Assembly: GCF_017351175.1 (NCBI RefSeq)
Contig: NZ_JAFMPN010000008.1
Location: 62,001-126,000, forward strand
Reading direction: 5' to 3'
Source of the DNA: Desulfovibrio sp. Huiquan2017
Lineage (GTDB): Bacteria > Desulfobacterota > Desulfovibrionia > Desulfovibrionales > Desulfovibrionaceae
Length of the DNA: 64,000 nucleotides
Both the position numbers and the translations under genes were made by a program. The notes beneath the pieces were generated by a model. It saw only the letters and a list, made by a program, of their open reading frames with translations. It made no database searches and was not told where the DNA came from. Position 1 is the stretch's first letter. Each line of letters opens with the position of its first letter. Below, piece after piece: positions 1 to 64,000 of the stretch.

Positions 1-423
1 CACGATACGGCCGGAGCCGCCCGGGAATTCCTGGAGCAGACCGGCCTCGAACCGACCCTCAACCGCATTCTGGTCCTGTCCGCCGTGGTCGCGCACCACC
101 GGCCTGTGACCGCCGGGGAGGTGCACGCCGAGGTCCTGCGTGAGCATAAGCTCAACCGGGTCACGGTCTACCGCATCCTCGACCTGTTGGCCGAGAAGGG
201 CGCGATCAATCGCTTCAACTCGGGCGAACGCGCCCAGCATTACTGCGTGGGCCGGAATCACAGCCACTTCCATTGCACCGCCTGCGGCCGCGTCCGGTGC
301 ATCGCCAACGAAGACCTGCACTTCGACGAATCCGCCGTGGCCGACGCCCTCAATCTGGCCGTCAGCCATGTGGACCTTCACCTTGAGGGTCTCTGCCCCG
401 ACTGCGCCCGCGCAGCGGGGTAG
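1..423 (+). CDS. Fur-family metal-dependent transcriptional regulator (5' end outside window)
   Basis: The reading frame is open from the first base, so the N-terminus lies upstream; an internal GTG at 85 is not a credible start because the helical segment before it (FLEQTGLEPTLNRI) is typical Fur N-terminal sequence. Seen: the winged-helix recognition region with the family signature RVTVYRILDLL, then HSHFHCTACGRV (regulatory-metal histidines plus the first CxxC) and a C-terminal CPDC, the second pair of a structural zinc site. Fur-family proteins repress metal uptake or peroxide genes when metal-loaded. Which subfamily (Fur, Zur or PerR) cannot be decided from the visible part. Two Fur-like boxes occur near 20.4 and 21.1 kb, but no link to this gene is shown. 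Confidence 0.9.
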   Translation, partial: HDTAGAAREFLEQTGLEPTLNRILVLSAVVAHHRPVTAGEVHAEVLREHKLNRVTVYRILDLLAEKGAINRFNSGERAQHYCVGRNHSHFHCTACGRVRCIANEDLHFDESAVADALNLAVSHVDLHLEGLCPDCARAAG

Positions 424-449
424 GCGTGGGGCAGACGTCTCCGACGGCC

Positions 450-600
450 GGGGGAAGGGGAGGAAAAACCTTTGAAAAGGGGCATTCCTCCCCTTCCCCC
501 GGACCCCCATCCCTTCCTTTTCCTAAACTCTTTGTCGCCGCTTCGCGGGCGGGGCATGTAAAAAGCCTTTGGCCAGGAATGAGCCGAAGGCTTTTTACCT
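450..600. repeat. Interspersed intergenic repeat, copy A
   Basis: A 16-base perfect inverted repeat (GGGGGAAGGGGAGGAA at 450-465, its complement at 485-500) encloses CCTTTGAAAAGG. It is followed by a pyrimidine stretch, then TCGCCGCTTCGCGGG and GCATGTAAAAAGCC. The same stem and loop core recurs at 40431-40468, and the TCGCCGCTTCGCGG...GCATAAAAAAGCC part recurs near 43597-43632. All copies lie between genes, which suggests a REP-like family. Confidence 0.6.
560..596 (+). terminator. Hairpin with T-run, possible terminator
   Basis: Arms AAAAAGCCTT (560-569) and AAGGCTTTTT (587-596) give A and T runs on both sides, so it could stop transcription in either direction, most likely that of the Fur-family gene. 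Confidence 0.5.
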
Positions 601-783
601 TTTGAAGGTGGTCTTCACGTCGGCACCGGATGGCGGCTTTCGCAGCCGCACGGAGTCCGGCTGGCGAGGATGGCGTGCCCATGTCTTTTGGGGCGGGCGT
701 TTTGCCGTGGCGCACTGCGTCCGTGTTCTGAGGAGGCGGCCCGATGGAGACTGGGCGGATGCGCTGCAACCGGAAGCCGCGCT

Positions 784-823
784 CAAAAAAAGAAAGGCTC
801 CATGGCGGTGATTGGAGCCTTTC
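784..823 (-). terminator. Minus-strand rho-independent terminator without obvious gene
   Basis: Arms GAAAGGCTCCA (792-802) and TGGAGCCTTTC (813-823), preceded on the plus strand by a run of seven A, which becomes a U-tract for minus-strand RNA. The nearest minus-strand genes already have a terminator at 964-992, so the upstream transcript is unidentified. Confidence 0.55.
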
Positions 824-963
824 GGGGGGAGTCCCCGGCGGGGATTGCCGGGAAAACAATTGTTGTCATTGACCTGTGTGCATAGGCTCACACTTCGTCG
901 GCAAATACAATAGGGGAACTTCCTGTTGTTGGCCCGCTGTTGTGGGAGAATTTCCCGTTCGGC

Positions 964-992
964 AAAAAAAACCGCCCGGCAGGGCCGGGCGG
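964..992 (-). terminator. Terminator of the 1031-1965 gene pair
   Basis: Arms CCGCCCGGC (972-980) and GCCGGGCGG (984-992), loop of three, with eight A at 964-971 giving a U-tract on the minus strand immediately downstream of the stop codon at 1031. Confidence 0.85.
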
Positions 993-1030
993 CGTGAAAT
1001 GGCGGGATGCCGCGGCGGGTTGCCGGGCCG

Positions 1031-1285
1031 TTATTCGCCGAGGAGTTTGCGGGCGATGCTCAGGTCGTAAAGGGCCAGGGGATTGCGGTCGGTGTTTTTC
1101 TCGCGGAACATGGCCGCAGCCGCCTCGATGGCTCCGTAAGCGACCCAGGGATGCTTTTCCCAGATGACCGGTTCGTCTGGGTTGTACAGGCGGAATTCAA
1201 TTTCCCCCTCATTTTCGCGCACATACATGCGCACCTCGGGGTGTTGCAGGGAAGGGGTGTAGTAGACGCCGCGTTCATCTTTCAT
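1031..1285 (-). CDS. Small conserved-type hypothetical protein (84 aa)
   Basis: I do not recognise a family. The product is acidic and soluble, without signal peptide or membrane segment; it opens MKDERGVYYTPSLQH and ends SIARKLLGE. A ribosome binding site (AGGAG) precedes the ATG, and a strong terminator follows the stop. The gene lies 11 bases after the cysteine-cluster gene at 1297-1965 and is probably co-transcribed with it. Existence as a gene is supported by the start signal, the tight spacing and the terminator; function is unknown. Confidence 0.75.
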   Translation of the reverse strand: MKDERGVYYTPSLQHPEVRMYVRENEGEIEFRLYNPDEPVIWEKHPWVAYGAIEAAAAMFREKNTDRNPLALYDLSIARKLLGE

Positions 1286-1296
1286 GGCGTATTCTC

Positions 1297-1965
1297 CTAG
1301 GCTTGGAAGTTGAAGCGGACCGTATCGCCCATGTCGTAGACCTTGACGTTCATGGCGCCGAGCAGGACGCGCAGGGGCCTGCCGAAGAGGAAGTCGTTCA
1401 GCTCTGGGGCCATGCCCGATTTTTCCGGGATCAGCCGGCGCAGCTCCATGTCGTAGACGACCATCTCCTTGAGCGTCTCGCCTGCCTCGCGGTCGCCATC
1501 GCGGGCCGCCTGGACCAGCTCTTCCATGCGTGCCGGGTCGCAGCGGCGGTCGTGCTCGGCCATGAGCTCAAGCAGGGGGTGTCCCTCGGGCAAGAGGTCG
1601 GCGCGGGTCAGTCTGTCCTTTTCGTACATGGCCTGAAGCGGGCCGGTGTCCGCGCAGAACAGGATCTCGCATTCGGCGGGCCGAGTGGCGTAGACCGCGC
1701 AGAGATTGCTCTCGGGACTCAGGTAGATGCAGGTCCAGGCGCCGTCGCGGCCTTTGATCTTGAGCATCTCCGCCGTGAGCGGCACGACCGTGCCCGCGGG
1801 CTGATCGTAAACCCATTCCCCGGCGCGCAGGGTGACGATGTCGGCCAGGGGGATGGTGCCGTCCTGGATGAGCGGAAGGTCCTGTGTGTGGAGGGCCGGG
1901 CCGCCCTTGCGGCAACACTGCCCGCAACGGCTGCATTGCGGCTCGTTAGTGGTTGGAATTTGCAA
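1297..1965 (-). CDS. YkgJ-family cysteine-cluster protein
   Basis: 222 residues. The N-terminus carries CSRCGQCCRKGGP (about residues 10-22), the CxxCxxCC cluster that defines the YkgJ/Fli-like zinc or iron-chelating protein family; further cysteines occur in WTCIYL, SNLCAVY, AECEILFC and RRCDPAR, the usual spacing for this family. The biochemical role of the family is unknown. The gene is divergent from dsrA across a 379-bp gap and leads a two-gene unit with the small gene at 1031-1285. Call by motif; metal binding is inferred. Confidence 0.85.
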   Translation of the reverse strand: MQIPTTNEPQCSRCGQCCRKGGPALHTQDLPLIQDGTIPLADIVTLRAGEWVYDQPAGTVVPLTAEMLKIKGRDGAWTCIYLSPESNLCAVYATRPAECEILFCADTGPLQAMYEKDRLTRADLLPEGHPLLELMAEHDRRCDPARMEELVQAARDGDREAGETLKEMVVYDMELRRLIPEKSGMAPELNDFLFGRPLRVLLGAMNVKVYDMGDTVRFNFQA

Positions 1966-2145
1966 GTTTGTGTTGCTCCTTATACCCTTTTGCGGTAACG
2001 CTTATGGCGGTCCATATCCTGTGCCAAGGGTCCGATACTCCGGCTCGGCCGCGAAGGCAAGGCCGGGAGTGCCGGACAGACCCCGCACCGCAGTGTGCTT
2101 GAAGCTGCAAATTGAGGATTGACAATGGGTTCTTGGATATTTCGG

Positions 2146-2175
2146 TTGACAGAAAACTGAACCGTCCAGTACATT
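2146..2175 (+). promoter_or_regulatory. Probable sigma-70 promoter of dsrAB (P1)
   Basis: TTGACA at 2146-2151, 18 bases, then TACATT at 2170-2175. It would give a leader of roughly 160 bases before dsrA. Confidence 0.55.
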
Positions 2176-2202
2176 GACAGCCCTGCATACCTTGTGAATA
2201 TT
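2174..2202 (+). promoter_or_regulatory. Second overlapping promoter candidate of dsrAB (P2)
   Basis: TTGACA at 2174-2179, 17 bases, AATATT at 2197-2202. The -35 of P2 overlaps the -10 of P1, so the two could not be used at the same instant. Confidence 0.45.
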
Positions 2203-2229
2203 GGCGCAATTGCCGTTATTCCAGGTATT

Positions 2230-2240
2230 TACGTTACGTA
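2230..2240. promoter_or_regulatory. Palindrome in the dsrA leader
   Basis: TACGTTACGTA is a perfect 5-1-5 palindrome located about 30 bases downstream of the P2 -10 box, where a bound repressor would block elongation. No binding protein is known to me. Confidence 0.3.
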
Positions 2241-2344
2241 GGTAAGGCGTCTTGGCTCCGCGTGATTTTTTTCACCATTCACCGGCCCGGGCGCAAAAAA
2301 ATGGTTGATGGCAACATCTTAATCAAACAATGGAGGTTAAGGGA

Positions 2345-3664
2345 ATGGCGAAACACAAAACTCCTATGTTGGATCAGCTGGAGACCGGCCCGTGGCCCAG
2401 CTTCGTATCCGACATCAAACAGGAGGCTGACGCTCGAGCCAAGAACGAGAAGGGTCTGGATTACCAGATTCCCGTCGATTGCCCCGAAGATCTGCTGGGT
2501 GTCCTGGAAATGTCCTACGAGGACGGCGAAACCCACTGGAAGCACGGCGGCATCGTCGGCGTTTTCGGTTACGGCGGCGGCGTCATCGGCCGTTACTGTG
2601 ACCAGCCGGAGAAGTTCCCCGGCGTGGCGCACTTCCACACCGTGCGCGTGGCTCAGCCCAACGGCAAGTGGTACAACACCGAGTTGCTGCGCAACCTGAT
2701 CAAGATTTGGGAGCTTCGTGGTTCCGGTCTGACCAACATGCACGGCGCCACCGGCGACATCGTGTTCCTGGGCACCACCACCCCGCAGCTTGAGGAAATT
2801 TTCTGGGAACTGACTCACGACCTGGAAATCGACCTTGGCGGCTCCGGCTCCAACCTGCGTACCCCCGCCACCTGCCTCGGCATGTCCCGCTGCGAGTACG
2901 CTTGTTACGATACGCAGGAGCTGTGCTACAACCTGACCCAGGAATACCAGGACGAGCTCCATCGCCCGGCGTTCCCCTACAAGTTCAAGTTCAAGTTCGA
3001 CGGTTGCCCCAACGGTTGCGTGGCCGCCATCGCCCGTTCCGACCTTTCCTTCATCGGTACCTGGAAAGACCAGATCAAGGTTGACCAGGAAGCCGTGGCC
3101 GCCTACGTCGGCGGCGAGATCGCTCCCAACGCCGGTGCCCACGCGGGCCGCGACTGGGGTGCGTTCGACATCCAGAAGGAAGTCGTGGACCTGTGTCCTT
3201 CCAAGTGCATCACCTACGCCGACGGCAAACTGACCATCGACGACAAGGAATGCGTCCGCTGCATGCACTGCATCAACACCATGCCTCGCGCGCTGAAGGT
3301 CGGCGACGAGCGCGGTTGTTCTGTCCTGTGCGGCGCCAAGGCCCCCATCCTCGACGGTCCCCAGATGGGCTCTCTCCTGGTTCCCTTCATGGAAGTGAAC
3401 AAGGAAGACGACTACCAGTCCATTAAGGATCTCATCGAGAACATCTGGGATTGGTGGATGGAAGAAGGCAAGAACCGTGAGCGCATCGGTGAGACCATGA
3501 AGCGTCTCGGCATGTCCGCTCTGATCGATGCCGCCGGCGTGCCCGTCGATCCCCGTCAGGTTCAGGAGCCTCGTCACAACCCCTACATCTTCTGGAAAGC
3601 CGAAGATGTCGAAGGTGGTTGGGATCGCGACATCAACGATTTCCGCAAGCGTCACCAGCGCTAA
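2345..3664 (+). CDS. dsrA: Dissimilatory sulfite reductase alpha subunit
   Basis: 439 residues, the normal length. DsrAB reduces sulfite to a protein-bound trisulfide on DsrC in the cytoplasm, the terminal step of sulfate respiration. The sirohaem/[4Fe-4S] cysteines are at 177 and 183 (CLGMSRC) and 221 and 225 (CPNGC), the same positions as known for D. vulgaris DsrA, and a ferredoxin-type insert carries CPSKC and CVRCMHC. The ATG at 2345 is chosen over an in-frame ATG at 2330 because GGAGG at 2331-2335 then sits at normal distance, and MAKHKTPMLDQLE is the usual N-terminus. dsrB follows after 18 bases. High confidence. Confidence 0.98.
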   Translation: MAKHKTPMLDQLETGPWPSFVSDIKQEADARAKNEKGLDYQIPVDCPEDLLGVLEMSYEDGETHWKHGGIVGVFGYGGGVIGRYCDQPEKFPGVAHFHTVRVAQPNGKWYNTELLRNLIKIWELRGSGLTNMHGATGDIVFLGTTTPQLEEIFWELTHDLEIDLGGSGSNLRTPATCLGMSRCEYACYDTQELCYNLTQEYQDELHRPAFPYKFKFKFDGCPNGCVAAIARSDLSFIGTWKDQIKVDQEAVAAYVGGEIAPNAGAHAGRDWGAFDIQKEVVDLCPSKCITYADGKLTIDDKECVRCMHCINTMPRALKVGDERGCSVLCGAKAPILDGPQMGSLLVPFMEVNKEDDYQSIKDLIENIWDWWMEEGKNRERIGETMKRLGMSALIDAAGVPVDPRQVQEPRHNPYIFWKAEDVEGGWDRDINDFRKRHQR

Positions 3665-3682
3665 AAAGAGGAGTGTATCGAT

Positions 3683-4828
3683 ATGGCTTTTATTTCTTCT
3701 GGGTACAATCCCGCTAAACCGATGGAAGGTCGGATTTCCGACATCGGTCCTCGTCACTTCGGCGAGTACCTGCCCCCGGTTATCAAAGAAAACTTTGGTA
3801 AATGGGACTACCATGAGATCATCGAGCCCGGCATCCTGCTGCACGTGGCCCAGTCCGGCGACAAGACCTATACGGTCCGCGCCGGTACCGCCCGCCTGAT
3901 GTCGGTCACCCACATCGGTGAAATCTGCGACATCGCCGACAAGTTCTCCGGCGGCTACGTCCGTTTCACCACTCGTAACAACCTCGAATTCCAGGTCGAG
4001 ACCGAAGAGGCCGCCAAGGAACTGAAGTCCTTCCTGAACGACCAGAAGTTCCCCGGCGGAGCGCACAAGTTCCCGGTCGGCGGCACCGGCGCCGGTGTGA
4101 CGAACATCGTCCACACCCAGGGGTGGGTCCACTGCCACACCCCGGCCACCGACGCCTCCGGTACCGTCAAGGCCACCATGGACGTCGTTTTCGATGACTT
4201 CCAGAGCATGAAGCTGCCCGCTCCGGTGCGCATCTCCATGGCCTGCTGCCTGAACATGTGCGGCGCCGTGCACTGCTCCGACATCGCCATCCTGGGCATC
4301 CACCGCAAGCCGCCGCTGCTGGACCACAAGTATCTCGACAACCTGTGCGAGATTCCCCTGGCCGTGGCCGCCTGCCCCACCGGCGCAGTGCGCCCGTCCA
4401 AGATCGAGATCGACGGCGAGACCTACAAGACCGTTGCGGTCAAGCAGGAACGCTGCATGTTCTGCGGCAACTGCTACACCATGTGCCCCTCCATGCCCCT
4501 GGCGGACAAGGACGGCGACGGTATCGCCCTGATGGTTGGCGGCAAGATCTCCAACCGCATCACCAAGCCGGCCTTCTCCAAGGTCGTGGTCCCCTTCATC
4601 CCCAACGAGCCGCCTCGCTGGCCCACGATGACCAAGGTGATCAAGAAGATCCTCGACACCTACGCCGCGGATGCCAACAAGTACGAACGCCTGGGCGACT
4701 GGGCCAACCGCATCGGTTGGGAACGTTTCTTCGAGAAATGTGAGCTGCCCTTCTCCGAGCACCTGATCGATGACTTCCGTGATCCGGCGTACTACACTTG
4801 GCGCCAGACCACGCAGTTCAAGTGGTAG
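3683..4828 (+). CDS. dsrB: Dissimilatory sulfite reductase beta subunit
   Basis: 381 residues. It forms the alpha2beta2 core with DsrA; the beta subunit holds the catalytically active sirohaem. Cysteines 151, 188, 189 and 193 (CCLNMC motif) match the cluster/sirohaem ligands of known DsrB, and the ferredoxin domain is visible as ACPTGAV and [17 protein letters not shown] precedes the ATG. A strong hairpin lies between its stop and dsrD. High confidence. Confidence 0.98.
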
Positions 4829-4839
4829 AATAATGATAA

Positions 4840-4868
4840 ACCGGGGCGCGGCCTGGCCGCGCCCCGGT
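4840..4868 (+). terminator. Strong dsrB-dsrD intergenic hairpin (attenuator or RNA-stability element)
   Basis: Perfect 13-base arms (4840-4852 and 4856-4868, ACCGGGGCGCGGC and complement) with a three-base loop. No T-run follows; instead the dsrD ribosome binding site AAAGGAGG begins about seven bases later, so it is more likely a 3'-end stabiliser for dsrAB mRNA or a partial terminator than a full stop. Confidence 0.7.
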
Positions 4869-4887
4869 CTAAACAAAGGAGGCCGTC

Positions 4888-5136
4888 ATGGCACTCGATC
4901 CTGAAGCCGGCAAGGCTGAAATCCTTAAATTCTGCGAAGAGAAGTCTAACACCAAGACGAAATTCTACTTCAATGATTTCACTAAGCTTTTCCCCGACGA
5001 GAAAAGCCGCGCTGTCAAAAAACTCCTGACCGAGCTGGTTCAGGAAGAAAAAATGGTGTTCTGGTCCTCCGGGTCCACCACCATGTACGGTCTGGCCGGT
5101 GTCGGCAAGCAGGCCGCTTCCGAGGGCGAAGGCTAG
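4888..5136 (+). CDS. dsrD: DsrD, allosteric activator of DsrAB
   Basis: 82 residues, slightly longer than the roughly 78 usual for the family. The protein is a small winged-helix fold that in other sulfate reducers has been shown to stimulate DsrAB rather than bind DNA. The conserved core is present (KFYFNDFTKLFPDEK and VFWSSGSTTMYGL). AAAGGAGG precedes the ATG. It follows dsrB after the 4840-4868 hairpin and ends at a terminator, so its level may be set separately from dsrAB. Confidence 0.95.
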   Translation: MALDPEAGKAEILKFCEEKSNTKTKFYFNDFTKLFPDEKSRAVKKLLTELVQEEKMVFWSSGSTTMYGLAGVGKQAASEGEG

Positions 5137-5158
5137 TCCTTCGTTTCTTTTGGTTTTC

Positions 5159-5200
5159 AAGCCTTGCCCTCGTCTCCAGGATGACGGGCAAGGCTTTCTT
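5159..5200 (+). terminator. dsrD terminator
   Basis: Arms AAGCCTTGCCC (5159-5169) and GGGCAAGGCTT (5187-5197, extended inward with a bulge), followed by TTCTT. It separates dsrABD from cbiA, yet the cbiA start lies only 15 bases further, so read-through probably feeds cbiA. Confidence 0.75.
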
Positions 5201-5214
5201 GGTTACAAGGACCT

Positions 5215-6615
5215 GTGCGCAACGTGGCGAATCCTATCCCCCGTATACTCCTGGCCGGACTGTCCGGCGGCACCGGCAAGACCATCGTCTCTCTGGCGTT
5301 GGTCCGCGCTTTCACGCGTCGCGGCCGGACCGTGGCCCCGTTCAAAAAGGGCCCGGATTACATCGACGCCCAGTGGCTCGGCTTGGCCGCGGACCGGTCA
5401 TGCTCGAACCTTGACCCGTTTTTCCATTCCAGAGACGTCATCCGTTCCGTGTTCTTCCATAAGTCCCGGGGCGCGGACGTCAGTCTCATTGAAGGCAACC
5501 GGGGGTTGTTTGACGGCATGGACGAGTGGGGCTCCTGTTCCAGCGCCGAACTGGCCCGTATGCTCGACGCGCCGGTGGCCCTGGTCATCGACTGCACCAA
5601 GATGACCCGCACTGTGGCCGCCATCGTCCAAGGGTGCGCCGGATTCGAGCCCGGCCTGAACCTGGCGGGCGTCATCCTCAACCGCACGGCGGGCGAACGG
5701 CATCGCGCCGTGCTGCGCCGCTCCATGGAAACTTACAGCGATGTGCCCGTGCTCGGCATGCTCCCCAAGATGGGCCGGAATCCCATCCCCGAGCGGCACA
5801 TGGGGCTCATGTCCGATCAGGAATACGACGGGGCCGCCCATCTGGACGCCTTGGCCGATCTGGCCGAGGATTGGCTGGACCTGGACGGGCTTCTGGCGGC
5901 GGCGGACGCGGCTCCGGAGTTCGGCCCCGAGCCCGGCCCGATCTTCCCCGGCTCGGCGGTCCCCAAGGCCGCGCGCATCGGCTACGTCCGCGATGCGGCC
6001 CTGTGGTTCTATTATCCCGAGAACCTGGAGGCCCTGGAGCACGCCGGGGCCGAACTGGTCCGGTTGAGCTTGCTGGACGGCGAACCCTGGCCCGAGATTG
6101 ACGGGTTGTACCTGGGCGGCGGATTCCCCGAGGTTTTTGCCGAGCGCATCGCGGCCAACCAGCCTGCGCTCCGGTACCTTCGCTCCCTGGCCGAGGCGGG
6201 CATGCCCATCTACGCCGAGTGCGGCGGGTTCATGGTCCTGTGCGACGCCTTGGAGATCGACGGGCGAACCCACGCCATGGCGGGCGTCTTTCCCCTGACC
6301 ACCACCTTCTGCCCCCGTCCCCAGGGGCTTGGCTACACCGAGGCCGAGGTGGTCGAGGACACGGTTTTCTTTCCCCGGGGCGAGCGCGTTCTGGGACACG
6401 AGTTTCATTACTCCATGTGCGTATCCGATGGCGCGGCGGAGCTGCGCCACGGGCTGCGTATGCTGCGCGGCCAGGGGAGCGCATTGGGCCGGGACGGCTT
6501 TCTGCATAAAAATACCTGGGCCGGGTACAATCACATCCACGCCCTGGCCGCGCCCGGCTGGGCCGAGCGGTTCGTGGCCGCCGCGGCCGCCCGGCGACGG
6601 GGCGGGGCGCGGTAA
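5215..6615 (+). CDS. cbiA: Cobyrinate a,c-diamide synthase family amidotransferase
   Basis: 466 residues. N-terminal ATP-binding domain with P-loop LSGGTGKT (about 14-21) and FKKGPDYID; C-terminal class I glutamine amidotransferase-like domain with nucleophile region YAECGGFMVLC and LYLGGGFPE, ending in the HIH-type motif NHIHALA. The family amidates the a and c carboxylates of cobyrinate or of sirohaem-type rings. A cbiA/cobB-type gene after dsrABD is a recurring arrangement in Desulfovibrio, and sulfite reductase there contains amidated sirohaem, so modification of the DsrAB cofactor is a reasonable inference. The start used is GTG at 5215; a later in-frame start cannot be excluded. Confidence 0.92.
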   Translation: MRNVANPIPRILLAGLSGGTGKTIVSLALVRAFTRRGRTVAPFKKGPDYIDAQWLGLAADRSCSNLDPFFHSRDVIRSVFFHKSRGADVSLIEGNRGLFDGMDEWGSCSSAELARMLDAPVALVIDCTKMTRTVAAIVQGCAGFEPGLNLAGVILNRTAGERHRAVLRRSMETYSDVPVLGMLPKMGRNPIPERHMGLMSDQEYDGAAHLDALADLAEDWLDLDGLLAAADAAPEFGPEPGPIFPGSAVPKAARIGYVRDAALWFYYPENLEALEHAGAELVRLSLLDGEPWPEIDGLYLGGGFPEVFAERIAANQPALRYLRSLAEAGMPIYAECGGFMVLCDALEIDGRTHAMAGVFPLTTTFCPRPQGLGYTEAEVVEDTVFFPRGERVLGHEFHYSMCVSDGAAELRHGLRMLRGQGSALGRDGFLHKNTWAGYNHIHALAAPGWAERFVAAAAARRRGGAR

Positions 6616-6692
6616 ATTTCTTGTTCGGCACGGTCTTTCGTGAGACACTGCCGGTACACAATCACCCACTCCTACAAGCGAGTATTATAATC

Positions 6693-7823
6693 ATGAGCAT
6701 ACCGTTCATTGACCTGAAAACGCAGTACAGACAGATTGAAGATCAGATTAAAAACAATATCGAGGGCGTGCTGGAACACGGCGCCTACGTCATGGGTCCG
6801 GAGATCGGCGAACTCGAGACCACCCTGGCCAAGTACACCGGGGTGTCCCACGCCGTGAGCTGCTCCTCGGGTACCGACGCCCTGCTCATGGCCCTCATGG
6901 CCCTGGGCGTGGGGCCGGGCGACGCGGTCTTCACCACGCCGTTCACCTTCATCGCCACGGCCGAGGTGGTCGCCCTGCTCGGCGCGACCCCGATTTTCGT
7001 GGACATTGATCCCGTGACCTTCAACATCGACGCCGACGACCTGCGGCGCAAGATCCGCGACGTCAAGGAAAACCGCACGGACCTCAAGGCCCGGGGCGTC
7101 ATCACCGTGGACCTCTTCGGCCAGCCCGCCGACTACGACGCCATTGAGCCCCTGGTCCACAATTCCGGCCTGTTCCTGGTGGTGGACGCGGCCCAGTCCT
7201 TCGGGGCGACGTACAAAGGGCGGTCCGTATGCTCCCTGGGCGACCTGGCCTGCACCTCCTTCTTCCCGGCCAAACCGCTCGGCTGCTACGGTGACGGCGG
7301 CATGGTCTTCGCCCGCAACGAGGCGCTGCACAAGCTGTTGGTCTCCATCCGCGTGCACGGCATGGGCAAGGACCGCTACGACAACGACCGGTTGGGCCTG
7401 ACCGCCCGCATGGACTCCATGCAGGCTGCCGTGCTCCTGGCCAAGTTCGGGATTTTCCCCGGCGAAATCGAGAAGCGTCAGGAAGTGGCCGCCCGTTATG
7501 CCGAACTGCTGTCCGAAGTGGACGGCCTGACGCCGCCGTCCGTGCCCGAGGGCAACGTTTCGGTCTGGGCGCAGTACTGCGTCCTGGCCCGGGACACCGA
7601 GCAGCGTACCGAAGTCATGGAACGGCTGGCCGAGGCGTCCATCCCGTCGGGCATTTACTATCCCAAGCCGCTGCATCTCCAGAAGGCGTTCGCCTACCTC
7701 GGCTACAAGCTCGGCGATTTCCCGGTGTCCGAGGACGCTGCCTCGCGCATCTTCGCTTTGCCCATGCATCCCTACCTGACCGCCGAGGATCAGGAAACCA
7801 TCGTCAAGGCCCTCAAGGGATAG
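6693..7823 (+). CDS. DegT/DnrJ/EryC1/StrS-family sugar aminotransferase
   Basis: 376 residues from ATG 6693; this start gives the family's usual N-terminus IPFIDLKTQYRQI, so a 24-codon in-frame extension is rejected. PLP-dependent fold type I: cofactor-phosphate region SCSSGTDALLMAL, the Asp/Gln pair VVDAAQSFG, and the lysine that forms the Schiff base in SFFPAKPLGCYGDGG. Such enzymes aminate keto-sugars for surface glycans; the sequence resembles the WbpE/PglE-type 3- or 4-aminotransferases. Its partners (dehydrogenase, acetyltransferase) are not in the window, although a NeuB-like gene lies 10 kb away. Substrate unknown. Confidence 0.92.
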   Translation: MSIPFIDLKTQYRQIEDQIKNNIEGVLEHGAYVMGPEIGELETTLAKYTGVSHAVSCSSGTDALLMALMALGVGPGDAVFTTPFTFIATAEVVALLGATPIFVDIDPVTFNIDADDLRRKIRDVKENRTDLKARGVITVDLFGQPADYDAIEPLVHNSGLFLVVDAAQSFGATYKGRSVCSLGDLACTSFFPAKPLGCYGDGGMVFARNEALHKLLVSIRVHGMGKDRYDNDRLGLTARMDSMQAAVLLAKFGIFPGEIEKRQEVAARYAELLSEVDGLTPPSVPEGNVSVWAQYCVLARDTEQRTEVMERLAEASIPSGIYYPKPLHLQKAFAYLGYKLGDFPVSEDAASRIFALPMHPYLTAEDQETIVKALKG

Positions 7824-7831
7824 GGGAGCGC

Positions 7832-8182
7832 ATGGCCTGGCTGACCTGGACGGGGATGGTGCGGGTGCTCAAACCCGTTGCCGCCGGCATGGCCCTGGCC
7901 TATTTGGTCACGGGCTTCGTGGACGGACCTCCGCCTGTGAGCTTCAGCCGGGAGAGCCTGCATTCCGCCAAGCAAACGGAGATTCTGGAACCCCAGGGCG
8001 ACCTGGTCATCGAGCGGAACATCCTCAAGCTCGGCTCGCTGCTGACCTTCCGGGTCGAAGACCCGGCCCTGGTGCGGCAGCAACGGGAAATGGCGGGTGA
8101 GCCCGGCATGTTCTTCGATCCCGGGTTTCAAGGACCCGAGGTCAAGGGCATGGTGTCCGGCTCGCCCGAGTTCCTGCCGTAG
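7832..8182 (+). CDS. Small hypothetical protein (116 aa)
   Basis: Starts nine bases after the aminotransferase with GGGGAGCGC before the ATG, so translation coupling is likely. One hydrophobic N-terminal stretch (about residues 8-30, VLKPVAAGMALAYLVTGFV) could be a membrane anchor or uncleaved signal; the rest is polar with Pro/Gly at the C-terminus. No family recognised. Codon use fits the neighbours. Confidence 0.65.
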   Translation: MAWLTWTGMVRVLKPVAAGMALAYLVTGFVDGPPPVSFSRESLHSAKQTEILEPQGDLVIERNILKLGSLLTFRVEDPALVRQQREMAGEPGMFFDPGFQGPEVKGMVSGSPEFLP

Positions 8183-8298
8183 ACCCGGGACGAAGCGGGG
8201 CCTGCGGCGGCCGATTTGCCAGCCGGACCGCGCTCTGGTAATGGGAACCCCCCAAACGACATCACGCCGGGTGCGGCCCGGCACAAAGGAGTACAGTC

Positions 8299-8793
8299 AT
8301 GATCAAGATGGAAACCAGCATGGGCGATATCGTCATCGAACTCGATTTCGATAAGGCCCCTAAGACCGCAGCCAACTTCCAGCAGTACGTGGAGGAAGGT
8401 TTCTACGACGGCCTGATTTTCCACCGCGTCATCTCCAACTTCATGGTTCAGGGCGGCGGCATGGACAAGGACATGAAGGAAAAGGCGACCCGCGCGCCCA
8501 TTAAGAACGAGGCCAACAACGGCCTGACCAACGACAAATACACTCTGGCCATGGCCCGGACCATGGATCCTCATTCCGCCTCGTCCCAGTTCTTCATCAA
8601 CGTCAAGGACAACGGCTTCCTGAACTTCTCCTCCGAAACCCCCCAGGGTTGGGGCTATGCCGTGTTCGGCAAGGTTGTGGAAGGCCAGGACACCGTGGAC
8701 AAGATCAAGGATGTGGACACCGGCCGTCATGGCTTCCATGACGACGTGCCGCTGGAGCCCGTGGTCATCACCAAGGCGACCGTGGTCGAATAA
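8299..8793 (+). CDS. ppiB: Peptidyl-prolyl cis-trans isomerase, cyclophilin type
   Basis: 164 residues, the length of cytoplasmic bacterial PpiB. Cyclophilin landmarks are all visible: KAPKTAANF, the catalytic FHRVI segment with Arg, [24 protein letters not shown] and [10 protein letters not shown]. It has no signal peptide, so it acts in the cytoplasm. AAAGGAG precedes the ATG, and a perfect terminator follows at 8885. Confidence 0.96.
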
Positions 8794-8884
8794 CGGCCCG
8801 TGTCGGCAAAGCCCGCCGCGGCGGGCCATCAACGCCGCTCGTGGGGCCGTTCCCTTTGAGGCCACACGACACTCCGCAAGTCAG

Positions 8885-8923
8885 AAGAGGCGCACCATGG
8901 TAGATGGTGCGCCTCTTTTTTTA
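8885..8923 (+). terminator. ppiB terminator, probably bidirectional
   Basis: Perfect 14-base arms AAGAGGCGCACCAT (8885-8898) and complement (8904-8917), loop of five, then seven T. The gene at 8964-9581 converges on it. Confidence 0.9.
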
Positions 8924-8963
8924 TACTGCGGATCGGGCTGTCCGGTTTTCCCCGGACCGGTCG

Positions 8964-9581
8964 CTACACGAACAGGTTGAGGCCGGTGTAGGACTTGGAG
9001 GCGTTCTGACTGAAGGCCAGGAGTCCGCCGCCGTCGAACCAGCTTGAGGGATTGGTGTTGTCCGCGTACCACCAGGCAAGGGTCTGCTGCTTCAGATCGA
9101 CCATCTTCTGGCTCTGGGAGAGCTGGGTGGAGGCCGTGGCAGTCAGCTTGCCCAACTGGATGATGTCATAAAATTCCTGGACCTTGTTCGGGTTGTCCTC
9201 AAAATATTTGTTGATCACGTCGGCGTCCTTGGTGTCTGCCGGGACCGTGACTTTGCCTGTCTTCGGGTCGTAGGTCATGGCGAACTCGGAGGACACGTCC
9301 ACGCCGAGCTTCTTCAGGTCGGCCATGACCGAGGCGTCCCATTTGTCGCCCAGGCTCTTGCGGTAGTCCTCCACCTCCTGGAACGAAAGTTTGTTGTCGT
9401 CCCCCTTGGGTATCTGGTCCAGAAGGGCGGATATTTCCGAGGCAAGCCCGGTGTTTTTATTGCTTTCTTTGGACTTCGCGTCCAGCGCCTCGGCTTGTTG
9501 GTGGAGCTGTGTTTCCTCCATTGAGGCGCGGAGCAGAGTATAGGTGTTGGCGATAAGATCCGATCCTATGGTCATTGACAT
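8964..9581 (-). CDS. Hypothetical protein (about 205 aa)
   Basis: Unrecognised. Opens MSMTIGSDLIANTYTLL; three in-frame ATGs lie close together, and 9581 is chosen because GGGAG on the minus strand then has seven-base spacing (9587 would leave only one base). The N-terminal third is helical and Gln/Lys-rich; residues about 55-75 (KGDDNKLSFQEVEDYRKSL) resemble an EF-hand-like loop followed by a helix, and two long helices end in SQSQKMVDLKQQ. No signal peptide or membrane segment. The ending SKSYTGLNLFV has some flavour of self-assembling or flagellar-type surface proteins, but that is only an impression. Confidence 0.7.
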   Translation of the reverse strand: MSMTIGSDLIANTYTLLRASMEETQLHQQAEALDAKSKESNKNTGLASEISALLDQIPKGDDNKLSFQEVEDYRKSLGDKWDASVMADLKKLGVDVSSEFAMTYDPKTGKVTVPADTKDADVINKYFEDNPNKVQEFYDIIQLGKLTATASTQLSQSQKMVDLKQQTLAWWYADNTNPSSWFDGGGLLAFSQNASKSYTGLNLFV

Positions 9582-9663
9582 GGACATACTCCCGCTGTTG
9601 CCGTTTCCTGGGGGAATGATTTTCCCCTCTACGGTTCTCAGCACAAGGCGTGCCAGACGGGAA

Positions 9664-9694
9664 CGGCGCGGTCCCGAGCATCGGAACCGCGCCG
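9664..9694 (-). terminator. Hairpin after livF
   Basis: Arms CGGCGCGGT (9664-9672) and ACCGCGCCG (9686-9694). It lies just past the livF stop but lacks a clear U-run, so it may be a stability hairpin. Confidence 0.4.
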
Positions 9695-9721
9695 GAACGC
9701 GTGCGTGGCGGGGAGCGTGGC

Positions 9722-10459
9722 TTAGCCGCCGAGATAGGCCCGCTTGACCTCCGGGTCGTCCATGAGGTCGGCGGACGAACCTTGGGCCACGATTTCGCCG
9801 GTGTCGATGACATAGCCTCGGTGGGCGAATTTGAGCGCCAGGTTGGCGTTCTGCTCGATGAGCAGGATGGTCATGCCTTCCTCGTTGAGTTCCTTGAGGG
9901 TCCGGAACATGTCGTACATGAGCAGGGGCGCCAGGCCCATGGACGGCTCGTCGAGCATGATCACCCGGCAGCCGGACATGAGCGCGCGGCCCACGGCGAG
10001 CATCTGTTGTTCGCCGCCGGACAAGGATTCGGAGCGTTGTTTTTTGCGCTCGTCCAGGCGCGGGAACAGGGTGTAGACGCGCTTGTAGTCGCGGTCTATC
10101 TCCCCTTGCCCGTCCTTGCGCGAGTAGGTGGCCAGCTTGAGGTTCTCCTCGACGGTCAGGTTGCCGAAGATGTGCCTCCCCTCGGGGACCAGCGCCATGT
10201 GCAGGTCCGCGACCACCTTGTCCGCTGGCATCCCCAGGATGGACGTGCCCCTGAAGCGGATGTCGCCCTGGATGACCTTGGGGGCCTCGGGTGGCGGCAG
10301 TTGGGCGATGGACATGAGCGTGGTGGACTTGCCCGCGCCGTTGGCGCCGATGAGGGTGACGATTTCTCCCTCGCCCACGGTGAAGGAGATGCCGTGCAGG
10401 GCTTCGATGTTGCCGTATTTGACGTAGAGGTTTTCGACTTCGAGTAAGGGAGTGGTCAT
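9722..10459 (-). CDS. livF: Branched-chain amino acid ABC transporter ATPase LivF
   Basis: 245 residues. ABC ATPase with Walker A GANGAGKST, signature LSGGEQQML and Walker B VIMLDEPSMGL. It shows the LivF subfamily pattern (EVENLYVKYGNIEALHGI, PEGRHIFGNLTVEENL). It pairs with LivG on the inner face of the membrane. The ATG at 10459 overlaps the livG stop by four bases (ATGA), so translation is coupled. Confidence 0.96.
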   Translation of the reverse strand: MTTPLLEVENLYVKYGNIEALHGISFTVGEGEIVTLIGANGAGKSTTLMSIAQLPPPEAPKVIQGDIRFRGTSILGMPADKVVADLHMALVPEGRHIFGNLTVEENLKLATYSRKDGQGEIDRDYKRVYTLFPRLDERKKQRSESLSGGEQQMLAVGRALMSGCRVIMLDEPSMGLAPLLMYDMFRTLKELNEEGMTILLIEQNANLALKFAHRGYVIDTGEIVAQGSSADLMDDPEVKRAYLGG

Positions 10460-11223
10460 ATGTTGTCGTCTCCAAGATAGGCCTTGATGACGGCCGGGTT
10501 GCTCTGGATGTCTTCGGGGGTGCCCTCGGCGATGGTTGAGCCGAAGTCGATGACCTTGATCCACTGGCACAGGGACGTGACGACCTTCATCTGATGCTCG
10601 ATCATGAAGATGGTGATGTCGAAGTGCTCGTGGATCCAGCGGACCAGGGTGATCAGATCCTCCACGTCCTTGGAGTTCAGCCCTGCCGCGGGCTCATCGA
10701 GGAGCAGGAGCTTGGGCCGGATGGACATGGCTCGGGCTATCTCCACGCGGCGTTGCAGCCCGTAGGGCAGGTTCTTGGGGAACTCCATGGCCACGTCGGT
10801 CAGGGACATGGCCTCCAGGAGGTCTTCGGCGATCTCCAGGATGCGCGCTTCGCGCTTGTGGTATTTTTTGCCGCGTATCACGGAATCCCAGACCGAATAC
10901 CCGAGGCGGTAGTGCTGGGCGATGCGAATGTTGTCCAACACGGTCATGTCGTGCCACAGGCGGATGTTCTGGAAGGTCCGGGCGATGCCCATGGAGGTGA
11001 CCTGGTGCGGCTTGAGCCCCTTGGTGGGCTTGCCGCCGAAGGTGATGGCCCCTTCGGTGGGCTGGTAGAAACCGGAGATGAGGTTGAAGATGGTGGTCTT
11101 GCCTGCGCCGTTGGGGCCGATGAGGCCCATCAGTTCGCCGCCCTGCATGTCCACGGAGAACTCGGAGACCGCCTGAAGGCCGCCGAACCGCTGGGTGAGG
11201 CTGTCTATTTTAAGCAGTGACAT
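10456..11223 (-). CDS. livG: Branched-chain amino acid ABC transporter ATPase LivG
   Basis: 255 residues. Walker A GPNGAGKTT, the Q-loop segment ARTFQNIRL, the degenerate signature LPYGLQRRVEIARA, and Walker B LLLLDEPAAGLN followed by a helical IHEHFDITIFMIEH typical of LivG. Fourth of five genes in the liv operon, 10 bases after livM. Confidence 0.96.
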   Translation of the reverse strand: MSLLKIDSLTQRFGGLQAVSEFSVDMQGGELMGLIGPNGAGKTTIFNLISGFYQPTEGAITFGGKPTKGLKPHQVTSMGIARTFQNIRLWHDMTVLDNIRIAQHYRLGYSVWDSVIRGKKYHKREARILEIAEDLLEAMSLTDVAMEFPKNLPYGLQRRVEIARAMSIRPKLLLLDEPAAGLNSKDVEDLITLVRWIHEHFDITIFMIEHQMKVVTSLCQWIKVIDFGSTIAEGTPEDIQSNPAVIKAYLGDDNI

Positions 11224-11233
11224 GAACAGCCCC

Positions 11234-12328
11234 CTATTTGAACGTGTAGTATTTCTTGAGTTTCGGGAACACGTCCGACAACTCCTTGTTGCCCATGATG
11301 CCCTCGGGCCTGAACTGCATGATCAGGACCAGGAGCAGGGGAATCATGACCCACTTGATGACGCCCGCCGATGGTTCCCAATCCGGGAAGACAAAGGTGG
11401 CCGGGGCCATCAGGAAATCGATGAGCGCCTGGGAGCGCAGGATTTCGAGCAGGAAGGTGAAGACCACCGCCGAAATGATCGCGCCCGACAGGGAGCCCAT
11501 GCCGCCCAGGTAGACCATGACCATGGCCTCGGTGGACTTGAGGATGTTGAAGGACTGCGGGTTGACGTAGCCGATGACGTGGGCGAACAGACCGCCCGCG
11601 CATCCGGCCAGACCCGCCGAGATCATGAAGTTTACGGTTTTGATCTTGTTGGTGTTCACCGACATGATCTCGGCCGCGGTCTCGTCCTGGCACACGGCGT
11701 TGACGCCCTTGCCATAGGTCGAGGTGATGAACCGGCGGATGACCCAGACGTCGAAGGCCGTGAACAGGATCACGTAGAGCAGGACCCAGGGGAAATCGTT
11801 GTCCCCGGCCAGCCAGGACGGGGTGCTGTCCACCATGGCCCAGACCGTGTCTTTCATGCCCTGGAAGCCGCGCGAGCCGCCGACGAAGTCCATGTTCTCG
11901 ATGGCCGAGATGACCATGTAGTTCACGGCGATGGTGATGATGGCCAGATAATCGTCGCGGGTTTTGAACGAGGGCAGGGCCACCAGGATGGAGGATACGG
12001 CCGCGACGGCACCGCCCAGCAGGATGATGACCGGGAAGACGAAGTAGGAGGCCGCCGCGGGCAGCAGGGGGTCGCCGAATTTGTCGCCGAAGCAGAGCAC
12101 GGACAGGATCGAGGCCACGTAGGCGCCCACGCACATGAAGGCTGCGTGGCCGCAGGTGAACTCGCCCATGTTGCCGTTCACCAGGTTCAGCGAGGTGGAC
12201 ATCATGATGTTGATGCCCCCGAACATGATGACCGCCTGGATGTAGTTGTCGAGAATGCGGTATTGGGCCAGGACCAGCAGGGCCACGGCCAGGAATGCCA
12301 TGAGGATGTTGAAGGTGTATTTCTGCAT
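11234..12328 (-). CDS. livM: Branched-chain amino acid ABC transporter permease LivM
   Basis: 364 residues with about nine hydrophobic segments; the LivM-type NLVNGNMGEFTCGHAAF and the coupling region ISAGLAGCAGGLFAHVIGYVNP are visible, and the C-terminus (FRPEGIMGNKELSD) is the usual family ending. Forms the inner-membrane channel with LivH. Confidence 0.95.
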   Translation of the reverse strand: MQKYTFNILMAFLAVALLVLAQYRILDNYIQAVIMFGGINIMMSTSLNLVNGNMGEFTCGHAAFMCVGAYVASILSVLCFGDKFGDPLLPAAASYFVFPVIILLGGAVAAVSSILVALPSFKTRDDYLAIITIAVNYMVISAIENMDFVGGSRGFQGMKDTVWAMVDSTPSWLAGDNDFPWVLLYVILFTAFDVWVIRRFITSTYGKGVNAVCQDETAAEIMSVNTNKIKTVNFMISAGLAGCAGGLFAHVIGYVNPQSFNILKSTEAMVMVYLGGMGSLSGAIISAVVFTFLLEILRSQALIDFLMAPATFVFPDWEPSAGVIKWVMIPLLLVLIMQFRPEGIMGNKELSDVFPKLKKYYTFK

Positions 12329-12341
12329 GCGTCTTGCCCGC

Positions 12342-13253
12342 CTAGATCTTGGTGGACTGCGGCATGCCGAACAGTCCTGTCGGTTTCATCCAGAGAATGA
12401 TCAGCAGGATGGTGAAGGCGAACAGGTCCCGGTAGGTGGACGGGAACACGGTGACCACGCCGACTTCGATGAAGCCGAGCAGGAATCCGCCGTAGAATGC
12501 GCCCCGGATGTCGCCGATGCCGCCGACAACGGCCGCGATGAACGCCTTCCAGCCGATGATCATGCCCATGAACGGTTCGAGCACGGGGTAGGACATGGCG
12601 AAGAGCAGTCCGGCCAGGCCCGCGAAACCGGAGCCCAGGATGAAGGTGAAGACGATGATCTGGTCGATGGGGATGCCCATGAGCGGGATGGCGAACTTGT
12701 CGTAGGAGATACCGCGCATGGCCATGCCGATCTTGGTCTTGGTGACGATGAAATTGAGGATGACGAAGACGGCCACGGCCGCGACGATGACGATGACCTT
12801 CAGGTTGGTCACGGTCACGCCGCCCATGTTCCAGATGGTCTTGTGGACCAGCTCGGGGAACTTCAACCGGCTGGCGCCGAGCACGGCCAGGTTGGAGTAT
12901 TCGAGGATCAAGCCGCACATGAGGGCCGTGATGACCACGTAGAGGCGGTGCGCCCCCTTGCGGCGCAGGGGCCGGTAGGCGATGCGCTCCAGGGTCACCC
13001 CCACGCAGGCGGTCAGGAACATGGTCAGCGGCACGGCGAGCAGGAATGTCGCCATGGGCGACAGCCCGAGCGCCGGGCCGAGCATGAATCCGGCCACGAA
13101 AAACGCGATGTATGCGCCGACCATGAAGATGTCGCCATGGGCGAAGTTGATCAGGCGCAGCACGCCGTACACCAGGGTGTAGCCCAACGCGATGAGCGCG
13201 TAGAAGCTGCCCCACTGCAGGGCGTTGATGATATTTTGAATGATGAAATCCAC
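12342..13253 (-). CDS. livH: Branched-chain amino acid ABC transporter permease LivH
   Basis: 303 residues, eight or so membrane segments, starting MDFIIQNIINALQWGSFYALIALGY-type LivH N-terminus; the segment LRLINFAHGDIFMVGAY is diagnostic for this family. Located between livK (123 bases upstream, with a hairpin in the gap) and livM (13 bases downstream). Confidence 0.95.
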   Translation of the reverse strand: MDFIIQNIINALQWGSFYALIALGYTLVYGVLRLINFAHGDIFMVGAYIAFFVAGFMLGPALGLSPMATFLLAVPLTMFLTACVGVTLERIAYRPLRRKGAHRLYVVITALMCGLILEYSNLAVLGASRLKFPELVHKTIWNMGGVTVTNLKVIVIVAAVAVFVILNFIVTKTKIGMAMRGISYDKFAIPLMGIPIDQIIVFTFILGSGFAGLAGLLFAMSYPVLEPFMGMIIGWKAFIAAVVGGIGDIRGAFYGGFLLGFIEVGVVTVFPSTYRDLFAFTILLIILWMKPTGLFGMPQSTKI

Positions 13254-13326
13254 GGTAGCCTTCCCTGGGGAAAAAGTCTCGGCTCTTGGGCCAAGGGGCG
13301 CCGGATGCCTCGGCGGGGGGATACAA

Positions 13327-13351
13327 GAGCGGGGGCCGTCGGCCCCCGCTC
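13327..13351 (-). terminator. Hairpin between livK and livH
   Basis: Perfect 11-base arms GAGCGGGGGCC (13327-13337) and complement (13341-13351), loop GTC. There is no U-run; probably a partial terminator or mRNA end that leaves binding-protein mRNA in excess over the membrane genes. Confidence 0.6.
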
Positions 13352-13375
13352 ACCTCAATCGGTGCCGTTGCGCGT

Positions 13376-14551
13376 CTACGGGCAGACGGACTGCTCGAAG
13401 ACGAATTCACCCTGGTCGGAGATCTTGACCACGACGGCGCATTTGATCGGGTCGCCCTGTTCGTCGAACTTGGACTTGCCGGTGATGCCGTCGAAGGACT
13501 TGATGGAAGCCAGGCCGTCGCGGATGAGCTTGCGCTCCTTGCGCGGGTTGGGGTCCACCTTGCCTGCGTTCTGGATGCCCTGGACGAGCAGGCCGATGGA
13601 ATCCCAGGTCAGGGCCGCGTAGTCGGCCGGGGTGGAACCGTAGGCCTTCTCATAGCGGTCGATGAAGACCTTGGTGGCGCCGGCGGCGCCTGCCGCGGCG
13701 TAGTGGGTGGAGAAGTAGTTGCCGTAGCACTGCTCGCCGCAGAGCTTGATCAGGTCGGGGGTGCCCCAGGCGTCGGAGCCCATGAAGGGACCCTTGTAGC
13801 CGAGGTCACGCGCCTGCTGCACGATCAGGGCCACCTGATTGTAGTTGTCGGGTACGAAGATGAAGTCCGGGTTGGCCTTGATGATGGTGGTCAACTGGGC
13901 GGAGAAATCCTGGTCCTTGGTGCCGTGGGACTCGAAGGCCACGACCGGGCCGAGGCCCTTCTTTTCCCAGGCGCTCTTGAAGATTTCGGCCAAACCCTTG
14001 GAATAGTCGTTGGACACGTCGAAGAGGACGGCGGCCGTCTTGGCGCCGAACTTCTGGGAGGCGAAGTCCGCGGCGACGGGACCCTGGAACGGATCCAGGA
14101 AGGCGGCGCGGAAGACCCAGGGGCGATCCTTGGTGGTGTCGGGATTGGTGGACCACGGGGTGATCATCGGGCAACGGTTGTCGTTGCAAGTGCCGCCGGC
14201 GGGCACGGCCTGCTTGGAGGAGTTGGGGCCGATGATGGCGACCACGTTCTCCTGCTCGATGAGCTTCAGGGCCGCGTTGACGGCGGATTCGGCCTTGGAC
14301 TCGTTGTCCATGTAGACGAATTCGAGCTGGTACTTCTTGCCGCCGACCTCAAGGCCGCCGGCGTCGTTGATGTCCTTGAGGTACATCTCGGCGGCTTTCT
14401 TGGAGCCGTCGCCGACCTCGGGAATGTCGCCCGTCAGGGGCAGGTTGAAGCCGATTTTGATGGTGTCGGCGGCAAAGGCCGGGACAATCATCAAAAAGCT
14501 CAGAACGAACGCCAGAGCCAGCAGGCCCATTTTGTGCAAACTCAGTTTCAT
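13376..14551 (-). CDS. livK: Branched-chain amino acid-binding periplasmic protein
   Basis: 391 residues from the ATG with GGAGGAG upstream (about 14551); the in-frame extension to 14647 needs a TTG and lacks the signal peptide context. A clear Sec signal peptide (MKLSLHKMGLLALAFVLSF...) ends at AFA-A, followed by IKIGFNLPLTGDIPEVG, the start of the type I periplasmic binding fold; VAIIGPNSSKQAVPAG and VFRAAF are further family landmarks. It delivers ligand to LivHM. First gene of the operon; the actual ligand (branched-chain amino acid, amide or other) cannot be read from the sequence. Confidence 0.94.
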   Translation of the reverse strand: MKLSLHKMGLLALAFVLSFLMIVPAFAADTIKIGFNLPLTGDIPEVGDGSKKAAEMYLKDINDAGGLEVGGKKYQLEFVYMDNESKAESAVNAALKLIEQENVVAIIGPNSSKQAVPAGGTCNDNRCPMITPWSTNPDTTKDRPWVFRAAFLDPFQGPVAADFASQKFGAKTAAVLFDVSNDYSKGLAEIFKSAWEKKGLGPVVAFESHGTKDQDFSAQLTTIIKANPDFIFVPDNYNQVALIVQQARDLGYKGPFMGSDAWGTPDLIKLCGEQCYGNYFSTHYAAAGAAGATKVFIDRYEKAYGSTPADYAALTWDSIGLLVQGIQNAGKVDPNPRKERKLIRDGLASIKSFDGITGKSKFDEQGDPIKCAVVVKISDQGEFVFEQSVCP

Positions 14552-14899
14552 TACTCCTCCTCTCATAGGAATTATGGTTGCTGATCGGAACAGTGATGAT
14601 TCATACACGATATAGGGAGTGAGAGGAAGTGATTTCCAATAGTACAATTTTGCAAATCTCCCGGTATGGTTGGATAAATTGCGTACTTTTAGAATAAATG
14701 GGCGCGAAATTTCTCAAAAAGAAATTTTTGGGGGTGCTAAATTTTTCATTAATGTCAGAAAAAGATCGGAGAATCATCCATTGTGTGCCTGCAATCTGGC
14801 GAAGAAGGGAAGCGGCGCCGTTTCGGGGGCGCGAAAAAGGCCGGTCCCTGACGGGAACCGGCCTTGCGAAGACGGGATGGAACGGGGGCTGGTCGGCGG
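14552..14899. other. 348-bp gap upstream of livK; carries acyl-CoA ligase terminator
   Basis: AT-rich livK leader and promoter region (14552-14760) followed by the minus-strand terminator of the acyl-CoA ligase: arms AAGGCCGGTCCC (14837-14848) and GGGAACCGGCCTT (14853-14865) with five A at 14834-14838 as the U-tract. No gene seen. Confidence 0.6.
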
Positions 14900-16636
14900 T
14901 TATTCGGCCTCTTGCCCGGTCTTGGCGTTCTTTTTTCCGTTCCGGCGCAGTTTTTTGGCCTCGGCTTTGGCTTCCTCCTCCTCGCGCAGGGCGCGGCGCA
15001 GGACCTTGCCGACCATGGTCTTGGGCAGGTCGTCGCGGAATTCCACTTGGCGCGGGACCTTGTAGTTGGCCAGCTTCTCCCTACAGTAGGAGATGACGTC
15101 GCTGCGGGAGAGCCGCTCGCCGTCCTGGACCACCACGTAGGCCTTGACGATTTCGCCGCGCGCCTCGTGGCGGATGCCTACGGACACGGCCTCCTTGATC
15201 TTGGGATGGCTGTGCAGGACCTCGTCGATCTCGCGCGGATAGATGTTGTACCCGCCGGAGATGATCAGGTCCTTTTTGCGGTCCACGATGTAGAAGTAGC
15301 CTTCCTCGTCCATGGTGGCGATGTCTCCGGTATAGAGCCAGCCGTTGCGGAGCACGTCGGCCGTGGCGTCGGGCCGGTTGTAGTAGCCCTTCATGACCTG
15401 CGGGCCTCGGATGACCAGTTCGCCGCGCTTGCCCGGGGGCAGGGGGTCGCCGCCGACCTCCATGTCCACGATCTTGGCATCCGTGTCCGGGAAGGGCAGC
15501 CCTATGGAGCCGTCTTTGCTCTTGCCGATCAGCGGGTTGAAGTGGGTCACGGGCGAGGCCTCGGTCAGGCCGTATCCCTCCGTGATGGAGGTGCCGGAGC
15601 GCTTGAGGAACTGCTCCATGTACTCCACGGGCATGGGCGCGGACCCGGATACGCAGACTTCGATGGAATTGAGGTCGTACTTGTCGATGTCCTTTTGCTG
15701 CAACAGCGAAATGTACAGGGCGGGCGCGCCGGGGAATACCGTGGGGCGGAGTTTGTGGATGCCCTTGAGCACGTCGAGCGGCACGTAGCGCGGAAACGGG
15801 GCCAGTGTCGCGCCCAGGCTGGTCGGCCAGGCCAGGCAGGTGGTCAGCCCATATATATGAAAATAGGGCAGGATGCCGAGGAAGGTCTCCCGCTTTTTGC
15901 CTAGGGTGAACATCATGGATTGGCACTGCTGCATATTCGCGCCGATGTTGAAATGGGTCAGGATGCACCCTTTGGACACGCCCGTGGTCCCGCCGGTGTA
16001 TTGCAACAGGGCCATGTCCTCGGGGACCACCCGGTCGTTGGTGAACCGTTCGCGCCCCTTGGTCAGGGCCTTGAAGGGCAGCACGGTCTTGCCGTCATAG
16101 GGCACCTTGTGGGTGTGTCCGCCTTTTTTCGCCTGGAGCCAGTAGAGCAGATTCAGGGGAAACTTCAGCCCCTCGCCGATGGTGGTCACAAAGAATTTTT
16201 CCACCGGCAGGGAGTCGCGGAGCTTTTCGAGCTTGGGCCAGAGCATGTCCAGGGTGATACAGCAGCGCACTCCGGCGTCATTGAACTGGTGGATGATCTC
16301 GGTTTCCATGTACAGGGGATTGGTCATGACCCCCACGGCCCCGGCCCGGAGCACGCCCCAGAAGGCGATGATGGATTGGGGCAGGTTGGGCAGCATCAGC
16401 GCCACCCTGTCGCCCTTTCGGATACCCGCCGCGCGGAGGTTGGCCGCCACGATTTCGGTCTGCGTCTTGAGCTTGGCGTAGGTGATCGACCAGTTGCGGA
16501 AAACGATGGCCTTGCGTTTGGGCCATTTGTGCGCGGCCCTGTCCAGGAACTTGAACAGGGGGATCTTTTCGTAATCCAGCGTGGGCGGAACATCCGGATC
16601 GTAGGATTTGAGCCAGGGGCGGTCGATTTGCTCCAT
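14900..16636 (-). CDS. fadD: Long-chain fatty acid-CoA ligase
   Basis: 578 residues. Adenylate-forming enzyme: the AMP-binding P-loop LLQYTGGTTGVSKGC, ITEGYGLTEASPV, GWLYTGDIATMDEEGYFYIVDRKKDLI and the C-terminal lysine region LPKTMVGKVLRRALRE. It activates fatty acids to acyl-CoA at the membrane for degradation or lipid synthesis. The extra C-terminal tail is Lys/Glu-rich (EEEEAKAEAKKLRRNGKK). Monocistronic with its own terminator. Chain-length preference is by family resemblance only. Confidence 0.92.
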   Translation of the reverse strand: MEQIDRPWLKSYDPDVPPTLDYEKIPLFKFLDRAAHKWPKRKAIVFRNWSITYAKLKTQTEIVAANLRAAGIRKGDRVALMLPNLPQSIIAFWGVLRAGAVGVMTNPLYMETEIIHQFNDAGVRCCITLDMLWPKLEKLRDSLPVEKFFVTTIGEGLKFPLNLLYWLQAKKGGHTHKVPYDGKTVLPFKALTKGRERFTNDRVVPEDMALLQYTGGTTGVSKGCILTHFNIGANMQQCQSMMFTLGKKRETFLGILPYFHIYGLTTCLAWPTSLGATLAPFPRYVPLDVLKGIHKLRPTVFPGAPALYISLLQQKDIDKYDLNSIEVCVSGSAPMPVEYMEQFLKRSGTSITEGYGLTEASPVTHFNPLIGKSKDGSIGLPFPDTDAKIVDMEVGGDPLPPGKRGELVIRGPQVMKGYYNRPDATADVLRNGWLYTGDIATMDEEGYFYIVDRKKDLIISGGYNIYPREIDEVLHSHPKIKEAVSVGIRHEARGEIVKAYVVVQDGERLSRSDVISYCREKLANYKVPRQVEFRDDLPKTMVGKVLRRALREEEEAKAEAKKLRRNGKKNAKTGQEAE

Positions 16637-17135
16637 CGGGCGCTTCCTTTAACAAGTTTGGGTGGTGAAAATGTGCGGCGAAGGTATATTAGCCCGGGCG
16701 CATGGTCAATATGGCTTGTTTCAAACGATCGGATCGAGTTTTTGACGATTTCCGGCGGGTCTCGCCGGGGCGTCGGGGAAGCTGCCATCGCGGGCGAGGC
16801 CCGGGAAAATAAAAGATACTCGTTTCATTTGGTTGGCGGCATGTCCGGTGCTCGTGGTCTTCTTGGCAGACTCCTTGCAACTATGTCGAAATGCCCCTTG
16901 GGGGGAAATCCTTGCCTGTCGGCCAACATCGGGGCCCCGTGCGTCCCGATCATTCAATATGTCAATGATCAATCCGGCAGATGGGCAAGGCGGACTTCAA
17001 GGCCTCCGGGCGAAGAGAGACGGGCGGGCCTGAGTTGACAGGGGTGGAGCCCATGCCTACAGTGAAAACTTCGGCATACCCGGGTGCCACTCCATGCAGA
17101 TAAATCATTGATCGAACGAATGACCGAGAAAGTGC
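16637..17135. other. 499-bp divergent gap between the acyl-CoA ligase and the wHTH regulator
   Basis: Contains a minus-strand promoter candidate near the ligase (GGTCAA at 16704-16709 read as TTGACC, with TATACC/TACCTT about 15-17 bases on) and a good plus-strand promoter at 17035-17063. No gene or stable hairpin is apparent between them. Confidence 0.5.
17035..17063 (+). promoter_or_regulatory. Sigma-70 promoter of the regulator-neuB operon
   Basis: TTGACA (17035-17040), exactly 17 bases, TACAGT (17058-17063), predicting a leader of about 65 bases before the start codon at 17136. Confidence 0.6.
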
Positions 17136-17783
17136 ATGGTAGAAAACGCTGAAAACGTGGCGACCGGAATGCTTATTACCGAGGGGTGCTACCTCAAACC
17201 GAGCAAGAGTACCCGAGTCCTGGCCATCCTGGATGCCCTGTCCCGGGATTCCAGTTTGTCCCAGTACGAATTGGGGCGGCGGCTGCATCTGTCCGGGGCC
17301 ATGATCAACCAGTACCTCAAGCAGCTTCAGGCCGACGGGCTGGTCGAGTTCCTGCCGGTCAACGGCAAGAGCTACCATTATACCCTGACGGAGGCGGGTC
17401 ACCGTTCGCGCCAGCGAATGTTCTCCGACTATTCCTCGGAGACCGTCCGGCTCTACTCCACCATCAAGAAATTCGTGCTCGGCAAGTTGAAGTACCTGGA
17501 AGACGAAGGCAAGTTGGATCTGGCGCTGTTCGGCGCGTCCGAGACCTGCGAGGTGGTCCTGTCCGCCCTGCGCGGCACTTCCTTCCGGGTCAAGGCCCTG
17601 TTGGACAACGATGGAAGGAAACAGGGGCAGATTTTTAACGGGCACGTGGTTTCCGCACCGTATGTCCTGGACCAGGTGGACTGCGACGCCGTGGTCATCA
17701 CCTCCTTCGGCAAGCAGAGCGAAATTTATGAACAGGTCGAGCCTTACGCCGACAAGCGCGGATTTCAAATCGTGAGATTCTGA
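17136..17783 (+). CDS. Winged-helix regulator fused to a Rossmann-like domain
   Basis: 215 residues. N-terminal winged helix (about 20-90: LDALSRDSSLSQYELGRRLHLSGAMINQYL as helix-turn-helix, YHYTLTEAGH as wing) resembling MarR/ArsR-type domains. The C-terminal part (about 120-215: LALFGASETCEVVLSALRG, VKALLDNDGRKQGQIFNGHVV, DAVVITSFGKQSEIYEQV) looks like the sugar- or nucleotide-binding Rossmann half of PglD-type proteins. It ends two bases before the NeuB-family gene, so the pair is one operon. An attractive reading is a regulator that senses a sugar nucleotide or NAD(P) and controls glycan synthesis; this is inference. Confidence 0.8.
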   Translation: MVENAENVATGMLITEGCYLKPSKSTRVLAILDALSRDSSLSQYELGRRLHLSGAMINQYLKQLQADGLVEFLPVNGKSYHYTLTEAGHRSRQRMFSDYSSETVRLYSTIKKFVLGKLKYLEDEGKLDLALFGASETCEVVLSALRGTSFRVKALLDNDGRKQGQIFNGHVVSAPYVLDQVDCDAVVITSFGKQSEIYEQVEPYADKRGFQIVRF

Positions 17784-17785
17784 TT

Positions 17786-18877
17786 ATGCAACAGCTCCAG
17801 TCCGTCACATTGCGTTCGGGCGTCACCATCGGCGCGGGACATCCCTGTTTCGTGGTCGCGGAAATAGGCAACAATCATCAGGGCGAGTTCGATATTGCCA
17901 GGCGGATGATCGATGCGGCGGCCGCCGCCGGAGTCCAGGGGGTCAAGTTCCAAAAGCGGGACAGCGAGGCGCTGCTCACCCGCCAGGGCCGGGCCGCGCC
18001 CTACACCGGCCCCAACAGTTTCGGCCCCACCTACGGTGAACACCGCGCCGCTCTGGAGCTGTCCATCGACCAGATGGCCCTGCTCAAGGCATACGCCGAA
18101 TCCCTCGGTCTGATCTTTTTCGCCTCGGCCTGGGACGAGCCGAGCCTGGACCAGATCCTGGGCCTGGACGTGGAGCTGCTCAAGATCAGCTCGGCGGAAC
18201 TCGTCAACGTGCCCCTGGTGCGCAAATACGCCCAGGCGGGCATCCCCATCATCCTGTCCACCGGCATGAGCGGGCTGGACGACATCGACGCGGCCATGGC
18301 GGAGATCCACGCCTGCCACGACGACGTCATCCTTTTGCACTGCAATTCCACTTACCCCTGCCCCGAGGAGCACATCGGCCTGCCCGTCATGGATGTCCTG
18401 CGTGAGCGTTACGGCGTGCCGGTGGGGTATTCCGGCCATGAAAGGGGCGTCGGTCCCAGTGTGGCCGCCGCAGCCCTGGGGGCGTGCGTGGTCGAACGCC
18501 ATTTCACCCTGGACAAGACCCTCAAGGGCACGGACCACCAGGCCTCTCTCGAACCCGCGCAACTGGCCGCCCTGGTGACCATGATCCGCGAGGTCGAAAA
18601 GGCCGTCCAGGTCAAGGGCAAGGTCGTCTTCCCCGATGAACAGGCCGCTGCCGACAAGCTGCGAAAGTGCATCGTTTTTTCCCGTGATCTGCCTGCCTGG
18701 CATGTCCTTACCGAGGCCGACCTGACCACCCGCTGCCCGCGCGTGGGCATCTCCCCGATCCACTGGGACGAAGTCCTCGGCGCCGTGCTCAACCGGCCCG
18801 TCAAGCTTGAGGAACCCGTCCAATGGGATGCCCTCGGCCTCAGCCAGGCCGTCTGCGCCGGAGCCGTCTTGCCGTAA
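17786..18877 (+). CDS. NeuB-family sialic-acid-like synthase
   Basis: 363 residues. NeuB family members condense phosphoenolpyruvate with a hexosamine to make nine-carbon nonulosonic acids. Seen: AEIGNNHQGEFDIARRMID at the N-terminus, GVKFQKRD, ISSAELVN, STGMSGLDDI, LHCNSTYPCPEE, VGYSGHERG and VVERHFTLDKTLKGTDH, all standard barrel motifs, and a C-terminal SAF/antifreeze-like domain (ADKLRKCIVFSRDLPAWHVLTEADL). The metal/PEP residues Glu, Asn and His are present. Likely for a surface or flagellar glycan; which nonulosonate cannot be told. Translationally close to the regulator upstream. Confidence 0.92.
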   Translation: MQQLQSVTLRSGVTIGAGHPCFVVAEIGNNHQGEFDIARRMIDAAAAAGVQGVKFQKRDSEALLTRQGRAAPYTGPNSFGPTYGEHRAALELSIDQMALLKAYAESLGLIFFASAWDEPSLDQILGLDVELLKISSAELVNVPLVRKYAQAGIPIILSTGMSGLDDIDAAMAEIHACHDDVILLHCNSTYPCPEEHIGLPVMDVLRERYGVPVGYSGHERGVGPSVAAAALGACVVERHFTLDKTLKGTDHQASLEPAQLAALVTMIREVEKAVQVKGKVVFPDEQAAADKLRKCIVFSRDLPAWHVLTEADLTTRCPRVGISPIHWDEVLGAVLNRPVKLEEPVQWDALGLSQAVCAGAVLP

Positions 18878-19077
18878 CGCGCCCGACCGGGAAAGGGGGG
18901 GACGCATCGCGCGTTTCGCTTCTTTTGGGGCGTGTCCCGTTGCCCTCCAAGGAGAAAGCCGGACGCCGAACTCCGTTTTGCGACGGGTTGTTTGCCTCTG
19001 GTGAAAAATTATCATTCATTTCAGGGAGGCGACGTGGTAGAGGGGGAAACGGTCGCAACCATGCCGGAGGAGCACGA

Positions 19078-20037
19078 ATGAGCCAGACGGAAATTCTGTT
19101 GGAAACGGGGACCAATGAGCTTGAGATCATTGAATTCTTCATTGACGAAGTGACCCCGGACGGGGTGGAGCGGCAGTATTTCGGCGTGAATGTGGCCAAA
19201 GTGCTGGAAGTGGTGGAGGCCCCGGAGGGGCTGGAAGGGTCCGAGGCCGCGGCGCATCCGAGTTTCCTGGGCACGATCCCGTTGCGCGACCTGATCCTGC
19301 CGGTGGTGGATTTGAGCATCTGGCTGGATATGGAGCGTTCGCCTGCGGCGAACGAGCCGATCATCGTCACCGAGTTCAATGCCATGATCACGGGCTTTCG
19401 GGTTTCGGGAGTGACGCAGATTCACCGGGTGTTCTGGGCCGATGTGGAGCCGCCGAGCAAGTACGTCTCCTCCATGAAGACCAACTGCATCACCGGCACG
19501 GTGAAGATCAAGGACCGGTTCGTGCTCATGCTCGACCTGGAGCAGGTCCTGGCTGACCTGGATGAGTCGGGCCAGACCAAGGCGGCCTTGAGCAGCGTGG
19601 TTTCCGAGGAGCGTTATCGGGCTCTGGTGGCCGACGATTCCACTTCAGTGCGCCAGTTGCTCGAATCGAATTTCGACCAGGCCAATTTCGAGGTGACCAT
19701 GGTCCGCGACGGGGCCGAGGCGTGGACGGTGCTGGAAAACATCAAGGCGCGGTGCGCCTCCGAGGGTGGTTCTCCGCTGGACTATCTGGACGCCGTGGTC
19801 TCGGATGTGGAAATGCCGCAGATGGACGGGTATACCCTGACCCGCCGGATCAAGGAGGACCCCGTCCTGAAGGTCCTGCCCGTGGTCCTGTTTTCCTCGC
19901 TCATCTCCAAGTCCGTCCTGCACAAGGGCAAGGCCGTCATGGCCGACGAGCAGGTTACCAAGCCGGAGTTTCACGGTCTGACCGAAAAGGTTCTCCGCCT
20001 GATCCGCAATTGGGATCGGGGCGCGACCGTTTCCTAG
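19078..20037 (+). CDS. cheV: Chemotaxis coupling protein CheV
   Basis: 319 residues from ATG 19078 (GGAGGAG nine bases before it; a longer open frame to 18823 overlaps the neuB gene and is rejected). N-terminal CheW-like domain (about 10-165: VEAPEGLEG, FLGTIPLRDLILPVVDLSIWL) and C-terminal receiver domain with acidic pair VADDSTSVRQLL, phospho-acceptor in VVSDVEMPQMDGY and Lys in SSLISKSV. CheV links chemoreceptors to CheA and may act as a phosphate sink or adaptation factor. Two receptors lie 7-11 kb downstream. Confidence 0.94.
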   Translation: MSQTEILLETGTNELEIIEFFIDEVTPDGVERQYFGVNVAKVLEVVEAPEGLEGSEAAAHPSFLGTIPLRDLILPVVDLSIWLDMERSPAANEPIIVTEFNAMITGFRVSGVTQIHRVFWADVEPPSKYVSSMKTNCITGTVKIKDRFVLMLDLEQVLADLDESGQTKAALSSVVSEERYRALVADDSTSVRQLLESNFDQANFEVTMVRDGAEAWTVLENIKARCASEGGSPLDYLDAVVSDVEMPQMDGYTLTRRIKEDPVLKVLPVVLFSSLISKSVLHKGKAVMADEQVTKPEFHGLTEKVLRLIRNWDRGATVS

Positions 20038-20065
20038 ACGGCCACGGCCGATAACCGATCGACAA

Positions 20066-20347
20066 CTAGCCGACCACCTCGCCAAGCTGCTTGCGCAACG
20101 TGGACACGCCGCAGGAGTGGTGCTGGTAGACCGGCACATCCTTGCCGCGCACGGCGTCGAGCACGTCTTTGCGCGCCTTGTGGGACACCTTGTTGGTGAA
20201 CATGACCACGAAGTCCACTTCGCCAAGCGCCTTGGAGATCTTCCGTTCCTTGCCCGTGAAGTGTTTGAGCTTGATGCCGTTCTGCTTCGCTTCGGAGACG
20301 TATTCCTTTTTCAGCCTGTCCATTCCGCCGATCAGAGCCGCGCACAT
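20066..20347 (-). CDS. DUF2325-family protein under a Fur box
   Basis: 93 residues from MCAALIGGMDRLKKEY; AAGGAAGGAC precedes this ATG, so the longer frame to 20428 is rejected. DUF2325 proteins are small, with a Rossmann-like start (ALIGG), a central VDFVVMFTNKVSHKARKDVLD and a C-terminal histidine/cysteine segment (VYQHHSCGVSTLR) that could bind metal or act in redox chemistry; function is not established. The 19-base Fur-box palindrome sits 22-40 bases upstream of the start codon, so iron repression is likely. Confidence 0.85.
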   Translation of the reverse strand: MCAALIGGMDRLKKEYVSEAKQNGIKLKHFTGKERKISKALGEVDFVVMFTNKVSHKARKDVLDAVRGKDVPVYQHHSCGVSTLRKQLGEVVG

Positions 20348-20368
20348 AATGTCCTTCCTTGTTTTGAA

Positions 20369-20387
20369 ATTGAAAATCGTTTTCAAT
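20369..20387 (-). promoter_or_regulatory. Fur box upstream of the DUF2325 gene
   Basis: ATTGAAAATCGTTTTCAAT is a perfect 8-3-8 palindrome and matches the TGAAAATnnTTTTCA-like Fur motif described for Desulfovibrio. It lies immediately upstream of the start codon at 20347, overlapping where a promoter would be. Confidence 0.8.
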
Positions 20388-20411
20388 AAATACAGAGAGG
20401 GCGCAGCCCTG

Positions 20412-21028
20412 TCAACAACTGTCCGCAACTATTCTTAGATAACCTCCAAGTTGCTTAATCCGTTGTGGATTTTTTACGGCCTTGTCGTCGTCCAAAGTCT
20501 GGCCGACCTGTTCGCCCACGGCCCAGTAGCGATTACCGGGCATGGTTCGGGTAAAGGAGCTGACTTTTCCCACGCCGGTGTGCCCGTCGGTCAAGCGTTC
20601 CTCGGTCCAGGCGGCCGCCAGTTCATCGCGGAACAGGGTGTCGTTGGTCATGGTGAATTGATCCAGGAGACGGAATGCCATGGCCATCGGGCACTGGCGG
20701 ATGGCCATGGCGTTTTCCAGTTCGCTGAAATGGACCTCGAACAGGCCGGACTTGTCGGTTCGTCTGCCCGAGATCAGGCTGGCGCAATCGGTTTGGGTGA
20801 CCATGTCCACAGAGGGGGTGTTGATGGCGTATTGGCCGGTTTCGAGGATCGCCTGGTGGCTGGCGTGCTTCCGGTTGACCTCCATGCCCATGATGCAGGG
20901 CGAATAGTTGCCCCGCCTGACTCAGGTCATGCCATGAAGTTGGGTTTGCCGTTGAGCATGATTCCGAGGATGGTCTGCGGTTCGGGCAGGGTGAAGGCGT
21001 TGTCGCCGATGTTGATCCGTCTGGTCAT
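20412..21028 (-). pseudogene. Broken flavin reductase / flavoredoxin-like gene
   Basis: Two minus-strand pieces form one flavin reductase-like protein. Piece 1 (21028 down to 20927) starts MTRRINIGDNAFTLPEPQ after AGGGAGC and stops at GKPNFMA, exactly where family members continue with a short conserved stretch. Piece 2 (from about 20910 to 20412) continues with NYSPCIMGMEVNRKHASH, YAINTPSVDMV, CASLISGRRTDKSGLF and ends near PGNRYWAVGEQVGQ, as flavoredoxins do. Joining them needs one inserted base, and a further in-frame TGA at the position of a conserved Trp codon (TGG) remains. Two independent lesions point to true decay rather than one sequencing slip. Intact homologues reduce FMN with NAD(P)H. 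Confidence 0.75.
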
Positions 21029-21140
21029 GGCGAGCTCCCTGTTGTGGTCCCTTATACGGCGAGTCTCCTTGCCGGGCGCGCGGGGCAAGGGAAGGCGAGG
21101 GGGTTTGACATAATTCTCGCAGCCCGCTAGTTTTTTATTT

Positions 21141-21158
21141 TCATGAAAATTGTTATCG
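21141..21158 (+). promoter_or_regulatory. Second Fur-like box, upstream of the YheO-type regulator
   Basis: GAAAATTGTTATC (6-1-6 form, 5 of 6 matches in each half to GATAAT/ATTATC) follows the palindrome ATTTTCATGAAAAT (21137-21150). It lies between the divergent flavin reductase pseudogene and the regulator at 21172, about 15 bases before the latter's start. Confidence 0.45.
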
Positions 21159-21171
21159 AGAGGAGAGCGGG

Positions 21172-21858
21172 TTGGGAGAGAAAAAAACTTCGACACGGTC
21201 ACTGGTAAGGCAGTTCGTTCCCTTGGTCGCGTTTCTTGGCGCTTTCCTCGGCGAACGCTGCGAGATCGTGCTGCACGACACTTCGACCAAGGAAAAATCG
21301 GTGCTGGCCATTGCGAACGGACACATCTCCGGCCGCCGGGAAGGGGCGCCGCTGACGGATCTGGCCCTCAAGTTCGTGGTCAACAAGGACTATGAGAAGC
21401 ACGACTGGGTCATGGGCTATACCACGCGCACGAGCGACGGGCGGCCGTTGCATTCCGCCACCTATTTTATTCGGGAGGACGACGGGGAGTTGGTCGGGAT
21501 GTTGTGCCTGAACATGGACACTTCCGACTTGTTGCAGGCGCGCGATATCTTGAACAAGGTCATCGCCGCCGCCGGCCTGGAGTCTTCGCAGGCAAAGGAG
21601 AATCCGGAACAGGCTGGGCATACCGAGACCTTTTCCGGCTCGATGGAGGAATTGACCGAAAACCTTATCCGCCGCGTCGTGACCGAGGCAAACGTGCCGC
21701 CCGAACGCATGACCGTTGCCGAGAAGATGGGCATCATGGCCACCCTCGATTCGCATGGCGTCTTTCTGCTTAAAGGGTCGATCCGGGTGGTGGCCGAGTA
21801 CCTTGCCGCATCGGAAGCCACCATCTATCGGTATCTGCAAAAGCTGAACGGGCAGTAA
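21172..21858 (+). CDS. YheO/DauR-type PAS-HTH transcriptional regulator
   Basis: 228 residues. N-terminal YheO-like PAS domain (LGAFLGERCEIVLHDTS, IANGHISGRREGAPLTDLAL, SATYFIREDDGELVGMLCLNMD) and a C-terminal helix-turn-helix (RMTVAEKMGIMATLDSHGVFLLKGSIRVVAEYL followed by SEATIYRYLQKL). Relatives such as DauR respond to amino acids and control catabolic operons. TTG at 21172 after GAGGAG is the likely start; no in-frame ATG exists before residue 50 or so. The next genes, after a terminator, are ridA, an amino acid/cation symporter and a cysteine desulfidase, which are the natural target operon. Confidence 0.88.
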   Translation: MGEKKTSTRSLVRQFVPLVAFLGAFLGERCEIVLHDTSTKEKSVLAIANGHISGRREGAPLTDLALKFVVNKDYEKHDWVMGYTTRTSDGRPLHSATYFIREDDGELVGMLCLNMDTSDLLQARDILNKVIAAAGLESSQAKENPEQAGHTETFSGSMEELTENLIRRVVTEANVPPERMTVAEKMGIMATLDSHGVFLLKGSIRVVAEYLAASEATIYRYLQKLNGQ

Positions 21859-21888
21859 TCCTGCCTCGGCACACCTGTTCGCTGAAAC

Positions 21889-21927
21889 CGGCGAGTCCCG
21901 CATTTTATGCGCGACTCGCCGATTTTT
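21889..21927 (+). terminator. Terminator of the YheO-type regulator
   Basis: Arms CGGCGAGTC (21889-21897) and GACTCGCCG (21913-21921), with an inner CGCAT/ATGCG stem, then ATTTTTATT. Confidence 0.85.
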
Positions 21928-21957
21928 ATTGGTTTAATAAAAATTTATTTAATGTGA

Positions 21958-22006
21958 TAAAAAATTATTGACTCCCTGGACATTCCCCTTTAGTAAAAAA
22001 TTATTG
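21958..22006 (+). promoter_or_regulatory. 13-bp direct repeats upstream of ridA
   Basis: TAAAAAATTATTG occurs at 21958-21970 and again at 21994-22006, start-to-start 36 bases, which is between three and four helical turns. They flank a -35-like TTGACT (21968-21973). Likely operator for the YheO-type regulator encoded just upstream; inference. Confidence 0.5.
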
Positions 22007-22062
22007 TGATGCGAATAAGTGCACCATGCTGAACAACCATTTAAGACATAAGGAGATATTTT

Positions 22063-22437
22063 ATGCATCAAGCTGTAAACAGCGATAAAGTCCCGGCAGC
22101 CGTTGGACCCTATTCCCACGGGACCGAAGTCGGCGGCCTCATCTTTACCTCGGGACAATTGCCCATTGACGCCGCGACCGGAGAGATGCCGGTCGATGCT
22201 GCAGGGCAGACCAGGCAGTCCCTGGAGAACGTCCGCTACACCCTCGAAGCGGCCGGCTCCTCGCTGGAAAAGGTCATCAAGACCACTGTGTATTTGAATA
22301 ACATGGAGGACTTCGGCTCGGTCAACGAGGTGTATGCGTCCTTCTTCAAGGAGCCGTTCCCGGCGCGCAGTTGTTTCGAGGTGGCCCGTCTGCCCAAAGA
22401 CGCTTTGGTGGAGATTGAAGTTATCGCGGAAAAATAA
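22063..22437 (+). CDS. ridA: RidA-family enamine/imine deaminase
   Basis: 124 residues, full length. RidA hydrolyses reactive 2-aminoacrylate and related imines to keto acids. Motifs seen: AAVGPYSHG, GLIFTSGQLPID, QSLENVRYTLEAAG, VYLNNMEDF, the catalytic Arg in PARSCFEVARLPKDALVEIEVIA. AAGGAG precedes the ATG. Position before a cysteine desulfidase gene is telling, because that enzyme releases aminoacrylate; RidA would protect PLP enzymes from it. Confidence 0.95.
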   Translation: MHQAVNSDKVPAAVGPYSHGTEVGGLIFTSGQLPIDAATGEMPVDAAGQTRQSLENVRYTLEAAGSSLEKVIKTTVYLNNMEDFGSVNEVYASFFKEPFPARSCFEVARLPKDALVEIEVIAEK

Positions 22438-22525
22438 AGCCCCTGGAGCACTTCCGCTTCAACAGGCTGTCCCGGCCGGACCGGAGGGTCCGCCGGAACA
22501 GTGCATAACGCTAGGAAGGAATGCC

Positions 22526-23776
22526 ATGTCAACCAAGAGCAGATTCGGAGAGTTCGGGCTCATCATCAAGCTGGTGCTCGGTATCGTTATAGGCGTCATC
22601 GTCGGCCTGTTCGCCAACGAGGCGGTCATGGATGTTGTCGTTACCGCAAAATATGTCATGGGACAGTTCATTTACTACACCGTCCCGCTTGTCATTATCG
22701 CCTTCATCGCCCCGGCCATTACGCGCCTGGGCAACAATGCCAACAAGATGCTCGGCGCGGGAGTAGCTTTTGCCTATGTTTCCGCCGCCGCAGCGGCCAC
22801 CATGGCCGCCGTCGCCGGGTACGCCATCATCCCTCACCTTTCCATCGCCACGCAGGTGGAGGGGTTGCGCGAATTGCCCAAGGTGGTTTTCCAGCTCAGC
22901 ATCCCGCCGGTCATGCCGGTCATGACCGCCCTGGTGACGGCCGTGATGCTCGGCGTGGCCACCATCTGGACCAATGCGCGGACCTTCCGGGGCATCCTGA
23001 GCGAGTTCGAGAACATCATGATGCAGGTGGTCATCCGCATCGTCATTCCCGTGCTGCCGTTCTTCATCGCCGCCACCTTCGCGGGACTGGCCTACGAGGG
23101 CAGTCTGACCCGCCAACTGCCGGTATTTCTTGAGGTCATCGTCCTGGTGCTGCTGGGCCACTGGATCTGGCTGGCCGTTCTCTACACCATCGCGGGCGTC
23201 GTCTCCGGCCGCAATCCCTTCGAGGTTCTCAGGCATTACGCCCCCGCATACCTCACTGCCGTGGGCACCATGTCCAGCGCGGCAACCCTCCCCGTTTCCC
23301 TTGAGTGCGCCCGCAAGTCCAAGGTGCTCAGCAAGGATACGGTGGAATTCATGATTCCGCTGGGCGCGACTATCCACCTGTGCGGATCGGTGCTCACCGA
23401 AACCTTCTTCGCCATGACCATCTCCATGATGCTCTACGGCCACCTGCCTTCCGTGGGCACGATGGTGCTCTTTGTCCTGCTCTTCGGCATCTTCGCCATC
23501 GGCGCGCCCGGCGTGCCCGGTGGTACGGTCATGGCCTCCCTCGGCATCGTGGTCGGCGTGCTGGGCTTCGACCCGGCCGGCGTGGCGCTGCTGCTGGCGG
23601 TCTTCGCTCTTCAGGACAGCTTCGGCACCGCTTGCAACGTCACCGGCGACGGAGCGTTGGCCTTGATGCTCGAAGGGTTGTTCAACCGTCACGGTGAGCT
23701 CAACGCGGCTCGGCACGTGGAAGAGGCGGCCGATGCTCCGCGGGGCGAGGAGGCCCCGGTCCGTGTCGAGTCGTAA
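22526..23776 (+). CDS. Dicarboxylate/amino acid:cation symporter (DAACS family)
   Basis: 416 residues from the ATG at 22526 (AGGAAGGAATGCC before it; the longer open frame to 22334 overlaps ridA and is rejected). Eight or more hydrophobic segments plus the family's re-entrant loop signatures: TMSSAATLPVSLECA (serine-rich HP1), FMIPLGATIHLCGS and the GAPGVPGG (HP2) motif, then LQDSFGTACNVTGDGALALM with the NxxGD substrate/sodium element. Substrate is probably a small amino acid, and cysteine or serine fits the neighbour enzyme; this is inference. The C-terminal tail is acidic and soluble. Confidence 0.9.
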   Translation: MSTKSRFGEFGLIIKLVLGIVIGVIVGLFANEAVMDVVVTAKYVMGQFIYYTVPLVIIAFIAPAITRLGNNANKMLGAGVAFAYVSAAAAATMAAVAGYAIIPHLSIATQVEGLRELPKVVFQLSIPPVMPVMTALVTAVMLGVATIWTNARTFRGILSEFENIMMQVVIRIVIPVLPFFIAATFAGLAYEGSLTRQLPVFLEVIVLVLLGHWIWLAVLYTIAGVVSGRNPFEVLRHYAPAYLTAVGTMSSAATLPVSLECARKSKVLSKDTVEFMIPLGATIHLCGSVLTETFFAMTISMMLYGHLPSVGTMVLFVLLFGIFAIGAPGVPGGTVMASLGIVVGVLGFDPAGVALLLAVFALQDSFGTACNVTGDGALALMLEGLFNRHGELNAARHVEEAADAPRGEEAPVRVES

Positions 23777-23816
23777 GACAGCATAAGGTTAATAAACACA
23801 ACTGGAGATTTTCATT

Positions 23817-25118
23817 ATGTCAAAGAAGGATTGGGCTTTTTACCGAGCCATTATCGATAAAGAAGTAGTGCCCGCCCTCGGTTGCACTGAACCGATAACC
23901 ATCTCGCTGGCCGCCGCCCGCGCTGCGGAAACCCTGGGAGTCCTCCCGGAACGGATCAGCGTCCTGGTGAGCGGCAACCTGCTCAAGAACGGCATGGGCG
24001 TGGGCGTTCCCGGCACGGGAACCACCGGCCTGGACATTGCCGCCGCCGTGGGTGTCACGGGCGGCAAATCCGAACTGGGCTTGGAGGTCCTCCGGGACCT
24101 TTCCGAAGAGCAGGTCCGGCAGGGCAAGCAACTGTTGGAGGAAGGCAGGGTCAGTGTCGGCGTTACGGACGTCGGTGAGCTCCTCTATGCGGAAGTGACG
24201 GTGGAGGCGGGCGGCGAAACGGCCCGCTGCGCCATCGCCCGCGAACACACCGCCATCGTGCTGGTGGAGAAAAACGGCGATGTGCTGCTCGACAAGCGGC
24301 AGCCCGCTTCCGTGGAAGAGAGCGGCGACTGGCCCCTGTCCATTAGCGATATCTATGAGTACGCCACCGAGGCGCCGTTGGAGGATCTCGACTTCATCCT
24401 GGAGGCCGCCCGCATGAACGAGGCCGCCGCAGCCATGGGGCTGGAGAGCGACTGGGGCTTGCAGGTGGGACGTTCCATGGACAGGGATCTTGCCGCGGGC
24501 CTGCGCGCGGACGACATCATCTCCTATGCCACCAAGCTGACCGCCGCCGCCTCGGACGCCCGTATGGAGGGCGCGCCTCTGCCCGTCATGAGCAATTCTG
24601 GCAGCGGTAACCAGGGGTTGACTGCCACGTTGCCCGTGGTGGCCTTCGCCCGGCGGCGCGGGGACTCCGAGGAGGCCCTGGTCCGTGCCCTGATCATGAG
24701 CCATCTGACCGCCATCCACCTCAAGCATCACCTCGGCAGACTCTCCGCTCTCTGCGGCGCGAGTCTTGCGGCCACGGCCGCCGGATGCGGCATCGTGCTG
24801 CTTCTGGGCGGCGGTCTTCATGAAATCGAAAGCGCCATTCGCAATACCGTCGGCGACATCGCCGGCATGGTCTGCGACGGAGCCAAGACTTCGTGCGCCC
24901 TCAAGGTGGCTTCCTGCGTCGAAGCCGCCATCAACGCGGCCTTGCTGGCCATGAAGGGGATATCCATTCCCGGCCGGGACGGCATCGTGGCCGACGACAT
25001 CGAGGCCTGCATCCGCAACATCGGCCGCCTCGGGTCCGTGGGTATGGTCGAAACCGACAAGGTCATCTTGGACATCATGACCAGCAAACGCAATGGCGCG
25101 GCCGCCAAGGCCGTGTAA
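23817..25118 (+). CDS. cyuA: L-cysteine desulfidase / CyuA-family enzyme
   Basis: 433 residues. UPF0597/CyuA family: iron-sulfur enzymes that split L-cysteine to sulfide, ammonia and pyruvate, related to the alpha subunit of FeS serine dehydratases. Seen: PALGCTEPITISLAAARAA (first conserved Cys), NLLKNGMGVGVPGTG, SNSGSGNQGLTATLPV, LCGASLAATAAGCGIVLLLGG, and the late cysteines in GMVCDGAKTSCALKVASC, which with the N-terminal Cys can ligate the [4Fe-4S] cluster. Last gene of the ridA-symporter-cyuA set; a terminator follows. Sulfide release is of little cost to a sulfate reducer, so the set likely serves cysteine use as carbon/nitrogen source or detoxification. Confidence 0.92.
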   Translation: MSKKDWAFYRAIIDKEVVPALGCTEPITISLAAARAAETLGVLPERISVLVSGNLLKNGMGVGVPGTGTTGLDIAAAVGVTGGKSELGLEVLRDLSEEQVRQGKQLLEEGRVSVGVTDVGELLYAEVTVEAGGETARCAIAREHTAIVLVEKNGDVLLDKRQPASVEESGDWPLSISDIYEYATEAPLEDLDFILEAARMNEAAAAMGLESDWGLQVGRSMDRDLAAGLRADDIISYATKLTAAASDARMEGAPLPVMSNSGSGNQGLTATLPVVAFARRRGDSEEALVRALIMSHLTAIHLKHHLGRLSALCGASLAATAAGCGIVLLLGGGLHEIESAIRNTVGDIAGMVCDGAKTSCALKVASCVEAAINAALLAMKGISIPGRDGIVADDIEACIRNIGRLGSVGMVETDKVILDIMTSKRNGAAAKAV

Positions 25119-25158
25119 CTATCTCATCTAAAGGGGTTATCCCCCTCTCCTCTCTCTG

Positions 25159-25192
25159 CGGGAATCGGCTACGGCCGGTTCCCGTTTTTCTT
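25159..25192 (+). terminator. cyuA operon terminator
   Basis: Arms CGGGAATCGGC (25159-25169) and GCCGGTTCCCG (25174-25184, one G-U pair), then five T. The beta-helix gene converges on it. Confidence 0.85.
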
Positions 25193-25202
25193 TGGCGACG
25201 GC

Positions 25203-26498
25203 CTAGCGCACAGGCTCCCAGGCGTCGCCCTCGGCGTCGGCCTCGGGCAGGGAGCAGGGGGCGCAATCCGCCACGCGGTTGCCCTGGCCGTGGTCGGTCA
25301 GCGCCTGGACCGCGCCGACCACCAGGTTGACGCGGCCGCCGAGCAGGATCTGGCCCTTGAAGCCCGTGAACAGGCCGAGGTCGGTCCAAGCGAAGGTGTT
25401 GGCCGTGGCCGTCAAGGCCTCGAAGGGATAGCAGAATAGAGCGTAATTGGCCCGGCCGCGCACTCGGTTGTTGGCGAAGAACCCCCGCGATCCGGTCTGG
25501 ACCAGGCCGCGCGCGCTCCGCCCCCCGGCCATGACGACGTCGTTGCAGGCGACTACCATGTCGTTGGCGTAGAGTTGCAGGCCGGTGGAGTTCTCCCCGC
25601 GCCCTTCAATGCGGTTGCCGGTGATGCTGATGCGGTTGTTCCGTGCGAAGTCAGCCCCACCGGAGGTGTCGAAGTACCATCCTGCGACGATTCCGTTGGG
25701 GCCGAATTTGTTGGGATAGGCGATACCTTCGTCGTCCGTGGCGATGCGATTGTCCCGGATGCGGATGGAGCCCTTGCCATGGGCGTCCAGCGCGTTGTCC
25801 AGGACCTCGATGCCGTTGCGCGAGGCGCGGCTGATCTCGTTGTCGCGAATGGTCAGTTCCGCGCCCCAGGTCCAGTCCGCGAGCACCCCGTATCCGGCGG
25901 TTTCCTCCGGGTGGTCATTGATCATCTCCAGCCGGTTGCCTTCGATGAGCACCGTGCCCGTGATCGCCCGCTTGAGCATGCCCTTGGCGTAGACCAGCCG
26001 GTTGCCGACAACGATCCCGGCCTGGAGGGGCTGGCTCTCGCCGCCTTCCCATTTGATGCCTGCGCCCTGGGGTTCCACGTTGGTGACCAGGCAGCCGCCG
26101 ATTTCCAACCCGCCTGCATGGGCGAAGTGCAGGGGCGTGCCCCGGGCTCCGTCGAAGTGGATGTCGCGGACCGTGATGATAGGTCCGTTTTCGGCCGGGG
26201 GGGCACCGTCGATAGGCAGCGGGGAATACAGGGTCCAGGTCCCGCCTCTGATGACCGTTGCCAGCTCGTCCGAGCCGTCCCGCCGTCCCAGGATGCGCAC
26301 GTTCTTGCGGATCTTGACCCGACCCTCGCTGCCGAAGTCGAAACGGCCGAGCAGTTTCACGGTGCCACCCTTGTCCACGGCCGCCTGCACGTCGGCCACG
26401 TCCCGTGCCGGATCGCCCGTGCCGGTCACGACCTGGTCCGCCAGGGACGGAGCGGCGAGGAGCAAGACGAGAAATAGGGCGAGCATCGGGCGCGGCAT
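25203..26498 (-). CDS. Secreted right-handed parallel beta-helix protein
   Basis: 431 residues from ATG 26498 (GGGAGACCGCC upstream; longer frame to 26729 lacks a signal peptide). Sec signal peptide MPRPMLALFLVLLLAAPSLA, then a Leu/Val/Asn-rich series of roughly 22-residue coils (for example VLIEGNRLEMI, LTIRDNEISRASRNGIEVLDN, IRIRDNRIATDDEG, ISITGNRIEGRG) typical of pectate-lyase-like/NosD-type helices. Acts in the periplasm or outside. A CxxC near the C-terminus (CAPCSLPEADA) may form a disulfide. Substrate unknown; polysaccharide binding is a family-level guess. Confidence 0.85.
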   Translation of the reverse strand: MPRPMLALFLVLLLAAPSLADQVVTGTGDPARDVADVQAAVDKGGTVKLLGRFDFGSEGRVKIRKNVRILGRRDGSDELATVIRGGTWTLYSPLPIDGAPPAENGPIITVRDIHFDGARGTPLHFAHAGGLEIGGCLVTNVEPQGAGIKWEGGESQPLQAGIVVGNRLVYAKGMLKRAITGTVLIEGNRLEMINDHPEETAGYGVLADWTWGAELTIRDNEISRASRNGIEVLDNALDAHGKGSIRIRDNRIATDDEGIAYPNKFGPNGIVAGWYFDTSGGADFARNNRISITGNRIEGRGENSTGLQLYANDMVVACNDVVMAGGRSARGLVQTGSRGFFANNRVRGRANYALFCYPFEALTATANTFAWTDLGLFTGFKGQILLGGRVNLVVGAVQALTDHGQGNRVADCAPCSLPEADAEGDAWEPVR

Positions 26499-26617
26499 GG
26501 CGGTCTCCCTCGGTTTGCGGATTGGTTGTCGGGGCAAGGCCAATCTACCCTCTTTGCCGGGGATGTTCAATCCGCGGCAGACCGGCCCGCGGCAGAACAG
26601 CCTATGGAAATAATAAT

Positions 26618-26630
26618 ACCAATTATTGGT
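26618..26630. promoter_or_regulatory. AT-rich inverted repeat upstream of the first chemoreceptor
   Basis: ACCAAT-T-ATTGGT, perfect 6-1-6, in an AT-rich island (GGAAATAATAATACC...) 84 bases before the receptor start and 120 bases before the beta-helix gene start. It may be an operator or part of a divergent promoter. Confidence 0.35.
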
Positions 26631-26713
26631 TATGACGTTATTTGTGGAAAAAACGAGGGAACGCCGGTGACGGCGGACAAGCGCCACGCGAGTGGTCGCC
26701 AAGGGAGGGACGA

Positions 26714-28762
26714 ATGCGTCTGAAGACAAGAATGACGTTGATGCAGGTGGCCACGGTCCTGGTGGTCATCATTGTTTTGTGTTTGCTTTTCATCCGCGAG
26801 ATGACCGGATATGCCGAGGAGCAGATGGTCGATTTTCGCCGCGAGCAGATGGAGGACGCCCGTATGAGCCTCACGGACGCGGTCCAGATGGCCGAAAGCA
26901 CCGTGAAGGGGTATTACGACCGTTCCCAGGATGTGGAGGCCCTGAAGCGGGAACGGCAGGATGATCTGAAACGGGTGGTCGATGTGGTCTATGGCCAGGT
27001 TAAGGAATACTATGACGCCAACAAGGACCGGCTGGATCGGGCGGCCCTCGTCCGGGGGCTGCGGCCGCTGGTCGAGCCGGCCCGTTTCGACGGGGACAAC
27101 TACCTCTGGGTCCAGAACCTGGATAACGTCATCCTGGCCCACCCGTCCGAGTCGCTGCGCGGCAAGGACATGTCCGGCCTCAAGGACAAGAAAGGCTTCC
27201 CGATCATCGTGGGCATGAGCGACATGGCCCGGGAAAGCGGGGAGGGCGTGGTCGACTATTGGTGGCCCAAGCCCGGCGAGGAGGAGCCCAAGCTCAAGAT
27301 ATCCTATGTCCGCCTGCTGCCCGAGGCGGGCTGGGTCGTCGGTGCCGGTGCCTGGATCGAGGACATCACCGAGGCCATGAAGGCCGAGGCCCTGTATCAG
27401 GTGTCCAAGATGCGCCTCACCGACGGCAACTACTTTTGGATCACTGATCTGACCCCCAAGATGATCATGCACCCCATCGACTCCGGCTTGGACGGCAGCA
27501 ACGTCGGCGGCCAACTGGACAGCAAGGGCAAGCCGTTCTTCAAGGAGATGGCCGAGGTGGCCGCGAAAGACGGGCAGGGGTTCGTCAAGTACTACTGGTC
27601 CAAGCCGGGCGAACAGGGCTCTTTCCCCAAACTCTCCTTTGTCAGGCTGTTCAAGCCGTGGGGCTGGGTTTTGGGCATGGGCGTGTACGTGGACAACATC
27701 GACGCCGAGATAGCCGCCAAGCAGCAGGCCCTGGATGTCCGGATTCGAAACGTCATCCTGCTGGTGTTGGGCATCGCCCTGCTGTTGGCCCTGCTCGGTG
27801 TGCTCGCAGGCATCCTCGGTTCCCGTTCGGTGACCAATACCCTGGGCGGCGAACCCATCGACATCGCCGGGCTGGCCTCCCGCGTGTCCCGTGGAGACCT
27901 GACCATGCCCGCACCGGCCGAGCGCGACCGGGGGGTGCTCCGTTCCATGCTGGATATGGCCGTGCGGCTGCGCGGCGTGGTCGGCGAGGTCCAGTGTGCC
28001 ACCGACAACGTGGCCGCAGGCAGCGTGCAATTGTCCGCCTCGTCCGAGTCCCTGGCTCAATCCACCGAAGAACAGGCCGCGTCCATCGAGGAGGTCTCCT
28101 CGTCCCTGGCCGAGATCGTCAGTTCCATCCGCAAGAATGCTGACAACGCGGAACGGACCAGCGAGATCGCAGACCGCGCCAACCGGGAAATTCTCACCGG
28201 GGAGGAGTCCGTGCGACGGACCGTGGACGCCATGCGCGAGATAGCGGACAAGATATCCTTCATTGAGGATATCGCCCGGCAGACCAATCTGCTGGCCCTG
28301 AACGCGGCCATCGAGGCCGCCCGCGCCGGGGAGCACGGCAAGGGCTTCGCCGTGGTTGCCGCCGAGGTGCGCAAGCTGGCCGAACGCAGCGGTGCCACGG
28401 CCCAGGAGATCAGCTCCCTGTCCGCGTCGAGCGTGGAAGTGGCCGAGCAGACCGGCGACCTCTTTGCCCGCGTGACTCCCGAGATCGCCAGGACTGCGGA
28501 ACTCATCGAGGACGTGTCCAAGGTCTGCGCCGAGCAGAACCACGGGGTCAGCCAGATCGAACGGGCCATGAGCCAGTTGGATACGGTCATCCAGCAGAAT
28601 GCCATGGCCTCCGAAGAGATGGCCTCCACCTCCGAGGAGCTGTCGGGACAGGCCGCGACCCTGCAATCCTCCATCCACTACTTCCAGGTGGGGACCGAGG
28701 CCGAAAAGGCCTGCGACCCCGTCGAGTTCAAGGCCCTGCCCATGGGCGGCCAGCTCGCCTGA
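26714..28762 (+). CDS. Methyl-accepting chemotaxis protein with tandem cache domains
   Basis: 682 residues from ATG 26714, preceded by AGGGAGGGACGA. TM1 (about 10-28), then two similar sensor halves: the first with [17 protein letters not shown] and [12 protein letters not shown], the second with [17 protein letters not shown] and [12 protein letters not shown], i.e. two single-cache type 2 units in tandem in the periplasm; TM2 near 350-375; a HAMP-like linker ([18 protein letters not shown]); and the cytoplasmic signalling hairpin with [32 protein letters not shown] tip, quoted in part. Such receptors usually sense small organic acids. It lacks an obvious C-terminal CheR-docking pentapeptide. 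Confidence 0.95.
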
Positions 28763-28778
28763 CCTCACCCGAATACAA

Positions 28779-28808
28779 CGCCCCCTCCCGGCAGGCCGGG
28801 AGGGGGCG
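28779..28808 (+). terminator. Hairpin between convergent receptor and TPR-like genes
   Basis: Perfect 13-base GC-rich arms (28779-28791 and 28796-28808), loop CAGG; T-run weak. Likely shared 3' hairpin. Confidence 0.6.
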
Positions 28809-28833
28809 CATCATGGGCGCGTCGCCCGAAAGA

Positions 28834-29379
28834 TCAATATCCTTGCCGGAATTCCTTATCGCGCTTGCCTTGTTCGCGGAATCCGCGATCGCGCGCATTG
28901 AGTTTGTCCTGCTCGAACACGGCCACAGCCACGGCCTCGCATGCCGCGTCGAGGTCCGCGCCGCTCGATCGGATGGCCTCGACCTGCGCCTTCAGCGTCG
29001 TCTCCACCTTGCGTTGGCCCGCCCAGGAGGGATAGCGCGCCCAGTATTCGGCCGCCTCATCGCTTCGGCCCAGCTTGGCCGCCGCATATCCGGCGTTCAC
29101 GAACGCATCCGGGATCTCCTTGCGCGACACGCATTCGGCCAGCACCCGCAAGGCGTCCTCATAGCGGCCGACGCGCGTGTAGCACACTCCGGCCATGACC
29201 AGGTGCGAAGGCCGGACTTGGCTGGGCGCTCCGGCGAAGTAGGCGTCATAACCCGCCGCGCCTTCGGTGAAATACGCCTTGGCCTTGGCGAAATCGCTTC
29301 GCGCCTCGGCCGCCCGGCCGCGTTCGAAGTTCTTTCGTCCCTTTGTCTCGGGCCGTACCAGCTTGGAAAGAAATGACAT
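28834..29379 (-). CDS. TPR-like hypothetical protein
   Basis: 181 residues from MSFLSKLVRPETKG (the extension to 29460 has no start signal). Helical repeats with TPR-like spacing are visible: ERGRAAEARSDFAKAKAYFTEG, PSHLVMAGVCYTRVGRYEDALRVLAEC, PDAFVNAGYAAAKLGRSDEAAEYWARY. The charged C-terminus is Lys/Arg/Asp-rich (RDRGFREQGKRDKEF). No signal peptide. Placed between two chemoreceptor genes; a scaffold role is plausible but unproven. Confidence 0.8.
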   Translation of the reverse strand: MSFLSKLVRPETKGRKNFERGRAAEARSDFAKAKAYFTEGAAGYDAYFAGAPSQVRPSHLVMAGVCYTRVGRYEDALRVLAECVSRKEIPDAFVNAGYAAAKLGRSDEAAEYWARYPSWAGQRKVETTLKAQVEAIRSSGADLDAACEAVAVAVFEQDKLNARDRGFREQGKRDKEFRQGY

Positions 29380-29450
29380 GGTGCCGATGGTAGCGGTTTG
29401 GCGCGGCGAGGACAAGGGGGACGCGTTCTCGCGCGGACCGCCGGGAAAAG

Positions 29451-29481
29451 GGCCGCGCAAGTTGAAAGGACTTGCGCGGCC
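29451..29481. terminator. Hairpin between TPR-like gene and second chemoreceptor
   Basis: Perfect 12-base arms GGCCGCGCAAGT (29451-29462) and complement (29470-29481), loop of seven; follows the 3' end of the minus-strand receptor gene at 29538. Confidence 0.6.
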
Positions 29482-29537
29482 GACTGTTTCGAATGGGATG
29501 CGGGCCTCTGGTGACCCGGAAGTGGGGATTTCTCCGC

Positions 29538-31220
29538 TTAGAACCGCCCGAATCCTTCGTCGTCCACATCCCCCATATCCATGACGACGCCGGAGTGTAT
29601 GCCGGACGAAGCCAGTTTCTTGGGCTGCGCGGGGACAACCGTGACGCGGCGGGGCCGGGCGGCAGCGCGTGCCGCTTGCCCGCCGTGGGAGCTGAGGCGG
29701 AAGAAGGACATGGTCTGTTGCAGGGACTCGGCCTGAGAGGAAAGTTGTTCGGCGGTGGACGCCATCTCCTCGGAGGCTGCGGCATTGGATTGGACGACTT
29801 GGTCGAGCTGGTGGAGGGCCTTGTTGATCTGATCGGCACCGGCTTCCTGTTCCTGGCTGGAAGCGGTGATTTCCTCGACCAACTGCGCGGTCCGCCGGAT
29901 GTCGGGCACCATCGAGGTGAGCATGCCGCCTGCCTTTTCGGCCACGGCCACGCTCCGCGCCGAAAGTTCGCTGATCTCCGCGGCCGCGCGGCCCGAGCGC
30001 TCCGCCAACTTGCGGACCTCCGCCGCAACCACGGCGAACCCCTTTCCGTGGTCGCCTGCGCGCGCCGCTTCGATGGCCGCATTGAGGGCGAGCAGGTTCG
30101 TCTGGCGGGCGATGCCCTCAATGATGCTGATTTTCTCGGCGATGTTCTTCATGGCCGCAACCGTTTCGGCCACGGCCTTGCCACCTTCGTCGGCGTCGGC
30201 GGCGGAGCGGACAGAGATCTCTTTCGTTTGTGTCGAATTTTCGGCGTTCTGGCGGATGGTGCCCGCCATTTCTTCCATGGAGGAGGAGACTTCCTCGACG
30301 GAAGCCGCCTGTTCGGTGGCCCCGTCGGCGAGCGTCTCGGAGGAAGAGGAGAGTTCTTCCGCCCCCGAAGCGAGGTTCTCCGTGGCGCCCTGCACTTCCC
30401 CGACAACTTCGATGAGTTTTTCGGACATGATTTTCATGTCACGGTAGACGCCGATCAACCCCTTTTTATGATTGTGAAAAGCGATACGCAGGTCGCCGGC
30501 AGCGATGCTTTTGGCAACGTGCGCGATCACCATGGGGTCTTCGCCGAGTTGGTTCATGGCTCCCCGCGCGATGAGAAAGGCCAAGATGGACGAGACCAGA
30601 ACGCCGATGATCAAGGCCGCCAACGAAAGGGTTTGCGAGAACTGCGCGATATGCGTCGACTCCACTTTCGCTGCTTCCGCCTCCGCCGAGTTGATGTTGA
30701 CAATGGCGTTGAGCAGCCCTTCGGCTTTCGTGAAGGTAGCGGTGCTGACTTCCAAATCCTGCTGGATCATCTGCCGCCGCAACTCTTCACTCCTGTTTTC
30801 ATCGTATTGCCTGGACAGCCGCATGAAGGACTTGTGGTCCTTTTTCCAGTTGTCCCAGGCAGTGACGAATTGCCCCCACTTCACGCTTTCCTCGGGGGTT
30901 TGCGGGAGCGGGGCATAGATGTTCCATGCTTTTTCCGCCCGTTGCCAGGCGGCGTTGATTCTCTTGTATTCCGTGTCGCGAGCCGTTTGAGAAATCGTCG
31001 TCTCCAGCAGGGCATTTTCGGAAGAATGGATTGCGGTTTGCGCTTCGCTGATGACGAGAAGAGCTTGTAGGCTCGGGAGACGGACCTCGGCTATTTCGTC
31101 GATGCAGGTAGACAGCTGGCTGATGTTGTACACGGCCATCAACCCTATGATCATGGCGATTGCCGCGACAAGGCCGAATCCGCCAAACAACTTTGTTCGA
31201 AGTGTTATATCCTTAAGCAC
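29538..31220 (-). CDS. Methyl-accepting chemotaxis protein with four-helix-bundle sensor
   Basis: 560 residues. [16 protein letters not shown] then TM1 (about 12-32); the periplasmic part (33-190) is all-helical with the pattern of a 4HB_MCP sensor ([43 protein letters not shown], both quoted in part); TM2 near 193-213; HAMP-like [21 protein letters not shown]; signalling hairpin with [27 protein letters not shown] precedes the ATG. Together with the receptor at 26714 and cheV it gives this region three chemotaxis components but no CheA/CheY. Confidence 0.95.
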
Positions 31221-31839
31221 AAATACTCTCCTTAAATCCCTGTTGCTTCTTTGTAATGGTTATTTTGCAACGTGGAAAACGAAACGTCCCGACACCCCGC
31301 GCACCGGATTCCTGAATGTAAATCCCTTCCTCTTTGCGGCATGATCTAAAGCCCGTTGCTGCTTACAGATCGGGATAGCCCCGGCCGTTAACGAAGAACC
31401 GGGAAAATATTCATTTGCCATCGATACTCAATTATAAAAAAATAATGATATGTGTTATCGTGTTGTGCATTTTTGAGGGAGCCAGGGGAATGCGCGCCCA
31501 TTGGGCTTGGATGTCCATGGTTCCGGGGGGCTTGCCGGAAGGCGGCGCGCTGTCGCGGATACTTTTCAACAGTCTATTATCATTGAGTAATTTTTTGAAA
31601 GTTCCGCCCGGAAGAAACGTGGCGGGGGCACTGCCGCGTATGGCTTCTACAGCCCGGCCCGCCATCAGGGCAGGTTGAAGCAAGGAGCCGGAGCCGGACG
31701 GGAAGAGGGCGGGAGATCGAATTTCCCAAGCGTGGAATTATGGGCATCCGCCGACGGAAGCCCGCTGCGGCCGGATGAACCAAAAAAAGTGCGGACGCGC
31801 AACACGCGTCCGCACTTTTGATTGTCTTTGGGGGGGCGA
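31221..31839. other. 619-bp gap between chemoreceptor and groEL terminator
   Basis: AT-rich around 31410-31600, otherwise unremarkable. The 87-codon plus-strand frame at 31415-31678 has no ribosome binding site and mixed codon use, so it is not called. The groEL terminator fills the right end. Confidence 0.5.
31785..31819 (-). terminator. groEL terminator
   Basis: Perfect 15-base arms (AAAAGTGCGGACGCG at 31785-31799 and complement at 31805-31819), loop of five, with extra A at 31782-31784 giving a seven-U tail on the minus strand. Confidence 0.92.
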
Positions 31840-33438
<1,599 letters not shown>

Positions 33439-33588
33439 CTATGAAAAATGGTTGTCTGTTGTTGATTTCGAAAACCGTGCGGAAAGGTCCGGACGCGGGG
33501 TGCGAAAAAGAGTCACGGGCCGAGTCGCGGCCTTCCCGAGAGGGTGATTCTTTTGCGGCAACGCGGCGGCAGGGCCTTCGCGCGGGCG

Positions 33589-33849
33589 TTAGGCGAAGAC
33601 GCCGAGGATGTCGTCCTCGCGCATGATGATCAGGTCGTCGCCGTCCATGCTGAATTCGCTGCCCGCGTACTTGGCGAACAGAACGATGTCGCCATCCTTG
33701 ACGGTCTGGCACTCGGGCCCGGCGGCCACGACGACGCCGTTCTGGGGCTTTTCTTTGGCGGAGTCCGGGATATAGATGCCCCCGGCGGTCTTCTCCTCTC
33801 CTTCTTTCCTCTGGACGATGACACGGTCATTGAGCGGTTTCAAACCCAT
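33589..33849 (-). CDS. groES: Co-chaperonin GroES lacking the roof hairpin
   Basis: 86 residues, against 95-97 in typical Gro[32 protein letters not shown] is normal, including the mobile loop ([11 protein letters not shown]), and the C-terminal YAGSEF...[12 protein letters not shown] is normal. Between AAGP and KDGD only a few residues (ECQTV) remain where standard GroES has about 15, the segment that forms the roof beta-hairpin over the dome. The start is the ATG at 33849 with AAGGAG upstream; a 33-codon extension is rejected. Confidence 0.93.
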
Positions 33850-33911
33850 GAGAAGTCTCCTTATGCTGTCTTCACCGCAAGCAGTGGCGGCGTGTGTTTC
33901 AACTGGAGCAA

Positions 33912-33939
33912 AGGATAAGTCCGGCGCGGGCGGTGTCAA
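33912..33939 (-). promoter_or_regulatory. Promoter of groES-groEL
   Basis: On the minus strand TTGACA (plus 33934-33939), 16 bases, TATCCT (33912-33917), about 60 bases upstream of the groES start. I see no CIRCE (TTAGCACTC/GAGTGCTAA) element. Confidence 0.5.
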
Positions 33940-34058
33940 CAGGACCACCGGATATTTTTCCGGACCTTTTGGAAGGCGCGGTTGAAATCAAGGCCGAAGC
34001 GGAGTAACACTATAAAGAGGAAAATAGTATAGCCAAGAAAAACAGGAGCAAGTACAGG

Positions 34059-35555
34059 ATGGAACCCGCGCTACGACGGTTGGTGGTGGTCTCCAACAGG
34101 CTCCCGGTGGCCCTCCGCAGAGAGGAGGACGGCTGGAAGCTCAAACAGGGCTCGGGGGGCTTGGTCACGGCCATGGCCCCGGTGCTCAAAAACCGTGGCG
34201 GCATGTGGATCGGCTGGTCCGGCGCGAGCGATCCGGGGCGCGGTTCGAAAGCGACGGACGAGACCGACATGGAAACGCTCTTCGCCGATTTTACCGAGGA
34301 GGCGGGGTACGAGCTGTGCACCGTGCCCCTGACCCGGGAGGAAGTGGACGGCTACTACTACGGGTTTTCCAACGAGATCATCTGGCCGCTGTTTCACGAT
34401 TTGCAGAGCCGCTGCCGTTTTCATCCGCGATATTGGCGCACCTACCTGGACGTGAATTTCAAGTTCGCCGAGGTCGTGGCGCGGCGTTCCTCGCCCGAGG
34501 ACTATCTCTGGATCCAGGATTATCACCTCATGCACCAAGCCTTTTTCCTCAAGTCCATGGGGGTTCGGCGCAACACCGGATTCTTTTTGCATATCCCCTT
34601 CCCCCCGCCGGACATCTTCATGAAGCTGCCCTGGCGGGCCAAGCTTATTCAGGCCCTGACCGAGTTCGACCTGGTGGGCTTCCAGACGGTCCAGGACAGG
34701 CGGAACTTCGTGGGCAGCCTGCACCGGCTTATGCCCGAGGCCAAGGTGGAGGGGCGCGGCGCGGTGGTTGCGGTGAACATGGGCAACCGCTCCTTCCGGG
34801 CCGGGGCCTTCCCCATCTCCATAGACTATGCGCAGTTCTCGGAGATGGCCGCCCAGCCGGAGGTGGCCCGAAAGGCGTTCGATCTTAAGGAGGCGCTCCG
34901 GCACCGCAAGATCATCCTCGGTGTGGACCGGCTGGACTATACCAAGGGCATCCCCGAGCGTATCCGCTCCATCCAGACCCTGTTGCGCCGCTACCCGGAT
35001 CTCAAGGGCAAGGTGAACTTCATCCAGATCGCGGTGCCGAGCCGTGAAGAGGTGGACGAGTACAAGGAACTCCGGACCGAGATCGAGCAGTTGGTGGGAC
35101 GGGTCAACGGCGAGTTCTCCTTCCCGGGCTGGGTGCCGGTCCATTATCATTACCGAAGCCTGCCGCACGACGACCTGGTGGCCTATTACGCGGCGGCCGA
35201 CGTGGGGCTGGTCACGCCCCTGCGCGACGGCATGAACCTGGTGGCCAAGGAATACTGCGCCTGCAACAACAAAGGCGACGGGGTGCTGATCCTGAGCGAA
35301 TTCGCCGGGGCCGCGGCCCAACTCCAGCGCCACGCCTACCTGGTCAACCCGTATGACGTGGAGGGCATCGCCAAGGCGTTGCATCGCGCCCTGCACTGGC
35401 AACTGGAAGAGCGCAAGGCGCACATGTCCAGGTTGCGCGAGCAGATCCGGCGCAACAATATCTTCCGTTGGGTGGACTCCTTTCTCCGGGCGGGCATTGC
35501 CAAGTCCCTGGAGGACTTCCCCGAAGTCGAGACCGTCCACTTCAACCGGGTCTAG
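34059..35555 (+). CDS. otsA: Trehalose-6-phosphate synthase
   Basis: 498 residues, GT20 family: joins glucose from a nucleotide sugar to glucose-6-phosphate for the osmoprotectant trehalose. Seen: VVVSNRLPV at the N-terminus, [10 protein letters not shown] (donor-phosphate loop), [36 protein letters not shown] and the donor-site acidic motif [31 protein letters not shown] precedes the ATG. No otsB is adjacent, so the phosphatase must be elsewhere or the product differs (glucosylglycerol-phosphate synthases are close relatives). Confidence 0.93.
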
Positions 35556-35557
35556 AC

Positions 35558-35791
35558 ATGCTCCTGCTCAAGTGCGCCGATTGCCGACGCAAGCTCTGGA
35601 AGTACTACAAGATCGGCCAGGGCGAGCTGCACCGTTGCCACAAGGACCGCATCAGGAAGGTCTGGAACATGGAGGAGCGGGACGGCAAGGTTTTCTGTCC
35701 CTGCGGTCGGGCCGTGGGCATCGACCGGGGGAGTTACTACACCATGGACCGGAAGGCCTTCACCAGCAAGGGGACCAAAACCAACGGTTGA
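35558..35791 (+). CDS. Small zinc-ribbon-like protein
   Basis: 77 residues, beginning two bases after the otsA stop. Cysteines are arranged as CADC (near 6-9), HRCHK and CPCG (near 47-50), which suits one zinc ribbon; otherwise basic and aromatic (RKLWKYYKIGQG, DRGSYYTM). No family recognised. Tight spacing to otsA suggests co-transcription. Confidence 0.7.
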   Translation: MLLLKCADCRRKLWKYYKIGQGELHRCHKDRIRKVWNMEERDGKVFCPCGRAVGIDRGSYYTMDRKAFTSKGTKTNG

Positions 35792-35841
35792 CAGGTTCTC
35801 GTCATTTCGGAAAAGGTATGTAAATGAGTTAGGTGGAACGC

Positions 35842-36339
35842 ATGAACAAGGAGTTGAATTTGAAAATACGCATCTTGATTCCGGCCTTGATGCTGATCCT
35901 GTGCCTGGCCGCCGCCGCTTCGGCCGCCGAATCCGCCCCTTCGTCCCCGGAGGGGGAGTGCAGCGCCATCCCCTGGGGCGCGCCCATTTCCGCCGTGGAG
36001 GAGATCACCTATTCCCACACCGTGGCCGGGGTGCGGTTTTACACGGTGAAGAAGACCGAGCCGTGCTGGATATTTCAGATTCAGGGCGCAAACGTGACCT
36101 ACGGCTTCAGCCGGGGCAAGCTCTATTCGGTGCTGGTGGAAGTGGACAAGGCCCAGGACGTCAAACAGGTGGTGGCCACCCTGATGGACTCCTACGGGTT
36201 GCCGGACCACAAGCAATCGGACGGCTGGGACGAGTACCGTTGGGAAACCGACGACCTCAAGATCAAGCTCAAGAGCCAGTTCGCCACGGACCGCATCAAG
36301 ATCGGCATGTATTACAAGCCGTTGATGTCCGGGGAGTAG
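35842..36339 (+). CDS. Secreted hypothetical protein
   Basis: 165 residues from ATG 35842 (TTAGGTGG upstream; the GTG at 35833 lies within that site). Sec signal peptide LKIRILIPALMLILCLAAAASA, then a small alpha/beta domain: IPWGAPISAVEEITYSH, VKKTEPCWIFQIQ, VTYGFSRGKLYSVLVEVD, VATLMDSYGLPDHKQ and WETDDLKIKLKSQ. The pattern (short strand, 'G...PD' loop, charged hairpin) is typical of periplasmic proteins of unknown function. One pair of cysteines could form a disulfide. Confidence 0.8.
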   Translation: MNKELNLKIRILIPALMLILCLAAAASAAESAPSSPEGECSAIPWGAPISAVEEITYSHTVAGVRFYTVKKTEPCWIFQIQGANVTYGFSRGKLYSVLVEVDKAQDVKQVVATLMDSYGLPDHKQSDGWDEYRWETDDLKIKLKSQFATDRIKIGMYYKPLMSGE

Positions 36340-36441
36340 CGACTTTTCCCTTTCGCTTTGCAGGCCGTCTCGCCCGGGGCGGCCCTTTTCGGCATTTGCC
36401 TTTCGCCGTTGGGGCCTTATCCTGTGCGAGGAGGACAATCC

Positions 36442-37740
36442 ATGTCGAAACAGATGAAGAACTTCCTGACCGTGGCCGGGATCATCGTCTTGGGGGCTTT
36501 CCTCGCCTTTCTCTATGATTGCGTCACCGGACTGGCCGACTTCGCCGGACGGATTAATCCGGCGTTGGCCCCGTGGGTCTTCTGGATTTTACTGGCCGCG
36601 GTCGGCGGCTCCCTCGCCTGGTGGGCGGCCGTCCTGCTGGTCCGGCCCCGGCCGTTGCTGGTCCATGCCGACCCGACTCCCGAGGAGATGGCCGGGTTTC
36701 GCCGGGATCTGGTCAAGCGGCTGTCCAAGAACCGCATTCTCAGGGATTCCGGGGTGGACGTGTGCGACGAATCGGGGCTGGAATTGGGGCTCGAGGTGTT
36801 GCGCAAGCGGGCCGACGAGGAAATCCGCAGTACGGCCAAGCGGGTCTTCATCGGTTCGGCCGTGTCCCAGAACGGGCGGCTCGACTCCCTGGTGGTCCTT
36901 TTTCTCATCTCGCGCCTGACCTGGCGCATCTCCAAGCTCTATGCCCAGCGGCCGCACTACCGGGAGTTGGTCAACCTGTACGTGAATATCGCGGTAACCT
37001 CGTTCCTGGCGGGCTCCATCGAGGAATTCGGCATCGAGGAATACATCCACGAACTCATGGGCCCGCTGGTGGCCGGGTCCGCCCTGGGGGTCATGCCCGG
37101 GGCCGAGGCCGTGGCCGCCACCGTGACCAGCTCCATCCTGAGCGGCTCCACCAACGCTCTTTTGGCCATGCGTTGCGGCATCGTGGCCCGCAATTACATG
37201 AGTCTGGACCTGGCTCGGCGCGGGGCCATGCGTCGTTCGGCTACCCTGGAGGCGGCGCGCATGTTCATGTCCATCTCCGGTGAGACCGTGACCCAGGTGA
37301 CCAAATTGCTGGTCAAGGGGTCTTCCAAGGCGGTCAAGGGCGGGGCCAAAAAGGCCTTCACCTCCGTGGGCAAGGGCGTGTCCGGCGCGGCCGGAAGCGT
37401 GGGGCGGGGCGTGTCCGGGGCCGCGGGGGCCGTGGGCGATGGCGCCAGGAGCGTGGGGCGCGGGGTCAAGGGTTCCGCCCGCACGGTGGTGGACGGCGTG
37501 GACCGCACCGTGGACAAGGTCGCGGGCGCGGCCGCCGGGGCGGTCAAGCGTTCGGCGCACACGGTGCGCGGTGCGGCGGACGGTGCCGGGCGGCTGGCGA
37601 AGAAGGCCGGGCAGTCCGTGTCCGGCGCGGCCGGGACGGCCCGGGGTGCGTTGCGGTCCGTGGGCCGGGGCGCGCGTTCGGTGCGTGATACGGTGCTGCG
37701 CCGGAAGAGGCGCTCGGGGGAAGCGCCGGAAGACGGCTAG
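36442..37740 (+). CDS. DUF697-type membrane protein with basic repeat tail
   Basis: 432 residues from ATG 36442 (GAGGAGGAC upstream). Two N-terminal membrane segments (about 8-28 and 45-68), a cytoplasmic domain, then a DUF697-like hydrophobic region (SFLAGSIEEFGIEEYIHEL, GSALGVMPGAEAVAATVTSSIL). The last 140 residues are a low-complexity run of near-repeats such as GRGVSGAAGAVGDGARSV and ADGAGRLAKKAGQS, rich in Gly, Ala, Ser, Arg and Lys with amphipathic periodicity. The tail resembles LEA- or histone-like disordered segments. Function unknown. Confidence 0.75.
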   Translation: MSKQMKNFLTVAGIIVLGAFLAFLYDCVTGLADFAGRINPALAPWVFWILLAAVGGSLAWWAAVLLVRPRPLLVHADPTPEEMAGFRRDLVKRLSKNRILRDSGVDVCDESGLELGLEVLRKRADEEIRSTAKRVFIGSAVSQNGRLDSLVVLFLISRLTWRISKLYAQRPHYRELVNLYVNIAVTSFLAGSIEEFGIEEYIHELMGPLVAGSALGVMPGAEAVAATVTSSILSGSTNALLAMRCGIVARNYMSLDLARRGAMRRSATLEAARMFMSISGETVTQVTKLLVKGSSKAVKGGAKKAFTSVGKGVSGAAGSVGRGVSGAAGAVGDGARSVGRGVKGSARTVVDGVDRTVDKVAGAAAGAVKRSAHTVRGAADGAGRLAKKAGQSVSGAAGTARGALRSVGRGARSVRDTVLRRKRRSGEAPEDG

Positions 37741-38249
37741 AGCACGCGCCGCGCGCTCAGGAAGTGTTCCATCCAGAAGGGCGAGTTGAGGCTTGATTCC
37801 ATGACCCGCCTGCCTGAGCTGGGCGAGTGCACGAACGTGCCCCGGTCGGTGACGATGCCCACGTGCAGGGACTTGCCGTCCTTGTCCACCTTGTGGAAAA
37901 CGAGATCGCCGGGACGGATGTCGGCGCGATTGACCGGCGTACCGGTCCCGAGCTGCCGCCAGGAGATGCGCGGCAGGTCCACCCCATTCCGATGGTATAC
38001 GTACCAGATGAATCCCGAACAATCGAAGCCGGTCGCGGGCGAGATGCCGCCCCACTTGTAGGGCGTGCCGACCAGCGACCGGGCCAGGCGGATGACTTTC
38101 GCCGCCCGGGGCGAGGCGGGTTCGGCCCGGATCACGGCTTCGGCCGGAGGGGCGGGAGCGGGGGCGGTCCCGGCACAGGCGGCCAGAAGGAGCGCGCAGG
38201 CCAACAGGCCGAGCGCGGTCGTGATGCGTCTGGTTCCCCGGTTTGCCAT
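37737..38249 (-). CDS. NlpC/P60 (C40) cell-wall peptidase lipoprotein
   Basis: 170 residues. Lipobox LLAAC after a short hydrophobic signal, Pro/Ala-rich linker, then the C40 domain: ARSLVGTPYKWGGISPATGFDCSGFIWYVY contains the nucleophile Cys (quoted parts TGFDCSGF), SLHVGIV holds the catalytic His and TFVHSPSSG the third polar residue. Cleaves gamma-D-Glu-diaminopimelate bonds in peptidoglycan stems. Its stop overlaps the convergent DUF697 gene's stop by four bases. Confidence 0.93.
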   Translation of the reverse strand: MANRGTRRITTALGLLACALLLAACAGTAPAPAPPAEAVIRAEPASPRAAKVIRLARSLVGTPYKWGGISPATGFDCSGFIWYVYHRNGVDLPRISWRQLGTGTPVNRADIRPGDLVFHKVDKDGKSLHVGIVTDRGTFVHSPSSGRRVMESSLNSPFWMEHFLSARRVL

Positions 38250-38258
38250 GGTCGCCGC

Positions 38259-38819
38259 TTATCCGCGCTTGATCCGCAGGAAGGATTTGACCGAGCGTAC
38301 GCCAGCCACGGACTTGGCGTGGGCGATGATCTGGTCGCGCTCGGCGGCGGAACCGACGATGCCGAGCAGGACCACGTTGCATTGCACGGTCTTGATCTCC
38401 ACGTTGGTGGACCAGACGTTCTTGTCCTGCACGAGCAGGTTCTTGATCTTGGCGTAAAGTTCCAGGTTGTCGGTGGTGCCGCAGGAGTCGTCGGCCTTCT
38501 TGGGCAGCAGGTAGGTGGTCACCGAGCGCACGCCGTCCACGGACTTGGCGATTTTGACGGCCCGATCGACCTGGGCGCGGGATTCGTACTCGCCCACGAT
38601 GTAGACCAGCCCCTCGTAGCTCGATGCGTCGAAATCCAGGTATTTGACCAGGTCGTCCGCCAGGAAGTCCTTCTTGATGAGGAAGGCTATCTTTTCGTCG
38701 TTGGCGTAATCGCCCACATTTCGCTCCTCCACGGCCACGTCGTAAACCGTGCAGCCATTGGCGAACAGGCCGAGGGCCAGGAGCATCAGGAGCGAAAGAA
38801 CAAGGTTGTTGCGGTGCAT
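38259..38819 (-). CDS. BON-domain lipoprotein
   Basis: 186 residues from ATG 38819 (GGGGGAGTCCC upstream; the longer frame to 39434 overlaps the neighbour). Lipobox LFANGC, then two BON domains: the first with DEKIAFLIKKDFLADD...YEGLVYIVGEYESRAQVDRAVKIAKSVDGVRSV, the second with KIKNLLVQDKNVWSTNVEIKTVQCNVVLLGIVGS, each quoted in part. BON proteins of the OsmY/DolP type bind phospholipid and act in the periplasm on the outer membrane. Confidence 0.9.
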   Translation of the reverse strand: MHRNNLVLSLLMLLALGLFANGCTVYDVAVEERNVGDYANDEKIAFLIKKDFLADDLVKYLDFDASSYEGLVYIVGEYESRAQVDRAVKIAKSVDGVRSVTTYLLPKKADDSCGTTDNLELYAKIKNLLVQDKNVWSTNVEIKTVQCNVVLLGIVGSAAERDQIIAHAKSVAGVRSVKSFLRIKRG

Positions 38820-38951
38820 GGGACTCCCCCTGAGGTTTTCTAGATTTATTCTACATACCGATTTTGCAACCGGGAGGCAACAACGGACCGGCGCATTGAC
38901 CCGGCGGGCGGATTTCCGCATAGTTTCCGCATAGCCTCTGGAGGTGGCCCT

Positions 38952-39494
38952 ATGCGACGAATCCGATATGTGCTCCCGGCCGTGCTGGCCGTTTTGATCC
39001 TGGCGGGGTGTGCCGCCAGAGGACCGTTTGTCGAGGACCGCGACGGCAATGTGGTCATTTTCACCCGGGCCGACACCGGCCATGCCGTGACCGTGACCCT
39101 CGGGCCCGGCCTCGATTACGAAAAACGCGTCAGCCGCGACTTCATGGGCGCGGACATCGAGGGGTGGCTCTACAGCGCCGACGACGGCACCTCGGTGCTC
39201 GTCTCCAGCATGGCGCGCAAGGAATTTGAAGATCTCGTGGGCCGGTCCATCGACGCCCCGGCCACCGGGGCCAAGGCATATCCGCCGCAGACCTCCTGGC
39301 TGCCGCGTCTGTGTCAACTGGTTCGGGCCTATGTGGTTTCCCTGGACGGCGATGTGATTTCGGTGGTCAAGTTCGGCCCGCGTCCCGAGATGTGCGACGG
39401 CCTGGTCGAGAACGACGCGTACATGGCCGCCCACGCGGACGAGGTGGCCGCGTTCGACCGCAAGGCCGAAGAGGAAGTTTTTCTGGCCTGGTAG
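38952..39494 (+). CDS. Hypothetical lipoprotein (180 aa)
   Basis: Lipobox LILAGC after a classical signal (MRRIRYVLPAVLAVL). The mature part is a small alpha/beta domain with TWLPRLCQLVRAYVVSL-type segments and an acidic C-terminus; two cysteines could pair. GGAGGTGGCCCT precedes the ATG. No family recognised; divergent from the BON lipoprotein. Confidence 0.8.
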   Translation: MRRIRYVLPAVLAVLILAGCAARGPFVEDRDGNVVIFTRADTGHAVTVTLGPGLDYEKRVSRDFMGADIEGWLYSADDGTSVLVSSMARKEFEDLVGRSIDAPATGAKAYPPQTSWLPRLCQLVRAYVVSLDGDVISVVKFGPRPEMCDGLVENDAYMAAHADEVAAFDRKAEEEVFLAW

Positions 39495-39499
39495 CCGCC

Positions 39500-40399
39500 T
39501 CAGTCGAAGAGCAGGCCGAGGGCCTTTTGCAGGGCCTCGCGGTCCACGGTCCAGCCGCCGGACCAGACCGGGGCCAGGCGGATGGTCCGATCCCCGGTGC
39601 GCAGCGCGTAGCAGTGCAGACGCATGGGGCCGCGCGACGATCCCTTGCCGTATTTCCCGTCACCGATGACCGCGTGTCCGCGCGAGGCGAGCTGTACCCG
39701 GATTTGGTGCGTGCGCCCGGTGAGCAGACGCACGGCCACCAGGGACCGGTCCTTGCTTGAAATCAGCCCGGCCACCCGCGCCAGCGCCGTTTTGCCCGAC
39801 CCGGTGCGCACCCGCTCCCTGCCCGGCGCGCCGCACTTTTCCAGGACGTCTTCGAGCAGGGTCCCGTCCGGCTCGTTCCACCGCCCGTCTACCCAAGCCA
39901 GGTAGACCTTGGCCACACCGTTTCCGGCGAAGAGGTCGTTGAGTTCCCGCAGGGACTCGTAGCTTTTGGCCGCCAGAAGCAGGCCCGAGGTGTCGCGGTC
40001 CAGCCGGTGGGCCAGGGTGGGCATGAAGTCCGCGTCCCGGTACATGGCCCGCAGCCGGGCTGTGACCGAGTCATCCACCCCGTCGCCGCCGTGGGCCGCC
40101 AGCCCGGCGGGCTTGGCGACGGCCAGGATCGTGTCGTCCTCATAGGCGATAGCCAGTTCGCCGGCCTCGGATACGGTCTTTCCCTGCCCCGGTGAGTATG
40201 GCGGGATGCGCACGGTCTGTCCGGATTCGATGCGGTCAAAGGGCTTTTTGCGGCCCTTGTCCACGCGCACCTGTCCGGTCCTGATCCACTTCTGGATGGC
40301 CGAACGCGGCACGTCGCCGGTCAGCCGCCGCTCCAAAAATTGCAACAGCTTCTGGCCCGACTCGGCCCGCGTGACGACGACGAATTGTGTTTCCGGCAT
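39500..40399 (-). CDS. RluC/RluD-type pseudouridine synthase
   Basis: 299 residues from ATG 40399; the 28-codon extension runs into the intergenic repeat and is rejected. N-terminal S4 RNA-binding domain (LLQFLERRLTGDVPRSAIQKWIRTGQVRVD), then the catalytic domain with AHRLDRDTSGLLL containing the nucleophilic Asp, LAWVDGRW and LLTGRTHQIRVQLASRGHAVIGDGKYG. Modifies uridines in 23S rRNA; the exact site (RluC-like) is probable from length and S4 but not proven. Confidence 0.93.
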   Translation of the reverse strand: MPETQFVVVTRAESGQKLLQFLERRLTGDVPRSAIQKWIRTGQVRVDKGRKKPFDRIESGQTVRIPPYSPGQGKTVSEAGELAIAYEDDTILAVAKPAGLAAHGGDGVDDSVTARLRAMYRDADFMPTLAHRLDRDTSGLLLAAKSYESLRELNDLFAGNGVAKVYLAWVDGRWNEPDGTLLEDVLEKCGAPGRERVRTGSGKTALARVAGLISSKDRSLVAVRLLTGRTHQIRVQLASRGHAVIGDGKYGKGSSRGPMRLHCYALRTGDRTIRLAPVWSGGWTVDREALQKALGLLFD

Positions 40400-40430
40400 G
40401 ATGTTGTGGGGGGCTCCGGCGGCCGGGGAC

Positions 40431-40500
40431 GGGGAAGGAAAACCCTTTGGAAAAGGCTTTCCTTCCCCATCCTCCATCCTCATCCTTTCCCCAATTTCTT
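40431..40500. repeat. Interspersed intergenic repeat, copy B
   Basis: Arms GGGGAAGGAAA (40431-40441) and TTTCCTTCCCC (40458-40468) enclose CCCTTTGGAAAAGG, almost the loop core of copy A; a pyrimidine tract and TTTCTTGTTGCCG follow as in A. Confidence 0.6.
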
Positions 40501-40556
40501 GTTGCCGTCTTTGGCGAGGAGGGGATGCGGGGGAGGGACGGAGCGTGGTTGGGAGT

Positions 40557-40922
40557 TTATTTTCGGTACCAGGTCCCTTCGGGCTTCTGGAGCCAGGTGC
40601 CGGGCTTGGCCTGCTGGGCGATCTTGCCCGCGCGCCGCTGGCCCACCAGTGCGGAGGTGGTCCCGGCTTTCTTGGCGATGGCCGCGTAGACCGTGGCTCG
40701 GTCCTTGTTTTCGGCGGCTACCACGTCGGCCTGTTTTTTGGCTCCCCGGAATTCGAGGTAGCCCTGGTTGTTCTCGCCCACGGTGCCATCGGCGAGCAGC
40801 GCGGCCACGGCGGGTTTGCGGGCGATGATCCGGTCTTTGAGCGCCCCGGCCAAGGCCGAGGTCGCGGCCAGGCATAGGGCCAGGGCCAGAACGAGGGTCA
40901 GTATCAATGTTTTATTGCGCAT
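40557..40922 (-). CDS. ydbL: YdbL-family periplasmic chaperone-like protein
   Basis: 121 residues from MRNKTLILTLVLALALCLA (signal peptide, cleavage near ALA-G). The mature DUF1318 domain shows ALKDRIIARKPAVAALLADGTVGENNQGYLEF and AENKDRATVYAAIAKKAGTT in part, ending LQKPEGTWYRK. In E. coli YdbL works with the lipoprotein YnbE and the lipid-bridge protein YdbH. Its start overlaps the ynbE stop by 11 bases, and the same three genes follow one another here. Confidence 0.9.
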   Translation of the reverse strand: MRNKTLILTLVLALALCLAATSALAGALKDRIIARKPAVAALLADGTVGENNQGYLEFRGAKKQADVVAAENKDRATVYAAIAKKAGTTSALVGQRRAGKIAQQAKPGTWLQKPEGTWYRK

Positions 40923-41121
40923 TGGTCGCCTCCGGTGCGGCTGGAGCTTCATCGATGTCGGAGAAGAAATCGTCCAGGGCCCGGTCCACCCGGACGTTCA
41001 CGTCGATGGTGATGTGGATGGGCTTGACCTCCACCGGGGCCACTTCGACCTTGTGGCTGGTGGAACAGCCGAAGGCGAGGAGCGGCAGGAGGCAGGCGGT
41101 CGCGGCTACGAATCGTTTCAT
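40912..41121 (-). CDS. ynbE: YnbE-family outer-membrane lipoprotein
   Basis: 69 residues. Lipobox LLAFGC after a 19-residue signal; mature part CSTSHKVEVAPVEVKPIHITIDVNVRVD is a beta-strand that in E. coli YnbE stacks on the C-terminal end of YdbH to complete the lipid groove at the outer membrane. The C-terminus is acidic. Nine bases separate it from ydbH, and it overlaps ydbL. Confidence 0.9.
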   Translation of the reverse strand: MKRFVAATACLLPLLAFGCSTSHKVEVAPVEVKPIHITIDVNVRVDRALDDFFSDIDEAPAAPEATNAQ

Positions 41122-41130
41122 GGCATTCTC

Positions 41131-43521
41131 CTATTCGATCATGCGTGTGATGTCTTTATACAGCAAAATCCGGTCCAACGGTACGCTGAAGTTCACGTCC
41201 AGCCGGAGGCCCTGGAAATTGGATCCTTTGACGTCGCCCGTCACGCGCACGAACCCGCCGAATTCCCGCTTGTAGAGGAAGGGCAGGGTGGAGGCGGGCT
41301 TGCCGTCCACGGACAGGCGCACCAGCAGGTCTTCGCCCACGGTATCCGCCTTGATGCGCACCCACTTGTAATCGAAGTCCCTGACCGCTTCGCGCGCCAG
41401 TTCCAACTGGCCGCGCTCGGGCGTGCCTTCGGGGATGGCGTCCACCAGGCCCTGCATGGCCTCCACCCGGATGGTTCCGCCTTCGCCCGGCGTGGAGTGC
41501 AAAAATCCGCCGTTGAACGAAATTTTTCCATCTTTCCAGGTTACGGGCAACTCGCCCGACAGGGCCGCCTCGCCCTTGGCCGTGGCCAACCCGAGCTGGC
41601 CCAGGATTTCCGAGAGCTTCAGCTCCGAGCAGAACAGGGTGACCGCGTATTCCCTGGACTCGGGCTCGATGCGGAAGGCCCGGCTGGAGATGTGGCCGCC
41701 GCACCAGCGGAACCCGGCCTGCTCCACCAGAACGGAGCCCATGGATTCCAACTGGTAAACGATCTTGCCTTTGGTCAGGACGATGTCGCCCGCCTTGAGG
41801 GAGTCGAAGGTCAGGGTTTGGGCCGGGGCGCTGCGCAGGGTGAACAGGTCTGGAGTATAGTAGGTGAGGTCGATGTTGTCCACGACCGTGCCGCCTTCGT
41901 TCAGGGCCAGCCTGCCGTGGGTCAGGAAGAGCCCGGCCCGGCTGTCCACGCCGCGCTCGTTCACGGTGATGCCGCCTTCGGCCCGGATGGTTCCGGTCAA
42001 GCCGATGCCCTTGAGCCCCGGCGCAAGCGTACCCGGATCGAAGGTCTCGGGCAGGTCATAGCCCGCGACCTTGAAGGTCACATCCGATTCGTTGCGGATC
42101 ATGGAGGACGTGCCGGAAAAGGGTATCCGCAGGCCGGGTAAAAGCTCGGTGTACAGGGTCCCGCCGTAGGCCAGGTCCGTACCCTGTTGGCGGATCCGCG
42201 CCTTGACGTTGCCGAGCCTGCGTTTGCCCAGCGCAAGCCCCGACAGGCTGACGGTCCCGGGGGTATTGGACTTGGGCGCGGGCCATTGCAGCGGCAGGGT
42301 CAGCCGCATGGGACCCGAGGTGAAGCCTGTGTTGTCCAGCCCGGTGCCGCGCGTGCCGCAATTGAGGACCACATCCGCCGATTTCTGGCTCGCCGCGCCA
42401 TGCAGGGAAAAGATGAAGCCGTTGAGCCTGATGGTTCGGCCCGTGGTGTGGACGACCAGTCTGTCCGGATTGGCCGCCGTGAGCGACACGTCCCACAGCC
42501 CGCTGCCGTCGGTTCTGCGCATGGCATCGAATCGGCCGCCCATCTCCACGCCCGCCCCGGCCACGGAGAATTGCACGGTCATATCGTCCGTGCCCATCCG
42601 GCCCGCCGGAACGCTCACGGACGCGGGATAGGGCGAGAGCATGGCCACGCGGCTGACCGAGAAGCGGACCTCGCCTTCTTCCAGGCGCCCGGTCACTGTG
42701 ACGGGCGTCTCTCCGGCCAGGGTCACGCCCAGGGCGCGCAAGTCGGCGTCGGCCAGGTTCAGGGAGAAATCGGCCGTGGTCCGGGACGGATCGGCCAGGT
42801 TCACCTTCGCCGTGGCCTCGATGCGGGTCGTTCCGTCCAACGGCATGGGCAGGAAGTCGTCAAAGGCCCCCAGGCGCAATGCGTCCGCCGCCACCGAAAG
42901 GGACAGGTCGCCCGGAGCGGGGCCGAGGGTTCCCCGCACGCGTATGGACTGGTCGCGTGGCGTCAGATCGGCCGAGAAGGCCAGGCTTTGGCCTGGCGTG
43001 ATCTCGGCGTTGCAGGGCACGGCCATCTTCCGGCCCAGGAATTCGCCGTCCAGGACCGCGTCGCGCAGGATCAGCGTGTCCAGGGGCAGGGCCGGGACCG
43101 AGGCCTCGCCCGCCGCGCTCGCGCCGTCGCCGGACTGGGGGAGCATGTCGAGGACCGGCAGGCTGAACCGCTCGCCGTCCCAGGAGCAGGCCAGGCGCAG
43201 CCCGTCCAGTCGGACCGCGAGCACCCGTCCGGCCTTAAGCGAGGCCGGGGTGTAGGTCACGTGCACGTTGGCCAGCGTCAGTCCTTTCGCTCCGGTCCCC
43301 AATCGCACCGGCCCGATGTCCGCTGAAAACAGCCCGGCGTCGCGGATGTGGAATTCCGTGAGTTCCAGCCCCATTCCCCCGGCCAGCCTGGGCACCAGGC
43401 GTTCCAGGTAGCCCGGCGTCCAGACCGTCAGCCACCACCCGGCTGCCAGCGCCGCCGCCAGCAGCCAGGGCAGGACCAGCAGGGTCCGTTTCAGGATCGT
43501 TTTGCCAAGGGATTTCGCCAT
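41131..43521 (-). CDS. ydbH: YdbH-family AsmA-like intermembrane lipid transporter
   Basis: 796 residues. One N-terminal membrane segment (about 12-32), then a long beta-rich periplasmic rod with repeated strands of the AsmA-like type (for example LTEFHIRDAGLFSADIGPV, LTLANVHVTYTPASLKAG, GVDSRAGLFLTHGRLALNEGG), and a C-terminal LDVNFSVPLDRILLYKDI segment that is the family's end strand. In E. coli YdbH is one of three partly redundant bridges carrying phospholipid to the outer membrane. With ynbE and ydbL it forms a complete operon. Confidence 0.92.
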   Translation of the reverse strand: MAKSLGKTILKRTLLVLPWLLAAALAAGWWLTVWTPGYLERLVPRLAGGMGLELTEFHIRDAGLFSADIGPVRLGTGAKGLTLANVHVTYTPASLKAGRVLAVRLDGLRLACSWDGERFSLPVLDMLPQSGDGASAAGEASVPALPLDTLILRDAVLDGEFLGRKMAVPCNAEITPGQSLAFSADLTPRDQSIRVRGTLGPAPGDLSLSVAADALRLGAFDDFLPMPLDGTTRIEATAKVNLADPSRTTADFSLNLADADLRALGVTLAGETPVTVTGRLEEGEVRFSVSRVAMLSPYPASVSVPAGRMGTDDMTVQFSVAGAGVEMGGRFDAMRRTDGSGLWDVSLTAANPDRLVVHTTGRTIRLNGFIFSLHGAASQKSADVVLNCGTRGTGLDNTGFTSGPMRLTLPLQWPAPKSNTPGTVSLSGLALGKRRLGNVKARIRQQGTDLAYGGTLYTELLPGLRIPFSGTSSMIRNESDVTFKVAGYDLPETFDPGTLAPGLKGIGLTGTIRAEGGITVNERGVDSRAGLFLTHGRLALNEGGTVVDNIDLTYYTPDLFTLRSAPAQTLTFDSLKAGDIVLTKGKIVYQLESMGSVLVEQAGFRWCGGHISSRAFRIEPESREYAVTLFCSELKLSEILGQLGLATAKGEAALSGELPVTWKDGKISFNGGFLHSTPGEGGTIRVEAMQGLVDAIPEGTPERGQLELAREAVRDFDYKWVRIKADTVGEDLLVRLSVDGKPASTLPFLYKREFGGFVRVTGDVKGSNFQGLRLDVNFSVPLDRILLYKDITRMIE

Positions 43522-43913
43522 GCGCTATTCATACAGGCCCCGGTCGCTTATTGGCAAGGGATTGCCCTCGCCCCTTCCTTGTCCTCGACTTTTTATCGCC
43601 GCTTCGCGGGGTGCGGGCGCATAAAAAAGCCGCCGCCGCAACAGTACGTCGAAGGCCTGAGTTTTTTTGGGGGATTCGGGTGCGCAGTACTCGGCAGGGG
43701 CGTTTCGCGCGGGCGCAAGGAGGTCGAGAGCGGGCCGTCCGCCCGCGGCGACTCATTTGGGGGGAACGTATAGAGTTAACCCCCTTGCCGTAGGCGAAAA
43801 GCCGCGTGGTGGAAAAAAGATCGCGCCGGAGGCGAAATCAGTTTGATTTTTGCCGCGAAGCGGCTTTCAACGCCTGGTTTTTCCAGGGAGTTAAGGGGAT
43901 AATTCCCCTTTTT
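43522..43913. repeat. 392-bp gap with interspersed repeat copy C and hairpins
   Basis: TCGCCGCTTCGCGGGGTGCG and GCGCATAAAAAAGCC (about 43597-43632) match the second half of copy A. To the right are three small hairpins including GCCGC/GCGGC near 43853-43866, CCTGG/CCAGG near 43875-43889, and AAGGGGA/TTCCCCTT (43892-43909) with a T-run on the plus strand, just beyond the dctM stop. The frame 43551-43793 is repeat-derived and not called. Confidence 0.55.
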
Positions 43914-45215
43914 TTACATCAGGCTCGGCAGGAACGTCACCAGTTCCGGCACCATCAACATGAGCGCCACGCAGATGGCGTAGGCGGCCACGAAATAGGC
44001 CACTCCCTTGAAGGCGTCGGTCATGGAGACGTCGGGTGCCATGGACGCGACGATGAACAGGTTGACGCCCACGGGCGGGGTGATGGCGCCCAGCGTGGTG
44101 ACCACGGTGATGAGCACACCGAACCAGACCGGGTCGTAGCCCATGGCCGTGACCACGGGGAAGAAGATGGGGATGGTCACCAACAGCAGGGCGAGTGCGT
44201 CCATGACCATGCCGCCGATGACGTAGATCAGGCAGATGACCATGATAATGACCACAGGCGGGATGGGCAGTCCGGCCACCCAGGTGGCGGTCTCGAAGGG
44301 CAGCCGGGAGATGGCCAGGAAGCGGCCGAAAATGACCGCGCCGAGCATGATGACCATGATCATGGAGGAGATTTTCAGGGTGTCGCTGACGGCCAGCCGG
44401 AATTTCTCCACGTTCATCTGTCCGGACAGGACCGCGATGAGCAGGGCCAGGGCCGCGCCTGCGGCGCCCGCTTCGGTGGGGGTGAAGAAACCCATGAACA
44501 GGCCGCCCATGACCAGGATGAACAGGGTGATCATCTCGATGGAGCCGGGCAGGGAGCGAAGCTTCTCGGCAAAGGTGGTCTTCGGTCCGGCCGGGCCCCA
44601 GTCCGGGTGGCGTTTGCACAGATACCAGATGGTCCCCAGGAACAGTCCGGTCAGCAGGACGCCGGGGACCATCCCGCCCACGAACAGTCCGGCGATGGAC
44701 TGGCTGGTCTGCAGGCCGATGATGATCAGGACCACCGAGGGGGGAATGACCACGCCGAGCGTCGCGCCCGCGGCCACCGAGCCGGTGGACAGGATCGGGT
44801 TGTACTTGAATTTCTTCATCTCGGGCAGGGCCACGGTGGACATGGTCGCGGCCGTGGCCGAGTTGGACCCGCAGATGGCCGCGAACCCGGCGCAGGCCAG
44901 GACCGTGGTCATGGCGATGCCGCCTTTGATCTGGCCCATCCAGGCGTAGGCGGACTTGTACAACCGCTCGTTGACGCCGGAGTAGAAGCAGATCTGGCCC
45001 ATGAGGATGAACAGGGGAATGACGGTCAGCCCGTAGTTGGAAAAGACGTTCCACATCTCGGTGCCGAGCATGCCCGTGGCCGCGTTCCAATTGAGGATGT
45101 AGGCGAAGCCGGAAAAGCCGATGAGGCCCATGGCGAAGGCCACGGGGATGCGGAACAGGAAGATGGACGCCAGGAGCAGAAGGGTGCCGAGAATGCCGGT
45201 GGTGATCGGGTCCAT
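43914..45215 (-). CDS. dctM: TRAP transporter large permease DctM
   Basis: 433 residues from ATG 45215, whose A overlaps the dctQ stop (TAATG). About twelve membrane segments; family stretches FAMGLIGFSGFAY, AAICGSNSATAATM, ATLGVVIPPSVVLIIIG, MGFFTPTEAGAAGA and LGAITPPVGVNLFIV are all seen. With DctQ it makes the ion-coupled inner-membrane unit. Confidence 0.95.
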   Translation of the reverse strand: MDPITTGILGTLLLLASIFLFRIPVAFAMGLIGFSGFAYILNWNAATGMLGTEMWNVFSNYGLTVIPLFILMGQICFYSGVNERLYKSAYAWMGQIKGGIAMTTVLACAGFAAICGSNSATAATMSTVALPEMKKFKYNPILSTGSVAAGATLGVVIPPSVVLIIIGLQTSQSIAGLFVGGMVPGVLLTGLFLGTIWYLCKRHPDWGPAGPKTTFAEKLRSLPGSIEMITLFILVMGGLFMGFFTPTEAGAAGAALALLIAVLSGQMNVEKFRLAVSDTLKISSMIMVIMLGAVIFGRFLAISRLPFETATWVAGLPIPPVVIIMVICLIYVIGGMVMDALALLLVTIPIFFPVVTAMGYDPVWFGVLITVVTTLGAITPPVGVNLFIVASMAPDVSMTDAFKGVAYFVAAYAICVALMLMVPELVTFLPSLM

Positions 45216-45706
45216 TACGCCGCCTTTTCCCGGGTCAGGACCTTGAGCGTGTCCACGGCCAGGACGAAGGCCAGGGCGAGGCACCCGGCGGCCGAAGCGA
45301 ACACGAAGGGATGGAAGACGATCTGGAGGGTCTCGGAAACCTCGCCGGTTTGAACCAGGAACAGGGCCCATTTCCAGGTCTCGATGCCCGCCAGGAGGAA
45401 AAAGCCGCAGGACAGCCCGTTGGTGGCCGCATCGGCCAGCCGCCGGAACCAGGCCGGAAAGCGGGAAAGCAGGATGCCCACGGCGATGTGCGCCTTGCGC
45501 CGTTGGGCGAAGGCCAGGGAAAAGGAGGCTACCACCGCGCCGAGAAAGCCCATCAGTTCGAAGGTGCCCTGGACCGGCGTACCGAAGACGGACCGCAGGA
45601 CCATGTTGGCGCAGGCCAGCAGCATCATGGAAACGAGAAATACGCCAGCGAGCACGGCCAAAGCCTTGGCCGTCAGTTCGCTGGCGCGGTCGAGAAATCG
45701 CATCAT
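45215..45706 (-). CDS. dctQ: TRAP transporter small permease DctQ
   Basis: About 163 residues from MMRFLDRASELTAK (45706 or 45703 as start). Four membrane segments, with the family motif QGTFELMGFLGAVV and the RRKAHIAVGILL segment between helices. It lies 49 bases after dctP, across a strong terminator, and overlaps dctM by one base. The longer frame to 45814 would run through the terminator and is rejected. Confidence 0.93.
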   Translation of the reverse strand: MMRFLDRASELTAKALAVLAGVFLVSMMLLACANMVLRSVFGTPVQGTFELMGFLGAVVASFSLAFAQRRKAHIAVGILLSRFPAWFRRLADAATNGLSCGFFLLAGIETWKWALFLVQTGEVSETLQIVFHPFVFASAAGCLALAFVLAVDTLKVLTREKAA

Positions 45707-45716
45707 GGGAGCCCCG

Positions 45717-45749
45717 AAAAAAACCGCCCCCGCGCGGACGCGGGGGCGG
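45717..45749 (-). terminator. Terminator between dctP and dctQ
   Basis: Perfect 11-base arms CCGCCCCCGCG (45724-45734) and CGCGGGGGCGG (45739-45749), loop CGGA, and seven A (45717-45723) giving a U-tract on the minus strand. It follows the dctP stop by six bases and ends ten bases before dctQ, so only read-through reaches dctQM. Confidence 0.9.
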
Positions 45750-45755
45750 ATCGTG

Positions 45756-46766
45756 TTACAGGGATTCGTATTTGGCCTGAAGATTGAGCAGGTCTTCGAG
45801 CACCGCGTCGGCATCGATGCCCGCCTTGGCGCATTCGGCCTTCCAGGCCTCCACCAGGGGCTGGCCCAGTTTCCTGATCTCGGCGTGTTCGGCCGGGGTC
45901 AGCGCGTGGACCTCCACCTGGTACTTTTCCCGGGACCAGTCCAGGGAGTCGTTGATGTGGGCGTCCAGGTACCGGCCGGTCCACTGGGCCTGATCGCGGG
46001 CCAGGTCGTCGAGGACCTCCTTCACGTCGCCGGGCAGGGATTCCCATTTGGCCTTGTTCATGATCACGGCAAAGGGATAGACCGGCAGGTTGGTGATGGT
46101 CTCGTGGCGGCAGCTCTCGGCGAAGTTGAAGTCCTTGAGCACGTCGAAGGAGGATACCAACCCTTTGACCACGCCCTTTTGCAGGGCTTCGGGGGTCTCG
46201 GACATGGGCATTCCCACGCCCTGGGCGCCCAGGCCGCTCAGCACGCGCAGGATGGAGCCCGAGGCGCGCAGGGGCATGCCCTTGAGATCGGCCAGGGTCT
46301 TGACCGGCTCCTTGCTCATGATCTGGGACGGGGCCGAGGTGAACAGGGTCAGGACCTTGACGTCCTTAAACTCCTCGGGCTGGTATTTTTGGAAGAGGTC
46401 CCACATGGTCAGGCTGGCCGCCTCGGTGGAGGTGAAGGCCACGGGCAGGTTGACCGCGGACATGAGCGGGAATACGCCGGGATAATAGGCAATGGAGATG
46501 CAACCGATGTCGGCCTGACCGGTCTGCACGCCGCGCAGCATGTTCTTGGCCCCGAGCAGGGTGGAGCCGGGAAAGGTCTGGACGGTCAATGCGCCGCCGG
46601 TGCGCTTCTCCACCTCGGCCTTCCAACGCTCCATCTGGACGCAGGGGAAGGTCTTGGAGGGCGGGAAGTTGGCATAGGTCACCATGGTTCCGGCCAGGGC
46701 CGTGGCCGCCATGAGGCAGAGCCAGGCCAGACAGGCGGCCAGCACGGTCATCGGTTTTCGCATCAC
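45756..46766 (-). CDS. dctP: TRAP transporter periplasmic solute-binding protein DctP
   Basis: 336 residues. Signal peptide ending LAG-T (MMRKPMTVLAACLAWLCL...), then VTYANFPPSKTFPCVQMERWKAEVEKRTGG. TRAP hallmarks: LKGMPLRASGSILRVLSGLG with the ligand-carboxylate Arg, MSETPEALQKGVVKGLVSS and LPVYPFAVIMNKAKW. Ligands of the family are organic acids, sugars acids or taurine-like sulfonates; this one is undetermined. First gene of the operon. Confidence 0.94.
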   Translation of the reverse strand: MMRKPMTVLAACLAWLCLMAATALAGTMVTYANFPPSKTFPCVQMERWKAEVEKRTGGALTVQTFPGSTLLGAKNMLRGVQTGQADIGCISIAYYPGVFPLMSAVNLPVAFTSTEAASLTMWDLFQKYQPEEFKDVKVLTLFTSAPSQIMSKEPVKTLADLKGMPLRASGSILRVLSGLGAQGVGMPMSETPEALQKGVVKGLVSSFDVLKDFNFAESCRHETITNLPVYPFAVIMNKAKWESLPGDVKEVLDDLARDQAQWTGRYLDAHINDSLDWSREKYQVEVHALTPAEHAEIRKLGQPLVEAWKAECAKAGIDADAVLEDLLNLQAKYESL

Positions 46767-46811
46767 TCTCTCCTTAATAATGCGTGTTGGAGGCGATCGG
46801 CCGACCGCTCC

Positions 46812-48467
46812 CTATTTGGCGTTCAGATCGTAGGCCAGGACCAGGGTCTTGCGGTTGCCGTAGCCGTAGCCCGTGAAGGTGTTGACCAGCACGCACAACT
46901 GCTTGTTGCCGTCATTGTTCAGATCGGCCAGGGCCAAGTCCGCGACTTGGCCCTTGATGCGCCGGGTCTTCCAGGCCAGGTTCATGCCCACTTGGTCGTA
47001 GACCAGCGAGTGGATCTCTCCCTGAGTGAAGTATTTGTAGTTCTTGAAAATCTGTGCCGTGGCGGACAGATCCTTGTTGACCAGCAGTTCGTAGTGCTTG
47101 TCGGAGGTCAGCGGTGCGGCCAGGCCCCGGATGGGAATGTTGTAGACGATGCCGTGCTCTTCGGTCGGGCCGCCGCCCATGCCGACCATTTTGTCGGCGG
47201 TCTCGATGACCACGCCGGAGCTGCTGTAGGTTTCGTCACTTTCGTAGAGGCGTTCGAAGCTCTGGCTGTAGACCAGCATCTTGTGGCTGTTGCTGATGAC
47301 GATGCATTTGTAGCCCAGTCCGTCGGGCAGGTAGGTCAGGTTGTAGACGTTGGCGAAGGGCGGAACCGGGATGGATTGGCCGATTTCGATGCTGTCGCCC
47401 TTGATGAATGCCTCGGTGATGTGCTTGTCGAAGAGGTCGCGCTGGCCTTTTTTCTGGGCCACCAGGATGGGCATGTAGGTCGGCGGGAGGCGGAGCACGC
47501 CGAGGAAGCGGTCCACCTTCTTGACCAGGTATTTGAACTTGCCCCCCTCGAAGGTCAGGATGCTGGAGCGGGGGGTGCCGCGCGGGGCGCGGATGCCGCC
47601 CTGGTTCTCGAACTGATAGGCGCCGATGATGAATTCGGGCAGGCCGTCGCGGTTGAGGTCCGCCACTTCGAGGCGCACGCTCATGACGTTGGCGGGCAGC
47701 TCGAAGGTGTTCAGGTGCTGGAGCTTGCCTTCTTTGAAACGGTAGGCCGAGATGGCCGATTCCTGGAGGACGAACAGTTCGTTGCGGCCGTCGGCATCGC
47801 CGTCGGCGACGTACATGCCGAAGGAGTAGAAGGGCAGGGTCTGGCTTCTCCACCGGCCGGTGGTCTCGGTGCCGCCTTCATAGCGGAACTGCGGGTTGAG
47901 GGCGGCCGCCTGGAACGGCTTGCCGTCTCCGGTCAGGAACGGGCTGTCGGAGGGCGCCGCGGCCTGCATCGTGTTCTTTTCCACCTGCGCCTTTTCCACC
48001 GTGCCATAGCCCGGGCGGTTGAAGACGTCGCCCTGAATGACTCTGGCCTGGGAGTCCAGCCATCCCGTCATCTGGTCGATGTCCACCTCGCCCTTCTTTT
48101 GCCAGGACTTGCCGTCGGCGGAAACCGCGTCGATGCGCAAATGCGCCTTGGTGTCGAGAATGGCGATCTCGCCGTACATGAGATAGTCGACGCCCATGCC
48201 GCGCAGGGCATTCAGCGCCGCGCCCTTGTCCTTGGGCACGGTCACGGATTTCAGGCTCTTGGTGGACGGCTCGGCGTGTCCGAGCCATTCCAGATCGTTT
48301 TCCAGGCTGGCCTGGACCGCTCTGGAAAAGTATTCGTATTTCTGGGGACCATTGTAGACGAACGGGAGGACCGCATAGGTCTTGGCTCCCTGGGCCATGG
48401 CCGGAAGGGCCAGGAGCAGAGTCGCCGCGAGGGCGGTCAAGACGGTGATGACGGGTTTTCTTGCCAT
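46812..48467 (-). CDS. Secreted VCBS/FG-GAP-repeat protein
   Basis: 551 residues. Signal peptide MARKPVITVLTALAATLLLALPAMA. N-terminal part (AVLPFVYNGPQKYEYFSRAVQASL) resembles the small-molecule-binding N-domain of outer-membrane assembly lipoproteins. Later parts carry at least three calcium-binding propeller loops of the D-x-D-x-D-G type: DGDADGRNELFVL, DLNRDGLPEFIIG and DLNNDGNKQLCVL, so a beta-propeller. Probably periplasmic or surface-exposed. No neighbour reveals a partner. Confidence 0.85.
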   Translation of the reverse strand: MARKPVITVLTALAATLLLALPAMAQGAKTYAVLPFVYNGPQKYEYFSRAVQASLENDLEWLGHAEPSTKSLKSVTVPKDKGAALNALRGMGVDYLMYGEIAILDTKAHLRIDAVSADGKSWQKKGEVDIDQMTGWLDSQARVIQGDVFNRPGYGTVEKAQVEKNTMQAAAPSDSPFLTGDGKPFQAAALNPQFRYEGGTETTGRWRSQTLPFYSFGMYVADGDADGRNELFVLQESAISAYRFKEGKLQHLNTFELPANVMSVRLEVADLNRDGLPEFIIGAYQFENQGGIRAPRGTPRSSILTFEGGKFKYLVKKVDRFLGVLRLPPTYMPILVAQKKGQRDLFDKHITEAFIKGDSIEIGQSIPVPPFANVYNLTYLPDGLGYKCIVISNSHKMLVYSQSFERLYESDETYSSSGVVIETADKMVGMGGGPTEEHGIVYNIPIRGLAAPLTSDKHYELLVNKDLSATAQIFKNYKYFTQGEIHSLVYDQVGMNLAWKTRRIKGQVADLALADLNNDGNKQLCVLVNTFTGYGYGNRKTLVLAYDLNAK

Positions 48468-48676
48468 GTATTCCTCCGGAAGGTAGGTGATAGCCTACGT
48501 TAATGACTTGTGTGGACGTGCGGTTTCGCACGGGAGGCCCTTGTACCAGTTTCCTGGCTGGATGCAAAGGGCCAAGAAGGTTGATCTGGCGGGCCGTAGC
48601 CGCTATTGCTGCCGCCGGCGGACGGGCCGGCCGGCATGGTGGCGGTCCGGTGTCCGGGCCGCCGCAGGGAGAGTTC

Positions 48677-49960
48677 ATGACCCAATTTGGACGCACCTTC
48701 CGGCTGGTTTGCGACGAGCCGGCCATCCCGGTGGTGGAGGGATTGCTTCGCGAGCAGGGCTTCGATTTCGAGCCCGAGCCGTTTTTCGCCTATGCCCGCA
48801 GGCTGGTTCGTGAGCCGTTTCCCCTTGGGGAGAGCCTGGCCGCCCGGTTCGGGCTGATCTACATTCAGGATCGCTCCTCCATGTTGCCGCCGTTGACCCT
48901 GGCCCCGCCGACCGGAGCGAGCGTCCTGGACATGTGCTCCGCCCCGGGCAGCAAGACCAGCCTGCTTTCCCGCCTGGTGGGCCCGCGGGGATTCGTCTTC
49001 GCCTCCGAGCCGTCGGCTGACCGGCTGGCTACCCTGCGCGCCAACCTGCGCCGTACCGGTTCGGTGAACACGGCCACGGCCAAGGCCATGGCCCAGGACC
49101 TGCCCTTTGCGGACGGCGTCTGGAGCCACATCCAACTGGACCCGCCGTGTAGCGGCTGGGGGACCGTGGACAAAAATCCCAAGGTCATGGAGGTCTGGTC
49201 CGGGTCCAAGACGGCCCCGCTGGTCTCCTTGCAAAAGACGCTCCTGCAAAAGGCGGCGGACCTGCTTGAACCCGGCGGAACGGTTCTGTACTCCACCTGC
49301 ACCACCAATATCGAGGAGAACGAGGATCAGGTCGCCTGGGCGCTTGGGGCCCTCGATTTCGATCTGGAGCCCCTTGCCAAGCCCGCCGGGTTTGTTTTTG
49401 AGCCGCCGCACCGGCCCGGCCTGGACGGCGTCCTGCGCGTTGCCGAGGGCTCGGACGGCCAGGGGTTCTTTCTGGCCCGATTCGTGAAACGGGGCGAGGC
49501 GAGCGCAAGTCCCGTCGCCCCCGCGCAAAAAAGAGACCTGCCGGGTACCCGCCTGAATCTGGCCCGGATGCTCGGCGGCGACGGGCTGGACCTGACCCGG
49601 CTGCCCCGGGGCGAGGTCTTCGACTTCGGCGGCAAGGCGTTCTTCCTGCACGAGCGGGCGTTGGATCTGATGCCCGGCTCCCTGCGCTGGCAGGGATTTC
49701 CCCTGGGCAAGGTGGCGGGCAAGGGCGACCGGATCAAGTTCACCCCGGGCCCGCTGGCCCGCATGCTGCTCACCGAAGACCCGGCCCAGGCGTCTTGCGA
49801 CGTGTTCGAAGCGGAAGATATCGAGGTTTTGGAACGGCTTTTCACGGGCCAGAGCGTACAGTTCAAGGCGGGCCGGGGGAGCGTGGGATTGTATTATCGC
49901 GGCCTGCCCGTGGGATGGCTCGCCCGGAAGGGTGGCCGCGTTCTTTGGGCCGCGAAATAG
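48677..49960 (+). CDS. RsmB/RsmF-type RNA cytosine-5 methyltransferase
   Basis: 427 residues from ATG 48677 with AGGGAGAG upstream. SAM-binding core DMCSAPGSKTSLLSRLVG, substrate-cysteine motif LDPPCSGWGTVDKNP (motif IV, PCSG) and LYSTCTTNIEENEDQ (motif VI, TC) place it in the NOL1/NOP2/Sun family with both catalytic cysteines. The C-terminal 100 residues (FFLHERALDLMPGSLRWQGFPLG) resemble the PUA-like domain of RsmF. It methylates rRNA or tRNA cytosines; target uncertain. Confidence 0.93.
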   Translation: MTQFGRTFRLVCDEPAIPVVEGLLREQGFDFEPEPFFAYARRLVREPFPLGESLAARFGLIYIQDRSSMLPPLTLAPPTGASVLDMCSAPGSKTSLLSRLVGPRGFVFASEPSADRLATLRANLRRTGSVNTATAKAMAQDLPFADGVWSHIQLDPPCSGWGTVDKNPKVMEVWSGSKTAPLVSLQKTLLQKAADLLEPGGTVLYSTCTTNIEENEDQVAWALGALDFDLEPLAKPAGFVFEPPHRPGLDGVLRVAEGSDGQGFFLARFVKRGEASASPVAPAQKRDLPGTRLNLARMLGGDGLDLTRLPRGEVFDFGGKAFFLHERALDLMPGSLRWQGFPLGKVAGKGDRIKFTPGPLARMLLTEDPAQASCDVFEAEDIEVLERLFTGQSVQFKAGRGSVGLYYRGLPVGWLARKGGRVLWAAK

Positions 49961-50009
49961 GCAAGCTATTTCAGACGGTTGAAGATTGTAAAATTTTTGT
50001 CAAAAAGCG

Positions 50010-50038
50010 TTGACAAAAGGCGGCCGTGTGGGCAGTAT
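50010..50038 (+). promoter_or_regulatory. Promoter candidate of the tRNA pair
   Basis: TTGACA (50010-50015), 17 bases, CAGTAT (50033-50038). The -10 is weak, but a GC-rich stretch precedes the tRNA as in stringently controlled promoters. Confidence 0.35.
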
Positions 50039-50139
50039 GCCCTTCGCTGAACGCGGTTGGGAGCTTGGCCAACAGCGCGCCGCCACTGCCGAAAGTGGTT
50101 GACAAGCGTCACGGGCCAAGCTAAAGACTCTCTTCCTGC

Positions 50140-50215
50140 GGGCGCGTAGCTCAGCTGGGAGAGCATCGGCCTTACAAGCCGAGGGTCACAGGTTCGAGCC
50201 CTGTCGCGCCCACCA
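50140..50215 (+). tRNA. tRNA-Val (anticodon TAC)
   Basis: 76 bases. Acceptor GGGCGCG pairs with CGCGCCC, anticodon loop CTTACAA gives TAC (valine), T-arm GGTTCGAGCC, and CCA is encoded. Forty-four bases before tRNA-Asp. Confidence 0.97.
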
Positions 50216-50259
50216 TCTTTGACATAAGGGGTAGCTTAACACCCTTTATATAATAGAGC

Positions 50260-50336
<77 letters not shown>

Positions 50337-50345
50337 CTAAAGATC

Positions 50346-50385
50346 AAGGACTTCAAGCAATTAGCTTGAGGTCCTTTTTCTTTTT
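50346..50385 (+). terminator. tRNA operon terminator
   Basis: Perfect 13-base arms AAGGACTTCAAGC (50346-50358) and complement (50364-50376), loop AATTA, then a T-rich run. The sequence GATCAAG before the stem is also found before the terminator at 61375. Confidence 0.9.
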
Positions 50386-50447
50386 TTGATAATTGGTCGA
50401 AACTCAGGAAGTCCATCAATATAGTCCAAAAGGTTTTTTATTGTGTT

Positions 50448-53051
50448 TTAGCTGTTTTGGCTTCTGTAGTAGTCGATATCCTTCAGCCTTTTGCTAAAGG
50501 CATTTTGTGATGCATGGGGGAGATTGGTCATGGCGTAGATGCATAATTCTTCACCCTTGTCAAAGTCTTGCACACGAATAGCGACTTCAACCAGCTGACG
50601 CAAAGCAGATATTACATTCATACGTACTTCAGCTTCTATGCGATTGACGTCGACATCTTGAATGAATTGATAATATGCGTCGCCTTCGTAAAGGATATCA
50701 AAGAATCTCGTTTTTTGGACAGCACAAGCAGATTTAAATTGATCGTGAGTAATTTCATCTAAGCGTTTCTTAGTTTTCAATTGCTTCCTTTCATCTATCC
50801 AAAAAATTGCCTTGTAGAGTATTAGCAAGGAAAATATATCAACACAAATTAAGTCATCTGTTTTGAGTTGAGCTGATGATTCTGAGAAGTGATCTTCGAT
50901 TAACCGTATCGCTTTTGACTTATGTTCTTTCCCTCCAGCAGACCAGCAAAGACTTGCGAAAAGTTTAATAAACCTGTTGTCGAGCCTAAAAGTGTTGTAG
51001 TAGGTGTTGCATAACTCAATCGCTTCGAGTCTTTTACCTCTGTCATTCGCGTAGTAATTAACTGCATTGAGAATCGCTTTAAAACGTATACTGGATGGTG
51101 CCGATGATCGATCTAAAACAAAGCGGTACTGCTCTATCACGTTTTCTTCAGTTTCTGTGTATCTAGAAGAGTCAGCGCTTCTTAAAAGAGCTTCGTCGAT
51201 TTCAAAAGAATTGTCCGATCCTACTCTCCCAATGTTTCGTATGACTTTCTTTTTGAAACTTGCCGCAAGGTCTTCAAAAGACGATTTCATTATCTGGAAA
51301 ATTTCTTTTGAATACACCTTGAAGAATTTGCCATCTAATTCGATTATTCTTAATTTTTGCAAATCTATTAGTGATGAAGTGAACCGATCTCCATCTTTGT
51401 CCATTTCAACAACATAAGCGAGCTTTGCTACCAAGTTTGAAAGTTCGTCTTCGTCGACCAACTGACTGATTGTCCCAAATAATTTTTTTGAGTTAAGTGT
51501 GAGATAGTCGAAGATTCTTCCGTATAGGAAGTCGATCGCTGCTTCAGAATTCTTGAGATCTTTGTCTATGATCTTGTCAATGTTACCATTTTGCATCCAC
51601 AGGTATGCAAACTGGTATATAAAAATTGGCCTTCCGCTTGTTATATCATGAATTGTCTTGCCAAGGTTTTTGTCAGTGATGTTTTCTTGGTATGGTTTTA
51701 TTTGTTCTATTTTGAACTCATTAATTAATACTTCGTAAAGGAACTCTAGGGTCCTCTTCGTGTCGAGTTCATTGGTTCGAATCTCTTCACCAATGACTGA
51801 GTTTGATCTAGTTGTAATTAGGACTTTATGGCGATCAATATCAAGTTTTCTGGTGAACGCTTCGATTAAAGCTCTTTCGTCAGGGGGGAAAGTCTCAAAG
51901 TCGTCAATAATAATGAGGACTTTCCCCTCGTAGTTTAGAATCTTATTCTTATCGGCTGAGAGCTCACCATGAATTACAGAATTTGTTTCTTCGATGATGT
52001 CGTTAAAGCTTCTTGCAGAAGGCTCGTTATCTACTACTTCTCCGCTAAAGTAATTGTAGTATCTATCTTTAGCACTATAAAAGACAATGTAGTCGAAATA
52101 TTTTTTGTTGACAGATAGGTCTTCGCATATACTTTGAACTGATGCGGTTTTACCTACTCCTCCGTGCCCCCATACTGTGGCGCTTGCTGAAGCTCTATTT
52201 TTCGTCAAAAAATCTTTGATCTGTCTTTTTACGCCAACATCTATATACTTTTTGTAGTTGTTTCTGAATTCGTTTATGATTGTTGAGTTTTCTGTTCTTT
52301 TTCTTTTTCCGTCATGTTCTATTGTGATATTTATCAATTCTGGCCATACCACATAGAGCTCACCAGTTTTTCCAAGCTGATTGTATTGAACTTTTCCAAT
52401 CAGTTTTTCCTTGATACTGCGATACATGTAGACACTGTCTTCATCTCTGATGTGTATGAATGGAGATACCCTTTTAAATTTTCCACTATTAATTCTTATG
52501 TATAAGTTGTTTTTCTGTGCTGTCGTTGCATGTGATGGACAACTGTAGTAATCATATTCATTTCCATCTGCATTATAAACTGTACCATGTAGGATTTTAT
52601 CCTCTTCTTTGTCGATGAAGATCATGTCGTATTTGTTTTCAAATAATGCGCTGCTGTTTTCTATATCGTTTATAATGTTGTTGTATCTATCTATTACAGT
52701 TTCAGTTGCGTCCTCGTAAGCGAAACCATGGCCTATTATATTGTTTCGGAAGCTAGGATACTCATTTATTCTTTTCGATATTTTCTTATTTGAAAAGAAG
52801 GCCTTGTCCAAGTCGAGCATCCTAGAAATTTCTACTATTACCCCTATTGATGGCGCCGGTAACTCTCTCAGGACGAATTCCTTGTCATCTGCCTCTAGTT
52901 GTTCGAAGTTATCATCCCAAAGGTAAGCAAGAATTAGAATAAGCATATACTCGATTTTTGAGCGCAAATATGTGCAAAGGATATCTTGCTTCGCAGGTTG
53001 CTTCCTGAAATAGTTTATTTTTTTATTTAGTTTTGATAATATAAAATCCAT
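50448..53051 (-). CDS. HEPN-like/STAND NTPase, candidate defence protein
   Basis: 867 residues from ATG 53051 (AAGGAAG six bases before; a 21-codon extension lacks a site). Order: helical N-terminus (1-115) with RNNIIGH (R102 to H108), the R-x4-6-H pattern of HEPN ribonuclease-type domains; a middle part rich in strands (150-250); a STAND/NB-ARC NTPase with Walker A GHGGVGKT (295-302), Walker B VLIIIDDFE (378-386) and TTRSN sensor (413-417); then helical repeats to the end (about 600-867). No signal peptide. The gene is visibly AT-rich and uses different codons from all neighbours, so it is recently acquired. STAND proteins with effector domains (Avs-like) defend against phages; RNA cleavage here is inference. 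Confidence 0.85.
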   Translation of the reverse strand: MDFILSKLNKKINYFRKQPAKQDILCTYLRSKIEYMLILILAYLWDDNFEQLEADDKEFVLRELPAPSIGVIVEISRMLDLDKAFFSNKKISKRINEYPSFRNNIIGHGFAYEDATETVIDRYNNIINDIENSSALFENKYDMIFIDKEEDKILHGTVYNADGNEYDYYSCPSHATTAQKNNLYIRINSGKFKRVSPFIHIRDEDSVYMYRSIKEKLIGKVQYNQLGKTGELYVVWPELINITIEHDGKRKRTENSTIINEFRNNYKKYIDVGVKRQIKDFLTKNRASASATVWGHGGVGKTASVQSICEDLSVNKKYFDYIVFYSAKDRYYNYFSGEVVDNEPSARSFNDIIEETNSVIHGELSADKNKILNYEGKVLIIIDDFETFPPDERALIEAFTRKLDIDRHKVLITTRSNSVIGEEIRTNELDTKRTLEFLYEVLINEFKIEQIKPYQENITDKNLGKTIHDITSGRPIFIYQFAYLWMQNGNIDKIIDKDLKNSEAAIDFLYGRIFDYLTLNSKKLFGTISQLVDEDELSNLVAKLAYVVEMDKDGDRFTSSLIDLQKLRIIELDGKFFKVYSKEIFQIMKSSFEDLAASFKKKVIRNIGRVGSDNSFEIDEALLRSADSSRYTETEENVIEQYRFVLDRSSAPSSIRFKAILNAVNYYANDRGKRLEAIELCNTYYNTFRLDNRFIKLFASLCWSAGGKEHKSKAIRLIEDHFSESSAQLKTDDLICVDIFSLLILYKAIFWIDERKQLKTKKRLDEITHDQFKSACAVQKTRFFDILYEGDAYYQFIQDVDVNRIEAEVRMNVISALRQLVEVAIRVQDFDKGEELCIYAMTNLPHASQNAFSKRLKDIDYYRSQNS

Positions 53052-53131
53052 GATACTTCCTTGCACTGAATGTTTTCTGCAAATATTAATCGCGATCATT
53101 CTCCCTATACACAACTCGATTTATTTGCCAA

Positions 53132-53170
53132 TAAAAAGGCCGGAGCTTTCGCCCCGGCCTTGTTTTTTTA
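53132..53170. terminator. Terminator between recombinase remnant and HEPN-STAND gene
   Basis: Arms AAGGCCGG (53136-53143) and CCGGCCTT (53154-53161) with an inner GC pair; A-run on one side and seven T on the other, so it works both ways. It ends the minus-strand recombinase remnant. Confidence 0.85.
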
Positions 53171-53192
53171 GCGACTATTTTATAGGCGCAGC

Positions 53193-53411
53193 CTAGAAGG
53201 TCCCATCAATCTGTTCGAGCGCGTTGTCGAGCCCAAGCTCGTGGAGATAGCGGGCTGTCGTGTTCGGGGTCTTGTGGCGCAGGATACGCTGGATCAGCGA
53301 GGCCGGGGGCCCCGCGTGGAACAGTTCCGTGGCCGTGAGGTGGCGGATGCCGTGGTAGCCGAAGGGCTCCACTCCGGCGGGGATGCAAGCCCGGAAGTGG
53401 GCCTCTGCCAT
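53193..53411 (-). pseudogene. Truncated tyrosine recombinase (C-terminal fragment)
   Basis: 72 codons from 53411. It holds the last catalytic residues of the integrase fold: HGIRHLTATELF (HxxR box), then QRILRHKTPNTTARYLH with the third His and the nucleophile Tyr. The N-terminal and core-binding parts and the first catalytic Arg are missing; a stop codon lies just upstream in frame, and the Fic-like gene's 3' end begins 22 bases further. A small internal start (ATG) exists but the product would be inactive. This marks an integration or deletion junction. Confidence 0.85.
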
Positions 53412-53432
53412 GGGGAATCCCCGGCATGGGCG

Positions 53433-54815
53433 CTATCCGCTTTTCCCGCTATCCTGGAAAAAGGATTTGTCCACGGCGAACCCGCGCAGCCGGGCCAGCG
53501 TTTCCGCATCGCTGAATATCTCCCGCAATCCGACGACCGCCGTGAAGACAAAGGCCTTTCCCCGTTGGTTGAGCTCAAGATAGCCCTTGTCCACGAGTTC
53601 GAGAAAATCCCGCCGCGCCGTGGGATAGGCGATCCCGTGATTGTTCTTGTGGTAGCGGATCGTGAATTCGGCCTCGGCATTGCGCAGGGCCCGCCCCACG
53701 ATGGAACGCTGCCGGTCGTTCAACTGGGGGTCGTTCTTGAGCATCTGGCGCAACTCCCGGTCCCATTTCTCCCATGCCTCGACATAGTGCTCGACGACCC
53801 TGAGCGAGACCAGCATCAACTGGGCGGCCAGGGTCTGGAGCGACGTCAGGTCCCCGGGGCTCCGCCTGCGCAGGTTCTCGAAGGTGGGCCGGTCGAAGGA
53901 GACCAGGGGCGGAAGAATGCGTCCCGCGTCCCAGTCCAGCTTGGCCCGGGAGGCGGGCAACAGGCCGAGCACGGGCAGGTCGTGTTTCAGGGCGTAGAGA
54001 TGCGCGACGAGACGGCCCACTTGGTAGCTGACCTGTTTGAATGGGCGGTAGAACCGGAACGAGTCCGTCAGGATCAGGGCCCGCAGGAGGTCATAGTCGT
54101 ACTGGCTGCCGGTCTCGCCGTTCGCATAGGCGGCGATGTGGTCCAGTTGCCTGTCCGCGAACCGCTCGACCATGGCGTCCGGCCATTCGAACAGGCCGGT
54201 GCCCAGGGGGGCCTGGCTCGTGGCGAGGGCGTCCATATCCACTCCCTTGAGCAGTCGGTCGCGGAAATGCACGAACAGGTCCCTGGAGAAGGGTTCGTGG
54301 AGAAACTCCGAAAGATGGTCGATGGCGTAGAAGGTGTTGTACACAAGCTGCTCGGTCGCGTTTTTGGGCGCTTTGTCGAGCCTGAGCAGTATGTCCGCGT
54401 CCTTCATGGAGATGGAGAGGCCGTCCAGCTGCGTGGCGGCGATGGTTTCCGGGATCCGGACGTTCATGAGAAAGTGCTGGCCCCCTGCGGACGTCATGGT
54501 CCGGTGCAGATGGGAGTCCGGGGCGCAGGCCCTGGTCACTATGGTGACCACGTCCGAGAGCTCGTGCGTCCGGCGATACCAGTGCTCGCCGTCGTTCAAG
54601 TCCGGGATCGGGAGCTCAATCCCCATATAGCGGCTCATCCGGTGCATAAGCTCCCACATGCCGAGGGGACTCATGCCCGGAGGCAGGCTCTGGGACAGAA
54701 ACTCCTCCCAGGTAATACATCGCTGCGCGAATCGTTTGATCATCGCCTGGAATTCGGGAGTATTGAAAACCTTCCAAATATCCCGCCCGGATGCGGGCGA
54801 TCCGGTGTCGGTCAT
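53433..54815 (-). CDS. Degenerate Fic-like protein with C-terminal winged helix
   Basis: 460 residues from MTDTGSPASGRDIWKVF (54815, GGAG upstream). Residues about 245-320 have the helical pattern of a Fic domain (FRFYRPFKQVSYQVGRLVAHLYAL) but the AMP-transfer motif HPFxxGNGR is lost: His is Arg and GNGR is VSYQ, only PF and the later GRL remain. The C-terminus (NNHGIAYPTARRDFLELVDKGYLELN) is the winged helix that follows many Fic domains. Enzyme activity is therefore unlikely; a DNA-binding regulator is a better guess. It is divergent from the SDR-fix operon over a 724-base AT-rich gap. Confidence 0.6.
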   Translation of the reverse strand: MTDTGSPASGRDIWKVFNTPEFQAMIKRFAQRCITWEEFLSQSLPPGMSPLGMWELMHRMSRYMGIELPIPDLNDGEHWYRRTHELSDVVTIVTRACAPDSHLHRTMTSAGGQHFLMNVRIPETIAATQLDGLSISMKDADILLRLDKAPKNATEQLVYNTFYAIDHLSEFLHEPFSRDLFVHFRDRLLKGVDMDALATSQAPLGTGLFEWPDAMVERFADRQLDHIAAYANGETGSQYDYDLLRALILTDSFRFYRPFKQVSYQVGRLVAHLYALKHDLPVLGLLPASRAKLDWDAGRILPPLVSFDRPTFENLRRRSPGDLTSLQTLAAQLMLVSLRVVEHYVEAWEKWDRELRQMLKNDPQLNDRQRSIVGRALRNAEAEFTIRYHKNNHGIAYPTARRDFLELVDKGYLELNQRGKAFVFTAVVGLREIFSDAETLARLRGFAVDKSFFQDSGKSG

Positions 54816-55539
54816 GTGCCGCTCCATACCATCCAAGATTGTTTTTGAATCATCGGGCGGCAACATCCGTCGGCAACCCGATGGGAAAGCATCCATTTCG
54901 TCCGAGGCGGTCAGTCGGCCCGGTCCCCGTGGCGGGTGTCGCTGCCTCAAACGTTCTCTACGCTACGGCAGTATATATATCATCCGAGTCATTTTTTGGC
55001 AAAAACTTATACATGCTCTGAAAATATATAAATAGTGCGCGCGTTGGGTGCAAAAAATAGTTTGCGGGAAATAGTTGGTTCAAAATGCCGGTAGCCGTCT
55101 CGGAGCCTGCGCCTCCCCTTGCCCTGCTCGGAGCGGGAGTCCAAGGAGAAGGCAGAGGGATAACGATACGATCATTTTTTAACATATATCAAAGTGGTTA
55201 GGGCTATTCACGCCGTTTGTCTCCCCGCGCCTTCGCAGAGTCCTTGCCGAACGGTTCGCTTCGTGCCTGCTGCTGGGATGACGCCCAATCTATCCTTTTT
55301 GCATCACCACCGTATTGGTCAGAATAATGGTCCGTGTTTATCATGCAAAATCTCTATTGTGTATACTTCTATCACTTCAAATCTTGTGCAACATATACAA
55401 AATCTACATATTGACACACTAAAGGCAGGGAGATACGGCAAAAATTAAGAGGTTGTGAATACGGATAGAGTCGTACATCGGCGGAACCGGAGACAAGGCG
55501 GATTCTCTTAACGAAGTGAAACCGAAAGGAGGCAATCAC
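54816..55539. other. 724-bp AT-rich divergent control region
   Basis: No gene. It holds a good minus-strand promoter for the Fic-like gene (54974-55002), AT-rich tracts at 54971-55075 and 55170-55445, a possible plus-strand -35 TTGACA at 55411-55416, and short dyads around GTGTATAC and TTGTGCAAC. Unusually long for this genome. Confidence 0.5.
54974..55002 (-). promoter_or_regulatory. Promoter of the Fic-like gene
   Basis: On the minus strand TTGCCA (plus 54997-55002), 17 bases, TATATA (54974-54979), leaving a leader of about 150 bases. Confidence 0.5.
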
Positions 55540-56301
55540 ATGCCTGAACAATTGTTGGATTTTACGGGAAAGGTTCTCGCCCTGACGGGCGGCGGCTCTG
55601 GCATAGGGCAGGCGACCGCCATCGCCTTTGCACGGCAGGGCGCCAAGGTCGTCATCGCCGGGCGAAGCAACGCGGATGAAACTCTGCGCCGTATCAAGGA
55701 AGCCGGCGGCGAGGCCATATTTGTACGCACCGACGTCAGCGTCTCCTCCGATGTGCGGAACTTCATCAAGACGACCATCGACACCTATGGACGGCTCGAC
55801 ATCGCCTTCAATAATGCCGGATTGCTCCCCCCGACCGTCGACCTGGCCGATCAGACCGAAGAGGACTTCGACAAGATCATGGCCGTGGACGTCAGAGGGG
55901 TCTTTTTGTGCATGAAGTACCAGATCCCCGAGATGCTCAAGGTCGGAGGCGGCGCGATCATCAACTGCGGTTCCATCGTCAGTCTCGTGGCCGACCCCGG
56001 AATGAGCCCCTACGCGACGGCTAAGCACGCGGTCGCAGGCATGACCAAGGCCGCCGCCTTGGAATATGCGGCGCGCAATATCCGCGTTAATACGATCTGC
56101 CCCGGTCTGACCGAAACCGGCATGACAAAGGGCTGGCTGGCCGACCCGGAAATGCGTGAACTGGTCAAGTCCTACAATGCGGCCCACCGGATCGCCTCGC
56201 CGGACGAGATAGCCGGTATCGTCCTGTTCCTGGCTTCGCCGATGGCGTCCTTCGTCACCGGCGGCGTCTATCCCGTGGACGGTGGCCAGAGCGCCCACTA
56301 A
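55540..56301 (+). CDS. Short-chain dehydrogenase/reductase
   Basis: 253 residues from ATG 55540 with AAAGGAGG upstream. Classical SDR: NAD(P)-binding TGGGSGIG (about 18-25), NNAG, catalytic Ser in INCGSIVSL, Tyr and Lys in SPYATAKHA, ending YPVDGGQSAH. First gene of the fix-type operon (24 bases to fixA). Probable role: dehydrogenation of a hydroxy group or the reverse on the operon's substrate, giving the NAD(P)-linked step; substrate unknown. Confidence 0.93.
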   Translation: MPEQLLDFTGKVLALTGGGSGIGQATAIAFARQGAKVVIAGRSNADETLRRIKEAGGEAIFVRTDVSVSSDVRNFIKTTIDTYGRLDIAFNNAGLLPPTVDLADQTEEDFDKIMAVDVRGVFLCMKYQIPEMLKVGGGAIINCGSIVSLVADPGMSPYATAKHAVAGMTKAAALEYAARNIRVNTICPGLTETGMTKGWLADPEMRELVKSYNAAHRIASPDEIAGIVLFLASPMASFVTGGVYPVDGGQSAH

Positions 56302-56325
56302 CCGCGCATCGAACGAGGGAAACCC

Positions 56326-57060
56326 ATGAAGATACTTGTCGTATTCAAATGGTCGCAGGACCCGCAGGACGCCAGGGTGAGCGCCGACGGCGCCGTCGAC
56401 TGGCAAGGCGTCAGGATGTCGGCGAACGACGACGATCCCGCCGCCATGGCGGTTGCCAGGGATATCGCTTCCCCGGACGGCGAGATTGTCGGGCTGACCA
56501 TAGGCGATGGGGAAACGGCCTGGGCGGCGGCGCGCGGAGCGTCGAGCACCGTGGTCGTGTCCGACGCCCGGACCAATGCGGACAGCGCCGTCACCGGTGC
56601 CGTCCTGGCCGCCGGGGTCAGGCGGGCAGGCGATGTGGATGTCGTCGTTATCGGCGATTCCGCGTGGGATTACGGCGTGGTCGCCTCGCTGGCGGGGCAG
56701 CTGGGCTGGCCCGCACTGGCGAACGTCCTGTCCGTCGAGAAACGGGATGGGGCGCTGCGGGCGACCCGCAAGATCGGCAGCGGCACCCAGATCGTCGATG
56801 TGACCGGGCCCGCCGTTCTGGCCGTGGTCGCCAACCGGGCCGAACAGGAGATTCCCGGAATGAAGGCTGTTCTCGCCGCGCGCAAGAAGCCCGTGGACAC
56901 GATTGGCCTGGCGGATTTGGCGATTGACCCACCGGCCGTGGTTTCCTCGCGGGGGACGAAGCTCCCCGATGTCCCGCCGGCACAGATTATCGACGGCTCG
57001 GACCCCAAGGCCGCTGCCGGACGGCTGATGGCGGCCCTGCATGCGGAAAACGTGTTGTAG
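56326..57060 (+). CDS. fixA: Electron transfer flavoprotein beta subunit (FixA-type)
   Basis: 244 residues. ETF beta fold: starts MKILVVFKWSQDPQD, contains ANDDDPAAMAVARDIA, VVIGDSAWDYGVVASLAGQLGWPAL, and GPAVLAVVANRAEQEIPGMK. The N-terminus has the charged KW motif of the family. With FixB it carries electrons between a dehydrogenase or reductase and the quinone-linked FixC/FixX. Confidence 0.92.
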   Translation: MKILVVFKWSQDPQDARVSADGAVDWQGVRMSANDDDPAAMAVARDIASPDGEIVGLTIGDGETAWAAARGASSTVVVSDARTNADSAVTGAVLAAGVRRAGDVDVVVIGDSAWDYGVVASLAGQLGWPALANVLSVEKRDGALRATRKIGSGTQIVDVTGPAVLAVVANRAEQEIPGMKAVLAARKKPVDTIGLADLAIDPPAVVSSRGTKLPDVPPAQIIDGSDPKAAAGRLMAALHAENVL

Positions 57061-57097
57061 GCATGGCCGGAGCCGCGTGAGCAACAGGAGGTGGCAA

Positions 57098-58024
57098 GTG
57101 AGTGGAGATAGTTGGCTTATCATTACCGATGAAGGACGCATAGGCGGGATGCTTTCCGCCGTCCGACAGCTTGGCGGCAAGGTCACGGCGGTGGTGGTCG
57201 GGCCTCGTGGCCTGGCGGACACCGTCGCGGCGAAAGGGCCTGACCGGGTTCTCTGGTTTGCCGTGGAGGAGGGCTTTCCGCCCGAAGCGTACGGAACGCA
57301 AGTCGCCGAGGCGGCAAAGACCGCCGGGGTACGGGTTGTCCTTTCGTCGGATGTGCCGTCGGGGCGTGTGCTGCTCGGCATGGTTGCCGCGCAGACGAAC
57401 AGCGCCGTGGTCGGTTCGATTCGGAGCCTGGCCGAGGATGGAGATAGTCTTCTGGTCGGCCGGTCCGTGGCCGACGGCAGGGCTGTCGAGACCCTGGAAG
57501 TGACCGGTTCACTGGCCGGTATTTTCGACGGAAAGGATGTGGACCTGCCGCCCGGCCAGCCCGCGACCGTCGAGGAAGTTCCGGTCCGCCAGCCGGACGG
57601 CGCCTTGCGTGTCGTGGAGACCCTGCCTGCGAGCGCGGAGAGCGCCGGGCTGCTGTCCGCGGAGCGTGTGGTGGGCGCGGGCTCGGGAATCCGGGCCAAG
57701 GAAGACCTCGAACTGATCCGGCAACTGGCGACAGCCGTTGGCGCGGAGATCGCCTGCAGCCTGCCCGTCTGCGACGACATGCGGTGGTTCGAATCGGCGC
57801 GTGTCGTCGGGTCCTCACATCATCAGATCGCTCCGGCTCTTTATATCGCCGTGGGCATCTCCGGGCAGCCGCAACACATGTCCGGGCTGCGGGACGCCAA
57901 GGTCATCGTGGCCGTCAATAACGATCCCGAGGCCCGGATCTTCAAGCATTGCAATTATGGAATCGTCGGGGACCTCTACAAGGTCGTCCCCGCATTGGCA
58001 GAGGAATTCAGGAACGCCTGTTGA
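57098..58024 (+). CDS. fixB: Electron transfer flavoprotein alpha subunit (FixB-type)
   Basis: 308 residues from GTG 57098 with AGGAGG seven bases upstream; the frame to 57041 overlaps fixA and is rejected. C-terminal FAD domain: GAGSGIRAKEDLELIRQLATAVGAE, VVGSSHHQIAPALYIAVGISGQPQHMSG, VAVNNDPEARIFKHCNYGIVGDLYKVVPAL. The usual ETF motif VGQTGK is VGSSHH, and GISGQ-QHM follows, which is closer to the carnitine-operon FixB type than to beta-oxidation ETFs. Confidence 0.93.
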   Translation: MSGDSWLIITDEGRIGGMLSAVRQLGGKVTAVVVGPRGLADTVAAKGPDRVLWFAVEEGFPPEAYGTQVAEAAKTAGVRVVLSSDVPSGRVLLGMVAAQTNSAVVGSIRSLAEDGDSLLVGRSVADGRAVETLEVTGSLAGIFDGKDVDLPPGQPATVEEVPVRQPDGALRVVETLPASAESAGLLSAERVVGAGSGIRAKEDLELIRQLATAVGAEIACSLPVCDDMRWFESARVVGSSHHQIAPALYIAVGISGQPQHMSGLRDAKVIVAVNNDPEARIFKHCNYGIVGDLYKVVPALAEEFRNAC

Positions 58025-58064
58025 TCGTGAATGAGTAACACACTCTTTTATCAGGAGAAATAGA

Positions 58065-59546
58065 ATGTCTGACCAAAACATCGCTTTCGATACTGAATAC
58101 GACGTTGTCATCATCGGTGGCGGCGGCTCTGGAAAGTCTGCGGCTCTCACGGCGGCTCAGGGTGGGCTGCGCACCGCGATCCTGGAGAAGATGGAACAAA
58201 CGGGCGGAAGTTCGATCTACGCCGAGGGAACCGCCGCGTTCGAGTCCAGCGAACAAAAGAAGCGCGGTGTTCCGGATCAGGAAGGAAAGCACTTCCCCTC
58301 GCGGGAGGAGGGATTCCGCCGATATATCGAATATAGCCACCATCGGGCCAACCCCGACGTCGTGCGAATGCAGGTCGAGAACACCGCCGAAACCATCGAC
58401 ATCCTGAAGTCCCTGGGGATCGAGTACACCGACGTCTCCATCTATGCGTACGACCAGCCCCATGAGCTGTACACGTTCCACCGGCCGGACGGTTTGGGCG
58501 AACGCGTCCAGGAGGTCCTGTTGCGCGCCTGCGTCAATGCCGGAGTGGACATCTTCACGTCGACGCCGGCCAGAAAGATTTTGATGAAGGACGGCGCCGT
58601 GACCGGGGTCGTGGCCGAGGATTCCGATGGGAACGTCATGAACATCGGCTGCCGGGCGGTGATTTTGGCGACTGGCGGTTACGGCAACAACCCGGAACTG
58701 GTGAAGAAGTACTCGTGGCTCTACCGCAGTGCGGACTTCACCTATCAATGCGTTCCCACGGAGAACACCGGCGACGGACTGACCATGGCCCTCGAGGTCG
58801 GCGCCGACACGGAGAACATCGGTGCGATAATGATCGTCCCGTGCGCGCGAAGCAAGACCCTGACCTCGCATGCGAGCGGCGCCGGTTCCCAGCCGGTCCT
58901 GTGGGTGAACAAGACGGGCCGTCGCTTCGCCAGCGAGGAAGTGGCCATGAGTTTTGCCGACGCCGGGAACACCGTGGCCAAGCAGCCGCAAGCCACGGTG
59001 TATGCGCTCATCGACAGCGACACCGTGCAGCACCTCATGACCGAGGGATCGGACATCGGCCTCGGCGATTTCATTGAATACCACATGAAGCTGGTCCGGC
59101 TCCAGGCGGAACTGGATCAGGATGTCGCCGACGGCATCGCCTGGAAGGCGGACACCATCGAGGGCCTGGCCAAGGCCGTAAAGCTCGATCCCGCCGTGCT
59201 CGCCAATACGGTGGATGAATACAACGATGCCTGCGACAAGGGGTATGATCCCTTGTTCTTCAAGCCCGCCAAGTTCCTTCGCCCCGTGCGGAAGGCCCCG
59301 TTCTACGCCATCAATATGGCGGCGAGCGTGCTTGCTTCGGACGGCGGCATTCGGGTCAACGGCGATCTTCAGGTCACCGACCAAGACTACAACCCCATTC
59401 CGGGATTGTACGCCGTGGGCAACGACGCCAGCGGCTTGTTCGGCGACACCTACAACCTGGATGTACCCGGAACGGCCAACGGCTTTGCGCATGCGTCGGG
59501 GCGGGTCGCCGCACGGCATGTAATCGCCATGTGCAAGGAATCGTAG
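58065..59546 (+). CDS. Fumarate reductase-like flavoprotein (FAD-binding 2 family)
   Basis: 493 residues. Dinucleotide site DVVIIGGGGSGKSAALTAAQ (about 13-32), TGGSSIYAEG, RAVILATGGYGNN, ASEEVAMSFADAGN, YAINMAASVLASDGGIRVNG and YAVGNDASGLFGDTYNLDVPGTANGFAHASG, the standard FrdA/3-ketosteroid dehydrogenase/urocanate-reductase pattern. No signal peptide, no haem or FMN domain, so it works in the cytoplasm and must get or give electrons through another protein; FixAB is the obvious partner. Substrate unknown: likely reduction (or formation) of a C=C bond next to a carbonyl. Confidence 0.9.
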   Translation: MSDQNIAFDTEYDVVIIGGGGSGKSAALTAAQGGLRTAILEKMEQTGGSSIYAEGTAAFESSEQKKRGVPDQEGKHFPSREEGFRRYIEYSHHRANPDVVRMQVENTAETIDILKSLGIEYTDVSIYAYDQPHELYTFHRPDGLGERVQEVLLRACVNAGVDIFTSTPARKILMKDGAVTGVVAEDSDGNVMNIGCRAVILATGGYGNNPELVKKYSWLYRSADFTYQCVPTENTGDGLTMALEVGADTENIGAIMIVPCARSKTLTSHASGAGSQPVLWVNKTGRRFASEEVAMSFADAGNTVAKQPQATVYALIDSDTVQHLMTEGSDIGLGDFIEYHMKLVRLQAELDQDVADGIAWKADTIEGLAKAVKLDPAVLANTVDEYNDACDKGYDPLFFKPAKFLRPVRKAPFYAINMAASVLASDGGIRVNGDLQVTDQDYNPIPGLYAVGNDASGLFGDTYNLDVPGTANGFAHASGRVAARHVIAMCKES

Positions 59547-59662
59547 GGTCACATTCTCGGACACGCTCCTACCGATCGAGGGAGGTGGGCCTGGCGGCCA
59601 TTCGCGGCCGCTGGTCCGCCGCCCTCCCGGTGGGTTCCCGGTTGAGACAGGAGGTAGCAGGA

Positions 59663-60973
59663 ATGAATGCAGAGAACCAATCCCCGGATGTCGATTTCGA
59701 CGTCATCGTCGTCGGAGCCGGTGTGGCCGGTTGCGTCACGGCATACCAGCTGGCCGTCAAGGGACATTCCGTGCTTCTGGCGGAGCGGGGGCCGAAGCCG
59801 GGTAGCAAGAATCTGTCGGGCGGCGTTTTTTATTGCAGCGTGATGAAAGAGGTTATGCCCGAGTTCGAGGCCGAGGCGCCGATCGAACGCCGGGTGACCC
59901 GCAACTGCCTGAGTTTTCTCTCGCCCACATCCTTCGTCAACCTGGACTATCGTGATGAACGGCTGGCCCAGAACGGGACTGCCGTGACCGTGCTCCGGGC
60001 CAAACTCGACGATTGGCTGGCCACCAAGTGCGAAGATGTCGGCGTGACGTTGATGCCCGGCATCAAGGTCGACGGGCTGCTCAAGGATGCGGACCGGATT
60101 GTCGGCATCAAGGCGGGGGACGATACCTTGCGCTCGCATGTGGTGGTCGCGGCCGACGGCGTGAATTCGTTCCTTTGCCGGGATGCCGGCATCCGGGCGA
60201 CGGAGCCGACGAACCATCTGGCCGTCGGGGTCAAATCGGTCATCAGGTTGCCGCGCGAGGTGATCGAGGAGCGGTTCAATCTCAATGGCGACGAAGGGGC
60301 CGCGTATGCCGTGGTCGGCGATTGCACCAATGGCGTGGGCGGCGGGGGGTTCTTGTATACCAACATCGACTCCATCTCCATTGGTGTCGTGCTCCGGCTC
60401 GACGATCTTGTCGAACGCGGCGAGTCGTCCTCGGACCTGCATGACCGTTTCTTGAGCAATCCGGCGATTGCGCCGTTTCTCAAGGGAGGGGAATTGCTCG
60501 AATACGGCAGCCACCTGGTCGCCGAAGGAGGTCGGGCCATGGTGCACGACCTCACCCGGCCGGGCCTGGTCGTTGTCGGCGACGCCGCCGGATTGACCCT
60601 CAACACCGGGTTGACCCTCCGGGGCATGGATCTGGCCGCGGGGTCGGGTATCGTGGCGGCAAAGACCATCGACACCGCCTTGCAACAGGGGGATTTCTCC
60701 CAGGCCTCGCTGGACGCCTATACCGCCGAGCTCGATGCGACCTTTGTGGGCCAGGATATGCGGACCTATGCCAAGGCACCGGACTTTTTCCTGAATCCGC
60801 GCATGTATGGAGACTATGGCCGGTTGTTGAGCGACGTCTTGTACGGTGTCTATAATCTCGACATGAAGCCGCGTCGGCATTTGCTGCCCATGGTGATGGC
60901 CGCGCTGAAGGAATCGCCGGTAAAGGCCATGCAACTCGCCAGAGACGCCTACGCGGCAGTGAGGGCGCTATGA
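59663..60973 (+). CDS. fixC: ETF-quinone oxidoreductase-like flavoprotein (FixC)
   Basis: 436 residues from ATG 59663 with AGGAGG upstream. FAD site DFDVIVVGAGVAGCVTAYQLA; family motif RGPKPGSKNLSGG; VVVAADGVNSFLCRDAG; VVGDAAGLTLNTGLTLRGMDLAAGSG. It lacks the cysteine-rich FeS domain of mitochondrial ETF-QO, which here is the separate FixX gene overlapping its end by four bases. A membrane-associated link to menaquinone. Confidence 0.95.
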   Translation: MNAENQSPDVDFDVIVVGAGVAGCVTAYQLAVKGHSVLLAERGPKPGSKNLSGGVFYCSVMKEVMPEFEAEAPIERRVTRNCLSFLSPTSFVNLDYRDERLAQNGTAVTVLRAKLDDWLATKCEDVGVTLMPGIKVDGLLKDADRIVGIKAGDDTLRSHVVVAADGVNSFLCRDAGIRATEPTNHLAVGVKSVIRLPREVIEERFNLNGDEGAAYAVVGDCTNGVGGGGFLYTNIDSISIGVVLRLDDLVERGESSSDLHDRFLSNPAIAPFLKGGELLEYGSHLVAEGGRAMVHDLTRPGLVVVGDAAGLTLNTGLTLRGMDLAAGSGIVAAKTIDTALQQGDFSQASLDAYTAELDATFVGQDMRTYAKAPDFFLNPRMYGDYGRLLSDVLYGVYNLDMKPRRHLLPMVMAALKESPVKAMQLARDAYAAVRAL

Positions 60974-61266
60974 ACACGAATCAATTCGGGACCGTCACCG
61001 AACGGCTTGACAGGAACCACTATGAAACGGATGTGGAGCAGTCCCATATAACGGTCGATCAGGCCGCTGCCAGGGCCGCGGACGCCGGTCCGTTGCTCGT
61101 CCGGATCTGCCCCGCCCACGTCTATTCGATCCAGGCGGACGGCACCATCGGGGTTATGGCGGCGGCCTGCCTGGAGTGCGGGGCCTGCCTGGCCGTGGCT
61201 CCCCCCGGCGTGCTCTCCTGGCGCTACCCCCGCAGCGGCATGGGCATCACCTACCGCGAAGGCTAG
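60970..61266 (+). CDS. fixX: Ferredoxin-like protein FixX
   Basis: 98 residues, start overlapping the fixC stop (ATGA). RICPAHVYSIQADGTIGVMAAACLECGACLAVAPPGVLSWRYP holds the four cysteines (parts ICPAHVY and CLECGACLAV) of one [4Fe-4S] cluster, although the last conserved Cys position of the CxxCxxC-type motif reads CLECGAC only, as in other FixX. It supplies the FeS half of FixC. Confidence 0.93.
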   Translation: MNTNQFGTVTERLDRNHYETDVEQSHITVDQAAARAADAGPLLVRICPAHVYSIQADGTIGVMAAACLECGACLAVAPPGVLSWRYPRSGMGITYREG

Positions 61267-61309
61267 GCGGGACGAAAAGCAGACCCGATTCCGGCGGCAT
61301 ACCGCGTTT

Positions 61310-61355
61310 GGTTATACGTCCCGCCACGCCGGAGCCCGCGCGTTCGAGCCTCGTC
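61310..61355 (+). pseudogene. Decayed tRNA-Asp 3' portion
   Basis: Aligns to tRNA-Asp from the D-arm end to the acceptor: GGTTATA, CACGCCGGAG, CCGCG, GTTCGAG, CTCGTCGGCTC are shared, with several substitutions, a short deletion over the anticodon stem and CCA replaced by CCG. The next bases AGAAAGATCAAG parallel the tRNA-Asp 3' flank CTAAAGATCAAG. Cannot fold to a working tRNA. Confidence 0.75.
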
Positions 61356-61374
61356 GGCTCAGCCGAGAAAGATC

Positions 61375-61410
61375 AAGCCCTTACGACTTGCATCGTAAGG
61401 GCTTTTTTTT
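61375..61410 (+). terminator. Terminator after the tRNA-Asp remnant
   Basis: Perfect 12-base arms AAGCCCTTACGA (61375-61386) and complement (61393-61404), loop of six, then T-run to 61410. It also serves the fix operon. Confidence 0.9.
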
Positions 61411-61477
61411 GTCTCACCACCATGCGTTCAGGGGGTGGGGCGCTATCAAGGCAGCGCTTCGGTGGGCTGTTTCTTTG

Positions 61478-62587
61478 TCATCGCTGCTTGCGCCGGTTCA
61501 TGCGCTTGATTTCCATGGTTACGTCTTTCCAGCGCTCTTTTTCGACGCAGTCCGCGCTTTTTTCGGTGCGGGCCCGGACGTAGCTCATTTCCCGTTGCAT
61601 TTTGCGGTAGTTCTCCAGGCGGGCCGGGGAGAGTTCGCCGGTGTCCACGGCGAGGATCACCGCACAGCCGGGTTCGTGCCGGTGCGAGCAGTCAGCGAAG
61701 CGGCAGTGATCGGCCAGTTCACGGATGTCGGCAAAGGTCGCGTCCAGGCCATCGCCGTCTTTGGACAAGGCTATTTCGCGGATGCCCGGGTTGTCCAGGA
61801 GCAGGCCGCCCCGGGGCATGGCGATGAACTCGCGGGACGTCGTGGTGTGGCAACCCTTGCCCACGCTTTGGCTCACGGCCGCCGTGGCCTGGATATCGCT
61901 GCCGTGCAACATGTTCGCCAGCGAGGATTTTCCCGCTCCGGACGAGCCGATCATGGAGACGGTTTGCCCGGCCCCGAGGAAGGCGTGGAGCGCTTCGACG
62001 CCGAGCCCGCCCTGTGTGGAGGTGAGGATCACCGGGACGCCGAGCGCGGTGTTCTCCACCTCGTCCCGGCATGTCGCCGGAGATTCGTGGAGGTCCGCCT
62101 TGGTCAGGACAATCACCGGGGCCATGGCGCAATTATAGACCAGGGCCAGGTAGCGCTCGATCCGGCGCAGGTTGTAGTCACGGTCCAGGCCGCAAACGAT
62201 GAACACCGTGTCGATGTTCGCGGCCAATGGCTGTTCGCGCCGGGACGCGCCCTCCTGCCTTCCGCGTGAGCCCGCCTCGCCCCGGCACAGTGTGTTCCGG
62301 CGCGGGAGGACGCGTTGGATCACGGTTTCGTCCACGAGCACCCAGTCTCCGGTGACCGGATAGTCCTGCCCCAGGGGGCGGCGCATCCTGCCGGACGGGG
62401 TGCAGAGCCATTGCGCGCGCCCGTCGGAGACCGGAAAACGGTCCCGCTGCGCGCTGAGGACCCGGGCCATGCGGCTCATGTCGAGGTTTTCGTCGGCCGC
62501 CAGGCGGTCGAAGCGTTCGCTCCAGCCGAGTCGGCGGAGGTTGTCTGTCAGTTCGTCCTGATTCGTGGAAAAGGTCTGTCTCTTCAT
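61478..62587 (-). CDS. rsgA: Small ribosomal subunit biogenesis GTPase RsgA
   Basis: 369 residues. N-terminal OB-type domain, circularly permuted G-domain in the order VLTKADL (G4), LTSTQGGLG (G5), GSSGAGKSSLAN (G1), SREFIAMPRGGLLLDNPGIRE (G2-G3), and a C-terminal zinc part (ADHCRFADCSHRHEPGCAV). The basic tail (MEIKRMNRRKQR) binds rRNA. Family role: 30S maturation. Convergent with the fix operon, outside the proposed island. Confidence 0.94.
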   Translation of the reverse strand: MKRQTFSTNQDELTDNLRRLGWSERFDRLAADENLDMSRMARVLSAQRDRFPVSDGRAQWLCTPSGRMRRPLGQDYPVTGDWVLVDETVIQRVLPRRNTLCRGEAGSRGRQEGASRREQPLAANIDTVFIVCGLDRDYNLRRIERYLALVYNCAMAPVIVLTKADLHESPATCRDEVENTALGVPVILTSTQGGLGVEALHAFLGAGQTVSMIGSSGAGKSSLANMLHGSDIQATAAVSQSVGKGCHTTTSREFIAMPRGGLLLDNPGIREIALSKDGDGLDATFADIRELADHCRFADCSHRHEPGCAVILAVDTGELSPARLENYRKMQREMSYVRARTEKSADCVEKERWKDVTMEIKRMNRRKQR

Positions 62588-63046
62588 CTTGATTCCATTG
62601 CGGTTGCATCGAAGGGAGCCTTCGATCGTGTCGGATCACGGCCGGCCGACGCTGCGGCCGACGGTCAACGGTAAACGGAATGGGGGATATGGAAAGGGCG
62701 TCGAAAAAGACCTGTTTCAGGCGAAACAAGACCTGGCTGGCTGAGTCAACCATAGGGGAGGGCCGCGCCGGGGCGCGGCGCAGAGGCTGCTTAGACCTGC
62801 GGGTCGCCCTTTTCCATATTTCGGGCGGCAAGATCCAGAGACCGGGAAATCATCCAAACTCCTTGGTTACACGAGGAGGCTTATCGCAAACGCAATGCTT
62901 GTCAAGAGGCTTTACGCGGGGCCCAAGGGGATACCGCTGGGGCGGGTTCCGCTGAAAACAGCAAGCCCCGGAAGCGTTGCGCCCGGGGCTTGCACCTGGG
63001 GCCGTCTGGTTGCGAACAAACGGCCTGCATGGGGTTGGGGTGAGGT
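62588..63046. other. 459-bp gap with the proline racemase terminator
   Basis: Minus-strand hairpin with arms CAAGCCCCGG (62962-62971) and CCGGGGCTTG (62983-62992) ends the proline racemase-family gene, with a CTGTTTTC tail on the minus strand. Upstream of rsgA I see GC-rich dyads around 62640-62665 but no clear promoter. No gene. Confidence 0.5.
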
Positions 63047-64000
63047 CTATTGCAAGGAAAATCCGTATTTTACCGGATCGTCTTCATCTATCACATATTG
63101 CCCGTAGCCCGTGATATACGCGCTGCCGGTGATCTCCGGGATGATGGCCTTGTACGGCCCGACGGTCGTCTCCCGCTTGGCTTTGCCGATGAATTTGGTG
63201 TTTATGACGCTTTCATAGACAAAGGGTTCGTCCAAGGCCAGCTCGCCTCTGGCCCACAATGTCGCGACCTTCGCGCAAGTCCCGGTGCCGCAAGGAGAGC
63301 GGTCGATTTGGCCGTCGAAGATGGTGATGTTCTGCATGTCGGTGTCCGGCGATTTGGCCGGGCCGTAGATCTCGCACAAATCGATGGTGGTGATGTGCGG
63401 CAGCTCCGGGTGGATGATCTCGATCTGCTCATTCGCGGCCCGGAGAATGGCCATGCCCGCATCGGTCAGCTTGGACGCATTCTCGGTGCAGATTTCGAGC
63501 CCCAGCTTTTTGGAGTCGATGATGGCGAAGAAGCTTCCGCCGAAAGAGATGTCCATCGTCAATTTCCCATAGCCGGGAACATCGACTTCGGCATCCTTGC
63601 GGTACAGAAAGGCTGGAACATTCTCGAACGACACGCTTTTGGCCTTTCCGCCTTCAACGTTCACGTTCACGCTGACCAGACCGGCCGGGGTCTCCATCTT
63701 CACGGACGTATTCGGTTCCTGGACTTCGATCATGCCGGTTTCGACCATGATGGTGTTGGTGGCGATGGTGCCGTGGCCGCACATGTTGTGATAGCCGTTC
63801 CCGTGCATGAATATCACGCCGAAATCGGCGTCGGGATTACACGGCGAGGTCAAGACCGCGCCATACATGTTGCAGTGCCCTCGCGGCTCCAAGATCAGAG
63901 CCCGATGCAGATCATCATAATGCTCCATGAAGTATGCCTTTTTTTCCGGCATGCTGCTCCCTTTCACTTTCGGGAATCCGCCGACGATCAGCCGCAAGGA
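63047..64000 (-). CDS. Proline racemase-family protein (N-terminus outside window)
   Basis: 318 codons visible, open to the window edge; about 20 residues are probably missing, since family members begin before LRLIVGGFPKVKG. Two catalytic cysteines are present: MCGHGTI (about residue 90) and SPCGTGTCAK (about 236), so both faces can do acid-base chemistry, as in proline racemases and 4-hydroxyproline epimerases. trans-3-hydroxyproline dehydratases have one Cys changed, so this is more likely a racemase or epimerase. LEPRGHCNMYGAV and IVGPYKAIIPEI-type segments fit the family. Ligand cannot be fixed. Confidence 0.9.
   Translation of the reverse strand, partial: SLRLIVGGFPKVKGSSMPEKKAYFMEHYDDLHRALILEPRGHCNMYGAVLTSPCNPDADFGVIFMHGNGYHNMCGHGTIATNTIMVETGMIEVQEPNTSVKMETPAGLVSVNVNVEGGKAKSVSFENVPAFLYRKDAEVDVPGYGKLTMDISFGGSFFAIIDSKKLGLEICTENASKLTDAGMAILRAANEQIEIIHPELPHITTIDLCEIYGPAKSPDTDMQNITIFDGQIDRSPCGTGTCAKVATLWARGELALDEPFVYESVINTKFIGKAKRETTVGPYKAIIPEITGSAYITGYGQYVIDEDDPVKYGFSLQ

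Follow-up and report, generated by a model that had tools for sequence, protein, structure and literature searches.

A HEPN-STAND fusion gene at a tRNA-Asp site of Desulfovibrio sp. Huiquan2017 as a candidate one-gene defence system

One gene of the window (the whole 64,000-nucleotide stretch analysed here) encodes a protein in which a HEPN-like N-terminus, a STAND NTPase and a TPR-like C-terminus are joined in one chain, and we conclude that it is probably a one-gene, NLR-like defence protein with a predicted RNase effector (Table 1). The initial annotation had proposed a HEPN-STAND antiphage system at this position, and that reading is supported both by a HEPN-like structural model and by the lack of a shared housekeeping context in the loci examined.

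Table 1. Features of the HEPN-STAND gene and its surroundings (positions in the window)
Feature	Position	Strand	Basis
HEPN-beta-NB-ARC-TPR protein gene, 867 aa	50448..53051	-	ATG start; AlphaFold2 mean pLDDT 90
HEPN-like predicted RNase domain, residues 1-138	52638..53051	-	
R102-x5-H108 predicted catalytic motif, end of helix 89-107	52728..52748	-	R/H invariance
All-beta insert, residues 142-260; first barrel weakly OB/S1-like	52272..52628	-	
STAND NTPase (NB-ARC, helical and winged-helix parts), residues 263-600	51252..52265	-	
Walker A GHGGVGKT, residues 295-302	52146..52169	-	invariant except V299, 101 homologues
Walker B VLIIIDDFE, residues 378-386	51894..51920	-	D383, D384, E386 invariant, 101 homologues
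TPR-like helical C-terminus, residues 601-867, putative sensor	50451..51251	-	
tRNA-Asp (GTC), integration site	50260..50336	+	tRNA call; 3' end duplicated in genus siblings
Tyrosine integrase C-terminal remnant, 72 aa	53193..53411	-	Pfam Phage_integrase 5.6e-9
Degenerate distal att-like copy of tRNA-Asp 3' end	61326..61365	+	35/40 matches, 5 mismatches

Gene and domain architecture

The 867-codon frame runs intact from an ATG at 53051 to a stop at 50448-50450, as first annotated, and is preceded by AAGGAAG at 53056-53062, 4 nt upstream of the ATG; the ORF listing also gives a longer alternative starting with TTG at 53114. The AT bias that had set the gene apart from its neighbours was evident in 1-kb windows, since G+C was 0.376 and 0.363 at 51-53 kb and 0.53-0.70 in the remaining ones, with the exception of 0.45 at 50-51 kb, part of which is filled by the gene.

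The model of the N-terminus showed a four-helix HEPN core with an insert between helices 2 and 3, an Rx4-6H motif at the end of helix 3 with a polar residue after the arginine (R102-N103...H108, spanning helix 89-107 and the loop behind it), and an acidic residue in helix 2 (E34, in helix 19-51). Across 101 aligned members out of the 120 listed for the family, E34, R102, N103, G107, H108 and G109 were invariant, and RN-x3-GHG within the first 160 residues was found together with a P-loop in all 120. A set of 44 N-terminal pieces with identities down to 22% includes members without N103, yet R102, H108 and G109 were kept in 44/44 and E34 in at least 90%. Because they are invariant across homologues, the R102/H108 and P-loop motifs are not due to chance.

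The HEPN-like domain may act as an RNase. The protein could instead be a STAND signalling protein, such as a stress-response regulator, whose HEPN domain serves in oligomerisation or RNA binding without catalysis. Such a role would fit with the absence of a significant match to a curated Pfam HEPN profile in the N-terminus of this protein and of family members, and with the motif region (residues 101-120, pLDDT 71-76) being the least confident part of residues 1-138. We nevertheless consider it quite improbable, as a mere scaffold need not retain both catalytic residues, whereas R102 and H108 are invariant even in the most divergent pieces. Foldseek with the N-terminal model gave a best E of 0.013 and no HEPN among the best 50 rows, and 1wwp came up only through a VIA second look. 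A PDB sequence search returned no match for the protein, and a PDB search with the N-terminal profile returned a single irrelevant weak row. When the N-terminal 262 residues were used as query, 20 proteins were recovered, all of 860-973 aa; none of the 20 carried the module on another NTPase, a weak result given the limits of sensitivity and length.

The remaining domains were also as anticipated. The R-x5-H pattern (here R102-NNIIG-H108) and the HEPN-like fold had been proposed together with a strand-rich insert, which the model resolves as a real beta domain, weakly OB/S1-like, and with a complete STAND core, to which TTRSN at residues 413-417 contributes the sensor. Walker A, an hhhhDD Walker B, the TTR sensor, a GRP motif and helical and winged-helix modules place the NTPase in the NB-ARC class, and NB-ARC matched 34/34 family members and nSTAND3 10/34. 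Searches for a named Pfam, NCBIfam or PADLOC family yielded only generic NB-ARC/NACHT/AAA matches. PADLOC holds models for Avs; none of the PADLOC 2.0.0 models matched the protein at E 1, and the best match among the 34 members was 0.0071, to JetA. The protein therefore represents no obvious named type, in line with the earlier view that it is not obviously a named Avs type.

Relation to known systems and a possible mechanism

The architecture class has been noticed before, because fusions were described in PMC3710099 and predictions were made in PMC8195603; the idea of bacterial HEPN-STAND fusions is therefore not new. The 2013 fusions (PMC3710099) join HEPN to STAND-ATPase, TPR and S1 domains in Npun_F6454, MED222_16016 and Desac_1927, and also in Bacillus cereus gi 229028907. 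Like the present protein, they combine HEPN with a STAND NTPase and TPRs and have a mostly active motif, and their S1 domain could correspond to the insert described here; as they appear in PMC3710099 as a table entry and one sentence, our family is likened to them by description only. PMC8195603 (2021) describes two-STAND conflict systems with GT4 or HEPN effectors and predicts a HEPN RNase as the effector on a STAND module. There the HEPN domain sits on an inactive STAND protein partnered with a second, active one, whereas here both P-loop and Walker B are preserved, and neighbours of at least 100 aa include no recurrent partner.

The protein resembles Avs (AVAST) proteins such as Avs5 in having a tripartite effector, STAND and helical-repeat sensor organization, a plan stated for STAND defence proteins in PMC12169576 and PMC12931631. 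It differs from Avs5 in carrying HEPN in place of Sir2, and from Avs generally in its NB-ARC matches and in lacking a PADLOC model match. bNACHT25 and its relatives are likewise NLR-related defence proteins with an N-terminal nuclease and a C-terminal helical part, but combine a PD-(D/E)XK DNase with NACHT (PMC12169576) in place of HEPN, the beta insert and NB-ARC. Tha of S. aureus prophages shares a HEPN RNase as abortive effector, with the motif R265NSIMH270; it has 301 aa and a C-terminal HEPN, and an NTPase is not mentioned in its description in PMC11087260. In a Foldseek search with the whole model, human SAMD9 was the top row (E 5.6e-8), but with a TM-score of only 0.15 and an rmsd of 24 this rank was not taken as evidence of kinship; Avs5 too resembles SAMD9 by Foldseek (PMC12931631).

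No tested HEPN-STAND protein was found among the matches listed from mostly open-access literature. The HEPN systems and the STAND systems that PMC11811056 (2025) gives as examples have no member in common, and PMC13092281 counts four validated systems with HEPN and seven with P-loop NTPase domains. The STAND defence effectors named in these sources are TIR, Sir2, DNase and metallophosphatase, with HEPN as a prediction only. An RNase effector, if proven, would link bacterial NLRs to RNA cutting by HEPN toxins and by SAMD9, a tRNA-depleting antiviral protein (PMC12331169). As the system is a single 2.6-kb gene, it is directly testable.

The most parsimonious mechanism would follow the Avs/bNACHT plan, by analogy, of C-terminal sensing, NTP-dependent assembly and an N-terminal effector. 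At rest, NB-ARC would be nucleotide-bound and the TPR arm would keep the protein closed. Recognition of a phage or other invader protein by the TPR-like C-terminus would then permit nucleotide exchange and, judging from the fold and the conserved motifs, a ring-like assembly comparable to resistosomes and Avs. The clustered N-termini could pair the HEPN active sites (R102 and H108, helped by E34), a step for which computation provides the fold and the motif, and the OB-like insert might gate these sites or hold RNA. Cleavage of tRNA, rRNA or mRNA would halt growth and phage replication, so that phage sensing might end in cell death or arrest. We also entertain, with somewhat less than even confidence, that the family is an unnamed, phylum-spanning class of anti-phage NLRs in which an OB-like collar that binds nucleic acid lets an NB-ARC resistosome pair its HEPN RNases; a single ring would sense the invader protein and license RNA cleavage, and the collar would be a second check or an RNA guide.

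Family distribution and gene neighbourhoods

At a threshold of E 1e-3, the family search recovered at least 580 proteins from the 7995 candidates that were scored, and the 120 listed homologues align across 97-100% of the query. Two peptide patterns, applied to one genome from each of 84,980 species, located at least 49 loci, distributed over Bacteroidota, Bacillota and Pseudomonadota, a cyanobacterium and a Treponema, among others; the family extends at full length across phyla, outside the PADLOC 2.0.0 models. In a tree of 45 rows, from which short, broken and duplicate loci were left out, Leptolyngbya fell inside Bacteroidota with starred support, a placement compatible with transfer rather than proof of it. 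Within the order, 3 of 297 genomes had any match, two of them at full length (this genome and Pseudodesulfovibrio OB3, whose contig was retrieved twice, as L002 and G197, and counted once), and the third had a short NTPase match. A phylum sample gave matches in 3 of 395 genomes, at full length in this genome only.

HEPN-STAND contexts include an integrative element, a prophage-like contig and a plasmid. The region around the Klebsiella homologue is prophage-like, Phage_rep_O lying upstream of the gene and DUF1367 downstream, and one plasmid record, from Runella, carries a relative, its annotated gene being only about 569 aa. Phage records contained no match, nor did E. coli genomes in a DNA-only search with the Klebsiella homologue. 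Two of the loci (L030 and L055) seem to be one and the same region. A Flavobacterium homologue (L034) looks frameshifted, with 28 stops in a single-frame reading, and on a viral contig (L053, 5737-6477) a protein of DUF4145, another HEPN family, is encoded two genes upstream of the homologue.

The earlier annotation would have been refuted by homologues in housekeeping contexts, but the loci examined showed no shared context of that kind: the gene is patchy, and among 405 neighbours of at least 100 aa within 6 kb of 52 loci (clustered without control regions) the largest clusters, namely serine recombinases, tyrosine recombinases and ABC ATPases, comprised 4 loci each. With home-made gene calls, none of these neighbours was a conserved operon partner in more than 4 loci. 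A PADLOC scan at E 1e-15 covered, for 48 loci, the closest three of these neighbours on either side (125 and 112 proteins) and gave 110 and 233 matching families, and the best 25 of each set had 1-3 members each, again without control regions; those listed include type I restriction subunits, mad2/3/5, PDC families, PD-Lambda-5_B and a type II methylase. A few phmmer queries against 43 loci of at least 9 kb, also without controls, detected recombinases in 9/43 and type I restriction genes in 5/43. N6_Mtase was present in 36/41 host genomes but was unplaced relative to the gene, and was set aside as an associate.

The integrative element and the tRNA-Asp site

The gene was stated initially to lie directly behind tRNA-Asp, and indeed its 3' end is 111 nt from it; upstream of its start are the integrase remnant and then a 505-aa ORF. 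In OB3, a gene 82% identical to that of the window lies inside a 6.7-kb interval bounded on each side by an exact 51-nt copy of the tRNA-Asp 3' end, and occupies about 39% of the element so delimited, which also holds an intact tyrosine integrase (45% identical over 55 aa to the window remnant) together with what reads as a serine recombinase, an RNase-H-like ORF and a 202-aa ORF. The OB3 copy is thus the cargo of a mobile tRNA-Asp integrative element. The window retains only the integrase remnant and a degenerate second tRNA end, and no fresh att pair surrounds the gene. Over 50 aa the remnant shares 54-56% identity with the 364-aa integrases directly behind tRNA-Asp in four siblings (L086, L091, L093 and L096). 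The degenerate copy is followed by a hairpin and a T-run resembling those behind the distal copy in OB3, and sits 112 nt before a GTPase gene (61478-62587) that reads as RsgA; in another sibling (G289) a tRNA-end copy ends 56 nt before that RsgA-like gene.

The shrunken integrase and degenerate att copy could mean that the gene was acquired horizontally and is now decaying, with no present role in the strain. We regard this as highly improbable because the frame is intact and because comparison with the OB3 copy gave pN 0.108 and a saturated pS of 0.819, indicating long-term constraint and strong purifying selection.

The 505-aa ORF (53433-54950, minus strand) has a weak SoFic match (PADLOC 2.7e-9, residues 383-475) and no Pfam match, and by reading looks like a Fic-like protein whose motif has eroded. 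Between tRNA-Asp and the att-like copy, 55516-60973 (plus strand) holds genes for a short-chain dehydrogenase, two ETF subunits, a FAD_binding_2 flavoprotein and an ETF-QO-like protein; together these may be a catabolic cluster acquired from elsewhere.

The tRNA query matched 36/36 genus genomes, a number of which, among the matches listed, carry further tRNA-Asp end copies nearby. We analysed 20 stretches from 16 genomes, a biased choice picked mostly for such copies and including this genome and OB3; 13 of the 16 had at least two copies with at most 8 mismatches of 40, the tRNA's own end included, and several elements are stacked at the site in siblings. With this genome's and the OB3 stretches left out, 161 hotspot proteins of at least 200 aa were called, and a PADLOC scan at E 1e-15 covered 116 of them; the other 45 are mainly those of L089, L101, L104 and L105 and genes beyond the last copy. 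The best 25 of 182 families include Cas9 and Cas1, each with 2 members, and the methylase, specificity and restriction subunits of type I systems, with 2-3 members each. Single scans of ten hand-picked proteins, nine from the hotspot and one from OB3, left three without a match and identified PD-Lambda-4_A (L095, 5e-119), QatA (L093, 7e-189), PD-T7-5 (L104, 2e-106), MTase_I (L088, 2e-71), DpdB and RmrA/capP (L086, 2e-21 and 3e-11) and PDC-S10 (L096, 3e-14).

The integrases of the L095 and OB3 elements share 93% identity: one vehicle carries two cargoes, and this sharing with PD-Lambda-4_A is the strongest contextual argument for a defence role. Metabolic genes are also found in the hotspot (by reading in L089, by Pfam match in the window), and residence there is therefore no proof of defence. 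A gene that fills so much of its element, beside recombinases and small genes at a site of stacked elements, might instead stabilise the element, exclude rival plasmids or integrative elements, or act as an addiction device. This explanation is unlikely: antitoxin-like partners do not recur among neighbours of at least 100 aa, the same-site element of L095 carries an anti-phage gene, and one homologue itself lies within a prophage-like region. The hotspot, for its part, provides a list of further candidate defence cargo.

In L095, the PD-Lambda-4_A cargo adjoins an AAA_13 protein (6483-10331 with 10595-12082). The Cas9 and Cas1 matches were located, by reading, in L090 and L091, and would constitute a type II CRISPR locus between tRNA-Asp end copies. 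An AAA_15 protein with a weak OLD-like TOPRIM match is encoded in L105 (438-2363); from a tRNA-Asp end copy to the stretch boundary there are three genes of at least 200 aa, of which this is one.
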